In this document: positions 1 to 64,000 of the stretch, one piece after another
Layout of the letters: each line of letters opens with the position of its first letter
How positions within the stretch are numbered: position 1 is the stretch's first letter
NCBI RefSeq assembly: GCF_000423225.1
Contig: NZ_AUHO01000006.1
Span: 186,001 to 250,000, forward strand
DNA from: Kaistia adipata DSM 17808
Lineage (GTDB): Bacteria; Pseudomonadota; Alphaproteobacteria; Rhizobiales; Kaistiaceae
DNA: 64,000 bases
Reading direction: 5' to 3'
The notes under the pieces: model-generated
Told to the model about the DNA's origin: nothing
What the model saw: only the letters and a program-made list of their open reading frames with translations
Databases searched by the model: none
Position numbers and translations under genes: made by a program

Positions 1-320
1 TCGTCGATGAGAACGGCGAGACCCGGCGGCAGCGGTTGGAACGGTTTGGCCTCCCTGTCGCCGAGATCGAGCTGCTTCCTGACGAGGTCCGCTATCTGCC
101 GGAGTGGTTCTGGGATCTCAATTCCTGCAGAGCCTCTGGGCTGAATGGGCCGCAGCCTCTTTCAATGACGGAGCTCTCCAACTGGATCGTCCTCACGGGG
201 ACGCTCGTCCGGCGGGAGGAGATCGCCGTCATCCGTGAAATGGACGCCGCCTATCTCGCCGCCGTGGCGCGCGAGCAGGAAGAGATGGCCGATCGAACGC
301 GGCCGCGAAAGGGATCATGA
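1..320 (+). CDS. Phage tail assembly chaperone-like protein, 5' end outside the window
   Basis: The frame is open to the left edge, so the gene is probably cut; TTG at 36 is only the first in-window start. The visible product is small and charged, with a Trp-rich middle (LPEWFWDLN), a helix around WIVLTGTLVRREEIAVIREMD and an acidic C-terminus. Small proteins like this directly before a tape measure gene are tail assembly chaperones (lambda G/T-like), often made with a programmed frameshift; the upstream partner cannot be seen here. It ends 2 bases before the tape measure start. The family call rests on position and general similarity. Confidence 0.6.
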   Translation, partial: VDENGETRRQRLERFGLPVAEIELLPDEVRYLPEWFWDLNSCRASGLNGPQPLSMTELSNWIVLTGTLVRREEIAVIREMDAAYLAAVAREQEEMADRTRPRKGS

Positions 321-321
321 C

Positions 322-2673
322 ATGGCCGACATCGCGACGCTCGGCCTGGCCGTGGACAGTTCCGGCGTCCAGAAGGGCGCCAAGGATCTCAATGATCTCA
401 CAAACTCGGCGAAAAAGGCCGAGGGTGCGTCCGGTGTGCTCAAGGCTGCGTTCGCGCGTCTCGAAGCCGCTCTCGCGTCCATTGAGCACGCTGTCCGAGG
501 GGTTGAGACGGCGGTACTTGGAATGGGACGCGGTGTGTCGACCGCCGAGAGGAAGGTGGTGACCCTTTCTACGTCCTCCGGGGCGGCCAGCGCGCGGTTC
601 CAGGAATTGGGTGTCACAGGAGCGAAGGTCTCCGTCACCTTCGGCGAAATTGGCCGCCAGGCTGCGCAAGCTGCCGTCGCCATCGACCGGCACGAGACGG
701 CAGCAATCGGTGCGGCGGGTGCTTCGCGAAACCTCGCGGGCGCATTGAACACCGAGGCTGCTGCTGCGACGAAAGCGACAGCGGCCGTTCGGGCCCACGC
801 GGCGGCCGCTAACGACAATGTCGCCATGGCCGGCAAGTTCAACACGGCCAACATCGCTGCCCAGTTCCAGGACATCGCCGTTTCGGCGCAGATGGGTATG
901 GGCGCCATGCAGATCGGCCTGCAGCAGGGCACGCAGCTTGCTGCGGTCATCTCCACGATGGACAAGCCGTTGCACGGTCTGGCGGCGGCCTTCGCCTCGG
1001 TGTTCTCGCCCGTAGGTTTGCTGGTGATCAGCCTGACCGCGCTGGCGGCCGCTGGACTGCAGATGGTGGACTGGGCGCAACTCGGCGCGTCCCTGCTGCG
1101 TGTGCTGGCAGGCGCTATCCAGCCGATCGCGCCCTATGCAACGACCGCAGCGGCTGGACTGGCGCTGCTCTATGCGCCCTCGATCGTGAGTGGGATCGTG
1201 TCGCTCATCGGACTGATGGCGCGCCTGGCGGTCACAGCTGTGACGGCGGCCGCGGCGATGGCAGCCGCCAACCCGGGCGCCGCAATCGTCCTCGGCATCG
1301 TCGCGGCGGTCGCCGCCGCCAACATCTTCCGCGACGAGCTTACTCGGATCTTCGGCGTCGATATCGTCGGCATCGCCAAGACGGCAGCGAACTACGTCCT
1401 GAACTCGTTCACGGCCGCCTACGAGGACCTGAAATTCATCTGGAGCAACTTCGGCGACATCATGGGCTCGGCGGTCATCGGCGGCGTCAATCTCGCGATC
1501 GATGCGATCAACGGCCTGATCTCGGGCGCGGGCGCCGGCATCGATTGGCTGATCGACAAGATCAATGCGATCCCGGGCGTCGATGTTGCGAAGATCGGGA
1601 ACGGTATGCAGCTGGACCGGCTGGCGAACCCCGCAGCGGATCGGCTGGCTTCGGCCAATTCAGTGCACCGTGCCAACATCGAAGGCATCATGTCGCGGGA
1701 CACGTTGGGCAACTTCGGGGCCGGTATCGCGGCGGGAGCCTCGGCGGCGACGGCTAAGCTGAAGGAACTGGCAGCAGGTCTGACGGCCGTCGACGAGAAG
1801 ACCAAGAAGCGGCGCGGGAAGACGGACGGAGAGAAGTTCGAGGACATCGTCCGCGATGCCGACGCACGGATCGCGTCACTGCGGGCCGAGCAGGCGGGCC
1901 TCGGCCTGACGGCAGAAGCCGCTGCCTCACTGCGATACGAGCAGGAACTACTGAACCGGGCCACTCAGGCCGGCCTCTCGCTCGATCCGGCACAGGTCTC
2001 GATCTTGAAGGACAAGGCCGCGGCCATGGCCTCTCTCGAGGCGGAGACGAGCCGCCTCCGGGATGCCTACGATTTCACGAAGGGCACATTCCAAGGCTTC
2101 TTCCAGGACATCCGATCTGGCGTAGCTGAAGGCAAGGGCTTCTTTTTCTCGCTGGCCGATGCAGCCCTCAACGCCCTCGACCGCATCAGCCAGAAGCTCG
2201 TGGACATGGCCACGGACCAGCTGTTCAACAGCCTCTGGGGCAACCTGTCGGGCGTGATCGGCAGCGCGTTCGGCGGCGGCATGGTCGGTACTGGCGGCCT
2301 GTTCGCCAGCGGCGCGGCGTTCTCCGGCGGCAACGTGGTTCCCTTCGCCAGCGGTGGAGTCGTCAGCCGCGCCACTACCTTTCCAATGGCGAGTGGTCGG
2401 ACGGGCGTGATGGGCGAGGCCGGGCCGGAAGCGATCATGCCGCTGCGCCGTCTCCCCGGCGGCCGGCTCGGCGTCGAGAGCTCTGGCTCGGGGCAGGGCG
2501 GCAACGTCATCACCTTCGCGTCGCGTACTACCATCACCGTGCAGGGCAATGCCGGCGAGGACACGCTCGCCAGGCTGAAGGCAGAGATGGACCGCCGTGA
2601 CAAACAATGGGAGACCCGACTTCCCGACATGCTGATGACGGCGAAGCGCGATCGGAGGCTGGCGAATTTCTGA
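322..2673 (+). CDS. Phage tail tape measure protein
   Basis: The 783-residue product sets tail length and is carried inside the tail tube. I chose ATG 322 because a GAAAGGG ribosome site lies 8 bases upstream and the protein then begins MADIATLGLAVDSSGV, a usual start for this family. In order it shows an Ala-rich coiled N-terminus, a prophage tail-length tape measure segment (about residues 170-250, around NIAAQFQDIAVSAQMGMG), hydrophobic stretches to about 350, a charged helical region and a lambda-type C-terminal domain (about 590-660, FQGFFQDIRSG). An in-frame ATG at 235 overlaps the chaperone and has no ribosome site. Its stop overlaps the next start (TGATG). Confidence 0.9.
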   Translation: MADIATLGLAVDSSGVQKGAKDLNDLTNSAKKAEGASGVLKAAFARLEAALASIEHAVRGVETAVLGMGRGVSTAERKVVTLSTSSGAASARFQELGVTGAKVSVTFGEIGRQAAQAAVAIDRHETAAIGAAGASRNLAGALNTEAAAATKATAAVRAHAAAANDNVAMAGKFNTANIAAQFQDIAVSAQMGMGAMQIGLQQGTQLAAVISTMDKPLHGLAAAFASVFSPVGLLVISLTALAAAGLQMVDWAQLGASLLRVLAGAIQPIAPYATTAAAGLALLYAPSIVSGIVSLIGLMARLAVTAVTAAAAMAAANPGAAIVLGIVAAVAAANIFRDELTRIFGVDIVGIAKTAANYVLNSFTAAYEDLKFIWSNFGDIMGSAVIGGVNLAIDAINGLISGAGAGIDWLIDKINAIPGVDVAKIGNGMQLDRLANPAADRLASANSVHRANIEGIMSRDTLGNFGAGIAAGASAATAKLKELAAGLTAVDEKTKKRRGKTDGEKFEDIVRDADARIASLRAEQAGLGLTAEAAASLRYEQELLNRATQAGLSLDPAQVSILKDKAAAMASLEAETSRLRDAYDFTKGTFQGFFQDIRSGVAEGKGFFFSLADAALNALDRISQKLVDMATDQLFNSLWGNLSGVIGSAFGGGMVGTGGLFASGAAFSGGNVVPFASGGVVSRATTFPMASGRTGVMGEAGPEAIMPLRRLPGGRLGVESSGSGQGGNVITFASRTTITVQGNAGEDTLARLKAEMDRRDKQWETRLPDMLMTAKRDRRLANF

Positions 2674-3296
2674 TGCCCAGCTTCGAACTTATGAGCACTC
2701 TGGTCGTGACGGGGATAGCGTTCTCACTCGACTATGGGCAGGAGACGTCTGGCCAAGCCGGCGGACAGGTGAGGGTCAAGGATCTGCGCTCGCCAATTTG
2801 GCGGATGAAGGTTGATTGCTCGGCTCTTACCGTCGATCGGCTCCGTCGGGTGCGTGCGATTGTCGGCGGGCTCGGCGGGTCAATGGGCAGCTTCTATGCT
2901 TGGGACCCGGGCGCCCAGTTCCCGGAGGCCGATCCCGAGGGAGCTCTGCTTGGGACCGCGGATGTTCAGATCGCCGCACTAGGCCCGACTGCGGGCGGTC
3001 TCACTTTAAAGGGCTTGCCTGGGGGCTATGTGATCTCGACTGGCGACATGCTGTCGTTTGACTTCGGGATCGGTCGCCGGGCCCTTCATCAGGTCGTGGC
3101 TGGCGCAGTGGCCAGCGGAGCCGGCATGGCGTCGGAGTTGATCGTTCATCCGCCCTTACGCCAAGGCGCTACAATCAATACGTCGGTAGCTCTGAAACAG
3201 CCATCGGGCGAGTTCAGGATCTTGCCTGGTAGCTTGAACCTCAGTGCCGAAGGAATGGCAGCAAAAGTCGGGTTCGACGCCGTGCAGGTAGTCTAG
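2673..3296 (+). CDS. Probable distal/minor tail protein
   Basis: This 207-residue protein starts at ATG 2673 inside the tape measure stop codon, implying translational coupling. It has no signal or membrane segment and is beta-rich and Gly-rich. The slot between tape measure and hub is where distal tail (Dit-like, GTA gp12-like) proteins sit; I see no diagnostic motif, so the role is inferred from order. It is followed at once by a perfect hairpin and then a gene on the opposite strand, so the late operon is interrupted here. Confidence 0.6.
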   Translation: MPSFELMSTLVVTGIAFSLDYGQETSGQAGGQVRVKDLRSPIWRMKVDCSALTVDRLRRVRAIVGGLGGSMGSFYAWDPGAQFPEADPEGALLGTADVQIAALGPTAGGLTLKGLPGGYVISTGDMLSFDFGIGRRALHQVVAGAVASGAGMASELIVHPPLRQGATINTSVALKQPSGEFRILPGSLNLSAEGMAAKVGFDAVQVV

Positions 3297-3317
3297 GGGC
3301 GCTCTAGGCGCCCCTAG
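3293..3317. terminator. Perfect 10-bp hairpin between convergent genes
   Basis: Arms ctaggggcgc and gcgcccctag flank a 5-base loop and overlap the stop of the + gene and the 3' side of the - gene. There is no long T-tract, so terminator function is inferred from shape and convergent placement. It would act inside what is otherwise one tail operon. Confidence 0.55.
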
Positions 3318-3319
3318 AA

Positions 3320-3892
3320 CTAGGCGTTGTTCGGTCGGGTCAGTAGCTCCATGGCATCGTAGTAGGCGCCGAGAATTTGCAGCGCCTCATCTATAGCCTG
3401 TCGTCCAGTGACGTTTCCGCCATACAGGTTTGCGACACGGGCTGGCACGTTTCCGAGTGATGCCACGTCGGTTCGTACCTGCTCGGCTATCGGAGGCGCG
3501 TGCTGCGTTAGCATCGCCGCCCAGCTGTGAGCACCACTCGTCTTGAGGCACAGGCCCGAGTGAATGCTGTTGAATTCGCGCAGATCTTGGCCTGCGAGGA
3601 CGATCAAGGAGCTGCCGGTTCTGAACGGGCGATCAAGCGGATTTAGTGGGGATATTTCGAACAATCGAATGGCCCGATCCGCATGATGGATTAGGTCAAG
3701 CGTCGTCGTCACGAGTGGTTTCAGACTGGTGCTGTTATTGCTGAAGAAGCTGGTCGTTCCTGCCGGAGGGTTCGACAGCTGCGCCACGGCAACTGCGCCC
3801 TGCAAGACCTGCGAGATGATGAGCCAAGGATCTACCTTCGCTCCTGAACGAGTTCCGACGGTCGGGTTGGAGGGGGCGATTTGCATGTTCAT
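3320..3892 (-). CDS. Unknown cargo (moron) gene inside the tail operon
   Basis: A 190-residue protein reads against the tail genes. ATG 3892 is chosen because TTGGAACG sits just upstream on the minus strand; the frame runs open to 4069 but that part overlaps the next tail gene. I recognise no domain. It has no signal peptide, no clear membrane segment and a helical second half (DLIHHADRAIRLFE; QAIDEALQILGAYYDAMELL). Its base composition looks richer in A/T than the flanking tail genes, which fits recent transfer. Antisense single genes within prophage late operons are typically expressed in the lysogen, for example exclusion, immunity or host-range factors. That is context only. Confidence 0.7.
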   Translation of the reverse strand: MNMQIAPSNPTVGTRSGAKVDPWLIISQVLQGAVAVAQLSNPPAGTTSFFSNNSTSLKPLVTTTLDLIHHADRAIRLFEISPLNPLDRPFRTGSSLIVLAGQDLREFNSIHSGLCLKTSGAHSWAAMLTQHAPPIAEQVRTDVASLGNVPARVANLYGGNVTGRQAIDEALQILGAYYDAMELLTRPNNA

Positions 3893-3982
3893 CGCGACGT
3901 TCCAATGGATCGTTGATGTTGCCTTTCTGTCCGGCGGACCCCGGACAACTCGCGATATGGTCACGGCTGTTAGGAGCTTCAA

Positions 3983-4609
3983 TTGCGATATCTGGAACTC
4001 GCCGAGATCCAGGCGATCGCGGCGCGCACCGTCGTGGCCCGCGACTTCCTGCAGGTGACGGTGAAGCATCGGATAACCGGCGCGCCGATCTCGATTGGCT
4101 TCTGGTCGGACGCGGGTTTGTTCACCTGCGACATCGTCAACGGGCGTACCGGCGCCACCGAGGAATGGACCTTCAACGGCGGCGCGCTGACGTCCATCGA
4201 CGACATTCCGTTGCTCTCGGACTTGTCGGTTCGCACCGTCGGCGTCGAACTGTCAGGCGTCGACGATGGCGTGCAGCAGCTCGCCCGGGACTATGACGCA
4301 CGGAATGCGCCAATCCAGATCTCGCGGGGTTATTTCAGCCCGGAGACGCACGTGCTCGTCGCCCCGGCGAAGGCGCGCTTCATCGGCTTCATCGACGAAG
4401 CGCCGATCGAGACGCCGGCCGAGGGCGGTGTTTCCAAGATCGCGCTCTCCTGTGCCTCGCACACACGCGAGCTGACGCGGACCAATCCCGATGTCCGTAG
4501 CCATGAGAGCCAGATCCTGCGCAAGTCGGGCGACAATTTCTATCGATACGCCGGCGTCGTCGGCGACTGGGAGCTCTTCTGGGGACGCAAGGGCGGAAAG
4601 GCTGGTTGA
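3983..4609 (+). CDS. Tail hub protein, DUF2163/GTA gp13-like
   Basis: A 208-residue soluble protein. The start is TTG 3983: TAGGAG lies 6 bases upstream and an in-frame stop (TAG 3971) rules out anything earlier. The pattern of a beta-rich N-terminus followed by a segment with RGYF and IGFIDEAPIE resembles hub proteins that sit between distal tail and peptidase genes in phages and gene transfer agents. The order hub, NlpC/P60-like protein, large tip protein supports this. Its stop overlaps the next ATG by one base. Confidence 0.65.
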   Translation: MRYLELAEIQAIAARTVVARDFLQVTVKHRITGAPISIGFWSDAGLFTCDIVNGRTGATEEWTFNGGALTSIDDIPLLSDLSVRTVGVELSGVDDGVQQLARDYDARNAPIQISRGYFSPETHVLVAPAKARFIGFIDEAPIETPAEGGVSKIALSCASHTRELTRTNPDVRSHESQILRKSGDNFYRYAGVVGDWELFWGRKGGKAG

Positions 4610-5022
4610 TGGCGCTCGAACGCAGGCCCGAGTGGCGCATTGCGCTGCATGAGGTGATCGAGGCGCACCGGCGCGTACCGTTTGCTTGGGGGCAGCACGA
4701 TTGTGCGCTGTTCGCGGCCGACTGTGTCCGCGCCATGACCGGGCTCGATCTCGCGACCGGGTTCCGCGGCTCCTATTCGACGGCGGCCGGTGCGACGAAG
4801 ACGCTGAAGCGGGCCGGCTTCAAGGACCTCGTCGCGCTCGTCGGCAACTATTTCGAAGAGATCCACCCGATCCGTGCCGGCGCTGGCGATCTTGCGGCGA
4901 TCGACACGGCCGAAGGCTGGGCGCTCGGCGTCGTCGCCGGCGACCAGGTGACGTTCCTCGGGCCGGAAGGGCTCGGCAATCTCGACCGTCTCATGGCCGA
5001 TAAGGCATTCCGGATTCCCTGA
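4609..5022 (+). CDS. DUF6950 / NlpC-P60-like tail peptidase
   Basis: This 137-residue protein begins at ATG 4609 overlapping the previous stop. The Cys in GQHDCALFAADC (about residue 30-41) followed by a later hydrophobic core matches the small NlpC/P60-like proteins that phages and GTAs encode next to the tail hub, thought to cut peptidoglycan during DNA entry. A matching catalytic His is not obvious to me, so activity is unproven. The stop overlaps the next ATG. Confidence 0.7.
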   Translation: MALERRPEWRIALHEVIEAHRRVPFAWGQHDCALFAADCVRAMTGLDLATGFRGSYSTAAGATKTLKRAGFKDLVALVGNYFEEIHPIRAGAGDLAAIDTAEGWALGVVAGDQVTFLGPEGLGNLDRLMADKAFRIP

Positions 5023-7517
5023 TGCGCCTTCTCCAACTGATCATTGACGCCGGCTTCATCCTGCTCGGCTCGACGGCGGCTGCCGAGGCGGCGCCGGTCG
5101 TCGGCCTGTTCGGTGCCTTTGCCGGCTGGCTCGGCTCGGGCGGCATTCTCTCGGGCATCGTCGGCGGCGTGCTGAAGCTCGGCATCGGCCTCGGTGCGTC
5201 CTACCTGGCGCAATCGCTGTTGGGCCGCAAACAGTCGCAACGCGCGGCCGGCGGTTCCTCCGGCAAGATGCAGAGCGGTGGCACGGTCCCACGCTCGTTC
5301 ATTCTTGGCCGTGGCATGACCGCCGGCTCGCTCGAATATGTCGACGAGTGGGGAGAGGCCGACAAGACGCCGAACGCCTTCATCACCATGGTGATCGCGC
5401 TCTCCGACCTGCCGGTGAAGGGCCTCGCCGAGGTCTGGGTGAACGGATCGAAGGTCACCTACACCCAACCAGCATCGAATGTCGGCATGGGTGTCGCCAT
5501 CCCGGAATATCGGAACGGCGACAAGGATCATCTCTGGATCCGCTTTCACGACGGCAACCAGACCGAGGCCGACAGCTTCCTCGTTTCCAAGTTCGAGGGA
5601 CATCCGACCCGGCCGTGGGACGGCAGCTTTGTCGGCCACGGCGTCGCCTACGCCGTCGTCACCGCTCGCGTCAGCGAGACGCTGTGGTCGGGCTATCCGC
5701 AGACGAAGTTCGTCCTCGACGGCATTCCGCTCTATGACGTGCGCGAAGACAGCAGCGCTGGCGGAGATGGTGCGCAGGCCTGGGGCGACCCGGCCGGCTG
5801 GAGCGTGGCGCCCCGTAATCCGATCGTCCAAGCCTACAACGTCGTCCGCGGCATCCGCTTCGATGGGAAGTGGGTGTTCGGCGGCCAGACCGTCGGCGGC
5901 CACCAGCTGCCGATCTCAGCCTTTTCGTCAGCGATGAACGTCTGCGACGTCGCCGTCGGCAAGATGGGCGGCGGCACGGAGCCGCAATATGAAGCCGGTG
6001 GCGAGGTGACCTTCGACACCGAGCCGGCCGATCTTCTCGAAGAGCTGATGAAGTCCTGCAACGGGCGGATGGCCGAGATCGGCGGCATCTACAAGCCGCG
6101 GGCCGGCGCGCCGGGAACGTCGATCTTCCATTTCACGGACGACGACATCCTGTCGACCGATCCGCAGACGCTGGAACCGTTCCCCTCGCTGGCGGCGGTC
6201 ATAAATGCGGTGACGGCCAAGTATGTCGAGCCGCGTGAGGGCTGGGCAGTCAAGGACGCGCCGCCGCTCTATTCGCCTGCGCTTGAGCTGCAGGATGACG
6301 GCCGCCGGCAGGTTGCCGCCGTCACCTATGGCATGGTGTCGTCGGGCACGCAGACGCAGCGGCTGATGAAGTCGGCGCGGGATGAGGCGCGCCGGTTCCG
6401 CCAGCACGCCGTCCCGATGCCGCCGGATGCGTTCCTGCTCGAGCCCAACGATTTCGCGTCGTGGACGTCGAAGCGGAATGGCTATGTGACGAAGCTCTTC
6501 CGCATCGACGCGGTGCAGGATCTCGCCAACCTCAATATCGGCCTCAACCTGACCGAGGTCGATCCGTCGGACTATAGCTGGCTGCCCTCGGTCGACGAGC
6601 GGCCGATCGTTTCCGGACCTACCGTGATCGTCCGGCCGCCGCCGCAGGCCATCGTCGACTGGGCGGCTTCGCCCATGATGATCCTCGGTGACCTCGGCCG
6701 CGCCAAGGCAGGTATCCGCCTGTCTTGGGACCCTGACATCGACGACGTCAACGGCGTCCAGTTCGAGGTGCGGCTCGCGAGCGACGGCACCATGATCTAC
6801 CAGGGCGAGACCGACCGCTGGGACGCGGGCGCCATCATCATCAGCCAGAACCTGACGGGCCTCACCGCCTATCAGACGCGCGGTCGCTATCGCCCCAACT
6901 CGCCGCGTCCTGTCGCCTGGTCGGGCTTGCTGGACGTCACGACGCCGGACGTGTCGGAAGGCCTTTCGGAGCAGGAGCGCTATGAGCTGGCGCTCAACAC
7001 CAATGACGCGCGCGGCTCGATGCAGGAGATGCGCAACGCGCTCGACGAACTGGTCGCGCAACTGGCGCTTGCCGGCGCCGAGAGTGCCGGCGAGGCCTAT
7101 GAGCAGCGTGCGGCCATCCGCGGCAATCTCACCGCCGCGATCCAACAGGTGACGAAGGCGATGATCGATGGCGATGCGGCCATCGCCTCGCAGGTGACCA
7201 CGATCGCGGTCAAGGCGGACCAGGCGACCGCCGGCGGCTTCGTCAAGTTCGAGGCGACGGCCGCGCCGACGGGTGTTGATGCGCGGTTCCAGATCTATCT
7301 CGACGCCGGCGTGCCGGGAACGCCGGACTGGAAGGATGCCGGCTTCCTGCTCGACATCGTTGGCGGCGTGGCACGCTGCGTGATCTCGGTCGACAAGTTC
7401 TTCGTCACTGACGGCACCACCGGCTTCGTCATCCAGGGCGGGCTGCTGACGGCCGTCGGCGGCAAGCTGGAAATCGATCTGATGACCGGCCGCATCCTTG
7501 GCTATCGCGAGGTCTGA
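5022..7517 (+). CDS. Large tail tip / hub protein (lambda J, TipJ-like)
   Basis: The 831-residue protein has a Gly-rich hydrophobic N-terminus (about 25-75), a long beta-rich hub region, a fibronectin-III-like stretch (about 565-645, around AGIRLSWDPDIDDV), a helical linker (about 650-720) and a C-terminal DUF1983-like segment with FVIQGGLLTAVGGK. This architecture is that of tail tip proteins which bind the host receptor and carry the fibres. It starts and ends with one-base stop/start overlaps, so it is coupled to both neighbours. Confidence 0.85.
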   Translation: MRLLQLIIDAGFILLGSTAAAEAAPVVGLFGAFAGWLGSGGILSGIVGGVLKLGIGLGASYLAQSLLGRKQSQRAAGGSSGKMQSGGTVPRSFILGRGMTAGSLEYVDEWGEADKTPNAFITMVIALSDLPVKGLAEVWVNGSKVTYTQPASNVGMGVAIPEYRNGDKDHLWIRFHDGNQTEADSFLVSKFEGHPTRPWDGSFVGHGVAYAVVTARVSETLWSGYPQTKFVLDGIPLYDVREDSSAGGDGAQAWGDPAGWSVAPRNPIVQAYNVVRGIRFDGKWVFGGQTVGGHQLPISAFSSAMNVCDVAVGKMGGGTEPQYEAGGEVTFDTEPADLLEELMKSCNGRMAEIGGIYKPRAGAPGTSIFHFTDDDILSTDPQTLEPFPSLAAVINAVTAKYVEPREGWAVKDAPPLYSPALELQDDGRRQVAAVTYGMVSSGTQTQRLMKSARDEARRFRQHAVPMPPDAFLLEPNDFASWTSKRNGYVTKLFRIDAVQDLANLNIGLNLTEVDPSDYSWLPSVDERPIVSGPTVIVRPPPQAIVDWAASPMMILGDLGRAKAGIRLSWDPDIDDVNGVQFEVRLASDGTMIYQGETDRWDAGAIIISQNLTGLTAYQTRGRYRPNSPRPVAWSGLLDVTTPDVSEGLSEQERYELALNTNDARGSMQEMRNALDELVAQLALAGAESAGEAYEQRAAIRGNLTAAIQQVTKAMIDGDAAIASQVTTIAVKADQATAGGFVKFEATAAPTGVDARFQIYLDAGVPGTPDWKDAGFLLDIVGGVARCVISVDKFFVTDGTTGFVIQGGLLTAVGGKLEIDLMTGRILGYREV

Positions 7518-8002
7518 TGGCGCTCGAAGTCGCATGGCTGCTTGGCAATGACGATCTCGGCGTCTCTGCCTTCAAGGCAACGAAGCCGGGTGCCGACGCG
7601 CGCACGGTCGCGGCCGACGATGTCGGCAAGCTCTATTTCCATTCGAGCTGGGACCGGATCGAGCGGATCCACCAGGCCGCAACCGTCAGCATGACCTTCA
7701 CGCCGGCCAACCAGGCGGGTCGGCGAACCCGCATCATGTTCCCGACGCTGCCCTACCGTCCCATCATCACGGTGCGCCGTCGGTCAGGCGTGTCGATTCT
7801 GGCGGATGAGTGGTGGACCGTCGCGAGCTTTGGCGACGACCCGTATTCGTCCTTGTTTCTCATTGCGTCCGAGTTCAGCTGGTTCGCTATCTTGCCCAAC
7901 GCGGATCGCAATTTCGACAAGGCGAGCAACAACCCGTTGTTCTCCGGCACGCACAGCTTCGACTACATCGTCTGGAAGATCCCGGGGGATCGGCTGCCGT
8001 GA
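7517..8002 (+). CDS. Phage tail-associated protein of unknown function
   Basis: A 161-residue soluble protein coupled to the tip gene (TGATG). It is rich in aromatic residues near the end (FSWFAIL, FDYIVWKIPG). I recognise no family. Position after the tip protein suggests a fibre-base or tail-tip accessory role. Confidence 0.6.
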   Translation: MALEVAWLLGNDDLGVSAFKATKPGADARTVAADDVGKLYFHSSWDRIERIHQAATVSMTFTPANQAGRRTRIMFPTLPYRPIITVRRRSGVSILADEWWTVASFGDDPYSSLFLIASEFSWFAILPNADRNFDKASNNPLFSGTHSFDYIVWKIPGDRLP

Positions 8003-8388
8003 CGCTGGAGCCTGCTTTCGTCCTCGACCTCTCCGTCGAGCCGATCGTCTTCCGCGTCTCGCCGCCGGGCGTCAATGCGCTGGCCGGTGCCGAGGAGGAC
8101 ATGCTGCTCGCGGTCGGCAATCGGCCGGCGCAGATCATCCAGGCGGGGTTGATCAGCGTCCCTGCAACGGGCAGCGTCAGCATCCTCTGGCCGTTCCCGT
8201 TGCTCGATCGGCCTATGGTCGAGTTCCAGTCCAGTTCTACGGCCGGCGAGCTCCGCCTGCCGTACCACTACAATCATGGTGCCCGGACGACGATCACCTG
8301 CACGGTATCGCTGACCGGCGCCACCTTCGTCTCTTCCGGCATCGCGCGCGACGTCAGCTATGTCGCGGTGGCAAGGGTTCTGCCCTGA
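7999..8388 (+). CDS. Phage tail-associated small protein
   Basis: A 129-residue beta-rich protein. GTG 7999 is chosen because GGGGGAT lies 8 bases upstream and it overlaps the previous stop by four bases; an in-frame ATG at 7810 would overlap the previous gene almost fully. There is no signal peptide. It sits within a run of coupled tail genes; function unknown. Confidence 0.6.
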   Translation: MTLEPAFVLDLSVEPIVFRVSPPGVNALAGAEEDMLLAVGNRPAQIIQAGLISVPATGSVSILWPFPLLDRPMVEFQSSSTAGELRLPYHYNHGARTTITCTVSLTGATFVSSGIARDVSYVAVARVLP

Positions 8389-8978
8389 TGGCGCGCCAGC
8401 TCGCGGCCCAGTTCGGCATTCTCGATGGTCAGCCGCGCTTCCGCATGGTGGCAGCGGGCGGGAACATGGAAGCCCCGACCTTTGCCGACCTGATCTATGA
8501 CAGCAATCTCTCGACGGTGAAGGTGCGGACCTCCGGCGTCCTGGCCTTCACGATCGGCACCGGCTGCTACGGCCAGCAGCACGTCGTCACCTGGCCAGAC
8601 TTCGGGTTCATTCCATTTGTCCTTTTGGCGATATGCCACCCCTCCTATCTCTGGACCTATGGTCCGCGCACCAATGGCAGCCTGCCGATCGAGATCGGCG
8701 CGAATACCGGGCTTGGCTACAACGCGACAGATAACAACAGCTATCCCGTGCGATGCGCGATGCCGAACATGTTCTACGACCAGTCGAACCTGCAGGGCGG
8801 CTCAATCAGCAATCCCGGCGGCACGGGCCCGACGCCGGGCGGCCGCTACGAGAAGTGGGTGTTCAACGCCCTCGTGAAGCGGGACCGCATGACGGTCACC
8901 AACTGGCTGGCCTACCAGCCCGGGGCGACCGAACCCTATCGCGTCTTCTACTACGTCCTCGACCTCCCGATCGGGTGA
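8388..8978 (+). CDS. Phage tail fibre-like protein
   Basis: A 196-residue protein starting at ATG 8388 in a TGATG overlap. It is rich in Gly, Asn, Tyr and Thr (GLGYNATDNNSYPV, NPGGTGPTPGG), a composition usual for surface-exposed tail or fibre proteins. No named domain is recognised. Confidence 0.6.
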   Translation: MARQLAAQFGILDGQPRFRMVAAGGNMEAPTFADLIYDSNLSTVKVRTSGVLAFTIGTGCYGQQHVVTWPDFGFIPFVLLAICHPSYLWTYGPRTNGSLPIEIGANTGLGYNATDNNSYPVRCAMPNMFYDQSNLQGGSISNPGGTGPTPGGRYEKWVFNALVKRDRMTVTNWLAYQPGATEPYRVFYYVLDLPIG

Positions 8979-8981
8979 AGC

Positions 8982-9458
8982 ATGATCATCGAATATGAAG
9001 GTGGCGGCCCGACTCCGGGCCGGATTTGGCATGTCCTCGGCACCTATGGAGAGGGGCACTTTAAGATGCTCGCCGAACAGGGGCATCCCTATCTGCTGCT
9101 GATCCTCGGTGACGCATCCGAGGATCAACGGGCGTCGCTCTCCACTGCCGGCATTCCGTTCGTCGTGCTGCCGGAGCGGCCGGCCTTCGACCTGACGAGC
9201 CACGGCTATGTCGAGGCCGGCACGTTGCGCGAGCGCCTGCCGATGCCGGTCATGCTCGACCGCGGCGAGATCGCCGCCGACGCCGTCGACGAGGCCGTGC
9301 TTTCCGGCATTCCAGCCAGCGCCATCGTGACGGTCGACGGCGAGCCGGTCGCGCATGATGGCGCGCTCGAGATCTCGTCGGCCATGCCGGCGACTTATCA
9401 CGTCCATGTCGAGTGCTGGCCGCATCTGCCCTTCGCGGCCGACATCACCGCCAGCTGA
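8982..9458 (+). CDS. Hypothetical phage tail-region protein
   Basis: A 158-residue soluble protein starting 3 bases after the previous stop. Short alternating hydrophobic strands and conserved-looking Pro/Gly turns suggest a small beta domain. It belongs to the same co-directional block; I do not recognise a family. Confidence 0.55.
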   Translation: MIIEYEGGGPTPGRIWHVLGTYGEGHFKMLAEQGHPYLLLILGDASEDQRASLSTAGIPFVVLPERPAFDLTSHGYVEAGTLRERLPMPVMLDRGEIAADAVDEAVLSGIPASAIVTVDGEPVAHDGALEISSAMPATYHVHVECWPHLPFAADITAS

Positions 9459-9468
9459 CGGATCTCCC

Positions 9469-9837
9469 TTGAAACTTCAGATCACGAAGAACCTGGACGC
9501 GCTCCGGGCTGACGCCCTGCTGCGCCTCGACCAGACGGCGAACGCCCGCATCTATGACCTCGCTGCATCGCCGGTGGCGATTGTCCGGGCGCGCAAGGCG
9601 GCCGAGGCCGAGCACTGGGCGGCAGGCGGTGGCGCCGGCCCGTTGCTTCGCGCCGAGGCGGGAACGACCGGGATCGACGTCGCCAGCCTGGTCGACGCCG
9701 TGCTCGTCAAGGCCGCCAACGCCGCCGAGGCGATCGCCACGGTCGAGGCCCGGCGCCAGGCGGCGCAGGCCGCGATCCGCGCCGCCACGCATCCTGCGGC
9801 CATCGCCGCGGCCCTCGAGGAGTTCGCCCATGGCTGA
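9469..9837 (+). CDS. Small Ala-rich helical phage protein
   Basis: TTG 9469 (product begins LKLQITKNLDALR) is preferred over ATG 9355, which would overlap the previous gene by about 100 bases. The 122-residue product is almost wholly helical and Ala-rich (AEAIATVEARRQAAQAAIRAA). It overlaps the next start by eight bases. It may be a structural linker or fibre chaperone; this is inferred from shape and place. Confidence 0.55.
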   Translation: MKLQITKNLDALRADALLRLDQTANARIYDLAASPVAIVRARKAAEAEHWAAGGGAGPLLRAEAGTTGIDVASLVDAVLVKAANAAEAIATVEARRQAAQAAIRAATHPAAIAAALEEFAHG

Positions 9838-10438
9838 CAGCACCTATGCCGCCGGCACGATTTCGCTCGCGGCCGGCGGCCTGGCCGTTGCTGGCGCGCT
9901 GACGGCGTTCCTGAGCCAGGTGAAGCCCGGCGACACGCTGATCCAAGGCGCGACCTGGGCCGTCATCGCGACCGTCGAGAGCAACACAGGCCTGACGCTG
10001 GAAAAGCCGTGGCCGGGACCGATGCTCACCGGTGAGGCCGGCTATCAGATCCTGCGTACCGGCGTTGGATGGCATTCCGCGGTCGAGATCAACGCACGGC
10101 TGACCGCGATCATCGCCGCGATCGAGGCGGGCAGGGGCGTCCAGCCCGACGCCACCGGCACGCTCGCCGATCGCGCGCTGAATGACGCCGCGCCGAAGGG
10201 CTTCATCTTCTGGCGGACGGATGTCACGCCGTTCGAGCTCTACGTGAAGGCGAGCGCGGCTTCCGGCGACTGGGCCGGGCCGACCAGCCTGCAGGGGCCG
10301 GCCGGTGACGACGGCACGCCCGGCGCCACGGTCGCCGACGTCCTCGCCGGCCTCGGCCTTACCAGCATCACCATCAGCACCAGCAACCCCTCCGGCCCGG
10401 CGCCTGACAACGCGCTCTGGCTGAAAGTTCCCGCTTGA
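9830..10438 (+). CDS. Phage fibre protein with short collagen-like segment
   Basis: ATG 9830 has GAGG about 9 bases upstream. The 202-residue protein has a Gly/Ala-rich N-terminal beta region, then a central part with FWRTDVTPFELYVK, a short collagen-like run (QGPAGDDGTPGA, about 158-169) and a compact C-terminus ending LWLKVPA. Collagen-like Gly-X-Y runs are common in trimeric phage fibres. Confidence 0.65.
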   Translation: MADSTYAAGTISLAAGGLAVAGALTAFLSQVKPGDTLIQGATWAVIATVESNTGLTLEKPWPGPMLTGEAGYQILRTGVGWHSAVEINARLTAIIAAIEAGRGVQPDATGTLADRALNDAAPKGFIFWRTDVTPFELYVKASAASGDWAGPTSLQGPAGDDGTPGATVADVLAGLGLTSITISTSNPSGPAPDNALWLKVPA

Positions 10439-10452
10439 GCAAGGAGCCCATC

Positions 10453-10770
10453 ATGGAAGTCACGCGGATCAACGAAGACCTGATCGACATCGGCGGCAAG
10501 GTGCGCGTCGAGCGCGGCCCGGCCAGAAAGACCGGCAAGGCGACCGAAGCGCTGTTGGATGACGAGAAGACGGCGTCGCACTACCAGCTCGGCAAATTCG
10601 ATGCCGACGGCAAGGTGATCGAGGCCGGCAAGACCATGACCTATCTCGACTGGCTCGGTCCGAAGGGCTGGTACGTCTACGCCCTAGGGGAGGTTGGTCC
10701 GGTCGAGGACAGCTTCCACGACGACGAGGCGGCGGCCGTGGCGCGCGGCACCACGCTCGCGTCGGCTTGA
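10453..10770 (+). CDS. Small hypothetical phage protein
   Basis: ATG 10453 is chosen because AAGGAG lies 7 bases upstream; TTG 10435 is in frame but contains that ribosome site. The 105-residue product is acidic and soluble with no recognised domain. It sits between fibre-type genes. Confidence 0.6.
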   Translation: MEVTRINEDLIDIGGKVRVERGPARKTGKATEALLDDEKTASHYQLGKFDADGKVIEAGKTMTYLDWLGPKGWYVYALGEVGPVEDSFHDDEAAAVARGTTLASA

Positions 10771-10798
10771 TCTTCCAACCCCAGCGCGAGGCCTTCCC

Positions 10799-11179
10799 AT
10801 GCCCTATTTCAACGACCGCATTCTCGACAATGGCCTGCAGGTGCTCGACACCGAGGCCAATCAGATCAACATCTGCTCGGCCGAGCCGGCGACCTACACC
10901 GCCGCGACGGCGGCGAACTCGCTCGGCAGCAAGGCCTTCTCTGCCGGCGCCGCCTTCGGCTCGCCTTCCGCGCGCTCGCCGAGCGGCCGCAAGGTGACCT
11001 CGGCCGCGATCACCGATGGCTCGGTCAACTCGACCGGCACGGTCACGCACTGGGCCGTCGTAGACACGGTGAACAGCCGCTTGCTCGCAGCCGGCTCGGT
11101 CAACAACAGCCAGGTCGTCACCGCGCCGAACCCGTTCACCCTCGCGGCGTTCGATATCGGCCTTCCCGGCATCGCCTGA
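10799..11179 (+). CDS. Phage tail/fibre-associated protein
   Basis: ATG 10799 has GCGAGG upstream. The 126-residue product begins MPYFNDRILDNGLQVL and is rich in Ala, Ser and Thr, with regular short strands (VTSAAITDGSVNSTGTVTHW). This composition is typical of tail fibre parts in Rhizobiales prophages. Function is otherwise unknown. Confidence 0.6.
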   Translation: MPYFNDRILDNGLQVLDTEANQINICSAEPATYTAATAANSLGSKAFSAGAAFGSPSARSPSGRKVTSAAITDGSVNSTGTVTHWAVVDTVNSRLLAAGSVNNSQVVTAPNPFTLAAFDIGLPGIA

Positions 11180-11193
11180 CCGAAAGCTGATCC

Positions 11194-12630
11194 ATGTTCG
11201 GCTCGTCTCCCTTCGGTTCCGTACCGTTCGGCCGTCAGCGGCCGGGCGGTGCCTTCGTGCTGGTGGCCGACGCTCTGTCGGGCGCGGCGCCGGTCGTGGG
11301 CACGCCGGCCGTCGGCCAGCGGCACGGGCTGGTGGCGAGCGGAATCACCGGAGGCGCGCCGAGCGTCGGCAGCCCGGCTGTCGGCCAACGCCATGACCTG
11401 ATCGCCACCGGCATCGCCGGCGGCGCCCCCGTCATCGGCACGCCCTCTGTCGGCCAGCGTCACGCCCTGGTCGCAGATGGCATTGCCGGTACGACGCCGA
11501 CGGTCGGCAGCCCGACCATCGCGCAGGTCCACGCGTTGATCGCCGACCCGCCCGTCGCTGGCGCTCCGGATCTCGGCGCGCCTACGCTGGCGCAGACCCA
11601 CATCCTGATGGCCGATGCCCTCACGGCTGCCGGCCCTGACATCGGCGCGCCCGCGGTCGGGCTGCTGCACCATCTCGTCGCCGTCGGAATCGACGGGCAG
11701 GCTCCGAGCGCGGGCGTCGCCGACCTCGGCCAGATCCATCTCCTCGAGGCGGTCGGGATCACCGGCGCGGCGCTGACGATGGGGACGCCGATCGTCGGCG
11801 AGGCCGGCTATGGCTTGACGGCGGATGGCCTGACCGGCCTGCCGCCCGCGATCGGCACGCCCGCCCTCGGTCAGACCCATGCTCTGATTGCCGAGTCGGT
11901 CACGACTACGTCGGCCGAGATCGGCACGCCCGACTTCGGCCAGGTGCATGCCCTGCTGGTTGACGGCATTGTCGGTGGCCGGCCAGATCTCGGCGTGCCG
12001 GAGTTCGGATTCGTGTTCGAGTTCGAAGCCGATGACCTTGTCGGCGCGGCGCCCGACATCGGCATGCCTCTGGTCGGCCAGGTGCACGTTCTTACCGTCG
12101 TGCCGCTGGATGGCGGCGCCCCGCAGATCGGCGTCGTCGATTTAGGGCAGGTTCACATGCTTGAGGCGACCGCCCTCATTGGCGGCGCCCCTGATCTCGG
12201 CTCGCCTGCGATCAGCCAGGGGCACGACCTTGAGGCGATGGGGATCACCGGCGGGGCTCCCGATCTCGGCTCCCCAGACCTCGGCCAGGTTCATGCTCTC
12301 GTGGCGATAGGGATCGTGGGCGCAGCGCCGGTCGTCGGCCAGCCCATGCTGGGGCAGCTGTACCAGCTTATTGCGACCTCGCCGATCGCGGCGGCTCCGG
12401 TCCTCGGGCAGCCGGCCTTCGGGCAGGTGCATGTGCTCATGGCCGACGAGCTGGTCGGCGCGCCTCCGGTCATCGGCGAGCCAAAGCTCGGCGGGGTCGG
12501 CGGGCTGTATGTGCGGCGCTCCGGCGAGTGGGAGGCGTCCGATATCTTCGCCCATCACGGCGGTACCTGGAAGCCGGTCTCGCTCGGCTGGATCGGTCGC
12601 GACGGCGTCTGGAAAGAGTTCTACAACTAG
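11194..12630 (+). CDS. Repeat-built tail protein (18 copies of a 23-residue unit)
   Basis: A 478-residue protein made of a 20-residue N-terminus (MFGSSPFGSVPFGR), then 18 tandem units of 23-24 residues, then a C-terminal cap of about 45 residues with two tryptophan-rich motifs (GGTWKPV and GVWKEFYN). The consensus unit is roughly L-x-A-x-G-I-x-G-x-A-P-x-(V/L)-G-x-P-x-(V/L)-G-Q-x-H. Period and Gly/Pro spacing suggest a beta-solenoid or beta-spiral shaft, with the cap as possible ligand-binding end. It lies among fibre genes. No signal or membrane segment is present. The units differ at many sites, so the array is old or under diversifying selection. Confidence 0.8.
   Translation: MFGSSPFGSVPFGRQRPGGAFVLVADALSGAAPVVGTPAVGQRHGLVASGITGGAPSVGSPAVGQRHDLIATGIAGGAPVIGTPSVGQRHALVADGIAGTTPTVGSPTIAQVHALIADPPVAGAPDLGAPTLAQTHILMADALTAAGPDIGAPAVGLLHHLVAVGIDGQAPSAGVADLGQIHLLEAVGITGAALTMGTPIVGEAGYGLTADGLTGLPPAIGTPALGQTHALIAESVTTTSAEIGTPDFGQVHALLVDGIVGGRPDLGVPEFGFVFEFEADDLVGAAPDIGMPLVGQVHVLTVVPLDGGAPQIGVVDLGQVHMLEATALIGGAPDLGSPAISQGHDLEAMGITGGAPDLGSPDLGQVHALVAIGIVGAAPVVGQPMLGQLYQLIATSPIAAAPVLGQPAFGQVHVLMADELVGAPPVIGEPKLGGVGGLYVRRSGEWEASDIFAHHGGTWKPVSLGWIGRDGVWKEFYN
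11254..12498 (+). repeat. 69-bp tandem coding repeat array, 18 units
   Basis: The DNA period matches the 23-residue protein unit; two units carry one extra codon. Identity between units is moderate: the GGxCAG and CAC/CAT codons at unit ends recur best. Unit count and boundaries were assigned by eye from the protein. Confidence 0.75.
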
Positions 12631-12639
12631 GGATACATC

Positions 12640-13338
12640 ATGGCTTTTGTCGTGAAGGACCGGGTGCGGGTGAAGACCGCCACCACCGGAACGGGGACGA
12701 TTGCGCTCGGCGCAGCCGTGACCGACGTGATCCGGGGCTATTATCAAACCTTCGGCGCGGCCGGCGTGGCGAACGGTGATGTCGTCCCGTACCTGATCGA
12801 GGACGGCGCCAGCTGGGAGATCGGCATCGGCACCTATGTGGCGTCAGGCACTCAGCTGCAGCGCACGACAGTTCTTTCGAACAGTGCAGGCGCGACGTCG
12901 GCCATCAGCCTGTCCGGTGCCGCCGAGGTGGCGATCGCCCTGATCGAGGGTATGGTCGGGCTTTCGGCGGCCGTCTATCGCGCCATGACCTCGGGCAAGC
13001 TGATCACGACGGACGCGGTCGTCGCCGGCATGGAAGAGGTGCCGCTCTCGATCAGCGGCGGCAACGTCGCCTGGGATATGAGGGACGGCACGAACTTCCT
13101 CATTCCGCTGACCGCGAACGCCGTGCTGCTCGATCCATCGTTCTATGTGCCGAACAAGACCGGACGGTTCCGGATCGCTCAGAGCGGAGCGTTCACGCTC
13201 GGTGTCGGCTCGGGCTTTAAGACGCCGGGCGGCAAGGGGCTGGAAGTGACGTCGGGCGCCGGTGCCGAGGACTACGGCTTCTATGACTGCGTCGCCGCCA
13301 ACAAGGTGGTGATCACCCTGCTCAAGGACGTGAAGTAA
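12640..13338 (+). CDS. Phage tail fibre-type protein
   Basis: ATG 12640 has AGGGATA upstream. The 232-residue product begins MAFVVKDRVRVKT followed by a small beta domain (to about 105, with WEIGIGTYVASGTQLQRTTV) that is widespread at the N-terminus of tail fibre proteins, then a distal beta region ending in VVITLLKDVK. It is coupled to the next gene by a TAATG overlap. Confidence 0.7.
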   Translation: MAFVVKDRVRVKTATTGTGTIALGAAVTDVIRGYYQTFGAAGVANGDVVPYLIEDGASWEIGIGTYVASGTQLQRTTVLSNSAGATSAISLSGAAEVAIALIEGMVGLSAAVYRAMTSGKLITTDAVVAGMEEVPLSISGGNVAWDMRDGTNFLIPLTANAVLLDPSFYVPNKTGRFRIAQSGAFTLGVGSGFKTPGGKGLEVTSGAGAEDYGFYDCVAANKVVITLLKDVK

Positions 13339-14048
13339 TGCTGCCGGGCTTCTCAGGCCACATGCTGATGGCCAGCGGCCCTAGCGGGCCCAGTGATCCG
13401 TTCTTCGATAGCGTCAGTTGTCTCCTGCACTTTGACGGTCCGAACAATGGCACGGTGTTCACGGACAGCTCGAACAACGCTCTTCCGATCACCCTCGCGG
13501 GCAACGCGAAGATCGATACGTCGCAGTCGATGTTTGGTGGGGCGTCGGCCACCTTCGACGGAACGGGTGACTACGCATATTCGGATCACGCAACCGCGTT
13601 TGATCTGACCGGGGACTATACGGTTGAGTTCTTCCTTCGCCGCCGGGCCCTCATCTCGGGGAACTGGGGCTTCGTTTCCATGAACGCCTCGGGCAAGAAT
13701 GCTGCGCCGGATTTCGGAATACAGTCCGACAAAGTCCTCGTGTACCTGGCTGGGGCCCAGCGCCTGGCGACATCCTCGAGCCTGGCCTTGAACACCTGGT
13801 ACCATCTGGCTCTGACCCGAGCAGGGGCGGTCAATCGTCTATTCTTGAATGGCGCCCTGCAACAGTCCTATTCGCTGGCAACGTCGTGGACGGATGGCGG
13901 GCTCACATTGGGGGCGCTTTCCTCGGCCCGGACCACGAACGCCACCAACAAGCTGAATGGCTGGCTCGATGAGTTCCGCGTGACGCAAGGCGTCGCGCGG
14001 TACACGGCCAGCTTCACCGTTCCGACTGAGGCTTTTCCCGATCAATGA
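13338..14048 (+). CDS. LamG/concanavalin A-like phage fibre protein
   Basis: A 236-residue protein whose residues about 25-230 form a LamG-like jelly-roll: LLHFDGPNNGTVFTDSS, YTVEFFLRR, NTWYHLALTRAG, RLFLNGALQ and LNGWLDEFRVTQGVARY are all hallmark segments of the laminin-G-3 family. In phages such domains bind surface carbohydrate. The base composition is slightly more A/T-rich than upstream genes, as often seen in exchangeable receptor-binding modules. Confidence 0.85.
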   Translation: MLPGFSGHMLMASGPSGPSDPFFDSVSCLLHFDGPNNGTVFTDSSNNALPITLAGNAKIDTSQSMFGGASATFDGTGDYAYSDHATAFDLTGDYTVEFFLRRRALISGNWGFVSMNASGKNAAPDFGIQSDKVLVYLAGAQRLATSSSLALNTWYHLALTRAGAVNRLFLNGALQQSYSLATSWTDGGLTLGALSSARTTNATNKLNGWLDEFRVTQGVARYTASFTVPTEAFPDQ

Positions 14049-14076
14049 CCGACAGTTTCATTGATAGCCCTCCGAA

Positions 14077-14532
14077 GTGGGTGCGCTCTTGACTGATTTA
14101 TTCTCGCGAAATCTCATCCGCTGGGACCCGTCGCAGCGCATTAACGGCATCCGTTACGGGCGGGACATCGCCCGCTGGCCGGATGAAGATCTTGCCGCCA
14201 TTGGCCTCTACAGGGCGAAGCCGCCGGACGTGATCCCCGAGGGCATGCAGCCAGGCGCTGGCGTCGAATGGGACGGATCGAGTGTGCGATACGTGCTCGA
14301 GGAGATCCCGCCCGCGCCACGCCGCCGCGTTGAAAAGTGGCTGATCATCGAGCGGGTGAACGCGGCAGGGAAAGCCGCCGCCGCCGATGCGTTGCTCAAT
14401 CTGCCTGGCAACGAGTTCGCCAAGTTCCGTTGGCTGGCGCCGGTCGAGTCCGTCTTCTTCGACGACCCGGACACCGTCGCCATGGTGGAGGCGCTCGAGC
14501 TCGATCCCGATGTGATCATGGCTGTGGGATAG
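14077..14532 (+). CDS. Hypothetical protein at the end of the tail operon
   Basis: About 151 residues from GTG 14077, or slightly shorter if TTG 14089 is used; neither has a strong ribosome site. The N-terminal half contains basic and aromatic segments and the C-terminal half is helical and acidic (FFDDPDTVAMVEALELDPD). Place after the terminal fibre gene suggests a fibre assembly protein, but I recognise no family. A hairpin follows at once. Confidence 0.6.
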   Translation: MGALLTDLFSRNLIRWDPSQRINGIRYGRDIARWPDEDLAAIGLYRAKPPDVIPEGMQPGAGVEWDGSSVRYVLEEIPPAPRRRVEKWLIIERVNAAGKAAAADALLNLPGNEFAKFRWLAPVESVFFDDPDTVAMVEALELDPDVIMAVG

Positions 14533-14536
14533 AAAA

Positions 14537-14563
14537 CCCGCCGGGCGCGGCAGCGCCGGCGGG
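14537..14563. terminator. GC-rich hairpin between convergent genes
   Basis: Arms cccgccgggcgc and gcgccggcggg pair with one bulged base around a four-base loop. A run of A on its left (minus-strand T) and convergent genes suit a terminator for the gene at 14573-14671, and it may also end the tail operon. Confidence 0.6.
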
Positions 14564-14572
14564 CCAGTTCGG

Positions 14573-14671
14573 TTAGACGCAGTTGCTTATGGGGCTACAC
14601 GCCGGTGTCGCCGCGATCTGCTGCAGCAGCGAGCTCTTGTCGAGCGTCGGCTTGGCATAGGTCTTCTTCAT
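14573..14671 (-). CDS. RiPP-precursor-like 32-residue peptide
   Basis: The start is fixed by a strong GGGAGGA site 6 bases upstream of ATG 14671. The leader-like half shows Y5, P8 and L10 in the spacing of the YxxPxL motif that lasso-type leader peptides use to bind the RRE protein. The C-terminal half contains C25 and C31 around SPISN. It has no Asp or Glu after D11, so it cannot form the lasso isopeptide ring; a disulfide or thioether loop is possible. No cyclase, protease or RRE gene lies near, so any maturation would be in trans. Location inside a prophage, insulated by terminators on both sides, points to a cargo gene. I infer peptide function from the motif only. Confidence 0.7.
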   Translation of the reverse strand: MKKTYAKPTLDKSSLLQQIAATPACSPISNCV

Positions 14672-14767
14672 TCTCAGTCCTCCCGTTTTAGTTGCGCGCT
14701 TAGCCTGACACCCCCTGGTGCGGGTGTCCATGCCGTTGCGGCAACATTCCTTCAGAATGGACCAGGC

Positions 14768-14796
14768 AAAAAAAGCCCACCTCGAGGGAGGCGGGC
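14768..14796 (-). terminator. Intrinsic terminator upstream of the RiPP-like gene
   Basis: On the minus strand gcccgcctc pairs with gaggtgggc (one G-U pair) and is followed by seven T. It lies 97 bases before the start of the 32-residue peptide gene, so it either ends a leftward transcript from 14.8-15.1 kb or acts as an attenuator in that gene's leader. Confidence 0.75.
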
Positions 14797-15116
14797 AAGT
14801 CTCTTGGGCTCGGATCACGTGGCGCCTCTGCCCTGGCAGCGAGCGTTGCCACGCATCCCCAACGGTACGTCCGGACGCGTGTTCCCTGCGGCCTATTCAG
14901 CTAGCGGTGATTTCAAGAGGAACGCGCGGGCGCTGCCAGCTGGCCAGAGCGGGACTGCATTCGGCCCATATGGATAATGAAGCCCACCGAGTGGCCAATA
15001 TATGCCGTCGGCGGGCTTCACCGAGTGGCCCAGCGACGAACCACCCATGGCAACCACTCAAACGGATCGAGATGCCAGCGTGACGTCGCTGGGCTAGAGC
15101 GGGCCGGCCGAGGCCA
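14797..15116. other. Gene-free 320-bp stretch with paired repeats
   Basis: No convincing reading frame. It holds CACCGAGTGGCC twice in direct orientation (14985-14996 and 15019-15030) and an inverted pair GAAGCCCACCG / CGGCGGGCTTC (14979-14989 and 15009-15019) with a 19-base gap. With the minus-strand terminator at 14768-14796 this could be a leftward non-coding transcript or a protein-binding site. Confidence 0.4.
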
Positions 15117-15353
15117 CTAGCAAAGGGATACGGAGAACTGGGACCGCCGCCGCTGCGGTTCGTTCTGACTTGGCTCGGCGCCTTGGATAATCTGCAGCTC
15201 GATGGCGTCGCCTTGCACGAGATCCCGGCGTATCGCGGCGATCACTCCCTCGAAGGCCGCTTCCTTGCTGAGATAGGTCTGGCTCACTTCATGTGGCCCG
15301 TCGAACGCCCAACCTTTGCCATCCCTCATAAGGGCATAGCGCCGCGTCTCCAT
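15117..15353 (-). CDS. Small hypothetical prophage protein (DUF2188-like size)
   Basis: A 78-residue product from ATG 15353 (METRRYALMRDGKGWAF). The ribosome site is weak and a GTG nine codons earlier is an alternative. The short strand-turn-helix pattern with EAAFEGVIAAIRRDL recalls small DUF2188-type proteins, but this is a loose resemblance. It reads leftward between the RiPP-like gene and the lysis cassette. Confidence 0.5.
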   Translation of the reverse strand: METRRYALMRDGKGWAFDGPHEVSQTYLSKEAAFEGVIAAIRRDLVQGDAIELQIIQGAEPSQNEPQRRRSQFSVSLC

Positions 15354-15460
15354 AGGTTTTCCGATCTTGGCATCCACGGCGCACGATAGCGCCGGGCATT
15401 CATACAGAGATGGTGGGCACTGCCTGCCGGCGCAATCCGCAATCTTGCTGGAGACATCAC

Positions 15461-15673
15461 ATGCTCGTGTCCAACTGGCGCGCGGTGCTTTGCCGTGCGT
15501 GGTCGATCCGTCTGCTTCTGCTTGCCGGCGTGCTGTCCGGCGTCGAGGTCGCGCTTCCCCTGATCGGGGTCGAGGCCATTCCGCCCCGTGTGTTCGCGAC
15601 TCTGTCCGGCATCGTTGCCGCGGCCGCTTTCGTCGCTCGTCTCCTCGCACAGAAAGGGATCACAGATGCCTAA
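15461..15673 (+). CDS. Small two-TM membrane protein opening the lysis cassette
   Basis: ATG 15461 has GGAGA 6 bases upstream. The 70-residue protein begins NWRAVLCRAWSIR and has two membrane helices (about 16-36 and 44-62). It matches a family found directly before endolysin genes in alphaproteobacterial prophages (DUF7940-like), where a holin or pinholin role is plausible. It overlaps the endolysin start by eight bases. Confidence 0.7.
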   Translation: MLVSNWRAVLCRAWSIRLLLLAGVLSGVEVALPLIGVEAIPPRVFATLSGIVAAAAFVARLLAQKGITDA

Positions 15674-16238
15674 GCTCGCTCCGAGCAAGCGCGGCAAAGC
15701 AGCGATCGCGGCTGTTCTCGCCGTCGCCGTCGGCGGACTTGTCACGATGTCCGGCGAGCGCGTGCCGGACGACGTCGCGCTCGCCGCGCAGTTCCTCGTC
15801 AAGCCCTGGGAGGGGCGGGAGCTCCGCGCCTATCCGGATCCGGCCACCGGCGGCGCGCCCTGGACGATCTGCGATGGCGACACCAAGGGCGTGAAACCGG
15901 GAATGCAGGAAACCCCGGCCGGCTGCGACCGGCGGCTGGTTCGGCGTATGGGTGAGTTCCGCGGCCAGCTCGTCGCTTGCGTCCCCGGCTTTGCCGGCAA
16001 GCCGCTCTCCTGGCGCGCGATGATGAACTCGCTCGCCTACAACATCGGCACCGGCGCCGCCTGCCGGTCCACCGCCGCGAGGCTCGGCGCAGCGGGTCGC
16101 TTTGTCGATAGCTGCAACGCCGCGACCGCGTTCAACAAGGCCAGTGGCCGTGTCTTCATCGGCCTCGTGAATCGCCGCGAGATGGGCGACGCCCGTCGGA
16201 TCGGCGAGGGCGAGCTCTGCGTATCGGGGCTGAAATGA
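15666..16238 (+). CDS. SAR-type endolysin (GH24 lysozyme)
   Basis: The 190-residue enzyme cuts the peptidoglycan glycan strand. ATG 15666 follows AAAGGGAT. An N-terminal weakly hydrophobic helix rich in Ala/Gly (about 11-30) is a signal-anchor-release segment, so export by Sec and release on membrane depolarisation are expected. The catalytic triad is visible as E49 (PWEGREL), D58 (YPDP) and T67 (PWTICDG). Five further Cys residues could take part in the disulfide switching known for R21-like enzymes. It overlaps the spanin gene by four bases. Confidence 0.88.
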   Translation: MPKLAPSKRGKAAIAAVLAVAVGGLVTMSGERVPDDVALAAQFLVKPWEGRELRAYPDPATGGAPWTICDGDTKGVKPGMQETPAGCDRRLVRRMGEFRGQLVACVPGFAGKPLSWRAMMNSLAYNIGTGAACRSTAARLGAAGRFVDSCNAATAFNKASGRVFIGLVNRREMGDARRIGEGELCVSGLK

Positions 16239-16615
16239 TCCCCGCCGTCTTCGGCCTGAAGGGCATTGCCGTCGCCGCGGCGATCGGCTGCGCCGTCGGC
16301 GCCTATGCCGGATACCGCGTCACAGACGCCTTCGGAGAGGCCAAGGCGCTCCGCCTCGAGCGGGCGCAGCTGCGCGCTGACCTCGACGCCGCCAAGGAAA
16401 CCATTGACCGCAATGCCCGCCTGACGGCGGGCGTCCACGCAATCGCGATCGGCGTCAACCGAGCCATCGCTTCTCTGAGGGAGGCCGCCGGCGATGAAGC
16501 TCTCATCCGGGATGATCCTGTCTGTCGCTATAGCGATGACGAGTTTGGCCGGCTGCGCGAGCGGATCGACCGGGCGGCCGCCGCCGGCGGTCTTCGTTCC
16601 TCCTCTGGCCCCTGA
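16235..16615 (+). CDS. Rz-like inner-membrane spanin
   Basis: A 126-residue protein with one N-terminal membrane helix (about 8-28) and a periplasmic coiled-coil (AKALRLERAQLRADLDAAKETIDRN), the layout of i-spanins that fuse inner and outer membranes at the end of lysis. It starts within the endolysin stop (ATGA) and its last third contains the start of the o-spanin in another frame. Confidence 0.85.
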   Translation: MIPAVFGLKGIAVAAAIGCAVGAYAGYRVTDAFGEAKALRLERAQLRADLDAAKETIDRNARLTAGVHAIAIGVNRAIASLREAAGDEALIRDDPVCRYSDDEFGRLRERIDRAAAAGGLRSSSGP

Positions 16616-16772
16616 GATCCGCGAGCCCTGCGCGCCGCCGGCGCCGAGCCGCAATCCGCAGGTGATGGCCAACCGGGCGATCGACGCCTTCGGCGTCTGC
16701 AATGTCAAGCATGCCGGCGCGGTCGGGGCTTATGACCAAGTGATGATCGAGCTGTGGAAGGGGCGGCGATGA
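16494..16772 (+). CDS. Rz1-like outer-membrane lipoprotein spanin, nested in Rz
   Basis: A 92-residue lipoprotein in the +1 frame relative to Rz, overlapping it by 122 bases. The signal sequence ends in the lipobox LAGC, with C21 as lipidation site, followed by a Pro-rich segment (GRPPPAVFVPPLAPE) typical of Rz1. The pair forms the two-component spanin complex. Its stop overlaps the next start (ATGA). Confidence 0.85.
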   Translation: MKLSSGMILSVAIAMTSLAGCASGSTGRPPPAVFVPPLAPEIREPCAPPAPSRNPQVMANRAIDAFGVCNVKHAGAVGAYDQVMIELWKGRR

Positions 16773-17026
16773 AGCAGCCGGAATACGAGCCCGCCGCCGA
16801 GCGCTACGGCGACCTGCCCGAGGAGACGCGCCGCATGCTGGAGGCGTTGCAGCCGGACGAGGTCGAGTTCCTGCAGAAGCTCATCCGCGTGATGATCAGC
16901 TTCGGAACGGTCGGCAAGGTCGTCGGCATCGTCGGCGGGGCGATCATCGGCCTTTTGATCGGGCTGCCGCTGCTGATCGACGCGCTCATGCGGATCTGGA
17001 GCTGGTTCCCGCATAGGGGGCCGTGA
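16769..17026 (+). CDS. Holin-like membrane protein
   Basis: An 85-residue protein from ATG 16769. The first 45 residues are acidic and helical; one long hydrophobic segment (about 50-74, VGIVGGAIIGLLIGLPLLI) follows, then a short cationic tail. Its place at the end of the lysis cassette suggests a holin or lysis regulator. The family is not certain. Confidence 0.65.
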   Translation: MKQPEYEPAAERYGDLPEETRRMLEALQPDEVEFLQKLIRVMISFGTVGKVVGIVGGAIIGLLIGLPLLIDALMRIWSWFPHRGP

Positions 17027-17032
17027 CGCGGC

Positions 17033-17419
17033 TTATTTTGCGCCGCGTCCGAAAATGAAGGCTAGAGCCGCGGCGCCAAACGAAAGCGCGCGCTCTGCCT
17101 GTTTGGACCAGAACTCTGCCTGCTCTGGCGCAACAGGAGACGCGGGTGTTCCGGTGGCCTGAAGCCAGCAATAGGCAGTGCCACCTAGTCCTATCACCAT
17201 AGCCAGGAAGGCAATATACGTTGGCGCCGACTGTTCTCCGCCGAAAGCTCTGCCGAGCCAACCAATGTTGGCGAGGTGCATTTTTTCCGCATGACGGTTC
17301 TCCTCTTGGGTCAGCTTGAGTTGAAGATCATGCCCCGAGGAGATCGCCGCGTTTAATTCCGGGTCGTCCTTGCTCTTGTCCTGAATGGCGTCCTTAGCCG
17401 CCGAGCGGTCAGATGCCAT
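17033..17419 (-). CDS. Membrane protein partner of the ImmA-like peptidase
   Basis: A 128-residue protein with a charged helical N-terminus (to about 60), a membrane helix (about 66-86, YIAFLAMVIGLGGTAYCW) and a second hydrophobic segment (about 110-125). It starts 11 bases inside the end of the ImmA-like gene, so the two are co-translated. Unknown family. Opposite direction to the lysis genes marks it as lysogen cargo. Confidence 0.7.
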   Translation of the reverse strand: MASDRSAAKDAIQDKSKDDPELNAAISSGHDLQLKLTQEENRHAEKMHLANIGWLGRAFGGEQSAPTYIAFLAMVIGLGGTAYCWLQATGTPASPVAPEQAEFWSKQAERALSFGAAALAFIFGRGAK

Positions 17420-17945
17420 ATTCGAACGCGAGCCTATTCTTGATGACGGGCACCGAGACGGCGAATAGCCGCGACAGGCCCTCTAGCGGCATCGAATTCC
17501 AGTATCTGTCCAGCATGAAGCGAGGAACGAGCAGATTGGCCGCGAAGGCGTTCGCCTCTTTCTCGTGTGGCTCGTTGCCAGTGTAGTCACCATCTCTCAT
17601 AAGCATTCGATACTCAGCCGAACGAGCCCACTCTGCATGCAGGACGCTGTGACCTAGCTCGTGCGCAACAGTGAAGGTCTGTCGAAGTGGGTATTCGTCC
17701 TGATTGACGTAGATGGAGTTGTCCTCGCAATCGAAAAAGCCCGACACGTTCTCAAATCCTTTGTTGAACGTGACGAATACGACTTCGATGCCCATCTGCC
17801 GCGCAATGTCGACAGGGTTTACAGGCGGGTTCTGAATTCCAAATCGTTCGAGTATCGCGCGGGCCTCGGACTTTACCTTTCGGTAGTCTGGGCGTCTTTC
17901 GGTGGTGGTCACAGCATAGGTTCCTGACCCATCTGGAGAATACAT
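17409..17945 (-). CDS. ImmA/IrrE family metallo-endopeptidase
   Basis: A 178-residue zinc protease of the COG2856 family. The HELGH motif is at about residues 98-102 in TFTVAHELGHSVLH, with the third ligand likely in the EKEANAFAANLLVP segment. ATG 17945 is chosen because the frame further upstream overlaps a small zinc-ribbon gene, though the ribosome site is weak. Family members cleave phage or ICE repressors or DdrO-like regulators, usually beside the repressor gene; no HTH regulator is visible here. Its partner is instead a membrane protein. Confidence 0.85.
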   Translation of the reverse strand: MYSPDGSGTYAVTTTERRPDYRKVKSEARAILERFGIQNPPVNPVDIARQMGIEVVFVTFNKGFENVSGFFDCEDNSIYVNQDEYPLRQTFTVAHELGHSVLHAEWARSAEYRMLMRDGDYTGNEPHEKEANAFAANLLVPRFMLDRYWNSMPLEGLSRLFAVSVPVIKNRLAFEYGI

Positions 17946-18001
17946 GTTGACAATAGCTTTATCACGTTGAGGTTGCGATTCGCATCCCTTGATTGGGGGG
18001 G

Positions 18002-18139
18002 CTACGTCCGCGCCCGCTGGGGCGGCACGTCGAACATCACGCTGATCTGGCGGCAGCCGCAGGCGGGGCATTTCAGCCGCTGCGACGGCATTGAGATCGG
18101 GAAGTCCCGCCCGCGCATCCAGACCAGCACGTCCCGCAT
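18002..18139 (-). CDS. Small zinc-ribbon-like protein
   Basis: A 45-residue reading frame beginning MRDVLVWMRGRDF with a single knuckle CPACGC (about 24-29) followed by QISVMFDVPP. This matches the C-terminal half of small prophage zinc-ribbon proteins that read like RLRCxxCGSRxVxVxF. Only one Cys pair is present, so it is short or truncated. A seven-codon open frame ends just upstream. Expression is unproven. Confidence 0.5.
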   Translation of the reverse strand: MRDVLVWMRGRDFPISMPSQRLKCPACGCRQISVMFDVPPQRART

Positions 18140-18247
18140 CTTCGTTTCGACTGTTCATTTCTCGTTCAGGTTGAACATGCGAGCTTCCTCTCGTTAACGT
18201 CAACTGTTAAGCGCCTGCTCGATGGCAGGCCTTCTGGGGGAATATAT

Positions 18248-18604
18248 ATGAGCAGGTTCATTCGTACGGCTGTTGCGACCGTTTCGCTGACGATGATGTC
18301 AACGGCGGCCTTCGCGCAGTGCATGATCTACTCGCAGCCAAACTACCAGGGCGCAGCAGGGGTCATCCAGCCCAATGATGTGGTATTTTTTCATAACAAC
18401 GGAACGTCTGGCCTTGAAAAGGAATACCGCGCGTTCAACGACCCGAGCTGGCTCAATAATCTAAAATCGAGCAAGATTGCAGGCTCGTGCAAGTTGATCA
18501 TCTATGAGGAGGCCAAATTCCCGAGCTACAGAAGCGATTATCGGGGCGATACGCCAAAGCATAAATATGACGGGGCCGGCACAGCAGTCTGCGACTGCAA
18601 GTAA
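18248..18604 (+). CDS. Secreted beta/gamma-crystallin-like protein
   Basis: ATG 18248 has GGGGGAA about 7 bases upstream. A clear signal peptide (about 1-24, cut after AFA) precedes a mature domain of some 95 residues with a Tyr-rich fold pattern (YSQPNYQGAAGVI; YEEAKFPSYRSDYRG) and paired Cys (CMIY, GSCKL, CDC). The pattern is that of the beta/gamma-crystallin or peptidase-inhibitor-I36-like group. Base composition is richer in A/T than the surrounding chromosome. It could act on the cell envelope or as an inhibitor; function not known. Confidence 0.65.
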   Translation: MSRFIRTAVATVSLTMMSTAAFAQCMIYSQPNYQGAAGVIQPNDVVFFHNNGTSGLEKEYRAFNDPSWLNNLKSSKIAGSCKLIIYEEAKFPSYRSDYRGDTPKHKYDGAGTAVCDCK

Positions 18605-18718
18605 TTTCGAATGAACTGGCTCGGCTCTGTCCTCGGACGGGCCGGGCTATTTCGTGGTCGGATTTCTGAGCTCGATCACCACCCTTCGATCTCGGATTGC
18701 CCCGAAGGAGGATGTTGA

Positions 18719-19045
18719 ATGCTACTCGTGCCCAAGTTCCCGCGCTGCCTCGCGACCGTTCTCGCCAGTCTACCCTTCGTCTTGGGGACCGGAAATCACC
18801 CGGTTCGGGCATCGAGCTCTGATGCTTGGGAGGAGTTACAGCAGGACGTCGAGAAGGCATGTCTGCGCGCTTCCGATGGAGTGCTTGAGGTTAGAAGGAT
18901 CCAGGTGGATCCGTATGGCTCCGAATCCTACAGCTTTGCGGTGCTGTTTGGAGTTGAGGCTGGGACGTCGACTGATCGTCTCATTGCCTGTGCCTATGAC
19001 AAAGCATCCGAGACTGCTGAGATCAGTGGAGCCTTCGAGCGCTGA
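18719..19045 (+). CDS. Secreted small hypothetical protein
   Basis: ATG 18719 has AAGGAGG 7 bases upstream. The first 32 residues form a signal peptide (LATVLASLPFVLG then VRA). The mature part of about 75 residues is a mixed alpha/beta domain with two Cys that could pair. No family recognised. Like its neighbour, it lies in the patchwork at the prophage's right side. Confidence 0.6.
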   Translation: MLLVPKFPRCLATVLASLPFVLGTGNHPVRASSSDAWEELQQDVEKACLRASDGVLEVRRIQVDPYGSESYSFAVLFGVEAGTSTDRLIACAYDKASETAEISGAFER

Positions 19046-19195
19046 GATCCCGACAAGCTGCAGGTCGAGGTACGAGAGGCCCTGCTCAAGTCGAGTTCCA
19101 GAACCCGGCCGATGTTCGGCTGCGCGGAGCGCGGTGGTAGCTCGAGGCCGCGATCAAGGCACTGAAGCTCTAGATCGAGGTGCGGGGCGTGAAGG

Positions 19196-19339
19196 ATGAT
19201 GGGTAGCAAGGCTTGGCGGAGGGCTATCCAGCGTGCGCTCGTCTGGACGGCGCTGATCGCGCTGAGCGTCTATCTCTGGGGGGTGATCGGCCGGGCGTTT
19301 CTCGCAGCCGGGCTACTGCCGGTGCCCGGCGCACTTTGA
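19196..19339 (+). CDS. 47-residue single-TM protein
   Basis: The product starts MMGSKAWRRAIQRALVW and has one membrane helix (about 14-36) after a cationic N-terminus. It overlaps a decayed frame (19141-19206) that would read as a helical protein tail but carries two stop codons. The ribosome site AAGG is very close to the start. Tentative. Confidence 0.4.
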   Translation: MMGSKAWRRAIQRALVWTALIALSVYLWGVIGRAFLAAGLLPVPGAL

Positions 19340-19463
19340 AGTCGCCGTGAGGGCGGGCTACTTATCGGGATGCATACCGAGTTACCAATTGTGGACCTAT
19401 ACGGGAATATTTGTTTGTTTCCGGTTCTGACGGGGAGGTTGCGTTCGGATCGTCGGAATTGAG

Positions 19464-19662
19464 TTATGGCTTCGATCGGGACTTGCGGGTTGCTTTGGCA
19501 GCTTCAGGATACGCTGCTTGATAGGCCAATCTCTGCGCACGAAGACGCTCTGTTTTAGCTGCGGTCAACGCCTGATAGCGCTCAATAATCTCATGAGCTG
19601 CCAGCGTCGTTGAGTCGGCTTTCTGTTGGCGCTAGGGGGGGCTTCATCAGTTGCGTTTTCAC
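19464..19662 (-). pseudogene. Small gene with apparent frameshift, downstream of the cold-shock gene
   Basis: GTG 19662 has an excellent AGGAG site, but its frame stops after 23 codons. In the next frame a convincing protein tail runs on (EIIERYQALTAAKTERLRAQ to the stop at 19464) with no start of its own. Joining the two by one indel around 19600-19640 gives one small basic helical protein. A run of seven C lies near the start. It may be a real mutation or a sequencing error. Confidence 0.45.
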
Positions 19663-19675
19663 GGGGGCTCCTGAA

Positions 19676-19704
19676 ATAAAAAAAAGGCCGGGCAAAGCCC
19701 GACC
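19676..19704 (-). terminator. Intrinsic terminator of the cold-shock gene
   Basis: On the minus strand ggtcgggc-ttt-gcccggcc is followed by eight T, about 60 bases after the cold-shock stop codon. Confidence 0.85.
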
Positions 19705-19763
19705 TTCTCTAGCGAACGAGCGTGGTGCCAGTACATCCGTGGTCACCGCTCAAGTTCGCTTAG

Positions 19764-19973
19764 TTAGGCGGCCTGAAGATTTTCAGCCGAGAACTTACCG
19801 TTGCGCTTGTCGGGGACGGAGTCGTAGCTGACCTTCTGGCCCTCACGAAGCGTCGACATCCCAGATCGTTCGACGGCCGAGATATGGACGAAGATGTCGG
19901 TGCTGCCATTATCCGGCTGGATAAAGCCGAAACCTTTGGTTTCGTTGAAGAACTTGACTGTTCCAATAGACAT
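19764..19973 (-). CDS. cspA: Cold-shock domain protein CspA family
   Basis: A 69-residue single cold-shock domain that binds single-stranded RNA/DNA and melts structure. RNP1 is KGFGFI (13-18) and RNP2 is DIFVHI (26-31); length and ending [10 protein letters not shown] are normal. AAAGGGAA lies just upstream of ATG 19973. It has its own terminator. Rhizobiales carry several paralogues, so the exact member is not assigned. Confidence 0.95.
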
Positions 19974-20199
19974 ACGATTTCCCTTTCAGGATCGAGTGTA
20001 TAACAGGTCGCCCCGCGGAGCGGTGCGCCACAAATACCGAAGATGTGAGGAAAAATCGTTGTGGCTTTATCAGCCAGAACAGAGCTCTGCGCATGTTCGA
20101 TTTTGCAAACCTAAGGGTGGAATGTGTCTGAAGCAAGGTAATTCTGAATTTTTGCGATGGATCGCGGATCTTTAGTGATGCTCCTCGAATTGGCTGGTG

Positions 20200-20325
20200 C
20201 CCAGCAACGCCCCGATCCTTCACCAACCTCACCGCCTCAAGCTTGAACTCGCGGCTGAACTTCCTTCGTTGCATTCACACTCTCCAGTTCCGTCAAACAC
20301 CTTATCTCGGTGTCCACGAAACCGG
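20200..20325 (-). mobile_element. IS3-family transposase (OrfA) 5' remnant
   Basis: From ATG 20274 leftward the first 24 codons read as the helix-turn-helix start of an IS3-type OrfA (RKFSREFKLEAVRLVKDRG) and then diverge into unrelated sequence. Upstream, TGGACACCGAGATAAGGTG near 20300-20325 looks like the terminal repeat of such an element. The rest of the transposase and the other end are absent, so it cannot move itself. Confidence 0.65.
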
Positions 20326-20598
20326 CAGCAGGCCAACGTCCGGCCGTTACCTCTGGATCCTGACGCGTGCTGCCAAGCCATCCGCGGAGGTTCGAGGAAT
20401 GCCGCAGGCCAAGGTGAAGCCCCTTGGATATGACGTCGGGCTGCTGCGCTGGACCCTGCACTGAGCCAAGCGGCGCTTCGACTGTGACCGGCTTCCTGGA
20501 TGTCGGCGGGTATTCGCTCGCGGGGTCTCGGGGAGCGTAAGTAGGAATTGGCAACCTTCTACGCACCCGGAAAGGGCCCGTTTACAGGACCTGCCTGG

Positions 20599-20772
20599 TC
20601 ATCTGCCGATAGGAGGCATGCGATACAGGCCTAAAAATGGCTGGCGCTGTTCGAATGCCAATTTGGCCAAAAGCAAGCGAGCCAACCATTCAGCTGCGAG
20701 CTCGACATCGGTAATGTTGCCGATCTTGCCACTCCCATCCCGGACCGCGGCGGGCTTGAAGTCTTGAATCAT
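20599..20772 (-). CDS. Short hypothetical protein, possibly DUF982-like remnant
   Basis: From ATG 20772 a 57-residue frame reads DFKPAAVRDGSGKIGNITDVELAAEWL, weakly like the N-terminal half of DUF982 proteins common in Rhizobiales. The ribosome site is poor and the C-terminal half does not fit, so this may be a decayed copy. Confidence 0.35.
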   Translation of the reverse strand: MIQDFKPAAVRDGSGKIGNITDVELAAEWLARLLLAKLAFEQRQPFLGLYRMPPIGR

Positions 20773-21042
20773 ATCGGGCGATCCCACTGAACTGACGGCG
20801 GTCCAATCCTCAATCGGGCGGAGGGGGCCGAGCTTAACCTGTCTGCCTGGCTGGTCGCCGAAGATCCGAGGTTTGGGCCGGGCCTAGCAGCCGCCATTCA
20901 GGCGCCCGCGACGTCCAGTCGCTCCGACGTGCACCCTGGCGGCGAGCGGTTGCTCAACTCAACATCTTCGCGAAACCAGTTGGCCGCTCCTCTCGTAGAA
21001 GGCACTGCGAGACAAACTGCGCAACTTGGAGGACATTTGACT

Positions 21043-21588
21043 ATGAAGTTGTTCAAAGCGGCCGTGTTTTCGATCGCCCTTGCGATGTCGGGGGCTGCCT
21101 ACGCGTCCAATCCGATGGTGGGCGGCGCGCCGATGTACGCCAGCAAGAACATCGTGGAGAACGCGGTCAATTCGAAGGACCACACGACCCTCGTCGCTGC
21201 GGTGAAGGCGGCCGATCTCGTGAAGACGCTTGAAGGCCCTGGCCCCTTCACTGTGTTCGCACCGACCAACAAGGCCTTCGACAAGTTGCCGAAGGGAACC
21301 GTCGAGACGCTTCTGAAGCCGGAGAACAAGGACCAGCTGACGAAGATCCTGACTGCGCATGTCGTGGCCGGGAAAGTCACCGCCGAGGACTTGGTGCGCA
21401 AGATCAAGAAGAACGGCGGAAAGTATAATATGAATACGGTGAGCGGCGATGCGCTTACGGCCGAGCTGAAAGGCAAGCGTGTCTACATAATCGATGAGTC
21501 AGGTGGGGCCGCGCAGGTTACTGTTCCAGACGTCGAGCAGTCGAACGGTGTCATCCACGTCGTTAACGCCGTTCTCCTCCCGAAGTAG
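21043..21588 (+). CDS. Secreted fasciclin (FAS1) domain protein
   Basis: A 181-residue protein with a signal peptide (1-22, cut after YAS) and one FAS1 domain (about 40-180). Family hallmarks are visible: GPFTVFAPTNKAFDKLP (H1) and the C-terminal NGVIHVVNAVLLP (H2). ATG 21043 is preferred because it starts the signal peptide, with GGAGG 11 bases upstream. Such proteins are periplasmic or extracellular adhesion factors. A terminator follows; it is monocistronic. Confidence 0.92.
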   Translation: MKLFKAAVFSIALAMSGAAYASNPMVGGAPMYASKNIVENAVNSKDHTTLVAAVKAADLVKTLEGPGPFTVFAPTNKAFDKLPKGTVETLLKPENKDQLTKILTAHVVAGKVTAEDLVRKIKKNGGKYNMNTVSGDALTAELKGKRVYIIDESGGAAQVTVPDVEQSNGVIHVVNAVLLPK

Positions 21589-21601
21589 GCTTAACGTGTC
21601 G

Positions 21602-21639
21602 TGGGCGGCGGCCAAGTGGTTCGGGCGCCGCCCATTTTT
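21602..21639 (+). terminator. Terminator of the fasciclin gene
   Basis: gggcggcg pairs with cgccgccc, followed by ATTTTTG, 14 bases after the stop codon. Confidence 0.8.
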
Positions 21640-21945
21640 GTATTGCAGCGAAATGGTCCAGATCGAACGTAGAGATTGATCCAGAGATTCGCTCTCTGAC
21701 CCGAGATGTTGGATAATTTTGGCTGTATATGAAAGCGGTCGAAAGTAATAATGGTGGCTTAAAGTCACATGGCTGTCGTCAATTATATAGTAATGAATTG
21801 CGTTTCCAGGTGATCGTCGGCTGTATTGTCCACGGGTCCTTTAGCATACACCGGCATGAAGCCATTCGTCGCGACATCGAATTCTGCAACAGAGTGAGGT
21901 AAAATTACAATTCTGATTCGACCTGCTACTGGAGTCCACCTTCCG
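21640..21945. other. A/T-richer intergenic stretch, nothing recognised
   Basis: About 300 bases between the fasciclin terminator and the SDR gene. No reading frame with a credible start, no strong hairpin and no tRNA-like sequence was seen. Confidence 0.5.
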
Positions 21946-22728
21946 TCAGCGTATGAGTCGCCGGGTAATCGCGAAAATCAGGGGAGCCGGCAAGAGGGCA
22001 AGCAGTTTCAGCAAGAGCACCATCCGGCGAGGAAAGGCTATCTCGAAGCGCCTTGACTGCAGTCCCGCCATAATTCGATCGACAGCTTCCTCGGTGGAGA
22101 TCAAGAAAGGCATGGGAAAATCGTTCTTTTGCGTCAACGGCGTATCCACGAACCCCGGATTGATGACGCTTAGATAGACGTGGCTGGCTGCCAGTTGCGG
22201 GTAGAGCGCCTCGCACATGTTCATGAGGGCCGACTTCGTCGCGCCATAGGCGGCAGCGCCCGGCAAGCCGATGTATCCGGCGACCGAAGAGACCACGGCT
22301 ATCTGACCCTCCTGACGCTCCAGCATCCGCGGCAGGAGGGGAGCCAGACAGTTGACAGTCCCCATGAGGTTGACGTCGACAATGGCACGAAACGCGGCAG
22401 CGTCGAACTCAGCGGCTCCGTCGCGGCGATAGGTGCCAGCATTCAGGACGACCAAGTCTAGTCGCCCAAGCTGCGCCTCAATCCGGTCGACGGTATTTGC
22501 AGCCGCTCCGGCGTCCGTCACGTCGAGTGGAAATGGATGAATCCGATTTCTATTCTCGGCAGCGAGAGACTCCAGATGCCGAACCGTTCGTGCGCTGACA
22601 GCGACATACCAGCCCTCGCTGGCCAGGCGACGCGCCAGCGCGCGACCGATTCCGGTCCCGGCTCCGGTTACCCAAGCCAACCGCTCGCCCCGCTCCTGAA
22701 GACCAGCAGTCCATTCAGCGCTCCGCAT
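21946..22728 (-). CDS. Short-chain dehydrogenase/reductase
   Basis: A 260-residue NAD(P)-dependent oxidoreductase. The cofactor site is TGAGTGIG (about 20-27), NAG follows at about 95, and the catalytic Ser and YxxxK are seen in VVSSVAG and YGATK. ATG 22728 has AAGGAA upstream. The C-terminus is hydrophobic and cationic (LLLKLLALLPAPLIFAI), suggesting membrane contact. It is the last gene of the leftward set FAD oxidoreductase, DUF1365, CFA-like methyltransferase, separated by 190 bases without a visible promoter. Similar SDRs belong to the RpoE-ChrR regulon elsewhere. Confidence 0.9.
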   Translation of the reverse strand: MRSAEWTAGLQERGERLAWVTGAGTGIGRALARRLASEGWYVAVSARTVRHLESLAAENRNRIHPFPLDVTDAGAAANTVDRIEAQLGRLDLVVLNAGTYRRDGAAEFDAAAFRAIVDVNLMGTVNCLAPLLPRMLERQEGQIAVVSSVAGYIGLPGAAAYGATKSALMNMCEALYPQLAASHVYLSVINPGFVDTPLTQKNDFPMPFLISTEEAVDRIMAGLQSRRFEIAFPRRMVLLLKLLALLPAPLIFAITRRLIR

Positions 22729-22918
22729 GACGTTCCTTCCGAACTCGCGCTTCAGCGATGGGTCTTTCCAACCATTCGTGTGGTCGCGACATGCGTTCCA
22801 ATAGCCTCGCAAGTGTCGAGCATCGGAACTCGCGAGCTTCGGCCGCACTCTCAACTATTTTCAACCTGTGCGCTCTAGCCGTCCGATAGAAATGGATTTT
22901 CTTCTCCAATTTCACCGA

Positions 22919-24139
22919 CTAGCCCGGACGTTGAAGGAGAAACTGCCCAACGTCGATCTTACCGGCGCGAAAGCCGATGGCGCAGTATTGCAGGTAGTAG
23001 TGCCACATGCGCCGGAACCGCGCGTCGAAGCCATGCGCCTGGATGCGATGCCAAGCTGCCGAGAAGGTTGTGTCCCAGATCTGAAGCGTCTTCTCGTAGT
23101 CGCGGCCGAAGAATTGCGAACTGACAAGGTGGAGCTTTTGCGCCGAGGCCGCCGCCGCAAAGGCCGTGCGGGAGGGCAGCATACCGCCCGGGAAGATGTA
23201 GGTCTGAATGAAATCGGCCTTGCGGCGGTATTCCTCGAAGCTGGCCTCGGCGATGGTGATGACCTGCAGCAGGGCGCGGCCGCCCGGCCTCAGCAGCGTG
23301 CGCAGGGCCGTGAAATAGGTCGGCCAGTTCTCCTCTCCGACCGCCTCGAACATCTCGATCGAGACGATCTTGTCGAACTGGCCCGCGCAGTCACGATAGT
23401 CCTCGAGCCGGATCTCGACCCGCTCGGCGAGGCCTGCCGCCGCGATCCGATCCCTAGCAAATCTCGCTTGCTCGCGCGACAGAGTCAGGCAGGTGATCCG
23501 GCATCCGGTTTCGCGCGCCGCGAACTCTGCGAACCCGCCCCAGCCGCAGCCGATCTCCAGAACGTGGTCGTCGGCGCCAAGGCCAAGTTCCCGTACGACG
23601 CGGGCGTATTTCTCGAGCTGCGCCTCTGCGAGCGACTGCTCGGGATGAGCAAAGATCGCCGACGAATAGGTCATCGTCTCATCGAGCCATTCACGGTAGA
23701 AATCATTGCCGAGGTCATAGTGGAAGGCGATGTTGCGCTTGCTGCCGGCGCGGGTGTTGGCGCGGCGGCGATGCCGGAGATAGGCCAGCAGCCGGCCAAG
23801 GCCCGGCGCATCGAGCAGCGAATGCAGCGCTTGCTCGTTAACCAGCCCGAGTTCCAGCAGCGCGCTGAGATCAGTCGTGTCCCAGTCGCCCTCAATGTAG
23901 CCTCGCGCCAGGCCAAGACTGCCACCGCCGGCCATACGCCATAGCAGTCTGCCGTTGCGCAGATTCAGATTGGCGCAGGGGCCGGGCAGGGGGCCGCGAA
24001 CGACATGGCTGGTGCCGTCGGGAAACTGGATCGTCAGCTGTCCCGCGACGATCCGGTCGGCCCAACCGCGAAAGACATGCGACCAGAGCGGGGTGAGAAA
24101 GGCTCCGGCCGGGACCGCTTTCTCTTCAACGTGGCTCAT
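22919..24139 (-). CDS. Cyclopropane-fatty-acid-synthase-like SAM methyltransferase
   Basis: A 406-residue enzyme of the CFA synthase family that adds a methylene or methyl group to unsaturated acyl chains of membrane phospholipid using SAM. Visible motifs are HYDLGNDFY (about 140-148), the SAM-binding LEIGCGWGG (194-202) and the catalytic-core region with YIFPGGMLP. ATG 24139 overlaps the DUF1365 gene by 14 bases; ATG 24151 is an alternative. In Rhodobacter and Rhodopseudomonas relatives such enzymes make methylated or furan fatty acids with FAD-dependent partners, so cyclopropanation should not be assumed. Confidence 0.88.
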   Translation of the reverse strand: MSHVEEKAVPAGAFLTPLWSHVFRGWADRIVAGQLTIQFPDGTSHVVRGPLPGPCANLNLRNGRLLWRMAGGGSLGLARGYIEGDWDTTDLSALLELGLVNEQALHSLLDAPGLGRLLAYLRHRRRANTRAGSKRNIAFHYDLGNDFYREWLDETMTYSSAIFAHPEQSLAEAQLEKYARVVRELGLGADDHVLEIGCGWGGFAEFAARETGCRITCLTLSREQARFARDRIAAAGLAERVEIRLEDYRDCAGQFDKIVSIEMFEAVGEENWPTYFTALRTLLRPGGRALLQVITIAEASFEEYRRKADFIQTYIFPGGMLPSRTAFAAAASAQKLHLVSSQFFGRDYEKTLQIWDTTFSAAWHRIQAHGFDARFRRMWHYYLQYCAIGFRAGKIDVGQFLLQRPG

Positions 24140-24935
24140 GGGTTCCCGCATCCTTTAATCCGGTCGTGACGATGGTGATGGCAACAGGGCTCGTGGCGGC
24201 CTGATGCCGATGGACGGGAACGCCCTTGCGCCAGATGCGCAGTGCCTCCCAGTGAATTCCCGCCGTGACCTTAAGCGTCATCAGCGGATGGCGCAGCCAG
24301 GCGCGGAGCAGGTTTCGGTCCGTCATCGGCTGGCGCTTGCCGGTGAAGGAGGCGACGAGCACGGGCCCTTCGGCATCCGATTCGTCGATCCGCACCCGGA
24401 TGGCCTCGCCGGGGGGCTCGATATCGAAGCGATAGAAGCAGGCCATCGGCAGGAAGGGCGAGACGTAGAGTTCCTTGGCGCAGCCATGGCGAACCGAGCG
24501 TGTCGCGTCATTGGCGACGGCGATGACATAGGTGTGGCGCTCGCCGAAGGTGTTGCAGACCTCGTAGAGGATGGCGCGCAACGCGCCGCCCGGCGCGTAG
24601 CAGAAATAAACGGTGAGCGGATTGAAGGCGTAGCCGAAAATGCGTGGATAGCAGAGCACGCGGAGGCTCATGCCGGCCTCGTGGCACCCGGCCTCGATCA
24701 ACCGGGCCTCAATCCAGGCGCGCAGCGAGCCGGCGGTACCATCGCCATGGTCCTTGTCCCAGAAGCTGAGCAACGCGCGGCGATTGTGGCCGAACAGGCG
24801 CGAGCTAGCGCTGATTGCCGGCAGTTCGTCGAGGTCGAGCAGCAGCGAGAAGACGCGATAGTGCAGCTTGTGACGGCGCGGCCTGAGCCGGGCATGCATG
24901 ACGTCGCCGAGGAAAAGGGCGGATTGACCGCTCAT
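24126..24935 (-). CDS. DUF1365 protein of the lipid-modification operon
   Basis: A 269-residue protein with the family's recurrent features: an N-terminal HxxxxHxFxY-like element (RRHKLHYRVF), LCYPRIFGYAFNPLTVYFCY, EVCNTFGERHTY and SPFLPMACFYRF. DUF1365 genes almost always lie between an amine-oxidase-like FAD protein and a CFA-synthase-like gene, as here. The biochemical role is not settled; participation in unsaturated acyl-chain oxidation is suggested by context. It overlaps both neighbours by a few bases, so the operon is tightly coupled. Confidence 0.9.
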   Translation of the reverse strand: MSGQSALFLGDVMHARLRPRRHKLHYRVFSLLLDLDELPAISASSRLFGHNRRALLSFWDKDHGDGTAGSLRAWIEARLIEAGCHEAGMSLRVLCYPRIFGYAFNPLTVYFCYAPGGALRAILYEVCNTFGERHTYVIAVANDATRSVRHGCAKELYVSPFLPMACFYRFDIEPPGEAIRVRIDESDAEGPVLVASFTGKRQPMTDRNLLRAWLRHPLMTLKVTAGIHWEALRIWRKGVPVHRHQAATSPVAITIVTTGLKDAGTHEPR

Positions 24936-26287
24936 TCGGCTGCCTCGCGGAGCGGCGCCAGCGTGATGCGGCCGGATTCATCGCCGACCTTCCAGGGGCG
25001 GCGGACATCGGCGAGATCTTCTGCCGCCGCCAGACCGGACTGCAGTCCGTCTTCGTGGAATCCGTAGCCGAAATAGGCGCCGCAGAACCAGGTGTTTCGC
25101 CGGCCCTGCAGCCGCCAGAGCTGCTTCTGCGCGTCGAGCGCCGGCTGGTCGAACAGCGGATGGGTATACCGGAAGCTTTCGATCCTCTTGGCCGGGTCGA
25201 TGTCGCGCGTCGGATTGAGCGTCACGAACAGCGGATGCCGGTGGTCGAGATTCTGCAGGCGGTTCATCCAGTAGGTGACGCAGAGCGGCTGCGACCCGTC
25301 GTTCTGGCGCTCGCCGATATAGTTCCAGCTCGACCAGACGCGCTTCCGCCTCGGCATCAAGCGGTCGTCGGAATGCAGCACAGCCAAGTTGTCAGTATAG
25401 CGGAAGGCGCCGAGGACGGACCGTTCCTGCCCGTCCGCATCGCCCAGAAGGCGAAGCGCCTGGTCGGCATGGGTGGCGATCACGACATCGGTGAAGCGGT
25501 CTGCATGGCCCGAAGCATCGGTGATGACGACGCCGCCGTCCTCGCGCGCAATCCGGGCGACCGGGGTCTTGAGGCGGACGCCCTCCGTGAAGCTGGCGCT
25601 GAGGCGCCGGACATATTCGCGGCTGCCGCCCTGCACGGTCCGCCAGATCGGCCGGTCGACGAGGTTGAGCAGGCCGTGGCTCGCAAAGAAGCGGACGAAG
25701 GCCTGCAGCGGATAGTTGCTCATCTCGCGCGCCGTCATGGACCAGATAGCGGCCCCCATCGGCAGAAGATGGTCTTCGACGAAGGCCGCCGCATAGCGGT
25801 TCCTGTCGAGATACTCGCCTAGCGTCATCCCTTCGAGATCGCTGCGCCGAAGGAGATCGGGCGCCTCGCGGTAGAAGCGCAAGATATCGCGGATCATCCG
25901 CCAGAAACGCGGCCGCACGACATTGCCGCGCTGGCCCATCAGCCCGTTCAGGCCGGAGCCGGAATATTCGAGCTTGCCGCCGTCGAGCGAGGCCGCGAAC
26001 GACATTTCCGATGTCGACGTCTGGACTCCGATCTCCTCGAACAGAGCCACGAGGTTCGGGTAGTTGCGCTCATTGTAGACGATGAAGCCGGTGTCAACGG
26101 CGATCGGGCCTCTGGCGGTCGGCGCCTCTACGGTATTGGAGTGGCCGCCAAGCCGCGCTTCACTCTCATAGAGCGTAACGCGCATCGTCTGGCTCAGCAG
26201 CCATGCGGCGGACAGGCCGGATATTCCCGAACCGACCACGGCGACGCTGCGCCCAGCTGATCGGTGGCCCTTGGCTTCAACTCGCAC
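24932..26287 (-). CDS. FAD-dependent oxidoreductase/desaturase (amine oxidase-like)
   Basis: A 451-residue flavoprotein. GTG 26287 is chosen for the GGAAAGG site 6 bases upstream; the frame is open further but would cross the promoter zone. The dinucleotide-binding motif is VVGSGISGLSAAW (about 17-29) followed by ESEARLGGHSNT and VDTGFIVYN. Near the C-terminus, TWFCGAYFGYGFHEDGLQSG is the second FAD contact. Members of this family beside DUF1365 and CFA-like genes include a fatty acid desaturase of the bacterial furan fatty acid pathway. It is the first gene of the leftward operon and faces the sigma factor gene. Confidence 0.9.
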   Translation of the reverse strand: MRVEAKGHRSAGRSVAVVGSGISGLSAAWLLSQTMRVTLYESEARLGGHSNTVEAPTARGPIAVDTGFIVYNERNYPNLVALFEEIGVQTSTSEMSFAASLDGGKLEYSGSGLNGLMGQRGNVVRPRFWRMIRDILRFYREAPDLLRRSDLEGMTLGEYLDRNRYAAAFVEDHLLPMGAAIWSMTAREMSNYPLQAFVRFFASHGLLNLVDRPIWRTVQGGSREYVRRLSASFTEGVRLKTPVARIAREDGGVVITDASGHADRFTDVVIATHADQALRLLGDADGQERSVLGAFRYTDNLAVLHSDDRLMPRRKRVWSSWNYIGERQNDGSQPLCVTYWMNRLQNLDHRHPLFVTLNPTRDIDPAKRIESFRYTHPLFDQPALDAQKQLWRLQGRRNTWFCGAYFGYGFHEDGLQSGLAAAEDLADVRRPWKVGDESGRITLAPLREAAE

Positions 26288-26321
26288 GTTCTGCCTTTCC
26301 GCGCCTATTTGCTTGATGGTG

Positions 26322-26351
26322 GTGATACGGAAGGAAACGCGCCCCGGATCC
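26322..26351 (-). promoter_or_regulatory. Candidate RpoE promoter for the FAD/DUF1365/CFA operon
   Basis: Minus-strand GGATCC, an 18-base spacer and TATCAC. The RpoE (ECF11-type) pattern in alphaproteobacteria is about TGATC-N18/19-TA; here one base of the -35 differs. It lies 35 bases before the GTG start. Confidence 0.5.
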
Positions 26352-26377
26352 ATCGGCAGCGAAAAAACTGGCGACGA

Positions 26378-26407
26378 TGATCCGCCTGCTGCCGGGCAGC
26401 GTATATC
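26378..26407 (+). promoter_or_regulatory. Candidate RpoE promoter for rpoE-chrR
   Basis: TGATCC, an exact 18-base spacer and TATATC, placed about 110 bases before the sigma gene start and divergent from the other site. It implies the autoregulation known for rpoE-chrR operons. An ATG at 26412 right after the -10 is in frame with rpoE, but has no ribosome site. Confidence 0.7.
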
Positions 26408-26519
26408 CAGCATGAACACGCACATTCCAATCGCCGCACCCGCGTGGCAAAAGAAATTCGTGGCAGCGGCGCCGCTGCGGCGAGCCGGGCCTCCGCATCG
26501 CGGGTGGGGAAGGGTTGAA

Positions 26520-27098
26520 ATGCGCCGTACGACAGAGAACGAGGCAAAGCCGGATCTGGCAGCGCTGCTGGTCGCGGTCGGCGAGCGGCGCGATCTCGAG
26601 GCGTTCGAGGTGCTGTTTCGGTACTTCGCCCCGCGCGTGAGGGCTTTCATGGCGCGGCAGGCCGGCGACAGCCATTCGGCCGAGGAACTGATGCAGGAAA
26701 CCATGATCGCCGTCTGGAACAAGGCGGACCGCTTCGATCCGGCCAAGGGCGCGGCCTCGACATGGATCTTCACCATCGCCCGCAATTTGCGCATCGACGC
26801 GTTCCGGCGCGACAAGCGCCCAGAATTCGATCCGAATGATCCTGCCTTCGTGCCGGACGATGTCGCGCCGGCCGATGAGATGTTCGAGGCGCAGGAAGTA
26901 TCCGTCCAGTTGCATCAGGCGATGGCGACCCTGCCGGAAGAGCAGGTGGCGCTACTGAGGCTCGCCTTCTTCGAGGACAATTCGCACAGTGCCATCGCAG
27001 CCCGCCTCAACATGCCGCTCGGTACCGTCAAGTCGCGACTGCGCCTTGCCTTCAGCAAGCTGCGCGCCGCGCTCGATCGGAAGGGAGAAACGTCGTGA
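26520..27098 (+). CDS. rpoE: ECF sigma factor RpoE (singlet-oxygen type)
   Basis: A 192-residue sigma factor with region 2 (about 15-90; SAEELMQETMIAVWNKA and FDPAKGAASTWIFTIARN) and region 4 (about 125-185; LPEEQVALLRLAF, GTVKSRLRLAFSKLR). ATG 26520 has GGGGAAGGG 5 bases upstream. The downstream gene is ChrR, overlapping by four bases, which marks the ECF11 group that answers singlet oxygen and organic peroxides. A matching promoter lies upstream. Confidence 0.93.
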   Translation: MRRTTENEAKPDLAALLVAVGERRDLEAFEVLFRYFAPRVRAFMARQAGDSHSAEELMQETMIAVWNKADRFDPAKGAASTWIFTIARNLRIDAFRRDKRPEFDPNDPAFVPDDVAPADEMFEAQEVSVQLHQAMATLPEEQVALLRLAFFEDNSHSAIAARLNMPLGTVKSRLRLAFSKLRAALDRKGETS

Positions 27099-27760
27099 CG
27101 ATCCGCCATCATCTGAGCGACGATCTGCTGGTCAGCTACGCCGCCGGCAGCCTAGCCGAAGGCTGGAGCCTGGCCGTGGCGACGCATCTGGCGCTTTGCC
27201 CCGCCTGCCGGCAGCGCCTGGCGTTCGCCGAGGGCATAGGCGGAGAACTGCTCGAAAGTTCCGACGCCGCCGCGCCCGGGACGGATGCGTCCTGGGAGGC
27301 CGTGCGCCGCCGCATCGCAAAGTCGTCTCCGACGCCGCCGTCGGCGGCGCCCGCTGCGCCGGCCGCCCGGCGCGCCGGCGGACTGCCGGAGCCGCTTCGA
27401 TCCTATCTCGGCCGCGACGTCGAGACGCTGCGCTGGCGCTCGCTCGGCCGTGGCGCCTCGCAGATCCGAATTCCGACCGCCGACAACGAGACTCAGGTGC
27501 GCCTGCTGCGGATCCCGGCCGGCAAGCCGGTGCCCGAGCACGGCCATGGCGGGCGCGAACTGACGCTCGTGCTTTCCGGCAGCTTCGCCGATGGCAACGA
27601 TTTGTTCGCCCGCGGCGATATCGAGGATGCCGATGCCAGCCTGACGCACCAGCCGGTCGCGACGCCGGGCGAGGACTGCATCTGCCTCGCCGTCACCGAC
27701 GCGCCGCTGCGCTTCCGCAGCTGGATCTTGCGGGCCATCCAGCCTCTTCTCGGAATTTGA
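27095..27760 (+). CDS. chrR: ChrR-type cupin anti-sigma factor
   Basis: A 221-residue zinc protein starting at GTG 27095 in a GTGA overlap. The N-terminal anti-sigma zinc site is complete: H6, H31, C35 and C38, the same positions as in Rhodobacter ChrR. The cupin domain (about 100-215) keeps its ligands H149, H151, E155 and H185. The N-terminal domain holds RpoE; the cupin domain is needed to release it under singlet oxygen. An Ala/Pro linker (about 79-95) joins them. Confidence 0.93.
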   Translation: MTIRHHLSDDLLVSYAAGSLAEGWSLAVATHLALCPACRQRLAFAEGIGGELLESSDAAAPGTDASWEAVRRRIAKSSPTPPSAAPAAPAARRAGGLPEPLRSYLGRDVETLRWRSLGRGASQIRIPTADNETQVRLLRIPAGKPVPEHGHGGRELTLVLSGSFADGNDLFARGDIEDADASLTHQPVATPGEDCICLAVTDAPLRFRSWILRAIQPLLGI

Positions 27761-27781
27761 GGGAGCGGCGCGCGCCAAGCG

Positions 27782-28216
27782 ATGCAGAGATCGATGATGT
27801 TCCAGACCTACGCCGTCCCCTACCTCGCCACCGCCATCGTCTTCTTCGGAGTCGATTTCATCTGGCTCTCGACGATGACGTCGCGCTTCTATCGCAGCCG
27901 GATGGGCGAGATACTGCTCGACCAGCCGAACTCTGTCGCGGCGGGGCTGTTTTATCTCGTCTATGTCGCCGGCGTGGTCTATCTCGCCGTCCTGCCCGCC
28001 GTGAGCGGCGGCAGCGTCGTCACCGCGCTCGTCGGAGGGGCCGTGCTTGGGCTTGTCGCCTACGGCACCTATGACATGACCAATCTGGCGACGCTGAAGA
28101 ACTGGTCGCTGTCGCTCAGCCTCGTGGACATCGCCTGGGGCACCTTCCTGACTAGCCTCGCCGCCACCTCCGGCTATTTCGTCACGACATGGATCGCGGC
28201 CCGAAGCGGCGGCTGA
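27782..28216 (+). CDS. DUF2177 membrane protein
   Basis: A 144-residue protein with four membrane helices. Family marks are FFGVDFIWL near the start and TYDMTNLATLKNWSL in the second half. It starts 21 bases after chrR and so is the third gene of the sigma operon. DUF2177 genes recur in RpoE-ChrR loci; the role is unknown. It ends one base before the convergent MFS gene, with no terminator between. Confidence 0.9.
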   Translation: MQRSMMFQTYAVPYLATAIVFFGVDFIWLSTMTSRFYRSRMGEILLDQPNSVAAGLFYLVYVAGVVYLAVLPAVSGGSVVTALVGGAVLGLVAYGTYDMTNLATLKNWSLSLSLVDIAWGTFLTSLAATSGYFVTTWIAARSGG

Positions 28217-29578
28217 TCAGGCGGCGCCCGGCTTCCGGGCGGCCTGCTCGATGCGGCCGCGCAGCGCGACCTGCGCCTCCTGGCCGAGCGGGAAGTTCCA
28301 CATGATGGCGATCGCCGCGAGCTTCGGCAGGATCGGCAGCCACGCATAGAGCATCGCCAGCGTATCGAGCGCGAATTCCGGCACGGCGTCCTCGCTTCCC
28401 GGCACGAAGCCCGACCAGGCGAGCACGGGAAAGACGAGGCCGACGCCCAGCGCCAGCGACAGCTTGGTGGCGAGGCCCCAGGCGGCGAAATAGACGCCGG
28501 TGCGCTGTTCGCCGGAGAGCGCCGTGTCGCAATCGATGACATCGGCCTGGATCGCCGGCGGAAGCGCGAGATCGAAGCCGAGCAGCACGCCGGTCAGCGC
28601 GCAGATGACGGCGAAGGCGGCAACGTCGCCGGAGCCGAGGAGGCCGGAAAAGAAGAAGACGACGCAAGCAAGGATCATCGCCCCGCACCAGCTGCGATGC
28701 TTGCCGGCCCTGGCGGAGACCCAGACGGCGATCGGGACGCCCAGGATGCCGCAGAGAAAATAGAGGAAGAGCAGCGGCCCGCGCAGCGCTTCCGCCGCCA
28801 GCCGCTCGGACACGAAATAGAGGAACAGCGTCGCGGGTATCGCATTGGCGAAGCCGTTCAGGAGAAAGGCGGCGACCAAGCGGATAAAGGGCCTGTTGCG
28901 GACGAGATGGCGCAGGCTGTCGAAAAGCGAGAGCCGCGATATCGAGCGGTTGGCCGGCTCCGGCACGGCGCAGGCCGCCACCAGCCCGAAGGCGGGAACG
29001 GCGACGAGAACGAGCCCGGCGACCGCCGCCAATCCGTGAAAGCCGTCGATCCGGTCCATGCCGACGGCGAAAGGCAGGACGATCGCGATCAGTGTGCCGA
29101 CCAGCGTCGCGCCCTCGCGATAGGCCGAGACGATCGAACGGCCGCGATAGTCGGTCGAAAGCTCGGCGCCCCAGGCGGTATAGGGCAGCAGCGTCGCCGT
29201 ATAGCCGATCGAGAGCAGGATGCCCCAGAAGGCGAGGTAGCCGGTTCCGGCCGTGCCCGGCGGCCAGAACACCATGAAGGCCGACAGGGCCGTGAGCGGC
29301 AGCGACAGGAGAAAAACGGTCCGCCTTCGCCCAGCCTTCGGTGACACCCGATCCGACAGCCAGCCGATCACGGGATCGCTGGCGGCGTCGACCAGGCGGA
29401 TCATGAGCAGCACCGTGCCGATCGCCTCGAGCGGGATCCCGAGATGGTCGGCGTAGAAGGTCGGCACGATTACATAGAGCGGCAGCGCGATCGCCGCCAG
29501 CGGCACCGCCGGCAAGGCATAGGCGAGAAGCGCCGCCCGTCCGGGCCGTCCCGGATCCGATGCCTCGTCGCGCGCCAC
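28217..29578 (-). CDS. MFS transporter, GPH (sugar:cation symporter-like) family
   Basis: A 453-residue protein with about 12 membrane helices. The GPH pattern is seen in LVDAASDPVIGWLSDR after helix 2 and in the SIGYTATLLPYTAWGAEL and DYRGRSIVSAYREG segments. GTG 29578 overlaps the previous stop (TAGTG). It is the third gene of a leftward operon with DUF3833 and DUF995 proteins that starts from an RpoE-type promoter. GPH-like transporters occur in other RpoE regulons; the substrate may be a lipid-related compound rather than sugar, which is inference. Confidence 0.88.
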   Translation of the reverse strand: MARDEASDPGRPGRAALLAYALPAVPLAAIALPLYVIVPTFYADHLGIPLEAIGTVLLMIRLVDAASDPVIGWLSDRVSPKAGRRRTVFLLSLPLTALSAFMVFWPPGTAGTGYLAFWGILLSIGYTATLLPYTAWGAELSTDYRGRSIVSAYREGATLVGTLIAIVLPFAVGMDRIDGFHGLAAVAGLVLVAVPAFGLVAACAVPEPANRSISRLSLFDSLRHLVRNRPFIRLVAAFLLNGFANAIPATLFLYFVSERLAAEALRGPLLFLYFLCGILGVPIAVWVSARAGKHRSWCGAMILACVVFFFSGLLGSGDVAAFAVICALTGVLLGFDLALPPAIQADVIDCDTALSGEQRTGVYFAAWGLATKLSLALGVGLVFPVLAWSGFVPGSEDAVPEFALDTLAMLYAWLPILPKLAAIAIMWNFPLGQEAQVALRGRIEQAARKPGAA

Positions 29579-29970
29579 TAGGGCCCGATCCGGGCGGTGC
29601 CGGAAGCGCCGTCGTCGCGCAGCCAGGTGATTTTGCTGCCGCCCAGCGAGGTTACCTTGAAGCAAAACTGGCGGCCATCATACCAGGTCGGCCATTTCTG
29701 GCAGAGCGAATTTCCGGCGATCCACCACCGTCCCTTTTCGCTGGGCGCCAGCATGCGCGCCGCCGAGAAGCCGGAGACATCGCCGAGGACCACGCCATCC
29801 TTGCGATATTCGAGCGGCAGCGCGATGCCGAACGGCGTGCTTAGGCGAACCTTTTCGCCCCCGATCAGCGCCTTGATTTCGGGCCCACTGAGTTCCGCTG
29901 CGCTTGCCGCCGCCGGAAACCCAGCCGCAAAGGCGGCAATCGACAGTAGCTTTTCGAGATAGGCCGTCAT
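29578..29970 (-). CDS. Secreted DUF995-like protein
   Basis: A 130-residue protein with a signal peptide (to about 26, cut after ASA). The mature part has LPLEYRKDGVVLGDVSGFSA and RWWIAGNSLCQKWPTWYDGRQFCF, as in DUF995 proteins of Rhizobiales, with a likely disulfide. GGGAGAGG precedes ATG 29970. It is the middle gene of the DUF3833-DUF995-MFS operon. Confidence 0.8.
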   Translation of the reverse strand: MTAYLEKLLSIAAFAAGFPAAASAAELSGPEIKALIGGEKVRLSTPFGIALPLEYRKDGVVLGDVSGFSAARMLAPSEKGRWWIAGNSLCQKWPTWYDGRQFCFKVTSLGGSKITWLRDDGASGTARIGP

Positions 29971-30029
29971 GATCCTCTCCCACATTCGTTGGCGATGGCC
30001 GACGGGGTCGTCCGGGCGGCCGCGTTGCT

Positions 30030-30533
30030 TCAACGGCTGAACTCGACCCGGGTCTTGGCGACGGGAATGCCAAACTTGGTGATCGTGGCGTTGTTGATCA
30101 GCCGGCCGCTGTCCTGCAGCGTCATCGTGTCGTGGAAGCGGACGCGATTGCGCTTTCGTGCCGCGTCGAGGTCGACGAGATAGGTGAAGCGCGCCGTGTT
30201 GCCGGTGATGGTCACCAGCGTGTCGCCGACGACATCCTCGCGGGTGCCGCGATACTGGTTCGGAGCGACCTTACGGAAGCGCCAAGTCTTGTGGTCTCGC
30301 TCACCATCCGAATAGACGAAGTCCTCGACCAGTATCAGCGTGTGGCCGTTCCACGTGCCGTGAAGATCGACGGTGAAGTCGCGTTTTACGCCGTTGATGG
30401 CGCTGAAGCTGCCAATCGCCGATGTCTTGCCGGCGAAGTAGCGCTCCAGGGAAAACTGGCCGGCCGACGCAGGCATTATGGACGACAGAGTCAGTATCAC
30501 GAAAACCACCAGTCTCAGCTTGCTGCTGTACAT
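30030..30533 (-). CDS. DUF3833 family exported protein
   Basis: A 167-residue protein with a signal peptide (to about 24). The body has the family's lipocalin-like run: YFAGKTSAIGSFSAINGVKRDF, GHTLILVEDFVYSDGERDHKTW and YRGTREDVVGDTLV. No lipobox Cys is present, unlike many relatives that are lipoproteins. It is the first gene after a strong RpoE-type promoter. DUF3833 often travels with the CFA-like/DUF1365 set, which links this operon to lipid stress. Confidence 0.85.
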   Translation of the reverse strand: MYSSKLRLVVFVILTLSSIMPASAGQFSLERYFAGKTSAIGSFSAINGVKRDFTVDLHGTWNGHTLILVEDFVYSDGERDHKTWRFRKVAPNQYRGTREDVVGDTLVTITGNTARFTYLVDLDAARKRNRVRFHDTMTLQDSGRLINNATITKFGIPVAKTRVEFSR

Positions 30534-30565
30534 CGCCTCACTCCAGTCAGACGCTGTGATGCCAA

Positions 30566-30595
30566 CTAGTACGCAGGAACGTAGCGGTTGGATCA
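30566..30595 (-). promoter_or_regulatory. Candidate RpoE promoter for the DUF3833-DUF995-MFS operon
   Basis: Minus-strand TGATCC, an 18-base spacer and TACTAG, ending 33 bases before ATG 30533. Same -35 and spacing as the site at 26378-26407. Confidence 0.68.
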
Positions 30596-30952
30596 GCCTA
30601 TCTGAGCCCGCAAGACTGCAACTGGACGGAGATTGACTCGGGCATCGGGAGAAAACTCGATTCAGAGAAGATGGTTCAGATAATCGAGGTGCGGGGCGCA
30701 AGCCGAAAACCTCAATGCATTGAATGGAGGCGTTTTCTCCGCACTTTTTCTAAGGTATTGAAACTGCTTATATCACAAGTCCCCTTCCGGGGCGGGATCG
30801 CCTGCAAATCACTCCTCGGAGGTCATTGACTTCCCCATCGACGTCATGATCAAGAACGATGGTGGCCTTGGCGCCGTCCTCGACAAGGTGAGCGCTCTCA
30901 CCCAGATCCGCTTTCGCTTCGGCCGTTCCGGAGGCTTCTCGATTGCGCCCGC
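30596..30952. other. Intergenic stretch with no firm gene
   Basis: No gene is supported. On the + strand an uninterrupted frame from about 30827 reads IDFPIDVMIKNDGGLGAVLDK and ends at 30956, 43 codons after GGAGG but without ATG/GTG/TTG in position; it may be a decayed tail of some gene. Confidence 0.35.
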
Positions 30953-31142
30953 CTAGATGCCAGCCTCCTCGGCGGCGACCCGACGCCTCTCTCGCGGCCG
31001 CGACGTCTGCCTTCCCGTCTGTGAACGCCTCCGGCCAGAAGAACAACAGCCATTCTGCCGCGGCACGGACGCTGCCGATGGCGGGACGGCTTCCCGGCCT
31101 CTCCCAGATCCAAACAGGCTCGAAGTGTTGCACGGCCGCCAT
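30953..31142 (-). pseudogene. DUF982 protein with apparent frameshift
   Basis: From ATG 31142 the frame reads as a DUF982 protein (HFEPVWIWERPGSRPAIGSV then AAEWLLFFWPEAF). Near codon 48 the original frame loses similarity, while the neighbouring frame ends properly in RRRVAAEEAGI and a stop at 30953, the usual DUF982 ending. A single indel around 30990-31000 explains it. Confidence 0.5.
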
Positions 31143-31205
31143 TGAGTGTCGCCTGACCTAACGTCATCATCACGAAGTGACTTGGGGCACAATGGGGCTA
31201 CGGCA

Positions 31206-31325
31206 ATGTCACATCGTGTTGGGACCGCCATTGTGCGGGGATCCGTCTATGTCGGGCTGATCGCAACGTCGATCGGGTTGTGGTGGCTGATGGCCTACCT
31301 GCTCTTTGAGGCGCCATTCAGATAG
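31206..31325 (+). CDS. 39-residue single-TM protein
   Basis: Starts MSHRVGTAIVRGSVYVG and contains one membrane helix (about 13-34). It overlaps the convergent gene by 31 bases. GGGG lies about 10 bases upstream. Plausible but unproven. Confidence 0.35.
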   Translation: MSHRVGTAIVRGSVYVGLIATSIGLWWLMAYLLFEAPFR

Positions 31326-31627
31326 CTGGGGTCAACCCAGCCATTTCCCAGACCCGGCGTCCATTTCGCGGGCTCCGGCATCCAATGGTGCGGCCCGGCT
31401 AGTATCCTCTCGAACGTCGCCCTGAAGCCGCTCATGGCTTCCTCGCGCGTATCCGCCGAGCCGCCGGTGTAGGTAGGAGGGGTGGGCAACATGGCCGTTA
31501 CCGACCACGTCCAATAGCTCCGGCCGCCGACTTCCTGTCCGGTGATGGACCCGACGCGCTTCTCGCCGAGCCATACTCGATAGATGTGCTCGGACTCACG
31601 GCGCAGGGTTAGTTGCTCGGTGGTCAA
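31295..31627 (-). CDS. Hypothetical protein
   Basis: A 110-residue soluble protein. The middle reads RVWLGEKRVGSITGQEVGGRSYWTWSVTAM, then a helix with FRATFERIL, a pattern found in small uncharacterised Rhizobiales proteins. It starts inside the stop of the upstream gene (ATGA), so the two form an operon. Confidence 0.65.
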   Translation of the reverse strand: MTTEQLTLRRESEHIYRVWLGEKRVGSITGQEVGGRSYWTWSVTAMLPTPPTYTGGSADTREEAMSGFRATFERILAGPHHWMPEPAKWTPGLGNGWVDPSYLNGASKSR

Positions 31628-31815
31628 ACGTTCCCCTCAGGCTCGATATCCTCGAGCTCGATCTCTTCGCGTATGCCCACGAGCACGCGCAGCGTTTCAA
31701 TCGTCGTGATCGCTTCGCGCAAAAGCGCTTCCAGCTCGGCCGGATCCACGTCTTCGGTGTCCAGCGCCGCAAGAGCCAGTCGGATCGTGATGTCTTCCTT
31801 GCGCTCTTCGGCCAT
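31624..31815 (-). CDS. Small acidic hypothetical protein
   Basis: ATG 31815 has GGAGG about 7 bases upstream. The 63-residue product is helical and very acidic (ALDTEDVDPAELEALLREAI, then EEIELEDIEPEG). No family is recognised. It is coupled to the next gene. Confidence 0.65.
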   Translation of the reverse strand: MAEERKEDITIRLALAALDTEDVDPAELEALLREAITTIETLRVLVGIREEIELEDIEPEGNV

Positions 31816-32014
31816 GTCGCATCCTCCAGTCCTCCCACCATAGCAGGGATTCACACGCGAATCGGCATGGGGTAGAATCGAGGGCGACGCGGCGGCGCTG
31901 AAGGAAGCGCGCAGTTGGGGGCGGCCACGGTGCCCCCACCCCATGAGCAGCCCCGCCGAGAGAGGGCAATGTGGCACCAGCCGGTATCAAGCCCGGCCCG
32001 CGTCGATCCTATCG

Positions 32015-32128
32015 CTCACGCTCCGGTGTGAGCCTGTTGCTAGATCGGGATGGCACTAACAGGGCCCCGAGAAACGCTAGCAACCTTAAGCGGCTCCGAG
32101 ATCCAACCCTCGGGGCCGTTTCTTTCTC
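32015..32128 (+). ncRNA. Candidate structured RNA with competing hairpins
   Basis: A hairpin GCTCAC/GTGAGC (about 32019-32037) is followed by three related arms. The 3' arm CTCGGGGCC (32109-32117) can pair perfectly with GGCCCCGAG (32063-32071), or with CGGCTCCGAG (32091-32100) to form a terminator ending in TTTCTTTCT. No + strand gene follows, so this looks like a free small RNA rather than a leader. Prediction by eye only. Confidence 0.4.
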
Positions 32129-32158
32129 CAGAAATTTCCGGGCCGATTTCTTTCTGGC

Positions 32159-32260
32159 TCACCACCACCCCATCCAATGACCGCCATACGCAACGGCCAC
32201 GCCTATCGCTAGGGCGAGGCCCTTTATGATGGTGCGGATCTCGGCGGGGGAGGGTGACAT
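32159..32260 (-). CDS. 33-residue single-TM protein
   Basis: MSPSPAEIRTIIKGLALAIG with one membrane helix and a Trp-rich end (GGHWMGWW). No good ribosome site is seen. Tentative. Confidence 0.3.
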   Translation of the reverse strand: MSPSPAEIRTIIKGLALAIGVAVAYGGHWMGWW

Positions 32261-32541
32261 GGGAGCGACTATAGGTTTGGGAAAACGACGCCGAAAGCCT
32301 TGATTCCCCTCGGGTCTGCAATTCCGGTTTGGGAAGGGCAGCGGCTTGAAATCACTGAACAATCGCAATCCTGCCGGGGTCGCCAATCATCTCGGATCTC
32401 CGGCGCCGCGCTTGCCGCGCCGATCCGCTCCATTTCATGTCCCGCCTTGCCTGACACCGCAGGCTTCACCGCGACCTCGCATGGGATCGCGGCGAAGCCG
32501 TTCGGCTGGCAACGCCGTTGGATCCCGGGCCACCCGTTTGG

Positions 32542-32850
32542 CTACGGGTTCGGCTTGTGCGACTGCTGGAAGCCGGCCACGTCGTATTGCGACACGCTCT
32601 TCGGATTGTTCGAGTTCTGGGGTTGCGTGCCTGCGTAGTGGGTTCCTGCGGTGCCATCCGGGTTGAACGCAGAGCCGGGGGCGCTGGCGGACTGGCCCGG
32701 CGTGACGCTGCCAGTCTGGGCCGATCCGATCGTCTGATTCGGCTGACCCGTCGTACCCGTCGTCGTGTGGACATTGGCGGCGAGCGCCAGGCCGGCTGAG
32801 GTTGCCAGCAGCGACACGCCGAGGATCGTCGGCGCGATGAACTGTTTCAT
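32542..32850 (-). CDS. Small exported Thr/Gly/Asn-rich protein
   Basis: ATG 32850 has GGGAGA 7 bases upstream. A 24-residue signal peptide (cut after LALA) precedes about 78 residues rich in Thr, Gly, Gln, Ser and Pro with no Cys, probably disordered. Ends VAGFQQSHKPNP. Similar low-complexity exported proteins are common in Hyphomicrobiales; function unknown. Confidence 0.7.
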   Translation of the reverse strand: MKQFIAPTILGVSLLATSAGLALAANVHTTTGTTGQPNQTIGSAQTGSVTPGQSASAPGSAFNPDGTAGTHYAGTQPQNSNNPKSVSQYDVAGFQQSHKPNP

Positions 32851-33151
32851 GGCTTGTCTCCCAGGAAAGCAGTGCTTCGGATTGGCTCGGATATTGCCGG
32901 AACCCGGCCAAATGGGAATTTTCCCACCGCGCATTGTTGGATTCCAGCACCCCTGGCGAGCATGTCGGAATTGTAATGTTGCGCGATTCCGGACGTCGGG
33001 CGCGGGCGGCCCGGCCGCGTCGTCGCCATGCGCGCTCAATCGTTCCACGACGGCCGCCGTCGCGGTGTCCATCGCCGATGAGATCGCGCGCCTGGGCGCA
33101 GGCGCAGTATGGGAGGTGGGGTCCCCAGCAGCGGCCCGTTCGGGGGCGGCT
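32851..33151. other. Intergenic stretch, nothing firm
   Basis: No gene is supported. A short inverted repeat GGGAA-TT-TTCCC lies near 32920 upstream of the exported protein gene on the minus strand; a clear promoter could not be assigned. Confidence 0.4.
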
Positions 33152-33757
33152 CTAGTAGAAACGGAAGAGGGTGGGCAGCATCCCGCTCGACTGGATATGC
33201 TCGAGCGCTTCCATGGCCGGGAAGATGGCGAGGAAGAGCAGGCCGTCGAGGAAGGTTCGGCGAAGGGCGTCCGGCGAAAAAGCCATCTCGGCCGAGTCGC
33301 GGTAGAGCAACGGGTTCGGCCAGAAGATCGGCGTCCGCTCGGCATAGGCGGCATAGCGTTCGCCGAACAGGACACGTAGATGGTCGGCTTCCTTGCGGGC
33401 CGTGAGCAGGAAGGCGGCATAGCTGAGCGCGCCCAGCAGCAGCGCGACGACGAGGGAACCGTAGATCAGCCCGACGCCGACCGCCCCGATCGTCGAGAAC
33501 AGGTAGAGCGGATTGCGCGTCATCGAATAGGGGCCGAGCGTCGTCAGGTCGCGGTTCTTGCGCGCGCCGATATAGAGGATGCTCCACATCCGGCCAGCCA
33601 CGCAGATGAGGACGAGCGCGAAGCCCACCATCTCGAGCAACTCGTGCGTCCGGCCGCTGAGGACGGGGCGGGCGACCAGAAGCGCGGCCGCGATGAACAG
33701 GGCGCCCGTCTGGATCAGGTGGATGCGCAAACGCTGGTTGAGCGGCTGCTGTCTCAT
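33152..33757 (-). CDS. Isoprenylcysteine carboxyl methyltransferase-family membrane protein
   Basis: A 201-residue protein with several membrane helices. ARKNRDLTTLGPYSMTRNPLYL followed by LFGERYAAYAERTPIFWP matches the ICMT/PEMT fold, in which R-P-Y-x-x-x-R-(H/N)-P binds SAM. Bacterial members methylate small substrates or have unknown targets. ATG 33757 is chosen by length; the ribosome site is weak. Confidence 0.85.
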   Translation of the reverse strand: MRQQPLNQRLRIHLIQTGALFIAAALLVARPVLSGRTHELLEMVGFALVLICVAGRMWSILYIGARKNRDLTTLGPYSMTRNPLYLFSTIGAVGVGLIYGSLVVALLLGALSYAAFLLTARKEADHLRVLFGERYAAYAERTPIFWPNPLLYRDSAEMAFSPDALRRTFLDGLLFLAIFPAMEALEHIQSSGMLPTLFRFY

Positions 33758-33839
33758 GATGCGAATTCCGTGCCGATGTTTTCGCCTTGCTCTGCCGCAA
33801 TTGCGTCCGTTCCGAGGCGGAACCGCTCCCGGACCGCCG

Positions 33840-35351
33840 TCAGGACGCGAGCGCGTGGAGCACGGGGCGCTGCTGGAGCCAGAGGCTCGTTTGCTCCGCG
33901 GAAACGGGGCGGCCGAAGAGATAGCCCTGGCCGATGTCGCAGCCGAGCTCCCGCAGCGTCGACAGGATCTCGGGCGCCTCGATTCCCTCGGCCGTGGTGG
34001 CGAGGTTGAACGCGCCGGCAAGCTGCACGATGGCGCGAATCAGCCGCCAGTCTTCCTCGTTGCGCTGCGCGCTCGCGACGAAGTCGCGATCGATCTTCAG
34101 CCGGTCGACCGGCAGGTCGCTCAGGTGGCGCAGGCTGGAGTAGCCGGTTCCGAAATCGTCGAGGGCGACGGACACGCCGGCACCGCGCAGTGTGTTGAGA
34201 ATGTCGCGCGCCGAGGAGACCTCGTTGACCAGCGAGCTCTCGGTGATCTCCAGCTCCAGGCGCGACGGCGGGAAATTGGCCTGGGCGAGGATCGCGAGGA
34301 TGCGCGCCGCCATGTACCGTTCGGCGAACTGGATTGGCGAGATGTTGACGGAGAGCCGCAGGTCCGACGGCCAGTTCCGGGCATCGGCGCAAGCGCGCGC
34401 GAGCAGCATCTCGAACATCTCGCCGATGCGGCCGGATTCCTCGGCCAGGGGGATGAACGACGCCGGCGGGATGATGCCATGCTTCGGGTGCTGCCAGCGC
34501 GCGAGAACCTCGAAGCCGATGAGGCGATCACCATTGAGGGCGATCAGCGGCTGGTAGTAGGGCACGATCTCGCCGGTCGCTATGGCGCGGCGCAGGTCGA
34601 GCTCCAGAACCCGTCGGTCTTCCAGGGCCTGGTCGACGCCGGCCTCGAAGGCGCGCACCGTGCCGCGCGCATGGCGCTTGGCCTCGCGCAACGCCACGTC
34701 GGCGGCGCGCAGGAGCGTCTCCGCCGTATCGGCGCCTTCGTTCGAGGTGGCCAGCCCGACCGTCGCCCCGAGGCGGACGAAGCCGGTCGCGATGGGCACC
34801 GGCGCCGCGAGGCATTCGAGCAGCCGGCGCGCGATGCGCTCGGCCATCACGTCGCCATCGTTCTCTAGCAGCAGGGCGAACTCGTCGTCGCCGAGCCTTG
34901 CGAGGGTAGTGTTCGCTTCCTTGAAGGCGCCGAGCCGGCGCGCGGTCTCAAGCAGCACGTCGTCGCCGGCCGAATGCCCATAGGTGTCGTTGACGGACTT
35001 GAAGCGGTCCAGATTGATCAGGACGACGGTTGCCGACTGGCCAACCTGGAGCGACCGCGCGAGCGCCTTTTCAAGCGCCCGCATGAACGCCGTGCGATTG
35101 GGCAGGCCGGTGAGCGCGTCGGTCCGCGTGCTGGCGTTGAGCTGGCGCTGCTTCCGATAGGAGCGCCCGAGCGCGCGCTTGAGGCGAAGTTGCCCCCTGA
35201 AGAGCACGAAGCCAAGGGTGAGGGACAGGGCCAGGCTGATGAGCAGGAAAAGCGAATAGGGCGCGAGGCTATGGACCAGGTCGCTCGTCAGAATGCCGGC
35301 CACAGCGAAGAAGAGCGCGCCCACTCCCAGAACGAAGATGCTGATCATCAT
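33840..35351 (-). CDS. EAL phosphodiesterase with degenerate GGDEF domain
   Basis: A 503-residue membrane-bound c-di-GMP enzyme. Two N-terminal helices (about 3-25 and 33-50), then GGDEF (about 75-230) and EAL (about 245-490). The GGDEF signature reads GDDEF, with the second Gly replaced, and no RxxD inhibitory site precedes it, so cyclase activity is doubtful. The EAL domain keeps its set: EVL, the N of LSVNISP, ELEITESS, DDFGTGYSS, LKIDRDF, TAEGIE and the Q of GQGYLFGRP. The net role should be c-di-GMP breakdown. ATG 35351 is favoured because it precedes the first helix. Confidence 0.9.
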   Translation of the reverse strand: MMISIFVLGVGALFFAVAGILTSDLVHSLAPYSLFLLISLALSLTLGFVLFRGQLRLKRALGRSYRKQRQLNASTRTDALTGLPNRTAFMRALEKALARSLQVGQSATVVLINLDRFKSVNDTYGHSAGDDVLLETARRLGAFKEANTTLARLGDDEFALLLENDGDVMAERIARRLLECLAAPVPIATGFVRLGATVGLATSNEGADTAETLLRAADVALREAKRHARGTVRAFEAGVDQALEDRRVLELDLRRAIATGEIVPYYQPLIALNGDRLIGFEVLARWQHPKHGIIPPASFIPLAEESGRIGEMFEMLLARACADARNWPSDLRLSVNISPIQFAERYMAARILAILAQANFPPSRLELEITESSLVNEVSSARDILNTLRGAGVSVALDDFGTGYSSLRHLSDLPVDRLKIDRDFVASAQRNEEDWRLIRAIVQLAGAFNLATTAEGIEAPEILSTLRELGCDIGQGYLFGRPVSAEQTSLWLQQRPVLHALAS

Positions 35352-35676
35352 GTCATTGCCCACCGCGCCCCAAGGCGCCCGCGACGCGCGCCGAATGGCT
35401 CGACGATGCGCGCAGGACCCCCCAGTCCGACCCACAACCAAATTCACGGATAACGGGCAATGAAGTCAATAGAAGAGTTGAACTATATCTTGTGCAGTCC
35501 AGTCGTCGCCGCCGCGATCTAACATCTCAGTCCGGATGTTCTGGCCTGTTCCAGTTCGAGGGTTCCGCCGAGGGCAATGTCGGAAGACGGGCTGGCACTC
35601 CGGCCGGATCCGCGGCGCCGGCCGACGTGGCGGAACCTTTGTGCCTGCCGGTATTTTTTCGGGACGGCGTGTCCGC

Positions 35677-35713
35677 AAAAAAGAAATGGCGCCGGAAGAG
35701 GCTCCGGCGCCAT
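35677..35713 (-). terminator. Terminator of efp
   Basis: Arms of 11 bases (atggcgccgga / tccggcgccat) with TTTCTTTTTT on the minus strand, 44 bases after the efp stop. The stretch from here to the EAL gene holds no gene. Confidence 0.9.
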
Positions 35714-35756
35714 TGACTAGTTCTTGTTTCCGCTCTGGCGGATGGTCGCGGCCGGA

Positions 35757-36323
35757 TCAGTCCTTGGCGCGCTCGACGTAGGAGCCGTCCTCGGTCAGCA
35801 CGACGATTCGCGTGCCGGGGCCGATATGCGGGGGAACCGAGGTGCGGACGCCGTTCGACAGCACTGCCGGCTTGTAGGACGACGAGGCCGTCTGGCCCTT
35901 GGTGGTCGGCTCGGTCTCGACGACCTCGAGCGTCACGCGCTGCGGCAGGACGATGCCGACGGCCTGGTCCTCGAAGATCGACAGGCGGACGACCATGCCT
36001 TCCTGCAGGTAGGGAGCGGCGTCGCCGACCACGTCCGGGGAGACCACGAGCTGCTCGTAGTTCTCGGTGTTCATGAAGGTGAAGCCTTCGCCGTCCTGGT
36101 ACAGGTAGGAGAAGTCACGGTCTTCGACGAAGGCGCGCTCGACCTGCTCGGTCGTCTTGTAGCGGTTCGAGATCTTCACGCCGTCCGACAGGCGGCGCAT
36201 GTCGATCTGCGTCGTCGGGGTGCCCTTGCCGGGGTGGAAGCTCTCGGCGATGAGCACGGAATAGAGCTTGCCCTCGATTTCGAGGATGTTGCCCTTGCGG
36301 ACCTGGCTGGCGATAACCTTCAC
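35757..36323 (-). CDS. efp: Elongation factor P
   Basis: A 188-residue, three-domain factor that rescues ribosomes stalled on polyproline. The modified lysine is K33 in HPGKGTP, in the tip of domain I. Length and C-terminal domain are normal. It is divergent from epmA-epmB, whose products attach and shift beta-lysine on this residue. That K33 and both enzymes are kept shows the E. coli-type modification pathway. Confidence 0.97.
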
Positions 36324-36464
36324 GAATTAATCCTCAGATTGGCGTCGGCGCCGTACAAAGGCGCGATAATGGCGCGCACCATAGCGATTCCGCTCGTTCG
36401 CGCCAGTCGAAATTGATTGGCGCCGGCGGACAGACCCCGCCCGGACGACAGGAGAACTGTGAGA

Positions 36465-37508
36465 ATGACCAGCGCGTCCCCCTGGTGGTCGCCGCATGTG
36501 CATGCGGATCGTCGCCCGCTGCTGCTGCAGCGCGGGCGGATAAAGGCGGCGATGCGTGGCTGGTTTCGATCGCAGGATTTCCTCGAGGTCGAGTGCGGCA
36601 TCCTGCAGGTTTCGCCCGGAAACGAGGCGCATCTGCACGCCTTCGCCACCGAGCGGATCTTTCCGGATGGCACCCGCCAACCGCTCTATCTCCACACCTC
36701 TCCGGAATTCGCGGCCAAGAAGCTGCTGGCGGCGGGCGAGGAGCGGATCTATTCGCTCGGTCCCGTGTTCCGGAACCGCGAACTGGGACCGCGACACGCC
36801 TGTGAATTCGTGATGCTCGAATGGTATCGCGCCCGGGCGCCCTACGAGGCGCTGATGGCGGATTGCGCCGAGTTGCTCGCCAGGGCCGCCGAGGCGGCAG
36901 GCAGCCACCGCTTCGCGCATCGCGGCGCCGAGTCGGACCCATTCGCGGAACCCGAGCGGGTCACGGTCGCCGAGGCTTTCCTCGAGTTTGCCGGCATCGA
37001 CCTGCTCGCGACGATCGCCGCCGATGGGGCGGCCGATCGCGACGCGCTGGCGGCGCAGGCGAGCGCGACCGGAATCCGGATCGTCTTCGACGACAGCTGG
37101 AGCGACATTTTCAGCCGGATCATTTCGGAGAAAGTGGAGCCGAAGCTGGGGCAGGGGCGGCCGACGATCCTGTGCGAATATCCCGTTGTCGAGGCGGCGC
37201 TGGCACGGCCGAAGCCGGACGATCCGCGCGTCGCGGAGCGTTTCGAGCTCTATTGCTGTGGCGTCGAGCTTGCGAACGGCTTTGGCGAACTCACCGATCC
37301 CGTCGAGCAGCGCCGTCGATTCAACGCGGACATGGACGAGAAGGAGCGGCTCTACGGCGAGCGCTATCCGCTCGACGAGGATTTCCTCGCCGCGCTCGCC
37401 ATCATGCCGCCGGCCTCCGGCATCGCGCTCGGCTTCGATCGGCTTGTCATGCTGGCCACGGGGGCGCCCCGGATCGATTCGGTGATCTGGACACCGGCCT
37501 CCGAATGA
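36465..37508 (+). CDS. epmA: EF-P beta-lysine ligase EpmA (GenX/PoxA)
   Basis: A 347-residue LysRS-like enzyme lacking the tRNA-binding domain. Class II synthetase motifs are visible: motif 2 in RIYSLGPVFRNRELGPRHACEF and motif 3 in GIALGFDRLVML. ATG 36465 has AGGAGA upstream; GTG 36459 is in frame and also possible. It activates (R)-beta-lysine and ligates it to EF-P. It lies 16 bases from epmB in one operon. Confidence 0.95.
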   Translation: MTSASPWWSPHVHADRRPLLLQRGRIKAAMRGWFRSQDFLEVECGILQVSPGNEAHLHAFATERIFPDGTRQPLYLHTSPEFAAKKLLAAGEERIYSLGPVFRNRELGPRHACEFVMLEWYRARAPYEALMADCAELLARAAEAAGSHRFAHRGAESDPFAEPERVTVAEAFLEFAGIDLLATIAADGAADRDALAAQASATGIRIVFDDSWSDIFSRIISEKVEPKLGQGRPTILCEYPVVEAALARPKPDDPRVAERFELYCCGVELANGFGELTDPVEQRRRFNADMDEKERLYGERYPLDEDFLAALAIMPPASGIALGFDRLVMLATGAPRIDSVIWTPASE

Positions 37509-37524
37509 TCGAAAGAGTGCGGCC

Positions 37525-38595
37525 ATGCCGCATTCACCCGTCGTTCCGTTCGAGAAATCGCTGACGCTCCGTTCGCCCGCAGCCCTGGTCGAAGCCGGGC
37601 TCGTACCGGATTCCGCGCGCGTTGGGCTGGAGCAGGTCGCCGAGCGCTATGCCGTCGCGGTGACGCCGGCGGTCGCGGAGCTGATCGATCCGGCCGATCC
37701 GGCCGATCCGATCGCCGCGCAGTTCGTGCCGACGACGGCCGAACTGACGACGCTGCCCGAGGAACGGGCTGACCCGATCGGCGACGACGCGCACAGCCCG
37801 GTACCAGGGCTTGTGCACCGCTATCCCGACCGCGTGCTCCTGAAGCTGGTGCATGTCTGCGCGGTCTATTGTCGGTTCTGCTTCCGCCGCGAGACGGTGG
37901 GCCCGGGCGGACCGACCATGCTCGGCGCGGCGGAGCTGGAGCAGGCGCTGGCCTATGTTCAGGCGCGGCCGGAGATCTGGGAAGTGGTTTTCACCGGCGG
38001 CGACCCGCTGGTGATCACCCCGCGCCGGCTCGCCGAGCTGCTGGAGCGCTTCCGCGCCATCGATCACGTGAAGATCCTGCGCTTCCACACGCGCGTGCCG
38101 GTCGTCGATCCCGCCCGCATCACGCCGGAGCTCGTGGCGGCGCTGCGCAATGCCGGCAAGACCGTCTACGTCGCGATCCACGCCAACCACCCGCGCGAGC
38201 TGACGGCGGAGGCGCGGGCGGCGCTGGCGCGCCTCGCCGACGCTGGCATCGCGCTCGTCAGCCAGACGGTCCTTCTCAAGGGCATCAACGACGATCCGGA
38301 GACGATGGCGGCGCTCATGCGCGGTTTCGTCGAGAACCGCGTGAAGCCCTATTACTTGCATCACGGCGACCTCGCGCCAGGCACCAGCCATTTCCGCACC
38401 TCGATCGCGGAGGGGCAGGCATTGATGCGCGCTCTGCGCGGCCGCCTGTCCGGCCTAGCCCAGCCGACCTATGTGCTCGACATCCCCGGCGGATACGGCA
38501 AGGTGCCGGTCGGCCCGAGCTATGTGAACGAGGACGGCACGGTGATCGACCCGAACGACGGCGCGCACGAGTATCGTTTCAACGACGCGGTCTGA
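37525..38595 (+). CDS. epmB: EF-P lysine 2,3-aminomutase EpmB
   Basis: A 356-residue radical SAM, PLP-dependent enzyme. The 4Fe-4S cluster Cys are C112, C116 and C119 (VCAVYCRFCFRR), followed by the SAM-contact FTGGDPL and later YYLHHGDLAPGT. It makes (R)-beta-lysine for EpmA. Short length compared with KamA enzymes and linkage to epmA/efp support EpmB. Confidence 0.95.
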   Translation: MPHSPVVPFEKSLTLRSPAALVEAGLVPDSARVGLEQVAERYAVAVTPAVAELIDPADPADPIAAQFVPTTAELTTLPEERADPIGDDAHSPVPGLVHRYPDRVLLKLVHVCAVYCRFCFRRETVGPGGPTMLGAAELEQALAYVQARPEIWEVVFTGGDPLVITPRRLAELLERFRAIDHVKILRFHTRVPVVDPARITPELVAALRNAGKTVYVAIHANHPRELTAEARAALARLADAGIALVSQTVLLKGINDDPETMAALMRGFVENRVKPYYLHHGDLAPGTSHFRTSIAEGQALMRALRGRLSGLAQPTYVLDIPGGYGKVPVGPSYVNEDGTVIDPNDGAHEYRFNDAV

Positions 38596-38659
38596 GTGGT
38601 CCTTGCCGACGGCGGGGCGCGGGTGGCAGGATCGCTGGCTGATACCGCGAGGATCCGCC

Positions 38660-39310
38660 TTGTACCAGCCGCCCCATTTCCGGGAAGACCGGATCGATGT
38701 GATGCACGCGCTGATGCGCGCCCATCCGCTCGCGATGCTGGTGACGAGCGGCGAGGGCGGGCTGATGGCCAATCTGGTGCCGTTTTTGGTCGATCCCGGC
38801 TCGGGAGAGAGGGGCATGTTGCGCGCCCATCTCGCCAAAGCGAATGACCAGCTGGCGGCCTTGCGCGCCGGATCCGAGGCCATGGTGCTATTTCAGGGCC
38901 CGAACGCCTATGTGACGCCGAGCTGGTACGCCTCGAAGGCCGAGAATCACAAGGTGGTGCCGACCTGGAACTATGCGACCGTGCATGCCTGGGGCACGCC
39001 GCGCGTGATCGACGATCCGGATTGGCTGCGCCGGCAGGTCGGCGACCTCACGGATGCGAGCGAGCGCGACCGGCAGGTGCCCTGGCGCGTCGATGATGCG
39101 CCCGCCCCCTTCGTCGCCGGCCAGCTGAAGGGGATCGTCGGGCTGGAGATTCCGATCGCCCGCATCGAGGGCAAGTGGAAGGTGAGCCAGAACCGGACTC
39201 TTCTCGACCGGCACGGCGTCGTCGAGGGGCTGACGCGGGACCGGGGGGACGCGGCTGACATGGCGGCGCTCGTCCGGGAGCGCATTCCGGGTCACGACGA
39301 GCCGGCCTGA
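38660..39310 (+). CDS. PaiB-family FMN-binding protein
   Basis: A 216-residue protein. TTG 38660 is chosen because the family begins (M)YxPxHF and GAGGA lies 7 bases upstream. The flavin-reductase-like barrel carries NAYVTPSWYASKAENHKVVPTWNY, a PaiB hallmark, and the end has GLEIPIARIEGKWKVSQNR. PaiB proteins were named negative regulators but bind FMN or heme. It converges on msrQ. Confidence 0.9.
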   Translation: MYQPPHFREDRIDVMHALMRAHPLAMLVTSGEGGLMANLVPFLVDPGSGERGMLRAHLAKANDQLAALRAGSEAMVLFQGPNAYVTPSWYASKAENHKVVPTWNYATVHAWGTPRVIDDPDWLRRQVGDLTDASERDRQVPWRVDDAPAPFVAGQLKGIVGLEIPIARIEGKWKVSQNRTLLDRHGVVEGLTRDRGDAADMAALVRERIPGHDEPA

Positions 39311-39321
39311 GGGCTGGTGAC

Positions 39322-40263
39322 CTACGCGGTCGTCTCCTGCGGTTTCGTCTGGCCATCAGCGCCGGCAGCAACGGCCCGACGCTGGCGCGCGGTCCGTTTC
39401 GGCGCCCGCTCCGCCAACAGGCGGCGGAGGACCGCGACCGCCACGACCGCGACAACGATACCGCCGATGATCCAGGCCGGGCGGATGCCGGCGGCCGGAT
39501 TGAAATTCGTCGGCAGCACGCGGCCGAATGCGACGCCGATCTTCGAATAGTAATAGAGAGCCTCGCCGAAGGCGGTTGCGATGGTGATGGCAATGCCGAG
39601 GCCGAGCGTGGCGGGAAGCGTCGCGATTCGCGCCTCGCCGAGCCAGGCGGCGAGCAGACGCCAGGAAAGCAGCCACACCGCGACGGCCGCGACGACGATC
39701 GGTTCGGTGACGCCGAGCTTGGACTGCAGGAAGAAGTGCAGCGCGGCGAGCCCGATGATCGGATAGACGAGCCGATGCAGGCGGCGCCAGTTGATGCCGC
39801 CGAGGCGCTTCATCATGCCGTTGGTCGAGGTCGCGGCGAGCGGCACCAGCAGGATCAGCACCATCAGGCCGATGGTCAGGTAGACGCGGGCGAAGAGCTC
39901 CGAGATCACCTTCGGAATGTCCCAGCCGAGATCGCCGGCATAGGCGACGAGGTGGATCAGCACATAGGCGAAAGCGGCGTTGCCGAGCGTCCGGCGCACG
40001 AAGACCAGCTCGGGCCAGCGCCAGACATGTCGGAGCGGTGTCACGGCTAGCGTCAGCAGCAGGAAACGGATCGCCCAGAGGCCTGCCTGGTGGTTGATCT
40101 CGATCATCTGGCGCGGGCCGAGCGTGCCCATCGCCGCGCGGGCGATCAGCCAGAGGCCGGGCAGGAACACGCCGGCGAAGACGATCGCCTTCAGCGGCGA
40201 AAAGATCCCCTTGCGGTCCTGCCAGGGATAGAGGCGCTGCGCCGGAGCGGCGGGGCTGTTCAT
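39322..40263 (-). CDS. msrQ: MsrQ/YedZ heme-binding membrane subunit
   Basis: A 313-residue integral membrane protein with a ferric-reductase-like six-helix core and His residues for b-heme (INHQAGLWAIRF; YVLIHLVAYAGD; LHRLVYPIIGLAALHFF). MsrQ passes electrons to the periplasmic methionine sulfoxide reductase MsrP. No msrP gene is adjacent, unlike the usual msrPQ operon. The C-terminus has an extra hydrophobic region and a basic tail. Confidence 0.85.
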   Translation of the reverse strand: MNSPAAPAQRLYPWQDRKGIFSPLKAIVFAGVFLPGLWLIARAAMGTLGPRQMIEINHQAGLWAIRFLLLTLAVTPLRHVWRWPELVFVRRTLGNAAFAYVLIHLVAYAGDLGWDIPKVISELFARVYLTIGLMVLILLVPLAATSTNGMMKRLGGINWRRLHRLVYPIIGLAALHFFLQSKLGVTEPIVVAAVAVWLLSWRLLAAWLGEARIATLPATLGLGIAITIATAFGEALYYYSKIGVAFGRVLPTNFNPAAGIRPAWIIGGIVVAVVAVAVLRRLLAERAPKRTARQRRAVAAGADGQTKPQETTA

Positions 40264-40332
40264 CGGGACCTCGTGCGATTGCTCATGATCCCCTCATACG
40301 CGCCGTCACGGCAAAAGGCTTCGCCCGGTGCT

Positions 40333-41019
40333 TCAGCTTTGCGTGACCGGAGCCAGGGCGGCCAGCCGCTCGAAGGCGGTTGGTTCGGTACGCCGTTTGT
40401 CGAGCGTCCGCCGGATCCGCCCTGCACATGCCTCGGGGCTGAGCACCGACGTATCTACCTCGAGGTCGTAGATTCCGGGCTTGTGCACCTCGCTCTGCCA
40501 GAGCCGCACCGGCGCGGGGATCGGCTCGTCGGGAGTTCCGGTCGCATAGAGCCCCGCGCGGCCAACCTGTCCGTGATTGCGGCGTTCCATGATGATCTCG
40601 ATTGGGCAGCGGACGCCGACGAACAGAACCGGCAGGCCGGTGAGGCGGCGCGCGCAGTCCGGCAGGATGCCGAGCGGCTGCGAATAGCTGTCGTGATGGC
40701 CGACATCGACAACCAGATCGAGGCCGAGCCGGCTATGCGCGGCGACCGATTCGTAGAGGGCTGCGTAGAGGCGCGGGATCAGCCCTTCGAGGTCGGGGCG
40801 CTCGCCGCCGGGCCTCAGCCCGATGCCGGGCCGATAGCGCTCCGGCGTGACGGGGTCGACATAGGCGTCGACGCCGAGGTTCATCCAGGGGCCATCGAAC
40901 CGGTTCTGGATGGCGGTCGCGATGCTGGATTTCCCGGATCGCGGCGCGCCGTTCAGGATGACGATCTGGCCCGGTCGTCTCGGCACGGCTTCCCCTTCGC
41001 ATGCTGGAGCGGAAGCCAT
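40333..41019 (-). CDS. Chloramphenicol phosphotransferase-like P-loop kinase
   Basis: A 228-residue protein with Walker A GAPRSGKSS (24-32) and the CPT-family pattern VDVGHHDSY and VLFVGVRCPIEIIMERRN. CPT-like proteins phosphorylate small molecules, but most are uncharacterised; resistance should not be assumed. ATG 41019 lies 10 bases after the sugar kinase stop, so they are likely co-transcribed. Confidence 0.8.
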   Translation of the reverse strand: MASAPACEGEAVPRRPGQIVILNGAPRSGKSSIATAIQNRFDGPWMNLGVDAYVDPVTPERYRPGIGLRPGGERPDLEGLIPRLYAALYESVAAHSRLGLDLVVDVGHHDSYSQPLGILPDCARRLTGLPVLFVGVRCPIEIIMERRNHGQVGRAGLYATGTPDEPIPAPVRLWQSEVHKPGIYDLEVDTSVLSPEACAGRIRRTLDKRRTEPTAFERLAALAPVTQS

Positions 41020-41029
41020 CGTCGTCGGT

Positions 41030-41956
41030 TCAGGCGGCGATTTCGTGGCGCCAGGGCGGATTGGCGCCGGCCCTTGAACAGGTGATCGAGGCGACGCGAT
41101 TGGCGAAATCGAGTGCGTCCTTGAGGGCTGCGTGGTCGATGTTGCGCACGCCGGAGATGCTGAGGAGGCCCTTTTCGGAGAGCCGCGCCAGCAGGCCGCC
41201 GGTGAAGCTGTCGCCGGCACCGACCGTGTCGGCGATTGTGACCGGGACAATCGGGCTGAACACCGTGCCGGTCGGCGTATAGGCGGTGACGCCATTGCCG
41301 CCGCGTGTGACGACAACGAGGCCGGTCCCGGCGGCGAGCCAGCCGGCGGCGACCTTCTCCGCATCGATACCCGGATAGAGCCATTCGAGGTCCGCGCCGG
41401 AGATCTTCACGATGTCCGCGCCCTTCGCGAAGGCTTCGACGCGGGCGGTGAAGGCGTCGCGGTCGTGGATCAGCGTCGGGCGGACGTTCGGGTCGTAGCA
41501 GATCACGCGCTTGCCGCGGTTGGCGTCCATGACGGCGGCGAGGCGATCGACGATCGGCTCGGGAATGAGCGAAATGGAGCCGAAATGCAGCGCCTCGACC
41601 TCGTCGCCGATCGGCTCGTGCGCCGCTGGGTCATGCAGACGGCCGGCCGAGTTCTCGTCGAAGAAGGCGTATTGCGGCTCGTCATGCGCCAGGCTGACGA
41701 AGGCGAGCGTGGTCGGGCGCGCCGAGCGGCCGGCATATGTCAGGCTGACCTGGCTGCGCTCCAGTTCCTCCGTCAGCATCTCGCCGAAGAAGTCCGTCGA
41801 AATGCCGCCGAGAAAGCCGGTCGGGATGCCGAGGCGGCCGGTCGTGAGCGCCACATTGTAGGGCGAGCCTCCCACCTTGGGCTGGTAGGAATCATTACCG
41901 TTCACATCCTTGACCGGCAGAAAGTCGATCAGGGCCTCGCCACAACTCACGATCAT
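41030..41956 (-). CDS. PfkB-family carbohydrate kinase (fructokinase-like)
   Basis: A 308-residue ribokinase-fold enzyme. It shows VGGSPYNVALTTGRLG (substrate side) and the C-terminal signature DTVGAGDSFTGG with the catalytic Asp. GGAAGAG precedes ATG 41956. The sequence is closest to fructokinases of Rhizobiales in my judgement. No transporter lies beside it. Confidence 0.9.
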   Translation of the reverse strand: MIVSCGEALIDFLPVKDVNGNDSYQPKVGGSPYNVALTTGRLGIPTGFLGGISTDFFGEMLTEELERSQVSLTYAGRSARPTTLAFVSLAHDEPQYAFFDENSAGRLHDPAAHEPIGDEVEALHFGSISLIPEPIVDRLAAVMDANRGKRVICYDPNVRPTLIHDRDAFTARVEAFAKGADIVKISGADLEWLYPGIDAEKVAAGWLAAGTGLVVVTRGGNGVTAYTPTGTVFSPIVPVTIADTVGAGDSFTGGLLARLSEKGLLSISGVRNIDHAALKDALDFANRVASITCSRAGANPPWRHEIAA

Positions 41957-42185
41957 TCGGCTCTTCCTTCCATGGCCGCCTGCGGGGCACAGGCGCCTAT
42001 GCCCATTACCGGAAGCGCGGCGTGCCGCCAAGCGCGGCCGTGGCGGGATTGCAACGAGAGGCGCCTGCGTCGAAAGGGCCGAGCGGGCAGCGCGTGTCTC
42101 GTCCCGGACTTTGCCGTATAACGGCCCGACGTGAATGGCGCGAGGCCGTTCGTCGATCGATTTCTGCGAGAACGACCGAGAGGCC

Positions 42186-42923
42186 ATGTCGTCAGACGTC
42201 ACACTCTGGGGCGCCCTGTTCGCCGGGCTGCTGTCCTTCATTTCGCCCTGCGTGCTGCCGCTGGTGCCGCCCTATCTCTGCTATGTGACCGGGCTCAGTC
42301 TCGACGAGGTGACGACGAGCCGCTCCGACGGCCGCGTTCACGGCATGGTGCTGCGGGCCTCCCTGGCGTTCGTACTGGGCTTCACGACGGTATTCGTCCT
42401 GCTCGGCGCGACGGCGTCGGTGCTCGGCCGCATGGTGGCGCGGCAGCAGGAGATCCTGTCTGTCGCCGCGGGCCTGATCATCATCGTCATGGGCCTGCAC
42501 TTCCTCGGCGTGTTCCGGCTGGGCTTCCTGCAACGCGAGGCGCGTGTCCAGGTCGCCAACCAGCCTGCCGGCCTTGCCGGCGCCTATGTGCTTGGCCTCG
42601 CCTTCGCCTTCGGCTGGACGCCGTGCATCGGGCCGGTGCTGGCGGCGATCCTCGCCGTGGCCGGATCGACGGAGACGGTGGGAAGTGGGGCGGGCCTGCT
42701 CGCCATCTATTCGCTCGGTCTCGGCATTCCGTTCATGATCGCGGCCGGTTTCGCCGAGCACTTCATTGGCGGTCTCCGGCGCTTCCGCCGCTACATGCCG
42801 ATGGTCGAGAAGGTGATGGGCGTCTTCCTGATCATCGCCGGCATCCTGTTCCTGACCGGGCAGATGACGGCCATGTCGTTCTGGCTTCTCGAAACCTTCC
42901 CGGCGCTGTCCAAAATCGGCTGA
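42186..42923 (+). CDS. ccdA: Cytochrome c biogenesis protein CcdA
   Basis: A 245-residue protein with six membrane helices that carries reducing power from cytoplasmic thioredoxin to the periplasm. The two redox Cys are in [11 protein letters not shown] (helix 1) and GWTPCIGP (helix 4). ATG 42186 is chosen because it directly precedes the first helix. It is divergent from the sugar kinase. Confidence 0.93.
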
Positions 42924-43002
42924 TCGTCGCTTGACCGGCGCGGGCGCGATCGCGCAAAGCTTGCGCCCATCGTGCCACAGCCGCCGCTCCTTCGGAGGAA
43001 CC

Positions 43003-44358
43003 ATGCCGGATCGCTCTTCGCTCGCCATCATCCTCGCCGCCGGCGAGGGCACGCGGATGCGATCGACGCTGCCCAAGGTGATGCACGCCGTCGCCGGCCT
43101 GCCGATGATCGGCCATGTGCTCAAGACCGCGACCGGCGCCGGAATCGGGCACTTCGCCGTGGTCGTCGGCAAGGGCTCCGAGGCGGTCGGCGCCTTTGCA
43201 GCCAAGCTGGCGCCGTCGGCGGCCGTTTTCGAGCAGGTCGAGCGCCTCGGCACCGCCCACGCCGTGCTGGCGGCGCGTGAGGCGATGTCCCGGCCGGTCG
43301 AGGATGTCCTCGTGCTCTATGGCGATACGCCTTTGGTCCGGCCGGAGACGCTGGCGCGGATGCGTGCCGAACTCGCCAAGGGAGCGGCCGTCGTCGTGCT
43401 CGGCTTCCGGACCGACGCGCCGACCGGCTATGGCCGATTGATCGAGCGCGACGGCCAACTGGTCGCCATCCGCGAGGAGCGCGACGCCACCGAGGATGAG
43501 CGCGGCATCGGTTTCTGCAATGCCGGGCTGATGGGGTTCCGGGGCGAGACGGTGCTGTCGCTGCTGGACGCCATCGACAACCGCAATGCCAAGCACGAAT
43601 ACTATCTGACCGACGCGGTCGAAGTCGCGAACCAGCGCGGCCTGAAGGTCGTGGCCATCGAGGCGGATGTCGCCGAGGTTGGCGGCGTCAACACCCGCGC
43701 CGAGCTCGCCGGCGTCGAGCGCATCTGGCAGGACCGCGCCCGGCAGGCGGCGCTGCTCGCCGGCATCACGATGATCGCGCCTGAGACCGTTTTCCTCTCG
43801 CATGACACGGTTCTCGGCCGTGACGTGACGATCGAGCCCAATGTCTTCTTCGGCCCCGGGGTGACGGTGGATGAAGGCGTGACGATCCACGCCTATTCGC
43901 ACCTGACGGGCGCGCATCTGGAGCCGGGCGCGGAGATCGGTCCGTTCGCCCGGTTGCGCCCCGGCACGCGGCTCGGCCCGAAGAGCAAGGTCGGCAATTT
44001 CGTTGAGGTGAAGAACGCCGAAGTCGGCGCCGGCGCCAAGATCAGCCACCTGACCTATGTCGGCGACGCCAAGGTCGGCGCCGAGGCGAATCTCGGCGCG
44101 GGCACGGTCACCGGCAATTATGACGGCTACGACAAGGCGCTGACGGTGATCGGCGAGGGCGCATTCATCGGTTCGAACAGCGTGCTGGTCGCGCCGGTGA
44201 CGATCGGCGACGGCGGCTACGTTGCCTCGGGCAGCGTGATCACCGAGGACGTCGCGCCGGACGCGCTGGCGATCGCGCGCGGCCGCCAGGTCGAGAAGCC
44301 GGGCTGGGCGGCCCGCTTCCGCGAGATGAAGGCCAAGACCAAGCGAGTGCGGGTTTGA
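43003..44358 (+). CDS. glmU: Bifunctional GlcN-1-P acetyltransferase / GlcNAc-1-P uridyltransferase GlmU
   Basis: A 451-residue enzyme making UDP-GlcNAc. The N-terminal pyrophosphorylase has [10 protein letters not shown] (about 10-19) and LPKVMH; the C-terminal left-handed beta helix (from about 250) carries the acetyltransferase, with [11 protein letters not shown] and [17 protein letters not shown] is 5 bases from ATG 43003. It precedes glmS, the earlier step of the same pathway. Confidence 0.97.
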
Positions 44359-44480
44359 CGGATTCGGTAAAGGCCCGAAACAGGATTTGATTTCGGTCAC
44401 TTGGCCGAAGACGCTAAGAGGCCTCATGAATTGATGGATGTGCCGGCCCCATCGGGAATCGGCCAACGAGGAACTGCTGC

Positions 44481-46301
<1,821 letters not shown>

Positions 46302-46437
46302 CGGCGCGGGCGCTCGATCGAGCCGGCAGCCGGAGATTCGGCTGCCGGGGCTGTGCGGCGCAGTAGGATCTGGCTATCGACCGGCCAGCCGTCATAATGG
46401 CGCTTGGCATGCATTGAATCGGACGCATGGGCGGCAC

Positions 46438-47175
46438 ATGAGCTTTCAGGACCCCGAGCTTCCCCCTATCGTCGAAACGGGCGGCAGCCGGCTGATCACG
46501 CGGTTGCGGAACTATTTCCTGACCGGCCTCGTCATCGCCGCGCCGATCTCGATCACGATCTACCTGACCTGGTCGCTGATCAAATGGATCGATGGCTGGG
46601 TGAAGCCGGTCATTCCGCTCGAATACAGCCCGGACGCCTATCTGCCGTTCTCGGTGCCGGGCTTCGGCGTCTTTGTCGCCGTCGTCGCGCTGACGCTGCT
46701 CGGCTTCCTGACGGCGAACTTCGTCGGCCGCTCGCTGGTCCGCTTCGGCGAGCAACTGCTCAACCACACGCCGCTCGTGCGCAATCTCTACAGCGCGCTG
46801 AAGCAGCTGTTCGAGACGGTGCTGTCCGGCAAGGGCGGCAAGTCGTTCCAGAAGGCAGCGCTGATCGAGTTCCCGCGCAAGGGCGTCTGGTCGATCGTCT
46901 TCATCGCCACCGAGACGAAGGGCGAGATCCGGCAGAAGATCGGCAAGGATGGCGAGGAGTGGGTGACCGTCTTCCTGCCGCCGACGCCGGCGCCGACCGC
47001 CGGCTTCATGATGTTCGTGCGCCGCTCCGAGCTGATCGAACTCGACATGACCGTCGAGGAGGCGGCGAAGCTGGTGATTTCCGCCGGCCTGGTGGCGCCC
47101 GAATACAGCGACGCCGTCGAGAAGCCGGCCGTGTCGCCGGCCGCGCCGGTTCTGACACGCCGCGCCGGTTCCTGA
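46438..47175 (+). CDS. DUF502 membrane protein
   Basis: A 245-residue protein with two membrane helices (about 25-45 and 75-95) and the DUF502 run SGKGGKSFQKAALIEFPRKG, then GWMMFVRR-like text. It commonly follows glmS or precedes recG in Rhizobiales. Function unknown. ATG 46438 is preferred; TTG 46414 is in frame. Confidence 0.9.
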   Translation: MSFQDPELPPIVETGGSRLITRLRNYFLTGLVIAAPISITIYLTWSLIKWIDGWVKPVIPLEYSPDAYLPFSVPGFGVFVAVVALTLLGFLTANFVGRSLVRFGEQLLNHTPLVRNLYSALKQLFETVLSGKGGKSFQKAALIEFPRKGVWSIVFIATETKGEIRQKIGKDGEEWVTVFLPPTPAPTAGFMMFVRRSELIELDMTVEEAAKLVISAGLVAPEYSDAVEKPAVSPAAPVLTRRAGS

Positions 47176-47188
47176 GCCTCCAAGAGAA

Positions 47189-47217
47189 AAGCCCGGTCTC
47201 GCGACCGGGCTTCTTGT
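47189..47217. terminator. Bidirectional terminator
   Basis: aagcccggtc-tcgc-gaccgggctt with T-rich right side and A-rich left side. It ends the DUF502 transcript, and on the minus strand would end the porin fossil and the ClC gene. Confidence 0.85.
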
Positions 47218-47236
47218 TCCTGTCGTCTCGCCTCGA

Positions 47237-47345
47237 TCAGAAGCGGTGGTTCAGACCGGCGCGCACGATGCTGGCGCTGACGTCGCCGCGGCTGGTCGCC
47301 GTGTTGTCGAAGTCGAAGGTCTTCTTGCCGAAGTTTTTCAGCTCT
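47237..47345 (-). pseudogene. C-terminal fossil of an outer membrane beta-barrel protein
   Basis: Minus-strand codons up to a stop at 47237 read GKKTFDFDNTATSRGDVSAS then IVRAGLNHRF. Ending in an aromatic Phe after VRxGLNxxF is the beta-signal of Omp25/31-type outer membrane proteins. Nothing upstream of 47345 continues it; the ClC gene stop overlaps it in another frame. It seems a gene tail left with its terminator after a deletion that fused the ClC gene here. Confidence 0.6.
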
Positions 47346-49095
47346 CGCCGGCAAGGTTGCGGCGGGCCTTGTCGAGCTCCTCGGCATAGCGGCGGAAGAG
47401 GTGCGCCTCGGTGAGAAGTCCGACGACCTGGCGCGTCGACGAGCCGTCGACCACGACGAGTTCCTCGCTTTCGGCCATCTCGAAGACCTTCGCGGCCGCC
47501 TGGGCGCTCATGCTGGGATAGAGCATCTTGTCCGCATGCCGGCAGAAGGGCTGGATCGTCTCGTCCTCGGACGAGGCCGGGGCGGAATGGATCTCCGCCA
47601 CCAGGACAATGCCGGCGTAGCGGCCGTCCGCGTCGGTGACGACGACGCGCTGCGTCGAGCCGAGGGGGAAGAGGCTGCGGAAGGCGTCGGCCGGCATGGT
47701 GGCGAGCACCGTTCGCACATCCGTTCGCATCATCCGTCCCACCGTCAGGCCGCGCAGCCAGCCGACATCGATGGCGCTGCGGATCGTCTCGCCGCGCAGA
47801 TGCAGGCGCCAGGTCGAGAACGAATAGCCGAAGAGCTCGCGCACGGTGATCGCGGACAGGAGCGACGCCGCCAGCACGATGCCGGTGATGGCGAGGTCGC
47901 CAGTCGCCTCCAGGGCCAGGAAGGTCATGGTCAGCGGGCCGCCGACAATGCCGACGCCGAGCGCGCTCATGGCGACGATGGCCGCGGCGGCGGGGTCGAT
48001 GCTGCTGGTCGGGACGATGGCCGTGACCCCCATCGCGAACAGCTTGCCGAACAGCGCGCCGAGGAACAGCGACGCGAAGAACATGCCGCCACGAAAGCCG
48101 GAGCCGAGCGACACCGCGACGCTGGCGATCTTCATTACCAGAACCGTCAACAGCAGGCCGACGGGAACCGCCTGGACGAGGTTCAGGTGCATGGCGCCAT
48201 GCCCCGCCGCGAGCACCTGCGGCGTATAGAGCGCCATGGCGCCGATGAGGAGCCCGCCGACCGTGGGGCGGATGGCGCGGGGCAGGCGGCTCTTCTGGAA
48301 GGCGATGTCGGCGAGCGTGACCAGCCGCATGATGGCGATCGCGGCCAGCCCTGCCAGGATGCCGAGGATCAGATAGGGCGGATAGTCCACGGCCTGCAGG
48401 GTCAGCGAGTCCGGCACCTCGATGGTGTAGGCGGCCGCCCCGAGGCCCTGGGCGACGAGAAAGCCGGAGATCGCCGCGGTCATCACCGGCGCGATGTTGG
48501 CGACGCTGTAGACGCCGATGATCAGCTCGAAGCTGTAGAAGGCGCCCGTCAGGGGGGCGCTGAAGGCGGCGGCGATGGCGCCGGCCGCGCCGCAGCCGAC
48601 GGCCGTCCGCAGGTCGGCGCGGCGCAGGTGCAGGCGCTGGCCGATCCGCGAAGCCATGGCGCCGCCGAGCTGCGTATAGCCGGCCTCGAGGCCGACCGAG
48701 GCGCCGGAACCGTTCGAGACGACGGCTTCGAACGCGACGCGCAGGCTGTCGCGCAGCGACATGCGGCCGCCATGCAGTGCGTTGGCCTCGATCGGGTCGA
48801 CGATCTGCTGGGAGCGCCGGAAGAGCAGATAGACGGCCCCGAGCAGCAGCCCGCCTCCGGCGGTCGCCAGAACCCGCCAGGACGGCGTGATCGTCGTTGT
48901 GGCGCTCAGGAAGTCGTCACGGCCGATCGCGAACAGGACGACGTGCAGCCATTGCGCCAGTCGGCTCATCACCGTGACGGCCACGCCGGCGAGACAGCCG
49001 ATCACCGCCGCCACGACGAGCAGGGCGGGTTCACCGGTGCGGACGAGCACGCGGCCCCGGCTCAAGGCTCGATCGAGGAGGGAGGCAAGTCTCAT
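47338..49095 (-). CDS. ClC-family chloride channel/antiporter with CBS domains
   Basis: A 585-residue protein: ClC core of 10-12 helices (to about 420), then paired CBS domains (about 445-570). Selectivity-filter segments are seen as SNGSGASVGLEAGYTQLG and GSGFRGGMFFASLF; the N-terminal GSGxP is GSGAS, so the pore lacks the usual Pro. CBS domains would sense adenine nucleotides. The 3' end runs into the porin fossil. Confidence 0.9.
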   Translation of the reverse strand: MRLASLLDRALSRGRVLVRTGEPALLVVAAVIGCLAGVAVTVMSRLAQWLHVVLFAIGRDDFLSATTTITPSWRVLATAGGGLLLGAVYLLFRRSQQIVDPIEANALHGGRMSLRDSLRVAFEAVVSNGSGASVGLEAGYTQLGGAMASRIGQRLHLRRADLRTAVGCGAAGAIAAAFSAPLTGAFYSFELIIGVYSVANIAPVMTAAISGFLVAQGLGAAAYTIEVPDSLTLQAVDYPPYLILGILAGLAAIAIMRLVTLADIAFQKSRLPRAIRPTVGGLLIGAMALYTPQVLAAGHGAMHLNLVQAVPVGLLLTVLVMKIASVAVSLGSGFRGGMFFASLFLGALFGKLFAMGVTAIVPTSSIDPAAAAIVAMSALGVGIVGGPLTMTFLALEATGDLAITGIVLAASLLSAITVRELFGYSFSTWRLHLRGETIRSAIDVGWLRGLTVGRMMRTDVRTVLATMPADAFRSLFPLGSTQRVVVTDADGRYAGIVLVAEIHSAPASSEDETIQPFCRHADKMLYPSMSAQAAAKVFEMAESEELVVVDGSSTRQVVGLLTEAHLFRRYAEELDKARRNLAGES

Positions 49096-49170
49096 GTCAG
49101 GGATGCTGCTTCGACGTCAGTGGCACCTCAATAGCCTCGATGGACCATGAAATCACGACGTCATCATGTA

Positions 49171-51279
49171 TCACCCTGCCCTGAGCAGCTTGATCGCCTC
49201 GTCGCGGCCGAACAGATAGAGCAGCAGGCGCAAGGCCTCGCCGCGCGGCGAGGTGAGGGCGGGGTCCTTCTCGACGATCAGGCGGGCATCGTCGCGAGCG
49301 ACGTCCAGCAGCGCGCCGTGATGCTCGAAGCGGGCGACCTTGAAACCCGGCGTGCCGGACTGCCGCGTGCCGAGCAACTCGCCCTCGCCGCGCAGGCGAA
49401 GGTCCTCTTCGGCGATGCGGAAGCCGTCCTCGGTGTCGCGCATGATGGCGAGCCGGTCATGCGCCACCTCGCCGAGCGGGCCCTTGTAGAGCAGCAGGCA
49501 GGTCGATGCCTTGGAGCCGCGCCCGACGCGGCCGCGCAGCTGGTGCAGCTGCGCAAGGCCGAAGCGCTCGGCATGCTCGATGACCATGATCGTCGCGTCG
49601 GGCACGTCGACGCCGACCTCGATCACGGTGGTGGCGACCAGCACGCGGGTTTCACCGCGCTGGAAGCGACGCATCGCCTCGTCCTTCTCGGCAGCCTTCA
49701 TGCGGCCATGCACGAGGCCGACGACCGGTCCAAGCACCCGCTCCAGATCGACGAAGCGGTCCTGCGCCGCGGCGGCGTCGACCTCTTCGGATTCCTCGAC
49801 CAGCGGGCAGACCCAATAGGCCTTGGCGCCCTCGGCGATCGCGGCGCGGATGCGCGCCACGACCTGGTCGAGCCGCTCGAGCGGTACGGTTCGCGTCTCG
49901 ACCGGTTGGCGGCCTGCCGGCTTGTCGGGGAGTTTCGAGACGTCCATGTCGCCGAAGGCGGTCAGCACCAGCGTGCGCGGGATCGGCGTCGCCGTCATGA
50001 CGAGGATGTCGGTTGCCGCGCCCTTGGCCGAGAGCGCCAATCGCTGGTGCACGCCGAAACGGTGTTGCTCGTCGACGATGGCGAGTGCGAGATCGCGGAA
50101 TTCCACGCCCGCCTGGAACACGGCATGCGTGCCGACGACGAGGTCGATCGACCCGTCGTCGAGGCCTGCGAGGATCTCGGCCCGTTCGCGGCCCTTCTCG
50201 CGGCCGGTCAGGATCGCCATGCGGATGCCGGCTGCTTCGGCGAGCGGCTGCAGCGTCTTGGCGTGCTGGCGCGCCAGCAGCTCGGTCGGCGCCATCAGCG
50301 CCGCCTGGCTGCCGGCTTCGATCACGGTCGCCGCCGCCATCAGGCCGACCATGGTCTTGCCCGAGCCGACATCGCCCTGCAGCAGGCGCAGCATCCGCTC
50401 GTTCGAGGCGAGATCCTGCTCGATCTCGGCGATCGCCGCCTGCTGGCTGCCGGTCAGCGTGAAGGGAAGGGCGGCGAGGATGGCGCGGCGCATACGCCCG
50501 TCGCCGATCCGCGCGCGGCCGGTTGCCTTGCGGAGATTGGCGCGCGTCAGCATCAGCGCCAGCTGGTTTGCAAGGAACTCGTCATAGGCGAGGCGGCTGA
50601 TCGACGGCCCCTCCGGCGCGAGGTCGGCCGGCGTCGTCGGCGCGTGCACCGTCTCCAGCGCATCCTTGAAGCTCGGCCAGCGCCGGCGGGCCATCAGCGG
50701 CGGATCATTCCATTCCGGCAGGTCCGGCAGGCTGTCGAGGGCGGAGCGGATGGCGCGGCCGAGCGTCTTGCGAGCGAGGCCCGCCGTCATCGGATAGACG
50801 GGCTCGACCATCGGCAGGCTCTCGAAGGCCTCGCGGTCGACGATGTGGTCGGGATGGACCATCTGCGGCCGGCCGTTGAACCACTCGACCTTGCCGCTGA
50901 TGAAGCGCGTCTCGCCGACGGGCATGGCACGTTCGAGAAAAGCCTGGTCGCCGCGGAAGAAGACCAGGCCGATCTCTCCCGTCTCGTCATGCGCCATGAC
51001 GCGATAGGGAACGCGCCGGTTGCCGCGCGGCGGCGGCATGTGGCGGTCGATCCGGACTTCCAGCGTGACGATGGCGCCTTCGGGCGAAAGCGCGATGCCG
51101 GGCTGGTTGCGGCGGTCGATCAGCCCGACCGGAATATGCAGCAGGAGATCCGTGACGCGCGGCGGGTCGCCGGCCTCGCCCGTGCCGAGCAGCCGGCCCA
51201 TCGCCTCGCCGATCTTCGGGCCGACGCCGGTTAGGCTCGTCACGGGACGGAACAGCGGGTTCAGGATTTCCGGTCGCAT
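49171..51279 (-). CDS. recG: ATP-dependent DNA helicase RecG
   Basis: A 702-residue fork-reversal helicase. The wedge domain comes first (about 55-155), then Walker A GDVGSGKTMVG, the DEQH box in IVDEQHRFGVHQR, and the C-terminal helicase with VATTVIEVGVDVPDAT and QLRGRVGRG. Length is normal. No sdhE-mfd gene follows upstream, unlike some relatives. Confidence 0.97.
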   Translation of the reverse strand: MRPEILNPLFRPVTSLTGVGPKIGEAMGRLLGTGEAGDPPRVTDLLLHIPVGLIDRRNQPGIALSPEGAIVTLEVRIDRHMPPPRGNRRVPYRVMAHDETGEIGLVFFRGDQAFLERAMPVGETRFISGKVEWFNGRPQMVHPDHIVDREAFESLPMVEPVYPMTAGLARKTLGRAIRSALDSLPDLPEWNDPPLMARRRWPSFKDALETVHAPTTPADLAPEGPSISRLAYDEFLANQLALMLTRANLRKATGRARIGDGRMRRAILAALPFTLTGSQQAAIAEIEQDLASNERMLRLLQGDVGSGKTMVGLMAAATVIEAGSQAALMAPTELLARQHAKTLQPLAEAAGIRMAILTGREKGRERAEILAGLDDGSIDLVVGTHAVFQAGVEFRDLALAIVDEQHRFGVHQRLALSAKGAATDILVMTATPIPRTLVLTAFGDMDVSKLPDKPAGRQPVETRTVPLERLDQVVARIRAAIAEGAKAYWVCPLVEESEEVDAAAAQDRFVDLERVLGPVVGLVHGRMKAAEKDEAMRRFQRGETRVLVATTVIEVGVDVPDATIMVIEHAERFGLAQLHQLRGRVGRGSKASTCLLLYKGPLGEVAHDRLAIMRDTEDGFRIAEEDLRLRGEGELLGTRQSGTPGFKVARFEHHGALLDVARDDARLIVEKDPALTSPRGEALRLLLYLFGRDEAIKLLRAG

Positions 51280-51380
51280 GGGGGCATGATTCTCCTCGGG
51301 CCGAGATTAGAACGGCGAGCCAACCTTTCACCATGGCGGCAGGCAGGCTAGGAACAGCACAAAATGTGCACGAGAGTTCG

Positions 51381-52298
51381 ATGACCGAAGAATCGACCAC
51401 AGGCGTCTATGGCGCGCCGCCGCAGGAACTGGCCGATGTGCCGCGCGGCGCCATCCAGTTCTCGCCGCTCGTCCCGGGCAGCGCGGCGCTGGAGCGCCGT
51501 CCCGATGCCTCGCTCGACGCCATGGTGATGCTGGCGCCTCCGGGCACGATCGAGCGCCGCTTCGAGATCGCCCAGGCCCTGCGCGCGCTGAAGCCTGGCG
51601 CGTCGTTTACCGTGATGGCGCCGAAGGACAAGGGCGGCTCGCGGCTCGCCAAGGAGCTGCGCGGTTTCGGCTGCGAGATCCACGAGACGCCGCTCCGCCA
51701 CCACCGCGTCTGCGTCGCCACCCGTCCCGACGAACTCGTTGGCCTGGCCGAGGCTCTGGAGGCCGGCGCGCAGCAATTCGTGCCGGAGACCGGGCTCTGG
51801 TCGCAGCCCGGCGTGTTCTCGTGGAACCGCATCGATCCCGGCAGCGCGCTGCTCCTGAAACATCTGCCGGTGCTTTCGGGCCGGGGCGCCGATTTCGGCT
51901 GCGGCCTAGGCTATCTGGCGCGCGCCGTGCTCGCGGGGGATACGGTCACGTCGCTCCTGATGCTCGATATCGATCGCCGCGCCACCGAAGCGGCGGCGCG
52001 CAACGTCGTCGATCCGCGTGCCGACATCCGCTGGGTGGACCTGCGTAGCGCGCGCGACCTGCCTGCCGATCTCGACTTCGTCGTCATGAACCCGCCCTTC
52101 CACGATGGCGGCGCCGAGGATCGGGCTCTCGGCCAGACCTTCATCCGTCGCGCCGCGGAATCGCTCGCCAAGGGCGGTCGCTGCTGGCTGACGGCCAATC
52201 GTCATCTTCCCTACGAAGAGCCCCTGAAGGCGCTGTTCGCCCGGTCGACGCTGGTTGCCGAGGCGGATGGCTTCAAGATCTACGAGGCGCGCAAATGA
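51381..52298 (+). CDS. Class I SAM methyltransferase, RsmC-like
   Basis: A 305-residue protein with two Rossmann-like halves, as in the 16S rRNA G1207 methyltransferase RsmC. The second half holds GADFGCGLGYLARAV (SAM site) and the catalytic VVMNPPFHDGG. It overlaps the next gene (ATGA), a 16S/23S pseudouridine synthase, which supports an rRNA-modification role. Confidence 0.85.
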   Translation: MTEESTTGVYGAPPQELADVPRGAIQFSPLVPGSAALERRPDASLDAMVMLAPPGTIERRFEIAQALRALKPGASFTVMAPKDKGGSRLAKELRGFGCEIHETPLRHHRVCVATRPDELVGLAEALEAGAQQFVPETGLWSQPGVFSWNRIDPGSALLLKHLPVLSGRGADFGCGLGYLARAVLAGDTVTSLLMLDIDRRATEAAARNVVDPRADIRWVDLRSARDLPADLDFVVMNPPFHDGGAEDRALGQTFIRRAAESLAKGGRCWLTANRHLPYEEPLKALFARSTLVAEADGFKIYEARK

Positions 52299-53041
52299 GC
52301 AAATCCATTCCCTCGGCGCGGCTCGACAGGCTGCTTGCCAATCTCGGCTATGGCACCCGCCGCGAGGTGCAGGGGCTGATCCATTCCGGCCGCGTCATCC
52401 TCGACGGCGAGGCCGAGACCGATCCGGCCCAGCATGTCTATGTGAAGGCCGATCTCGCGACCCGCATGACCGTCTCCGGCGAGCCGCTCGATCCGCCGCC
52501 GGGCCTGGCGCTGATGATCCACAAGCCCCTCGGCGTCACCTGCTCGCACAAGGAGACCGGCGCGCTGATTTATTCGCTGCTGCCCGAGCGTTGGCGCCGC
52601 CGCGATCCGGTGATTTCGACGGTCGGCCGGCTCGACAAGGAAACGTCCGGTTTGCTGCTGATGACCGATGACGGAGCGCTGCTCCATCGCATCATCTCGC
52701 CCCGCCATCACGTGCCGAAGCGCTACCAGGTGACGCTCGACCGGCCCTTGAACGGCGACGAGGCGGCGATCTTCGCGGCGGGCGGCTTGATGCTCGAAGG
52801 CGAGGAAAAGCCGCTTTTGCCGGCCGAGATGGAAGTCGTCGGGCCGAAGCAGGCGACGCTGACGCTGCATGAGGGGCGCTATCACCAGGTGCGCCGGATG
52901 TTCGCGGCGGTCGGCAACCACGTCACGGCTCTGCATCGCGACCGGATCGGCCTGTTGGACCTTCCCGCCGATCTCGAGCCCGGCGCCTACCGGCTGCTGA
53001 CGGCCGCCGACATCGAGCAGGTGTTCGGAGCGTCGGCGTGA
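52295..53041 (+). CDS. rRNA pseudouridine synthase, RsuA/RluB/E/F family
   Basis: A 248-residue enzyme: S4 RNA-binding domain (about 6-55; RLDRLLANLGYGTRREV) and catalytic domain with GRLDKETSGLLLMT, where the Asp is the catalytic residue, and HEGRYHQVRRMFAAVGN. RsuA (16S position 516) is the likeliest member. It overlaps the next start (GTGA). Confidence 0.9.
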   Translation: MSKSIPSARLDRLLANLGYGTRREVQGLIHSGRVILDGEAETDPAQHVYVKADLATRMTVSGEPLDPPPGLALMIHKPLGVTCSHKETGALIYSLLPERWRRRDPVISTVGRLDKETSGLLLMTDDGALLHRIISPRHHVPKRYQVTLDRPLNGDEAAIFAAGGLMLEGEEKPLLPAEMEVVGPKQATLTLHEGRYHQVRRMFAAVGNHVTALHRDRIGLLDLPADLEPGAYRLLTAADIEQVFGASA

Positions 53042-54234
53042 CGGCATCTCCTTCGAACTTCTTCGACGTCGTCGTGATCGGCGCCGGCGCAGCCGGTATG
53101 ATGTGCGCGATCGAGGCGGGCAAGCGTGGGCGCAGGGTCGCGGTCATCGATCATTCGTCGTCGGCCGGCGACAAGATTCGCATTTCTGGCGGCGGTCGCT
53201 GCAACTTCACCAATGTGAACGCCGCACCGAAGAACTTCATCTCGCAGAACCCGCGCTTCTGCATCTCTGCGCTCTCGCGCTACACGCAGCGCGATTTCAT
53301 CGGCCTCGTCGAGCGGCATGGCATCACCTATCACGAGAAGACCCTGGGCCAGCTCTTCTGCGACGGCTCGTCGAAGCAGATCATCGAGATGCTGGTCGCG
53401 GAGATGCAGCGCGCCGGCGTCGAGCTCCGGCTTGGCACGGCGGTGAAGCGGGTCGAGCATCGCGTCGATGGCGGGTTTCGCGTCGCGACCGCGTCTGGCG
53501 ACGTCGTCTGCAAGTCGCTGGTGATCGCGAGCGGCGGCAAGTCGATCCCCAAGATGGGCGCGACCGGGTTCGGCTACGAGATCGCCAGCCAGTTCGGGCT
53601 GAAGCTCGTCGAGACCCGCCCGGGCCTCGTACCGCTGACCTTCGATGGCGCGATGCTGGAACGGCTGACGCCGCTCGCCGGCGTTGCTGTCGATGCGATC
53701 GCGAAACACGGCAAGACGAGCTTCACCGAGGCGATGCTGTTCACGCATCGCGGCCTCTCGGGTCCGGCGATCCTGCAAATCTCCTCCTATTGGCGCGAGG
53801 GCGACGAGATCACGCTCGCGATGCTGCCGGGAACCGATCTGTTCGCGGAGCTGAAGGCGGCCAAGGCCGATCGCGGCAAGCAGGCGCTCGGCACGGTGCT
53901 CGCGACGCTGCTGCCGAAGCGGTTGGCGCAGCTGATCGCCGACGAGGCGGGGGGGAAGGGCAATCTCGCCGATCTGTCCGACAAAGTGCTCCGACGCGTC
54001 GAGGCGTCGATCAACGCCTGGCGGGTGAAGCCGCTGGGCTCGGAAGGCTACCGGACGGCCGAGGTCACGCTTGGCGGCGTCGACACCAGTGACCTCGATT
54101 CGAAGACGATGGAGGCGCGCGATGTACCCGGCCTCTATTTCATCGGCGAGGTGGTCGACGTGACCGGCTGGCTCGGCGGCTATAATTTCCAGTGGGCCTG
54201 GTCGTCCGGCTGGGTGGCGGGGCAGGCGGTCTAG
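53038..54234 (+). CDS. HI0933/BaiN-family flavoprotein
   Basis: A 398-residue FAD protein starting at GTG 53038. It has VIGAGAAGMMCAIEAGKRG (FAD Rossmann), ISGGGRCNFTNVN, a family hallmark, and at the end GLYFIGEVVDVTGWLGGYNFQWAW. The usual role is unclear; some members act on dihydrouridine or bile acids. Here it is third in an operon with two rRNA-modification enzymes, which would fit an RNA-related redox step. Confidence 0.9.
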   Translation: MTASPSNFFDVVVIGAGAAGMMCAIEAGKRGRRVAVIDHSSSAGDKIRISGGGRCNFTNVNAAPKNFISQNPRFCISALSRYTQRDFIGLVERHGITYHEKTLGQLFCDGSSKQIIEMLVAEMQRAGVELRLGTAVKRVEHRVDGGFRVATASGDVVCKSLVIASGGKSIPKMGATGFGYEIASQFGLKLVETRPGLVPLTFDGAMLERLTPLAGVAVDAIAKHGKTSFTEAMLFTHRGLSGPAILQISSYWREGDEITLAMLPGTDLFAELKAAKADRGKQALGTVLATLLPKRLAQLIADEAGGKGNLADLSDKVLRRVEASINAWRVKPLGSEGYRTAEVTLGGVDTSDLDSKTMEARDVPGLYFIGEVVDVTGWLGGYNFQWAWSSGWVAGQAV

Positions 54235-54252
54235 GGACCTGCCTGCCGACCT

Positions 54253-54828
54253 TCACTCCTTCAGCACGCCGGATTTCTTCGCCGCGAAGATCGCCAAGGC
54301 GTCCATCAGCGTCGGCGACAGGCAGTCATAGGGTTCGAGGCCGAGCTCGTGGAAGCGGGCGCGGATGCCGGCCATCTTGTCCGGCTTGACGCCGCCCTCG
54401 ATCAGCGACGAGACGAAGGCGCCGAACTGCGGCGCCTGCCAGCCATCCTCGCGCGACAGTTCCGGATGCACGAAGGTGAGCCCCTTGAAGGCGTGGTCCT
54501 TCTCGACCGGGCCATGCATGTGCACGCCGCAGACCTTGCAGGCGTGGCGCCGGATCGTGGCGTCCGGATTGACCAGCTTCAGCTTGTCGCCGTTGGCGCT
54601 CACCGTGACGTTCTCGGTCGGCACGACGGCGACGATCGAGACGATCGCGCCCTCCGGCTTCCAGCACTGGGTGCAGCCGCAGGCGTGGTTATGGGCGACC
54701 TGTCCCTTGACGGTCACCTTCACCGGATTATCGAGGCAATGGCAGAGTAGCGTCCCGCCGGCGAAATTCTCGGCGCCCGGGCGAATGCCCTTGTCTATGA
54801 CGGGATGAAGAAGGACGGTGCCTGGCAT
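54253..54828 (-). CDS. gfa: S-(hydroxymethyl)glutathione synthase (Gfa)
   Basis: A 191-residue zinc enzyme of the GFA family, promoting formaldehyde-glutathione adduct formation. Cys ligands are seen in [17 protein letters not shown] and [19 protein letters not shown] precedes ATG 54828. The C-terminal extension ([13 protein letters not shown]) is typical of true Gfa. It converges on the flavoprotein operon. Confidence 0.92.
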
Positions 54829-54902
54829 GTCGTGCTCCCTCCGTTCATGCCGCCTCATTGGGGCGGCTAAACTCAGGGTAGCGCCGACGCTGCGTCAAGG
54901 AA

Positions 54903-54923
54903 ACGGCCGGCGAGGCCGGCCGT
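54903..54923 (-). terminator. Hairpin after argC
   Basis: Perfect 9-bp arms (acggccggc / gccggccgt) around three bases; TTTCCTT follows on the minus strand, 68 bases after the argC stop. Confidence 0.6.
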
Positions 54924-54990
54924 CGAACAAATGCGCGGGAGCGGCGACGGGATCCGGCTCTCCGGAGAGGTCCCGTCGCGGCGCGGATGT

Positions 54991-55941
54991 TCAGTTGAGG
55001 CCGCTGGCCTCGTCGAGTCCGAGAACCAGATTGAGGTTCTGGACCGCGGCGCCGGAGGCGCCCTTGCCGAGATTGTCGAGCAGGGCGACGAGGCGGACCT
55101 GGCCGGCGCCCTCGGTGCCGAAGGTGAAGAGCTTCATCCGGTTGGTGCCGTTCAGGCCCTCGGGATCGAGGCCGGTCATGGCGCCGCTCTCGGCGAGATC
55201 CGCGACCGTCACGAAGCGCTCGCCGGCATAGTGCGCGGCGAGCGCCGCGTTGACGGCGGCGAGGCTCGGCGCGCCCGGGATCTGGCCGAGATGCAGCGGG
55301 ATTTCGACGATCATGCCCTGCGCATAGCGGCCAACGGCCGGCGCGAAGATCGGGCGCAGGTCGAGCTTGCCGTGCTTCTGGATCTCCGGCACGTGCTTGT
55401 GCTGCAGGGGCAACGCATAGATGCGGTAATTCTCATGGCTGTAGTTCGCGGCATTCGGATCCTCGAACTCGGCGATCATCGCCTTGCCGCCGCCGGAATA
55501 GCCGGAGACGGCGTTGATCGTCACCGGCCAGGAGGCGGGCAGCAGGCCGGCCGAAACCAGCGGCCGGAGCAGGGCGATCGCGCCGGTCGCGTAGCAGCCG
55601 GGGTTGGAAATCCGCGTCGCGGCGGCGATCGCCGCCCGCTGCGACTTGTCCAGCTCGGCGAAGCCATAGGTCCAGTCGGCCGCGGTCCGATGCGCCGTCG
55701 AGGCGTCGACCACCTTGACCTTCGGATTGTCGATCAGGCTGACGGCTTCCTTGGAGGCGGCGTCCGGCAGGCAGAGCACGACGGCGTCGGCGCTGTTCAG
55801 AAGCTCGGCCCGCGCGACGGTCTCCTTGCGCCGTTCGGGCGCGATCGACAGCAGGCGGATATCGCTGCGGCCCTCGAGCCGCTGGCGGATCTGCAGACCC
55901 GTCGTGCCGGCTTCGCCGTCGATGAAGACCGTGGATACCAT
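54991..55941 (-). CDS. argC: N-acetyl-gamma-glutamyl-phosphate reductase, short type
   Basis: A 316-residue NADP-dependent enzyme of arginine synthesis. FIDGEAGTTGLQIRQRL (7-23) is the cofactor motif and C116 in SNPGCYATG the catalytic residue. The short form and sequence VFIDGEAGTTG identify the type-2 ArgC common in alphaproteobacteria. It follows rpsI across a terminator, a common order in Rhizobiales. Confidence 0.95.
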   Translation of the reverse strand: MVSTVFIDGEAGTTGLQIRQRLEGRSDIRLLSIAPERRKETVARAELLNSADAVVLCLPDAASKEAVSLIDNPKVKVVDASTAHRTAADWTYGFAELDKSQRAAIAAATRISNPGCYATGAIALLRPLVSAGLLPASWPVTINAVSGYSGGGKAMIAEFEDPNAANYSHENYRIYALPLQHKHVPEIQKHGKLDLRPIFAPAVGRYAQGMIVEIPLHLGQIPGAPSLAAVNAALAAHYAGERFVTVADLAESGAMTGLDPEGLNGTNRMKLFTFGTEGAGQVRLVALLDNLGKGASGAAVQNLNLVLGLDEASGLN

Positions 55942-56033
55942 GGCTCGCCTCCGTTCAGGCTCAGAAGATGGTGACGCGCGCGCCGCCTGCAAGCATGCCG
56001 GCCGACGTGACGTCGCGATGACACAAAGCATAG

Positions 56034-56067
56034 AAAAAGGGCGCTGCGGTTGCCCGAAGCGCCCCTT
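56034..56067 (-). terminator. Terminator of rplM-rpsI
   Basis: On the minus strand ggggcgct and agcgccc pair around a 12-base loop, then TTTTTC, 24 bases after the rpsI stop. Confidence 0.8.
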
Positions 56068-56090
56068 CGAAAACGTCGTGTGGACGCCGA

Positions 56091-56561
56091 TTAGCGCTTC
56101 GAGAACTGGAAGCTGCGGCGGGCCTTGGCGTGGCCGTACTTCTTGCGCTCGACGACGCGGCTGTCGCGGGTCAGGAAGCCGCCCTTCTTGAGGACGCTGC
56201 GCAGCTCGGGCTCGTAGTAGGTCAGCGCCTTCGAGATGCCGTGACGCAGCGCGCCGGCCTGGCCCGACAGACCGCCGCCGGAAACCGTGGCGTTGATGTC
56301 GTACTGGTCGCTGCGAGCGGCGACGCCGATCGGCTGCTGAACGAGCATCTGCAGGACGGGGCGCGCGAAGTAGCCCTTGAACTCCTTGCCGTTCACGATG
56401 ATCTTGCCGGTGCCCGGCTTGATCCAGACGCGGGCAATGGCGTTCTTGCGCTTGCCGGTCGCGTAGGCGCGGCCCTGGGCGTCGAGCTTCTGCACATGGA
56501 CAGGAGCCGCATTCTCGGACGAGATGACGGCGAGGTCCTGGAGGGACTGGAGATCAGCCAT
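56091..56561 (-). CDS. rpsI: 30S ribosomal protein S9
   Basis: A 156-residue ribosomal protein with the alphaproteobacterial N-terminal extension (about 30 residues), the core [15 protein letters not shown] and the conserved ending [11 protein letters not shown] that reaches the P site. It lies 2 bases after rplM. Confidence 0.98.
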
Positions 56562-56563
56562 GT

Positions 56564-57028
56564 TCAGGCAATCCTCTTGTTCTTGGCATTCAGGGCGCCG
56601 ACGTCGAGCACTTCCGGCTGCTGGGCCTCATGCGGATGCGACGAGCCGCCATAGACGCGGAGGTTCTTGAGCTGGCGACGGCCGAGCGGACCCTCGGGGA
56701 TCATGCGCTCGACGGCCTTCTCCAGGACGCGCTCCGGGAACTTGCCCTCGATGATCTGGCGCGGGCTGCGCTCCTTGATGCCGCCGACGTAACCGGTGTG
56801 CCAGTAGTACCGCTTGTCGGTGTACTTGGCGCCGGTGAAGACGACCTTGTCGGCATTGATGACGATGACGTTGTCGCCATCGTCGACGTGCGGCGTGAAG
56901 CTGGCCTTGTGCTTGCCGCGAAGGCGGTTCGCGACGATCACGGCGAGGCGGCCAACGACCAGCCCTTCAGCGTCGATCAGAATCCACTTCTTCTCGACAT
57001 CCGCCGGCTTGGTGGAAATGGTGCTCAT
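56564..57028 (-). CDS. rplM: 50S ribosomal protein L13
   Basis: A 154-residue ribosomal protein; conserved segments are [27 protein letters not shown] and [22 protein letters not shown]. First gene of the rplM-rpsI operon. Confidence 0.98.
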
Positions 57029-57106
57029 TGATGAACTCGTTTTCTCGTGCCCTTGCGGGCAGGATTAGCGGCAACAGGACACGGGGTCCCGTCGATCGTG
57101 GGGGTG

Positions 57107-57134
57107 TGTATCCTGCGTGCCAGATTCCGTCAAG
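57107..57134 (-). promoter_or_regulatory. Candidate sigma-70 promoter of rplM-rpsI
   Basis: Minus-strand CTTGAC, 16 bases, GATACA, about 80 bases before the rplM start. It fits the alphaproteobacterial housekeeping pattern CTTGAC-N17-TATA-like. The rest of 57135-57399 shows no gene I can support. Confidence 0.5.
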
Positions 57135-57399
57135 CGCATGCCAGAAGTGGCGGCTAAAAATAGCGACGTAAATTCAAAGACTTATATGTGCGGTATTATT
57201 TTACCGTCGACGAAATGCGTTTTGCCGGCGTTCGGGCGATCGACAAGGTGGGCCGGCTTGTCGATCAAGGATGTCGGCAAACTGGATTAGTGGGGGCGCG
57301 GCCCTTGCCGGTTGTCCCGCGGCCTGCCAAGCATGGCGAGGCTGCGCCTAGTGGCGCTTTCGGGTTTGCAGGTTTCAATCGGATCTTGGGGTAGGGCAT

Positions 57400-57498
57400 A
57401 TGTGGGCTGTGTGGAAGCATCCGTTGTTTCGGTTGGCGGTTTTCGTCGTGCTGCTTGGCGCGGCGCTCGCTTTCGCCTTCCTGATCGGTGCCGAGTAG
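57400..57498 (+). CDS. 32-residue single-TM protein
   Basis: MWAVWKHPLFRLAVFVVLLG with one membrane helix (about 9-29) ending LIGAE. TAGGGC lies just upstream and a terminator follows 8 bases after the stop, which supports expression. No family recognised. Confidence 0.5.
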   Translation: MWAVWKHPLFRLAVFVVLLGAALAFAFLIGAE

Positions 57499-57505
57499 CC
57501 TCTTG

Positions 57506-57533
57506 GGGCTCCCCGTTCGGCGGGGCCGTTTTA
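57506..57533 (+). terminator. Terminator after the 32-residue protein gene
   Basis: ggctccccg / cggggcc arms followed by GTTTTA. Confidence 0.6.
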
Positions 57534-57642
57534 TCACACCATCCGTCTCCAATGCGGGCTTTCGTGGATCGAGCCTGCTGGGCGCTGTACCCGGCGGGGC
57601 GATCGGTTATGCTGCCCGCCCAATCGTGACGGGGAAGACCAC

Positions 57643-58092
57643 ATGACGAATACAGGCCTCGCACCGCGGCTCAGCATTGTGACGCTCGGCGTTGCCAACG
57701 TCCCGAAGGCGCGTGCCTTCTATGAGGCGCTCGGATGGCAGGCGTCCTCGGCCAGCCAGGAGGCGATCACCTTTTTCCAGCTTTCCGGCGTCGTGCTGGC
57801 GCTGTTCGATCGCAACGCGCTCGCCGACGACGCCAATGTGGCGCCGGCTGGCGACGGCTTCCGGGCCGTGACGCTCGCGCATAACGTGACGAGCGAGGCG
57901 GAGGTCGACGCGGCGCTCGCCCACGCCGTCAATTGCGGCGCCCGCCTCGTGAAGGAAGCGACCAAGGTCTTCTGGGGCGGCTATTCCGGCTATTTTGCCG
58001 ATCTCGATGGCCATCTCTGGGAAGTGGCCTACAATCCCTTCCTGCCACTCGACGATGCGGGGCGCCCCGTCCTTCCGGGATCGCAGCCATGA
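57643..58092 (+). CDS. VOC (glyoxalase-fold) family protein
   Basis: A 149-residue protein with two beta-alpha-beta-beta-beta modules: SIVTLGVANVPKARAFYEALGW at the start and GYFADLDGHLWEVAYNPF at the end, the latter carrying the metal-ligand Glu region. The substrate is unknown. It overlaps the next start (ATGA). Confidence 0.88.
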   Translation: MTNTGLAPRLSIVTLGVANVPKARAFYEALGWQASSASQEAITFFQLSGVVLALFDRNALADDANVAPAGDGFRAVTLAHNVTSEAEVDAALAHAVNCGARLVKEATKVFWGGYSGYFADLDGHLWEVAYNPFLPLDDAGRPVLPGSQP

Positions 58093-58895
58093 AGCCGTTT
58101 GTTCTCGCCTCCGCCGCCTGTGCGGCCCTTCTGCTCTCCGGCCCGTCCGCGCGCGCTGCCGACGAGCAGCCGAAGCCGTATGAGCCCATGGTCGTCACAT
58201 ACGACACCTCGGGCACCGACGATCCGGAGCTCAAGGCGTTCGTCGAGACCCTCAGGAAGGCGATCATGTCCGGCGACGTCGGCACGCTCAAGGCGAGCGC
58301 GGCGCCGGAGGTCAAGATCTATTCCGTGATGATCGGGTTCCCCGAGGCCACACCGCCGGAGCCCTTGTCGGACCCGGAAAAGCGGCCGGGCGACCAGCGT
58401 CTGGACGACGCCGCGGCGCTGACGACGAGCGGGGATGTCGACTATAGCCGCGAGGATCTCGACGGCTTGGTCGTCGACCTGTTCGGCAATGCGCTGGACG
58501 AGGAGACGATCGGTCACTCGAAGACGGCGAAGGGGGCGATCTGTTCGCCGGCGGAACCGATTTTCGACCGCGACAGGGCGCTCGCCATCGCCGACGCGGC
58601 GGGCGTGCCTTCCGGCAATCTCTGGATCCTGACCGAGGACACCGAGTTCCGCGAGAAGCCGAGTACCGATGCCCCGGTCCTGACGAAGCTCGCCGCCGGC
58701 ACGATCGTCCCGTTCCAGGAAGGTTCGGTCGAGGGCGAGGATGGCGACGGCGACTGGTATTCGGTCGTTCTGCCGTCCGCGAAGGTCGGCTACGCGCTCA
58801 ACGACATCTCGCGCGGCTTCCAGGCGACCAGCGTCTGCTACGGCAAGGTCGACGGCAAGTGGGCGGTGACCGCGGTGATCGTTCCGGGGCTGTGA
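58089..58895 (+). CDS. Periplasmic SH3-domain protein
   Basis: A 268-residue exported protein with a 23-residue signal peptide (cut after ARA). The first mature domain is helical and acidic; the C-terminal half (about 180-265) is a bacterial SH3 domain (LWILTEDTEFREKPSTDAPV; GDWYSVVLPSAKVGYAL). SH3b domains bind cell-wall peptides. Function otherwise unknown. Confidence 0.8.
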   Translation: MKPFVLASAACAALLLSGPSARAADEQPKPYEPMVVTYDTSGTDDPELKAFVETLRKAIMSGDVGTLKASAAPEVKIYSVMIGFPEATPPEPLSDPEKRPGDQRLDDAAALTTSGDVDYSREDLDGLVVDLFGNALDEETIGHSKTAKGAICSPAEPIFDRDRALAIADAAGVPSGNLWILTEDTEFREKPSTDAPVLTKLAAGTIVPFQEGSVEGEDGDGDWYSVVLPSAKVGYALNDISRGFQATSVCYGKVDGKWAVTAVIVPGL

Positions 58896-58899
58896 GCGC

Positions 58900-59328
58900 A
58901 TGAATCATGATCGCTATGACGACGCGTATCTCCGCGCGATCCTGACGGAGACGCGGACGATCGCGCTGATCGGCGCCAGCCCGAAGGCCATCCGGCCGAG
59001 CCATGGCGTGCTCGGCTACCTGACGGCTTCGGGCTACGAGACCTACCCGATCAATCCGGGCATCGCGGGCAGCCAGCTGTTCGGCCGCACCGTCTATGCC
59101 CGTCTGGCCGATGTTCCGGCCGCGATCGACATGGTCGACGTGTTCCGCAACGCGGATGCGATCGGCGTCGTCGTCGACGAGGTTCTCGCGCTGCCGGCGC
59201 TGCCCAAGGTCGTGTGGATGCAGCTCGGCGTCCGCAACGATGCCGAGGCGGCGCGCCTGGAGGCGCGCGGCATCCAGGTCGTGATGGATCGTTGTCCGGC
59301 GATCGAGCGGCCGCGTCTCGTCGGCTGA
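58900..59328 (+). CDS. CoA-binding (YccU-like) protein
   Basis: A 142-residue Rossmann-fold protein: TIALIGASPKAIRPSHGVLG at the N-terminus, YETYPINPG, and KVVWMQLGVRNDAEAARLE. Matches the succinyl-CoA-synthetase-like CoA-binding family. Often next to metY in Rhizobiales, as here, 147 bases upstream of it. Role unknown. Confidence 0.92.
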   Translation: MNHDRYDDAYLRAILTETRTIALIGASPKAIRPSHGVLGYLTASGYETYPINPGIAGSQLFGRTVYARLADVPAAIDMVDVFRNADAIGVVVDEVLALPALPKVVWMQLGVRNDAEAARLEARGIQVVMDRCPAIERPRLVG

Positions 59329-59475
59329 GGGGTGCCGCGCGCGTCGAGCGCGTGCGGCATGGATTCAGTTTCTACCCGACCGTGTCTTTTGGCGAAGAAG
59401 TTGCTGCCAAGCCGGGACGTCTCCGGCTATCGATGATGACACGCACAACCAGAATTCCCTGAGGAGGAGATCAGA

Positions 59476-60762
59476 ATGGCCGAAGACAGACTGCCGGGGT
59501 TCGCCACGCTCGCCGTGCATGCCGGCGCGCAGCCCGATCCGACGACCGGCGCTCGGATCACGCCGATCTACCAGACCAGCTCGTTCGTCTTCAACGACGT
59601 CGACCACGCTGCGTCGCTGTTCGGCCTGCAGGCCTTCGGCAACATCTATACGCGCATCACCAATCCGACCACTGCCGTGCTCGAGGAGCGGGTCGCGGCG
59701 CTCGAGGGCGGCACGGCCGCCGTCGCGGTGGCCTCGGGCCACGCGGCGCAGCTGCTGGTGTTCCACACGCTGCTGCAGCCCGGTGACGAGTTCGTCGCCT
59801 CGAGCAAGCTCTATGGCGGCTCGATCAACCAGTTCAACCATTCGTTCAAGAGCTTCGGCTGGAACGTGGTCTGGGCGGACCCCGACGATATCGGCTCATT
59901 CGAGCGGGCGATCACGCCGAAGACCAAGGCGATCTTCATCGAATCGATCGCCAATCCCGGCGGCATCGTCGTTGACATCGCCGCGATCGCGGCCGTCGCC
60001 AAGCGGGCAGGGGTTCCGCTGATCGTCGACAACACGCTCGCCACGCCCTACCTGTGCCGGCCGTTCGAGCATGGCGCCGACATCGTCGTCCATTCGCTCA
60101 CCAAGTTCCTGGGTGGTCACGGCAATTCGATGGGCGGCATCATCGTCGATGGCGGCCGCTTCAACTGGACGCGCGAGGAGCGCTATCCGAAGCTGTCGCA
60201 GCCGCTGCCGGAATATAACGGGCTCGTGCTCGCCGAGACCTTCGGCAACTTCGCCTTCGCCATCGCGACGCGCGTCCTCGGCCTGCGCGACCTTGGTCCG
60301 GCGATCTCGCCGCAGAACTCGTTCCTGATCCTGACCGGCATCGAGACGCTGCCGCTTCGCATGCAGCGCCATTCCGACAATGCGCGGGCCGTCGCGGAGT
60401 ATCTCGCCGATCATCCGGCCGTCAGCTGGGTCAGCTATGCAGGCCTGCCGGGCGACCGCTATCACAACCTCGCCCGCCGTTACGTCCCGCGTGGCGCCGG
60501 CGCGGTGCTGACGTTTGGCCTCAAGGGCGGCTATGACGCGGGCGTCGAGGTGGTGTCGTCGGTCAAGCTGTTCTCGCATCTCGCCAATATCGGCGATACG
60601 CGCTCGCTGATCATCCATCCCGCCTCGACCACGCATCGCCAGTTGAGCGACGCCCAGAAGACCAAGGCCGGGGCCGGCCCCGACGTCGTCCGCCTGTCGG
60701 TCGGCATCGAGGACAAGGAAGACATCATCGCCGATCTCGAGCAGGCGCTGGCCGGCGCCTAG
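59476..60762 (+). CDS. metY: O-acetylhomoserine sulfhydrylase (PLP enzyme)
   Basis: A 428-residue enzyme of the Cys/Met metabolism PLP family that makes homocysteine from O-acetylhomoserine and sulfide. The PLP lysine is K210 (VHSLTKFLGGHGNSMGG); other marks are TRITNPTTAVLEERVAALEG and IIHPASTTHRQL. GAGGAGG-type site upstream of ATG 59476. Length suits MetY rather than MetB/MetC. Confidence 0.93.
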   Translation: MAEDRLPGFATLAVHAGAQPDPTTGARITPIYQTSSFVFNDVDHAASLFGLQAFGNIYTRITNPTTAVLEERVAALEGGTAAVAVASGHAAQLLVFHTLLQPGDEFVASSKLYGGSINQFNHSFKSFGWNVVWADPDDIGSFERAITPKTKAIFIESIANPGGIVVDIAAIAAVAKRAGVPLIVDNTLATPYLCRPFEHGADIVVHSLTKFLGGHGNSMGGIIVDGGRFNWTREERYPKLSQPLPEYNGLVLAETFGNFAFAIATRVLGLRDLGPAISPQNSFLILTGIETLPLRMQRHSDNARAVAEYLADHPAVSWVSYAGLPGDRYHNLARRYVPRGAGAVLTFGLKGGYDAGVEVVSSVKLFSHLANIGDTRSLIIHPASTTHRQLSDAQKTKAGAGPDVVRLSVGIEDKEDIIADLEQALAGA

Positions 60763-60777
60763 GTCAGATCCACAGTT

Positions 60778-60800
60778 GCCTCGGGCTCCCCGCCCGAGGC
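60778..60800. terminator. Perfect 9-bp hairpin after metY
   Basis: gcctcgggc-tcccc-gcccgaggc, 16 bases after the metY stop. No T-tract follows, so termination would be weak or factor-aided. Confidence 0.45.
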
Positions 60801-60817
60801 TCCCCAGGGAGGGCAAC

Positions 60818-61735
60818 GTGCGACCGAGTTCTGATTACTCCGCGGCCGAATGGTTGCGGGGCAAACCACTCCTGCACGGCTTCAAGCTCTGTCGCAATGA
60901 GCTGGTGTCCGCTGCCTTTGCAAGGAGCCGGCCTGCCGGTCTCGACCGCTTTCTTGCCGACAACGCCGATCGTGCCCGGGACCGCGTCACGGTCGCGATC
61001 GCGTTCAACACACCGTGGGTGATCGACCTGCTCCTTCGCACCACCCGATTGCACTTGCGCGGGACGCTGGTCGTTGTTGACAATTCAAACAAACCAGATG
61101 CCCGTCGAGCTATTGAGCGGATCTGTCGGGATGAAGACATTCCCTACATCGGGCTTCCGCGCAACCCGGAGAGACACCCGTGCAGATCGCACGGCATTTC
61201 GATGAACTGGGCCCATGCCAATCTCTTATCAGCCTGGAAGCCCGATATTTTCGGCTATATCGACCATGACCTGTTTCCGCTCGACGCGCTCGACCCAGCG
61301 AAACGGCTAGCCGGCAGGGCCGTCTATGGTCAGCAGAATAGGTCGCCATGGGGCTGGAATCTTTGGGCCGGCTACTGCTTTTTCGATGGCCGAAAGATCG
61401 AGTGCTTCCGCCCCGACTTCAATCACGACGTTCCGCGACATCTGGATACGGGTGGCCGCAACTGGGTGCGTATTTACCAGCATCTCGCGGAAGGTCAGTA
61501 TGGCTTTGCCGATGCCGAGCATATTCCCTTGGACGCGGTTCAAGACGGAGAGAGGCTTCATATCCCATCCGTGGACCGGTGCATCCATGTTGGGGGCGCC
61601 TCGTTCGGACCGGCGCGCCGCATTGTCAAGGATGCTGGCGTCATCAAACGGCTTGTCGAGCGCATTGAGGCCGGCGAGGTGTTTGACGATATCGTTCGAT
61701 ACGATCCGGCGGGCGGGCGCGCCATCGGGGCGTGA
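60818..61735 (+). CDS. Glycosyltransferase-like GT-A protein
   Basis: A 305-residue protein. GTG 60818 is chosen for the AGGGAGGG site upstream. TVAIAFNTPWVIDLLL and TLVVVDNSN form a Rossmann-like start and YIDHDLFPLD supplies a DxD-type metal motif; WNLWAGYCFFDGRKIE follows. No membrane segment. Donor and acceptor are unknown. Its base composition is less GC-rich than metY and phaC, which flank it, so it may have been acquired. Confidence 0.7.
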   Translation: MRPSSDYSAAEWLRGKPLLHGFKLCRNELVSAAFARSRPAGLDRFLADNADRARDRVTVAIAFNTPWVIDLLLRTTRLHLRGTLVVVDNSNKPDARRAIERICRDEDIPYIGLPRNPERHPCRSHGISMNWAHANLLSAWKPDIFGYIDHDLFPLDALDPAKRLAGRAVYGQQNRSPWGWNLWAGYCFFDGRKIECFRPDFNHDVPRHLDTGGRNWVRIYQHLAEGQYGFADAEHIPLDAVQDGERLHIPSVDRCIHVGGASFGPARRIVKDAGVIKRLVERIEAGEVFDDIVRYDPAGGRAIGA

Positions 61736-61741
61736 CCATTT

Positions 61742-63574
61742 CTACGCCGTCACCTTCACATAGCTGCCCGGCGCGTCCTCGATCGGCTTGATATTGCGCC
61801 CGCCAACCGCGCGCGCCTTGACGCGACGATCGTCCTGCGCCGCGATCCAGTCCTGCCAGTGCGGCCACCAGGAGCCCGGATGTTCCTCGGCCTGCGCCAG
61901 CCAGGCGTCGAAATCGTCGCCACGCGGCGCCGGGCCCGTCCAGTATTGGTACTTGCCGCGTGCGGGTGGGTTGATGACGCCGGCGATGTGGCCTGATCCG
62001 GAGAGCACGAAGGTTACCGGACCGCCGAAGAAGGACGAGCCGAAATAGACCGAGCGCGCCGGAGCGATGTGATCCTCGCGCGTGGCGAGGTTGTAGACCG
62101 GGATGGTGATGTCGCCGAGCGATAGGGCGTGCCCGTCGACGCTGAGTTCGCCTTCGGCCAGTTTGTTATCGAGATAGCAGTTGCGCAGATAGAACGAATG
62201 GTTCGCCGCCGGCATGCGGGTAGCGTCGGCGTTCCAGTAGAGAAGATCGAACGGAATGGGCTCCTTGCCGCGGAAATAATTGTTCACGACATAGGACCAG
62301 ATCAGTTCGTTCGAGCGCAGCATGTTGAAGGAGGCGGTCATGTTCTTCCCCTCCAGATAGCCGCGCACGCCCATCTTCTTTTCGACCGCCTCGATCTGCT
62401 CCTCGTCGATGAAGACCTTCAGGTCGCCGGCATGGGTGAAGTCGACCTGGGTGGCGAACAGTGTCGCCGAGGCGACGCGGGTGTCGCCGACAGCCGCCAT
62501 GTAGGCGAGGGTGTAGGAGAGCAGGGTGCCGCCGACGCAATAGCCGATCGCGTTCACCTCTTTCTCGCCGGTGATGGTCTGGATGGTGTCGAGCGATTCG
62601 AGGATGCCCTCGCGCATGTAGTGCTCGAAGCTCTTCGCCGCCTGCTCCTCATTGGGGTTGATCCAGGAGATGACGAAGACGGTGTGACCCTGCTCGACCG
62701 CCCATTTGACGAAGGATTTCTCGGGGTTGAGGTCGAGGATGTAGAACTTGTTGATCCAGGGCGGGACGATCAGAAGGGGACGCTTCAGGGCCTCCTTCGT
62801 CGTCGCCTTGTACTGGATCAGCTGGCAGACATCGTTCTGCAGGATGACCTTGCCGGGCGTCAGCGCCAGGTTCTTGCCGATGGCGAAATGCGCCGTGTCG
62901 GTCTGGCGGATGCGCAGCTCGCCATCGCCTGCCGCGATGTCCTCGGCCAGCATGTCCATGCCGCGCGCCAGGTTCTCGGCGCTCGAATCGAGCGTGTCGC
63001 GCAGGATCTCCGGGTTGGTGAACAGGAAATTCGACGGCGAGATCGCATTGGCGATCTGGCGGACATAGAAGGCCGCCTTGAGGCGGATATGCGGGTCGAG
63101 ATCGGCGGCGCCCTCGACCATCTCCTCGGCCCAGCGCGCCGTGATCAGGTAGAACTGCTTCACGAAGTCGAAGAACTGGTTCTCGGTCCACTGCGGGTCC
63201 TTGAACCGCTTGTCGCGCGGGCCAGGCTCGATGACCGGCGCGGCCGGCATCCCCGACATGCGCTGCATCATGCTCGTCCACAGCGCGAAGTAATTCGCGT
63301 AAAGCTTTGATTGCGCTTGTACGCTTCGGCCTGGTTCGGCGGTCCAGTACTCCACCACCTTGGCCAGGGTTCGGATCACCTCGGCGATGTCGTCCGTCGT
63401 TTCGGCGGAGAGGCGGCCGTCCTCGCGTGACTTGAGATAGGTGTTTGCGGCGCGCGTCAGCCCCTCGATCATGCGGGCGATATTCTGTGCGAACTTTTCG
63501 GGATCCTTGACGACGAGGTTGATGGAACTGCCGCTGACGCTGCCTTGATCGTTGCCGGATTTATCGTTGGCCAT
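61742..63574 (-). CDS. phaC: Class I poly(3-hydroxyalkanoate) synthase PhaC
   Basis: A 610-residue polymerase of PHA granules. The catalytic Cys is C346 in the lipase-like box GYCVGG; the general-base His lies in GSGHIAGVINPP and the Asp in the NLATREDHIAP segment. The N-terminal PhaC_N domain covers about 80-260. Length is class I. The gene ends 7 bases from the convergent glycosyltransferase-like gene. Confidence 0.96.
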   Translation of the reverse strand: MANDKSGNDQGSVSGSSINLVVKDPEKFAQNIARMIEGLTRAANTYLKSREDGRLSAETTDDIAEVIRTLAKVVEYWTAEPGRSVQAQSKLYANYFALWTSMMQRMSGMPAAPVIEPGPRDKRFKDPQWTENQFFDFVKQFYLITARWAEEMVEGAADLDPHIRLKAAFYVRQIANAISPSNFLFTNPEILRDTLDSSAENLARGMDMLAEDIAAGDGELRIRQTDTAHFAIGKNLALTPGKVILQNDVCQLIQYKATTKEALKRPLLIVPPWINKFYILDLNPEKSFVKWAVEQGHTVFVISWINPNEEQAAKSFEHYMREGILESLDTIQTITGEKEVNAIGYCVGGTLLSYTLAYMAAVGDTRVASATLFATQVDFTHAGDLKVFIDEEQIEAVEKKMGVRGYLEGKNMTASFNMLRSNELIWSYVVNNYFRGKEPIPFDLLYWNADATRMPAANHSFYLRNCYLDNKLAEGELSVDGHALSLGDITIPVYNLATREDHIAPARSVYFGSSFFGGPVTFVLSGSGHIAGVINPPARGKYQYWTGPAPRGDDFDAWLAQAEEHPGSWWPHWQDWIAAQDDRRVKARAVGGRNIKPIEDAPGSYVKVTA

Positions 63575-63702
63575 CGCTTCCCCGAACGCAGTATGTCGTC
63601 CGACAAGCTGCGCTGCTTCCCCGGACGCGCAGAGTGTAATAACTTCACGCGCCGAGCGAAACGTTCCGCTCTCCGTCAGCGCGCTTACCAGATGAGTTCA
63701 CG

Positions 63703-64000
63703 ATGAAGCCGACCGGAATCCCGCGCTACCGCCCCGCGTCGTTCGTCCTTGCGCTGGCGCTCGCGGCCGCGCTTGCCGGCTGCTCGCAGCAGCTGTCCAA
63801 GACGTTCGACAACACGCCGGACCCGGAGCTCGACCGGCCGGGTGCGTTTCCCAACATCAACGTGGCCGGCAGCCAGCCGCCCGGCAAGCTGATGACGCCG
63901 GCCGAGCTCGAAAAGGCCACCGGCAGCCTGAAGTCCCGCGCTGGCCAGAACGACCCGCGCACGGCGGACGCGGCCCGCAAGGCCAGCGAAGCGTCGAACG
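63703..64000 (+). CDS. Outer membrane lipoprotein, 3' end outside the window
   Basis: Begins MKPTGIPRYRPASF, with a signal sequence ending in lipobox LAGC (Cys about 27), then a Pro/Asp-rich linker and a helical segment rich in Ala and Lys. Still open at the right edge after 99 codons. The ribosome site is weak. Family not recognised. Confidence 0.7.
   Translation, partial: MKPTGIPRYRPASFVLALALAAALAGCSQQLSKTFDNTPDPELDRPGAFPNINVAGSQPPGKLMTPAELEKATGSLKSRAGQNDPRTADAARKASEASN

Follow-up and report, generated by a model that had tools for sequence, protein, structure and literature searches.

The window analysed here, a 64,000-nucleotide stretch of the genome of Kaistia adipata DSM 17808 (G000:C2:186001-250000), carries on its minus strand an open reading frame of 32 codons plus stop (14573-14671) that encodes MKKTYAKPTLDKSSLLQQIAATPACSPISNCV. 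The ribosome-binding site GGAGGA (14678-14683, minus strand) lies 7-12 nt 5' of the ATG, in a context comparable to that of its relatives. Residues Y5, P8 and L10 form the YxxPxL leader motif, the Cys residues are 25 and 31, and residues 12-32 contain neither Asp nor Glu, D11 being the sole acidic residue. Curated NCBIfam and Pfam models gave no match for the 32-residue peptide, and Rfam at the gathering threshold gave none at the peptide locus. Since single-query and profile searches both recovered relatives, the gene is, judged by its sequence, not a chance ORF.

The gene is flanked by two terminator-like hairpins on its own strand. The hairpin on the 5' side (14775-14796; 9 pairs followed by a run of seven T) would shield it from read-through. 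The GC-rich hairpin on the 3' side (14531-14572; about -26.5 kcal/mol) is followed by TTTT; the terminator scan listed it as 14538-14553, but the actual stem is longer. Five terminator-like sites were found within 3.5 kb, as compared to 2.2 ± 1.3 in shuffled sequences. Thus, a preliminary description of this DNA, made from its letters, was right about the strong ribosome site, the leader pattern, the two Cys in a C-terminal half lacking acidic residues, and the terminators on both sides. Upstream, the box TGTTGCC-N8-ATGGAC (14726-14746, minus strand) is located 75 to 55 nt 5' of the ATG. In the form TGTTGCC-N8-AT(C/G)GAC, it precedes the start by 75 or 78 nt in 8 of the 13 members aligned, phage-borne and other, and is missing in the remaining five. 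The pattern with a spacer of 7-9 matched four times in the genome; three matches precede family members, including both prophage copies, and the fourth is at C1:1509960, while the reversed pattern used as a control gave no match. The box may be part of a promoter.

Positions 1-17795 of the window are the right part of a prophage (IMG/VR UViG 2524614770_000002, 49.8 kb, the end of which maps to 17795), in line with the prophage carriage proposed previously. Its integrase gene (phrog_1) adjoins a tRNA-Arg gene at about C2:152.6 kb, beyond the window, and a search for direct repeats of at least 15 yielded no convincing prophage ends. The left neighbour of the peptide gene, on the plus strand, is the last gene of the tail region (14077-14532; homologues in the viral contigs L066, L068 and L069, no PHROG match). 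To its right, the lysis module starts with a holin (15410-15673, plus strand; phrog_1356) and an endolysin (15588-16238, plus strand; phrog_7). The peptide gene thus occupies the junction of tail and lysis genes and is antisense to both. Prophage morons are insulated cargo genes lying antisense in the late region, and examples are known that act as complete proteins. The gene shares the insulation by terminators and the orientation opposite to the late genes, together with a putative promoter marked by the conserved box; unlike those morons, its product would need RiPP enzymes of the host.

A second prophage of the same genome carries a family copy at C3:262.5 kb, with one extra antisense gene between the peptide gene and the holin. 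Further phage-borne copies were found in IMG/VR contigs L066 to L069 and in two prophages of G017 (L150 and L154, the latter nearly identical to L066), and a prophage remnant in a genus genome (L099/L156) retains, besides a copy, only the start of an endolysin and the end of a tail-region gene. Among the distinct phage and prophage loci, all of them compared because they carry the peptide gene, the peptide is located between tail end and endolysin and opposite to both in 7 of 8; the exception is viral contig L067, which has another layout and is counted, like the remnant L099, among the eight phage peptides. The endolysins scanned beside this slot belong to three PHROGs (phrog_7, 181 and 315), and the cores of the phage copies differ. 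The phage-borne peptide is not an isolated case, since the same slot in other phages of the group holds versions with different cores. INPHARED phage records contained only four chance-level matches to the peptide (E of 8).

A precursor family with a conserved leader

A search of the genome with the single peptide sequence recovered three relatives at E-values from 4.6e-7 to 0.0065 and five weaker matches at 0.1-1.2. One of the latter, L008 (C5:252511), was dropped as a chance match, its flank lacking a precursor-like ORF. A profile was then built from ten members of the genome, with the tandem copies completed by script, so that the E-values of these ten are given by construction. It found an eleventh member at C2:742.5 kb (E of 3.8e-7) and members in other genomes with E-values down to 1e-14. 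In total, the genome encodes 11 members: the window gene, the copy in the second prophage, five tandem copies, three solitary genes on C1 and the gene at C2:742.5 kb. The five tandem genes (C3:534.3-535.3 kb; L010 ~9340-10277) differ in their cores, and no RiPP enzymes adjoin them. Four other genomes of the genus (L161-L164) likewise have tandem arrays, each made up of four to six precursors that differ in core. Elsewhere in the genus, family members were present in G016, G017, G021, G023 and G026 (4 to 15 each), and Mesorhizobium species contain many relatives.

The ten relatives in the same genome share a conserved leader and a variable core, the outcome anticipated for a precursor family by the preliminary description. 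The first ten members all agree at Y5, P8, K12, I19 and A21 and differ in the tail; the family consensus is MKKTYEKPxLxKRExLxRIAA, and Y and P are invariant in the family alignment A2. In the window peptide, the leader comprises residues 1-21 (14609-14671, minus strand; KKTYxKPxLxK...LxxIAA) and the core residues 22-32 (TPACSPISNCV; 14576-14608, minus strand), with Ser at core positions 5 and 8 and Cys at 4 and 10. The boundary at 21/22, i.e., cleavage after A21, is likely; it is inferred from the Y(-17) register of BsfA in the accessible text of PMC10368454, from the Thr-Ala that many Mesorhizobium leaders have at this place, and from the conservation pattern. In all 91 pairs formed by 14 relatives, leader codons showed pN below pS (mean ratio of 0.44); the relatives had been picked by protein similarity, which favours this outcome. 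The relatives matched the lasso_cyano model only below its cut-off, and 19 relatives scored at most 20.4 bits with NF033528 (cut-off of 33). With a conserved leader, a variable core and an RRE protein encoded in the genome, the peptides have the general appearance of RiPP precursors.

Peptide numbers grew from 40 to 77 listed by hand and to 102 distinct peptides collected with a leader-only pattern; the latter set was used throughout, except that the split by location comes from the hand list. The set of 102 leaves out a diverged G023 peptide resident at its enzyme locus (L128) and the weak matches of G003 and G027. Its members are related, so counts of peptides are not independent observations, and ORFs were called by a simple GC3 rule that leaves some starts and frames uncertain.

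The N-B1-B2-K locus and its co-occurrence with precursors

In line with the earlier statement that no maturation genes lie nearby, neither B2 nor PqqD matched within the 64-kb window. The genome contains a single lasso-type B2 (PF13471), at C2:743.2 kb, with a strong PqqD match adjoining it; a second PqqD match, at C5, only reached the cut-off. This locus, about 541 kb from the phage peptide gene, has the order N (NTP_transf_5, 94 bits), precursor, B1 (a PqqD-type RRE), B2 and K (an HprK-like kinase). B2 scored 57.4 bits with NF033537 (cut-off of 33), and its Cys and His are conserved in 14 orthologues. The predicted structure of B1 (pLDDT of 69.9, a moderate value) most resembled TbiB1 and TfuB1, lasso RREs whose structures were determined in complex with leader peptides.

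The assignment of K is moderately supported, resting on its fold and invariant residues, as no family cut-off was passed (TIGR04352, 27 bits, cut-off of 200; Pfam Hpr_kinase_C, 12.8 bits, cut-off of 33.3). A K profile searched against the PDB matched HPr(Ser) kinase with an E-value of 0.0015 over about 55 residues, mainly the P-loop, and an unrelated P-loop protein with 0.0037. The predicted structure (pLDDT of 90.9) was nearest, by Foldseek, to the PEPCK/HPr-kinase fold (E of 1.8e-9, TM of about 0.5). All 14 orthologues retain H135, S154-G157-K158, T160-T161 and D175-D176, residues that agree with the His, the P-loop and the Asp-Asp described for BsfK in the accessible text of PMC10368454.

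All 14 loci examined, the own one and 13 in other genomes, contain the N-B1-B2-K set, the calls in other genomes being tblastn matches of about 29-86% identity. The cyclase motif SGGxDS, searched for on stretches of about 11-20 kb, was absent from ORFs of at least 250 codons in these 14 loci; one looser match, SAGNDA, occurred in L127. The motif was present in L133, L134 and L137; of eight further B2 loci, 2-3.3 kb in length, five had it and three were negative. It stands beside B2 in separate loci of four genomes that carry the set (L133, L134, L118 and L119) and in G323, G037, G250 and G345. In the Kaistia genome, four PF00733 matches were all on other contigs; the strongest is full-length (375 bits) and presumably, by its look, an ordinary asparagine synthetase. 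Thus, of the RRE, B-protein and cyclase genes that were to be sought elsewhere in the genome, the RRE and B2 were found, and a cyclase motif beside them was not. In the Mesorhizobium-like genomes G094 (L132/L133) and G159 (L134/L135), a B2 locus with the cyclase motif lies about 12-25 kb from a cyclase-less N-B1-B2-K locus, a setting for cross-talk between pathways with similar leaders.

Within the genus, precursors and B2 occurred in the same 6 of 14 genomes, and the other eight had neither, a pattern expected once in 3003 if genomes were independent. In a pgi tree, the six positive genomes fall in one clade with G019, so the pattern may reflect just one gain and one joint loss. In G019, which lies inside this clade, TetR and Crp are immediate neighbours at the site that holds the N-B1-B2-K set in the six others, and no precursors were found in this genome; enzymes and precursors are thus missing together. 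No exporter is among the genes missing in G019.

Across the order, at least 11 of 397 genomes had precursors (E ≤ 1e-4), and all 11 had B2, as compared to 32 of 397 with B2 overall (27 above the cut-off). By genus, B2 was present in all precursor-positive genera (4 of 4, at least four being positive) versus 19 of 142 overall; precursors were sought among the best 20 candidates per genome, so these counts are lower bounds. All 11 precursor-positive genomes have the N-B1-B2-K set, as do G021, G026 and G027, which makes 14. Of the 32 genomes with B2, 21 yielded no precursor at E ≤ 1e-4 among the same best 20 candidates per genome, and four of the 21 (G037, G250, G345 and G323) have the cyclase motif next to B2. 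G323, a congener of the positive f23 genomes, combines B2 and the cyclase motif with neither the set nor precursors. G003 gave a weak 12-residue precursor match (E of 0.006) without B2, and G005 two B2 matches without a precursor. PqqD alone was discarded as a marker of the machinery, being unspecific (present in 20 of 28 genomes).

Predicted maturation and alternative explanations

The residue conserved in the core is Ser. It was present at core positions 3-6 in 99 of the 102 distinct peptides, the exceptions being two of the three G069 peptides and one from G006. In the hand list, core Ser was found in all phage-borne (8), solitary (16), tandem (23) and machinery-resident (4) peptides and in 25 of 26 from other genera; shuffled cores gave averages of 3.0, 6.8, 9.9, 1.7 and 12.6, respectively, a comparison that overstates independence because members are related and in which, for the four residents, shuffles reached the observed value. 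Two or more Cys occurred in only 30 of 102 peptides, and Cys was rejected as the conserved core residue. The preliminary description had named the lack of a conserved core Cys in homologues as an outcome that would speak against it. This outcome counts against a Cys chemistry and not against a RiPP, since Ser is kept in almost all cores. In the characterised systems, BsfK, helped by its RRE B1, phosphorylates Ser3 of the precursor (accessible text of PMC10368454), and LppK phosphorylates Ser3 of the core in linear polyphosphorylated peptides (LPPs), which are made without a cyclase (accessible text of PMC13381572). Together with these precedents, the conserved Ser suggests phosphorylation, here at Ser26 (core 5) or Ser29 (core 8). 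Some differences bear on this prediction: the Ser has no fixed place and ranges from core 3 to 6, in contrast to Ser3 in those systems, and the predicted cut has Ala(-2) where characterised precursors have Thr or Ile. BsfB2 failed to cut an I(-2)A variant, according to the same portion of PMC10368454.

As far as the accessible text of PMC13381572 goes, LPP clusters have the order lppA-K-B-S-D-N, and the Kaistia system resembles them in the YxxP leader motif, the variable core, a discrete RRE, an HprK-like kinase, an NTP transferase and the lack of a macrolactam cyclase. The combination of RRE, HprK-like kinase and NTP transferase without a cyclase was thus found, with the kinase assigned by fold and invariant residues. 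According to that text, LPPs are from Bacillota and rely on a signal-peptidase-I-like leader peptidase (LppS), an MsbA-like exporter and one to three precursors per cluster; here, by contrast, there are a lasso-type B2 (NF033537/PF13471), no exporter in the gene set that G019 lacks, and some ten short, scattered precursors, two of them on prophages. Their consensus given above does not match the LPP leader consensus YxxPxVLxHQxIxFETxxS reported there. Phosphorylated lasso peptides of the Bsf type (bsfA-B1-B2-C-D-K-N; accessible text of PMC10368454) share the RRE, B2, K and N and the Y(-17)-P(-14)-L(-12) leader; unlike them, the system described here lacks a cyclase motif next to the set and an acidic residue for the ring, and its precursors are encoded away from the enzymes. 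Compared with lasso precursors in general, the YxxPxL motif is shared, whereas Asp/Glu at core 7-9, an adjoining cyclase and matches to curated NCBIfam models are lacking. Prochlorosins or synechococsins are similar in having many scattered precursors (procA) with a conserved leader and a variable core served by one enzyme, ProcM, and differ by lanthionine chemistry and an unrelated leader; the word 'phage' is absent from the portion of PMC10783134 that was accessible. From its sequence features, the phage peptide would work like an LPP with lasso-type B1 and B2, matching neither class fully.

Taken together, family membership, prophage location, the insulated unit, the one machinery locus, the co-occurrence and joint absence, the lack of a cyclase motif and the conserved Ser are read from the sequence, and we consider it probable (about 70%) that the gene is a phage 'substrate moron', i.e., an insulated temperate-phage cargo gene whose sole product is a RiPP precursor, matured in trans to a linear phosphopeptide. 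A phage-borne precursor using host machinery and a non-lasso chemistry had been raised in the preliminary description, and it is favoured by the leader/core pattern, the remote RRE-B2-kinase locus and the co-occurrence within the genus. In a lysogen, the peptide would be made from its own promoter; B1 would bind the YxxPxL leader, K would phosphorylate Ser26 or Ser29, and B2 would cleave after A21. N may decorate the phosphate. The predicted product is a short linear phosphopeptide, possibly with a Cys25-Cys31 disulfide, that would add to, or compete with, the host's own peptides. Its function, at a guess, is probably that of a lysogenic-conversion trait, such as a signal, a competition factor or a modulator of the host peptide set.

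Alternatively, the peptide might be a decoy or inhibitor that ties up B1, K or B2 and dampens the host peptides instead of giving a useful product. Having the same leader as the host peptides, an insulated gene and a fixed phage slot would suit such a role, which we nevertheless consider unlikely, as all eight phage-borne copies keep the core Ser while the rest of the core varies, and this suggests a core that is modified and used. Another explanation is that the peptide acts unmodified, e.g., at the membrane or as a regulator, its leader being a relic of a precursor gene that lost the link to its enzymes. The phage part of the window indeed encodes neither B2 nor PqqD; the constraint on the leader, the concurrent lack of enzymes and precursors in G019, the upstream box common to a chromosomal relative and the conserved core Ser all argue against it and make it improbable.

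Chemistries other than phosphorylation have less in their favour. We give little credence to a core crosslinked through Cys, lanthionine-like or by disulfide, with Ser as a spacer or lanthionine partner: the peptides with two or more Cys include the window peptide, and these often flank the Ser, but 72 of 102 peptides have fewer than two, a kinase-like gene is kept in the 14 loci, and inspection of the own locus by eye showed no dehydratase. A true lasso precursor, with a cyclase from another locus closing the ring, would fit the YxxPxL leader, the RRE and the lasso-type B2, but the lasso cyclase reading is mostly refuted for the window peptide by the missing acidic residue. Asp/Glu occurs at core 7-9 in only 12 of the 102 family members, the SGGxDS motif is absent from the 14 N-B1-B2-K loci, and the PF00733 matches are all on other contigs, so that this explanation is hardly credible. 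The earlier exclusion of a classic lasso ring was correct in this respect.

For the substrate moron, a broader form can be put forward, towards which the evidence leans slightly. Kaistia-like temperate phages would reprogram the RiPP factory of their host by substrate alone, using a lysis-side slot with interchangeable precursors that combine a host-type leader and box with phage-specific cores; the factory would be a new cyclase-less lasso-type class, N-B1-B2-K, serving about ten dispersed genes. If so, lysogeny would alter which linear phosphopeptides the bacterium makes, and a phage would convert its host through a new substrate for an existing pathway rather than an enzyme or toxin. Orphan YxxPxL 'RiPP precursors' without adjoining enzymes would gain a use, and the range of linear phosphopeptides, reported from Bacillota, would come to include Alphaproteobacteria, where another type of peptidase would act. 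What phosphorylated lasso peptides and linear phosphopeptides do would become testable, as a prophage adds or removes one substrate in a constant strain. No report of a phage-borne precursor matured in trans by host RRE, B2 and K came up in the searches made of open-access papers, PMC11118758 and PMC12360287 among them.

Further features of the prophage and its flanks

The extra antisense gene of the second prophage (246-249 codons; L011:9793-10533, minus strand) is common to both prophages of the genome with about 80% DNA identity; its counterpart in the window is at 3320-4069 on the minus strand, and it belongs to no Pfam or PHROG family. At the predicted prophage end, an IrrE/ImmA-like metallopeptidase (PF06114, phrog_87) is encoded at 17409-18203 on the minus strand. 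In the tail region, a protein encoded at 11194-12630 contains repeats of about 23 residues, GxPxVGQxHxL, recognised by eye, and TRF found a 69-base unit over part of the gene. The length of this protein varies in related phages (293, 364 and 478 aa), which suggests a change in repeat number. Beyond the prophage, the alphaproteobacterial sRNA ar35 (Rfam) was identified at 19677-19796 on the minus strand. The surrounding region (19507-20143) shares about 80% identity with the sequence flanking the second prophage at C3; that flank also encodes a cold-shock-like protein.
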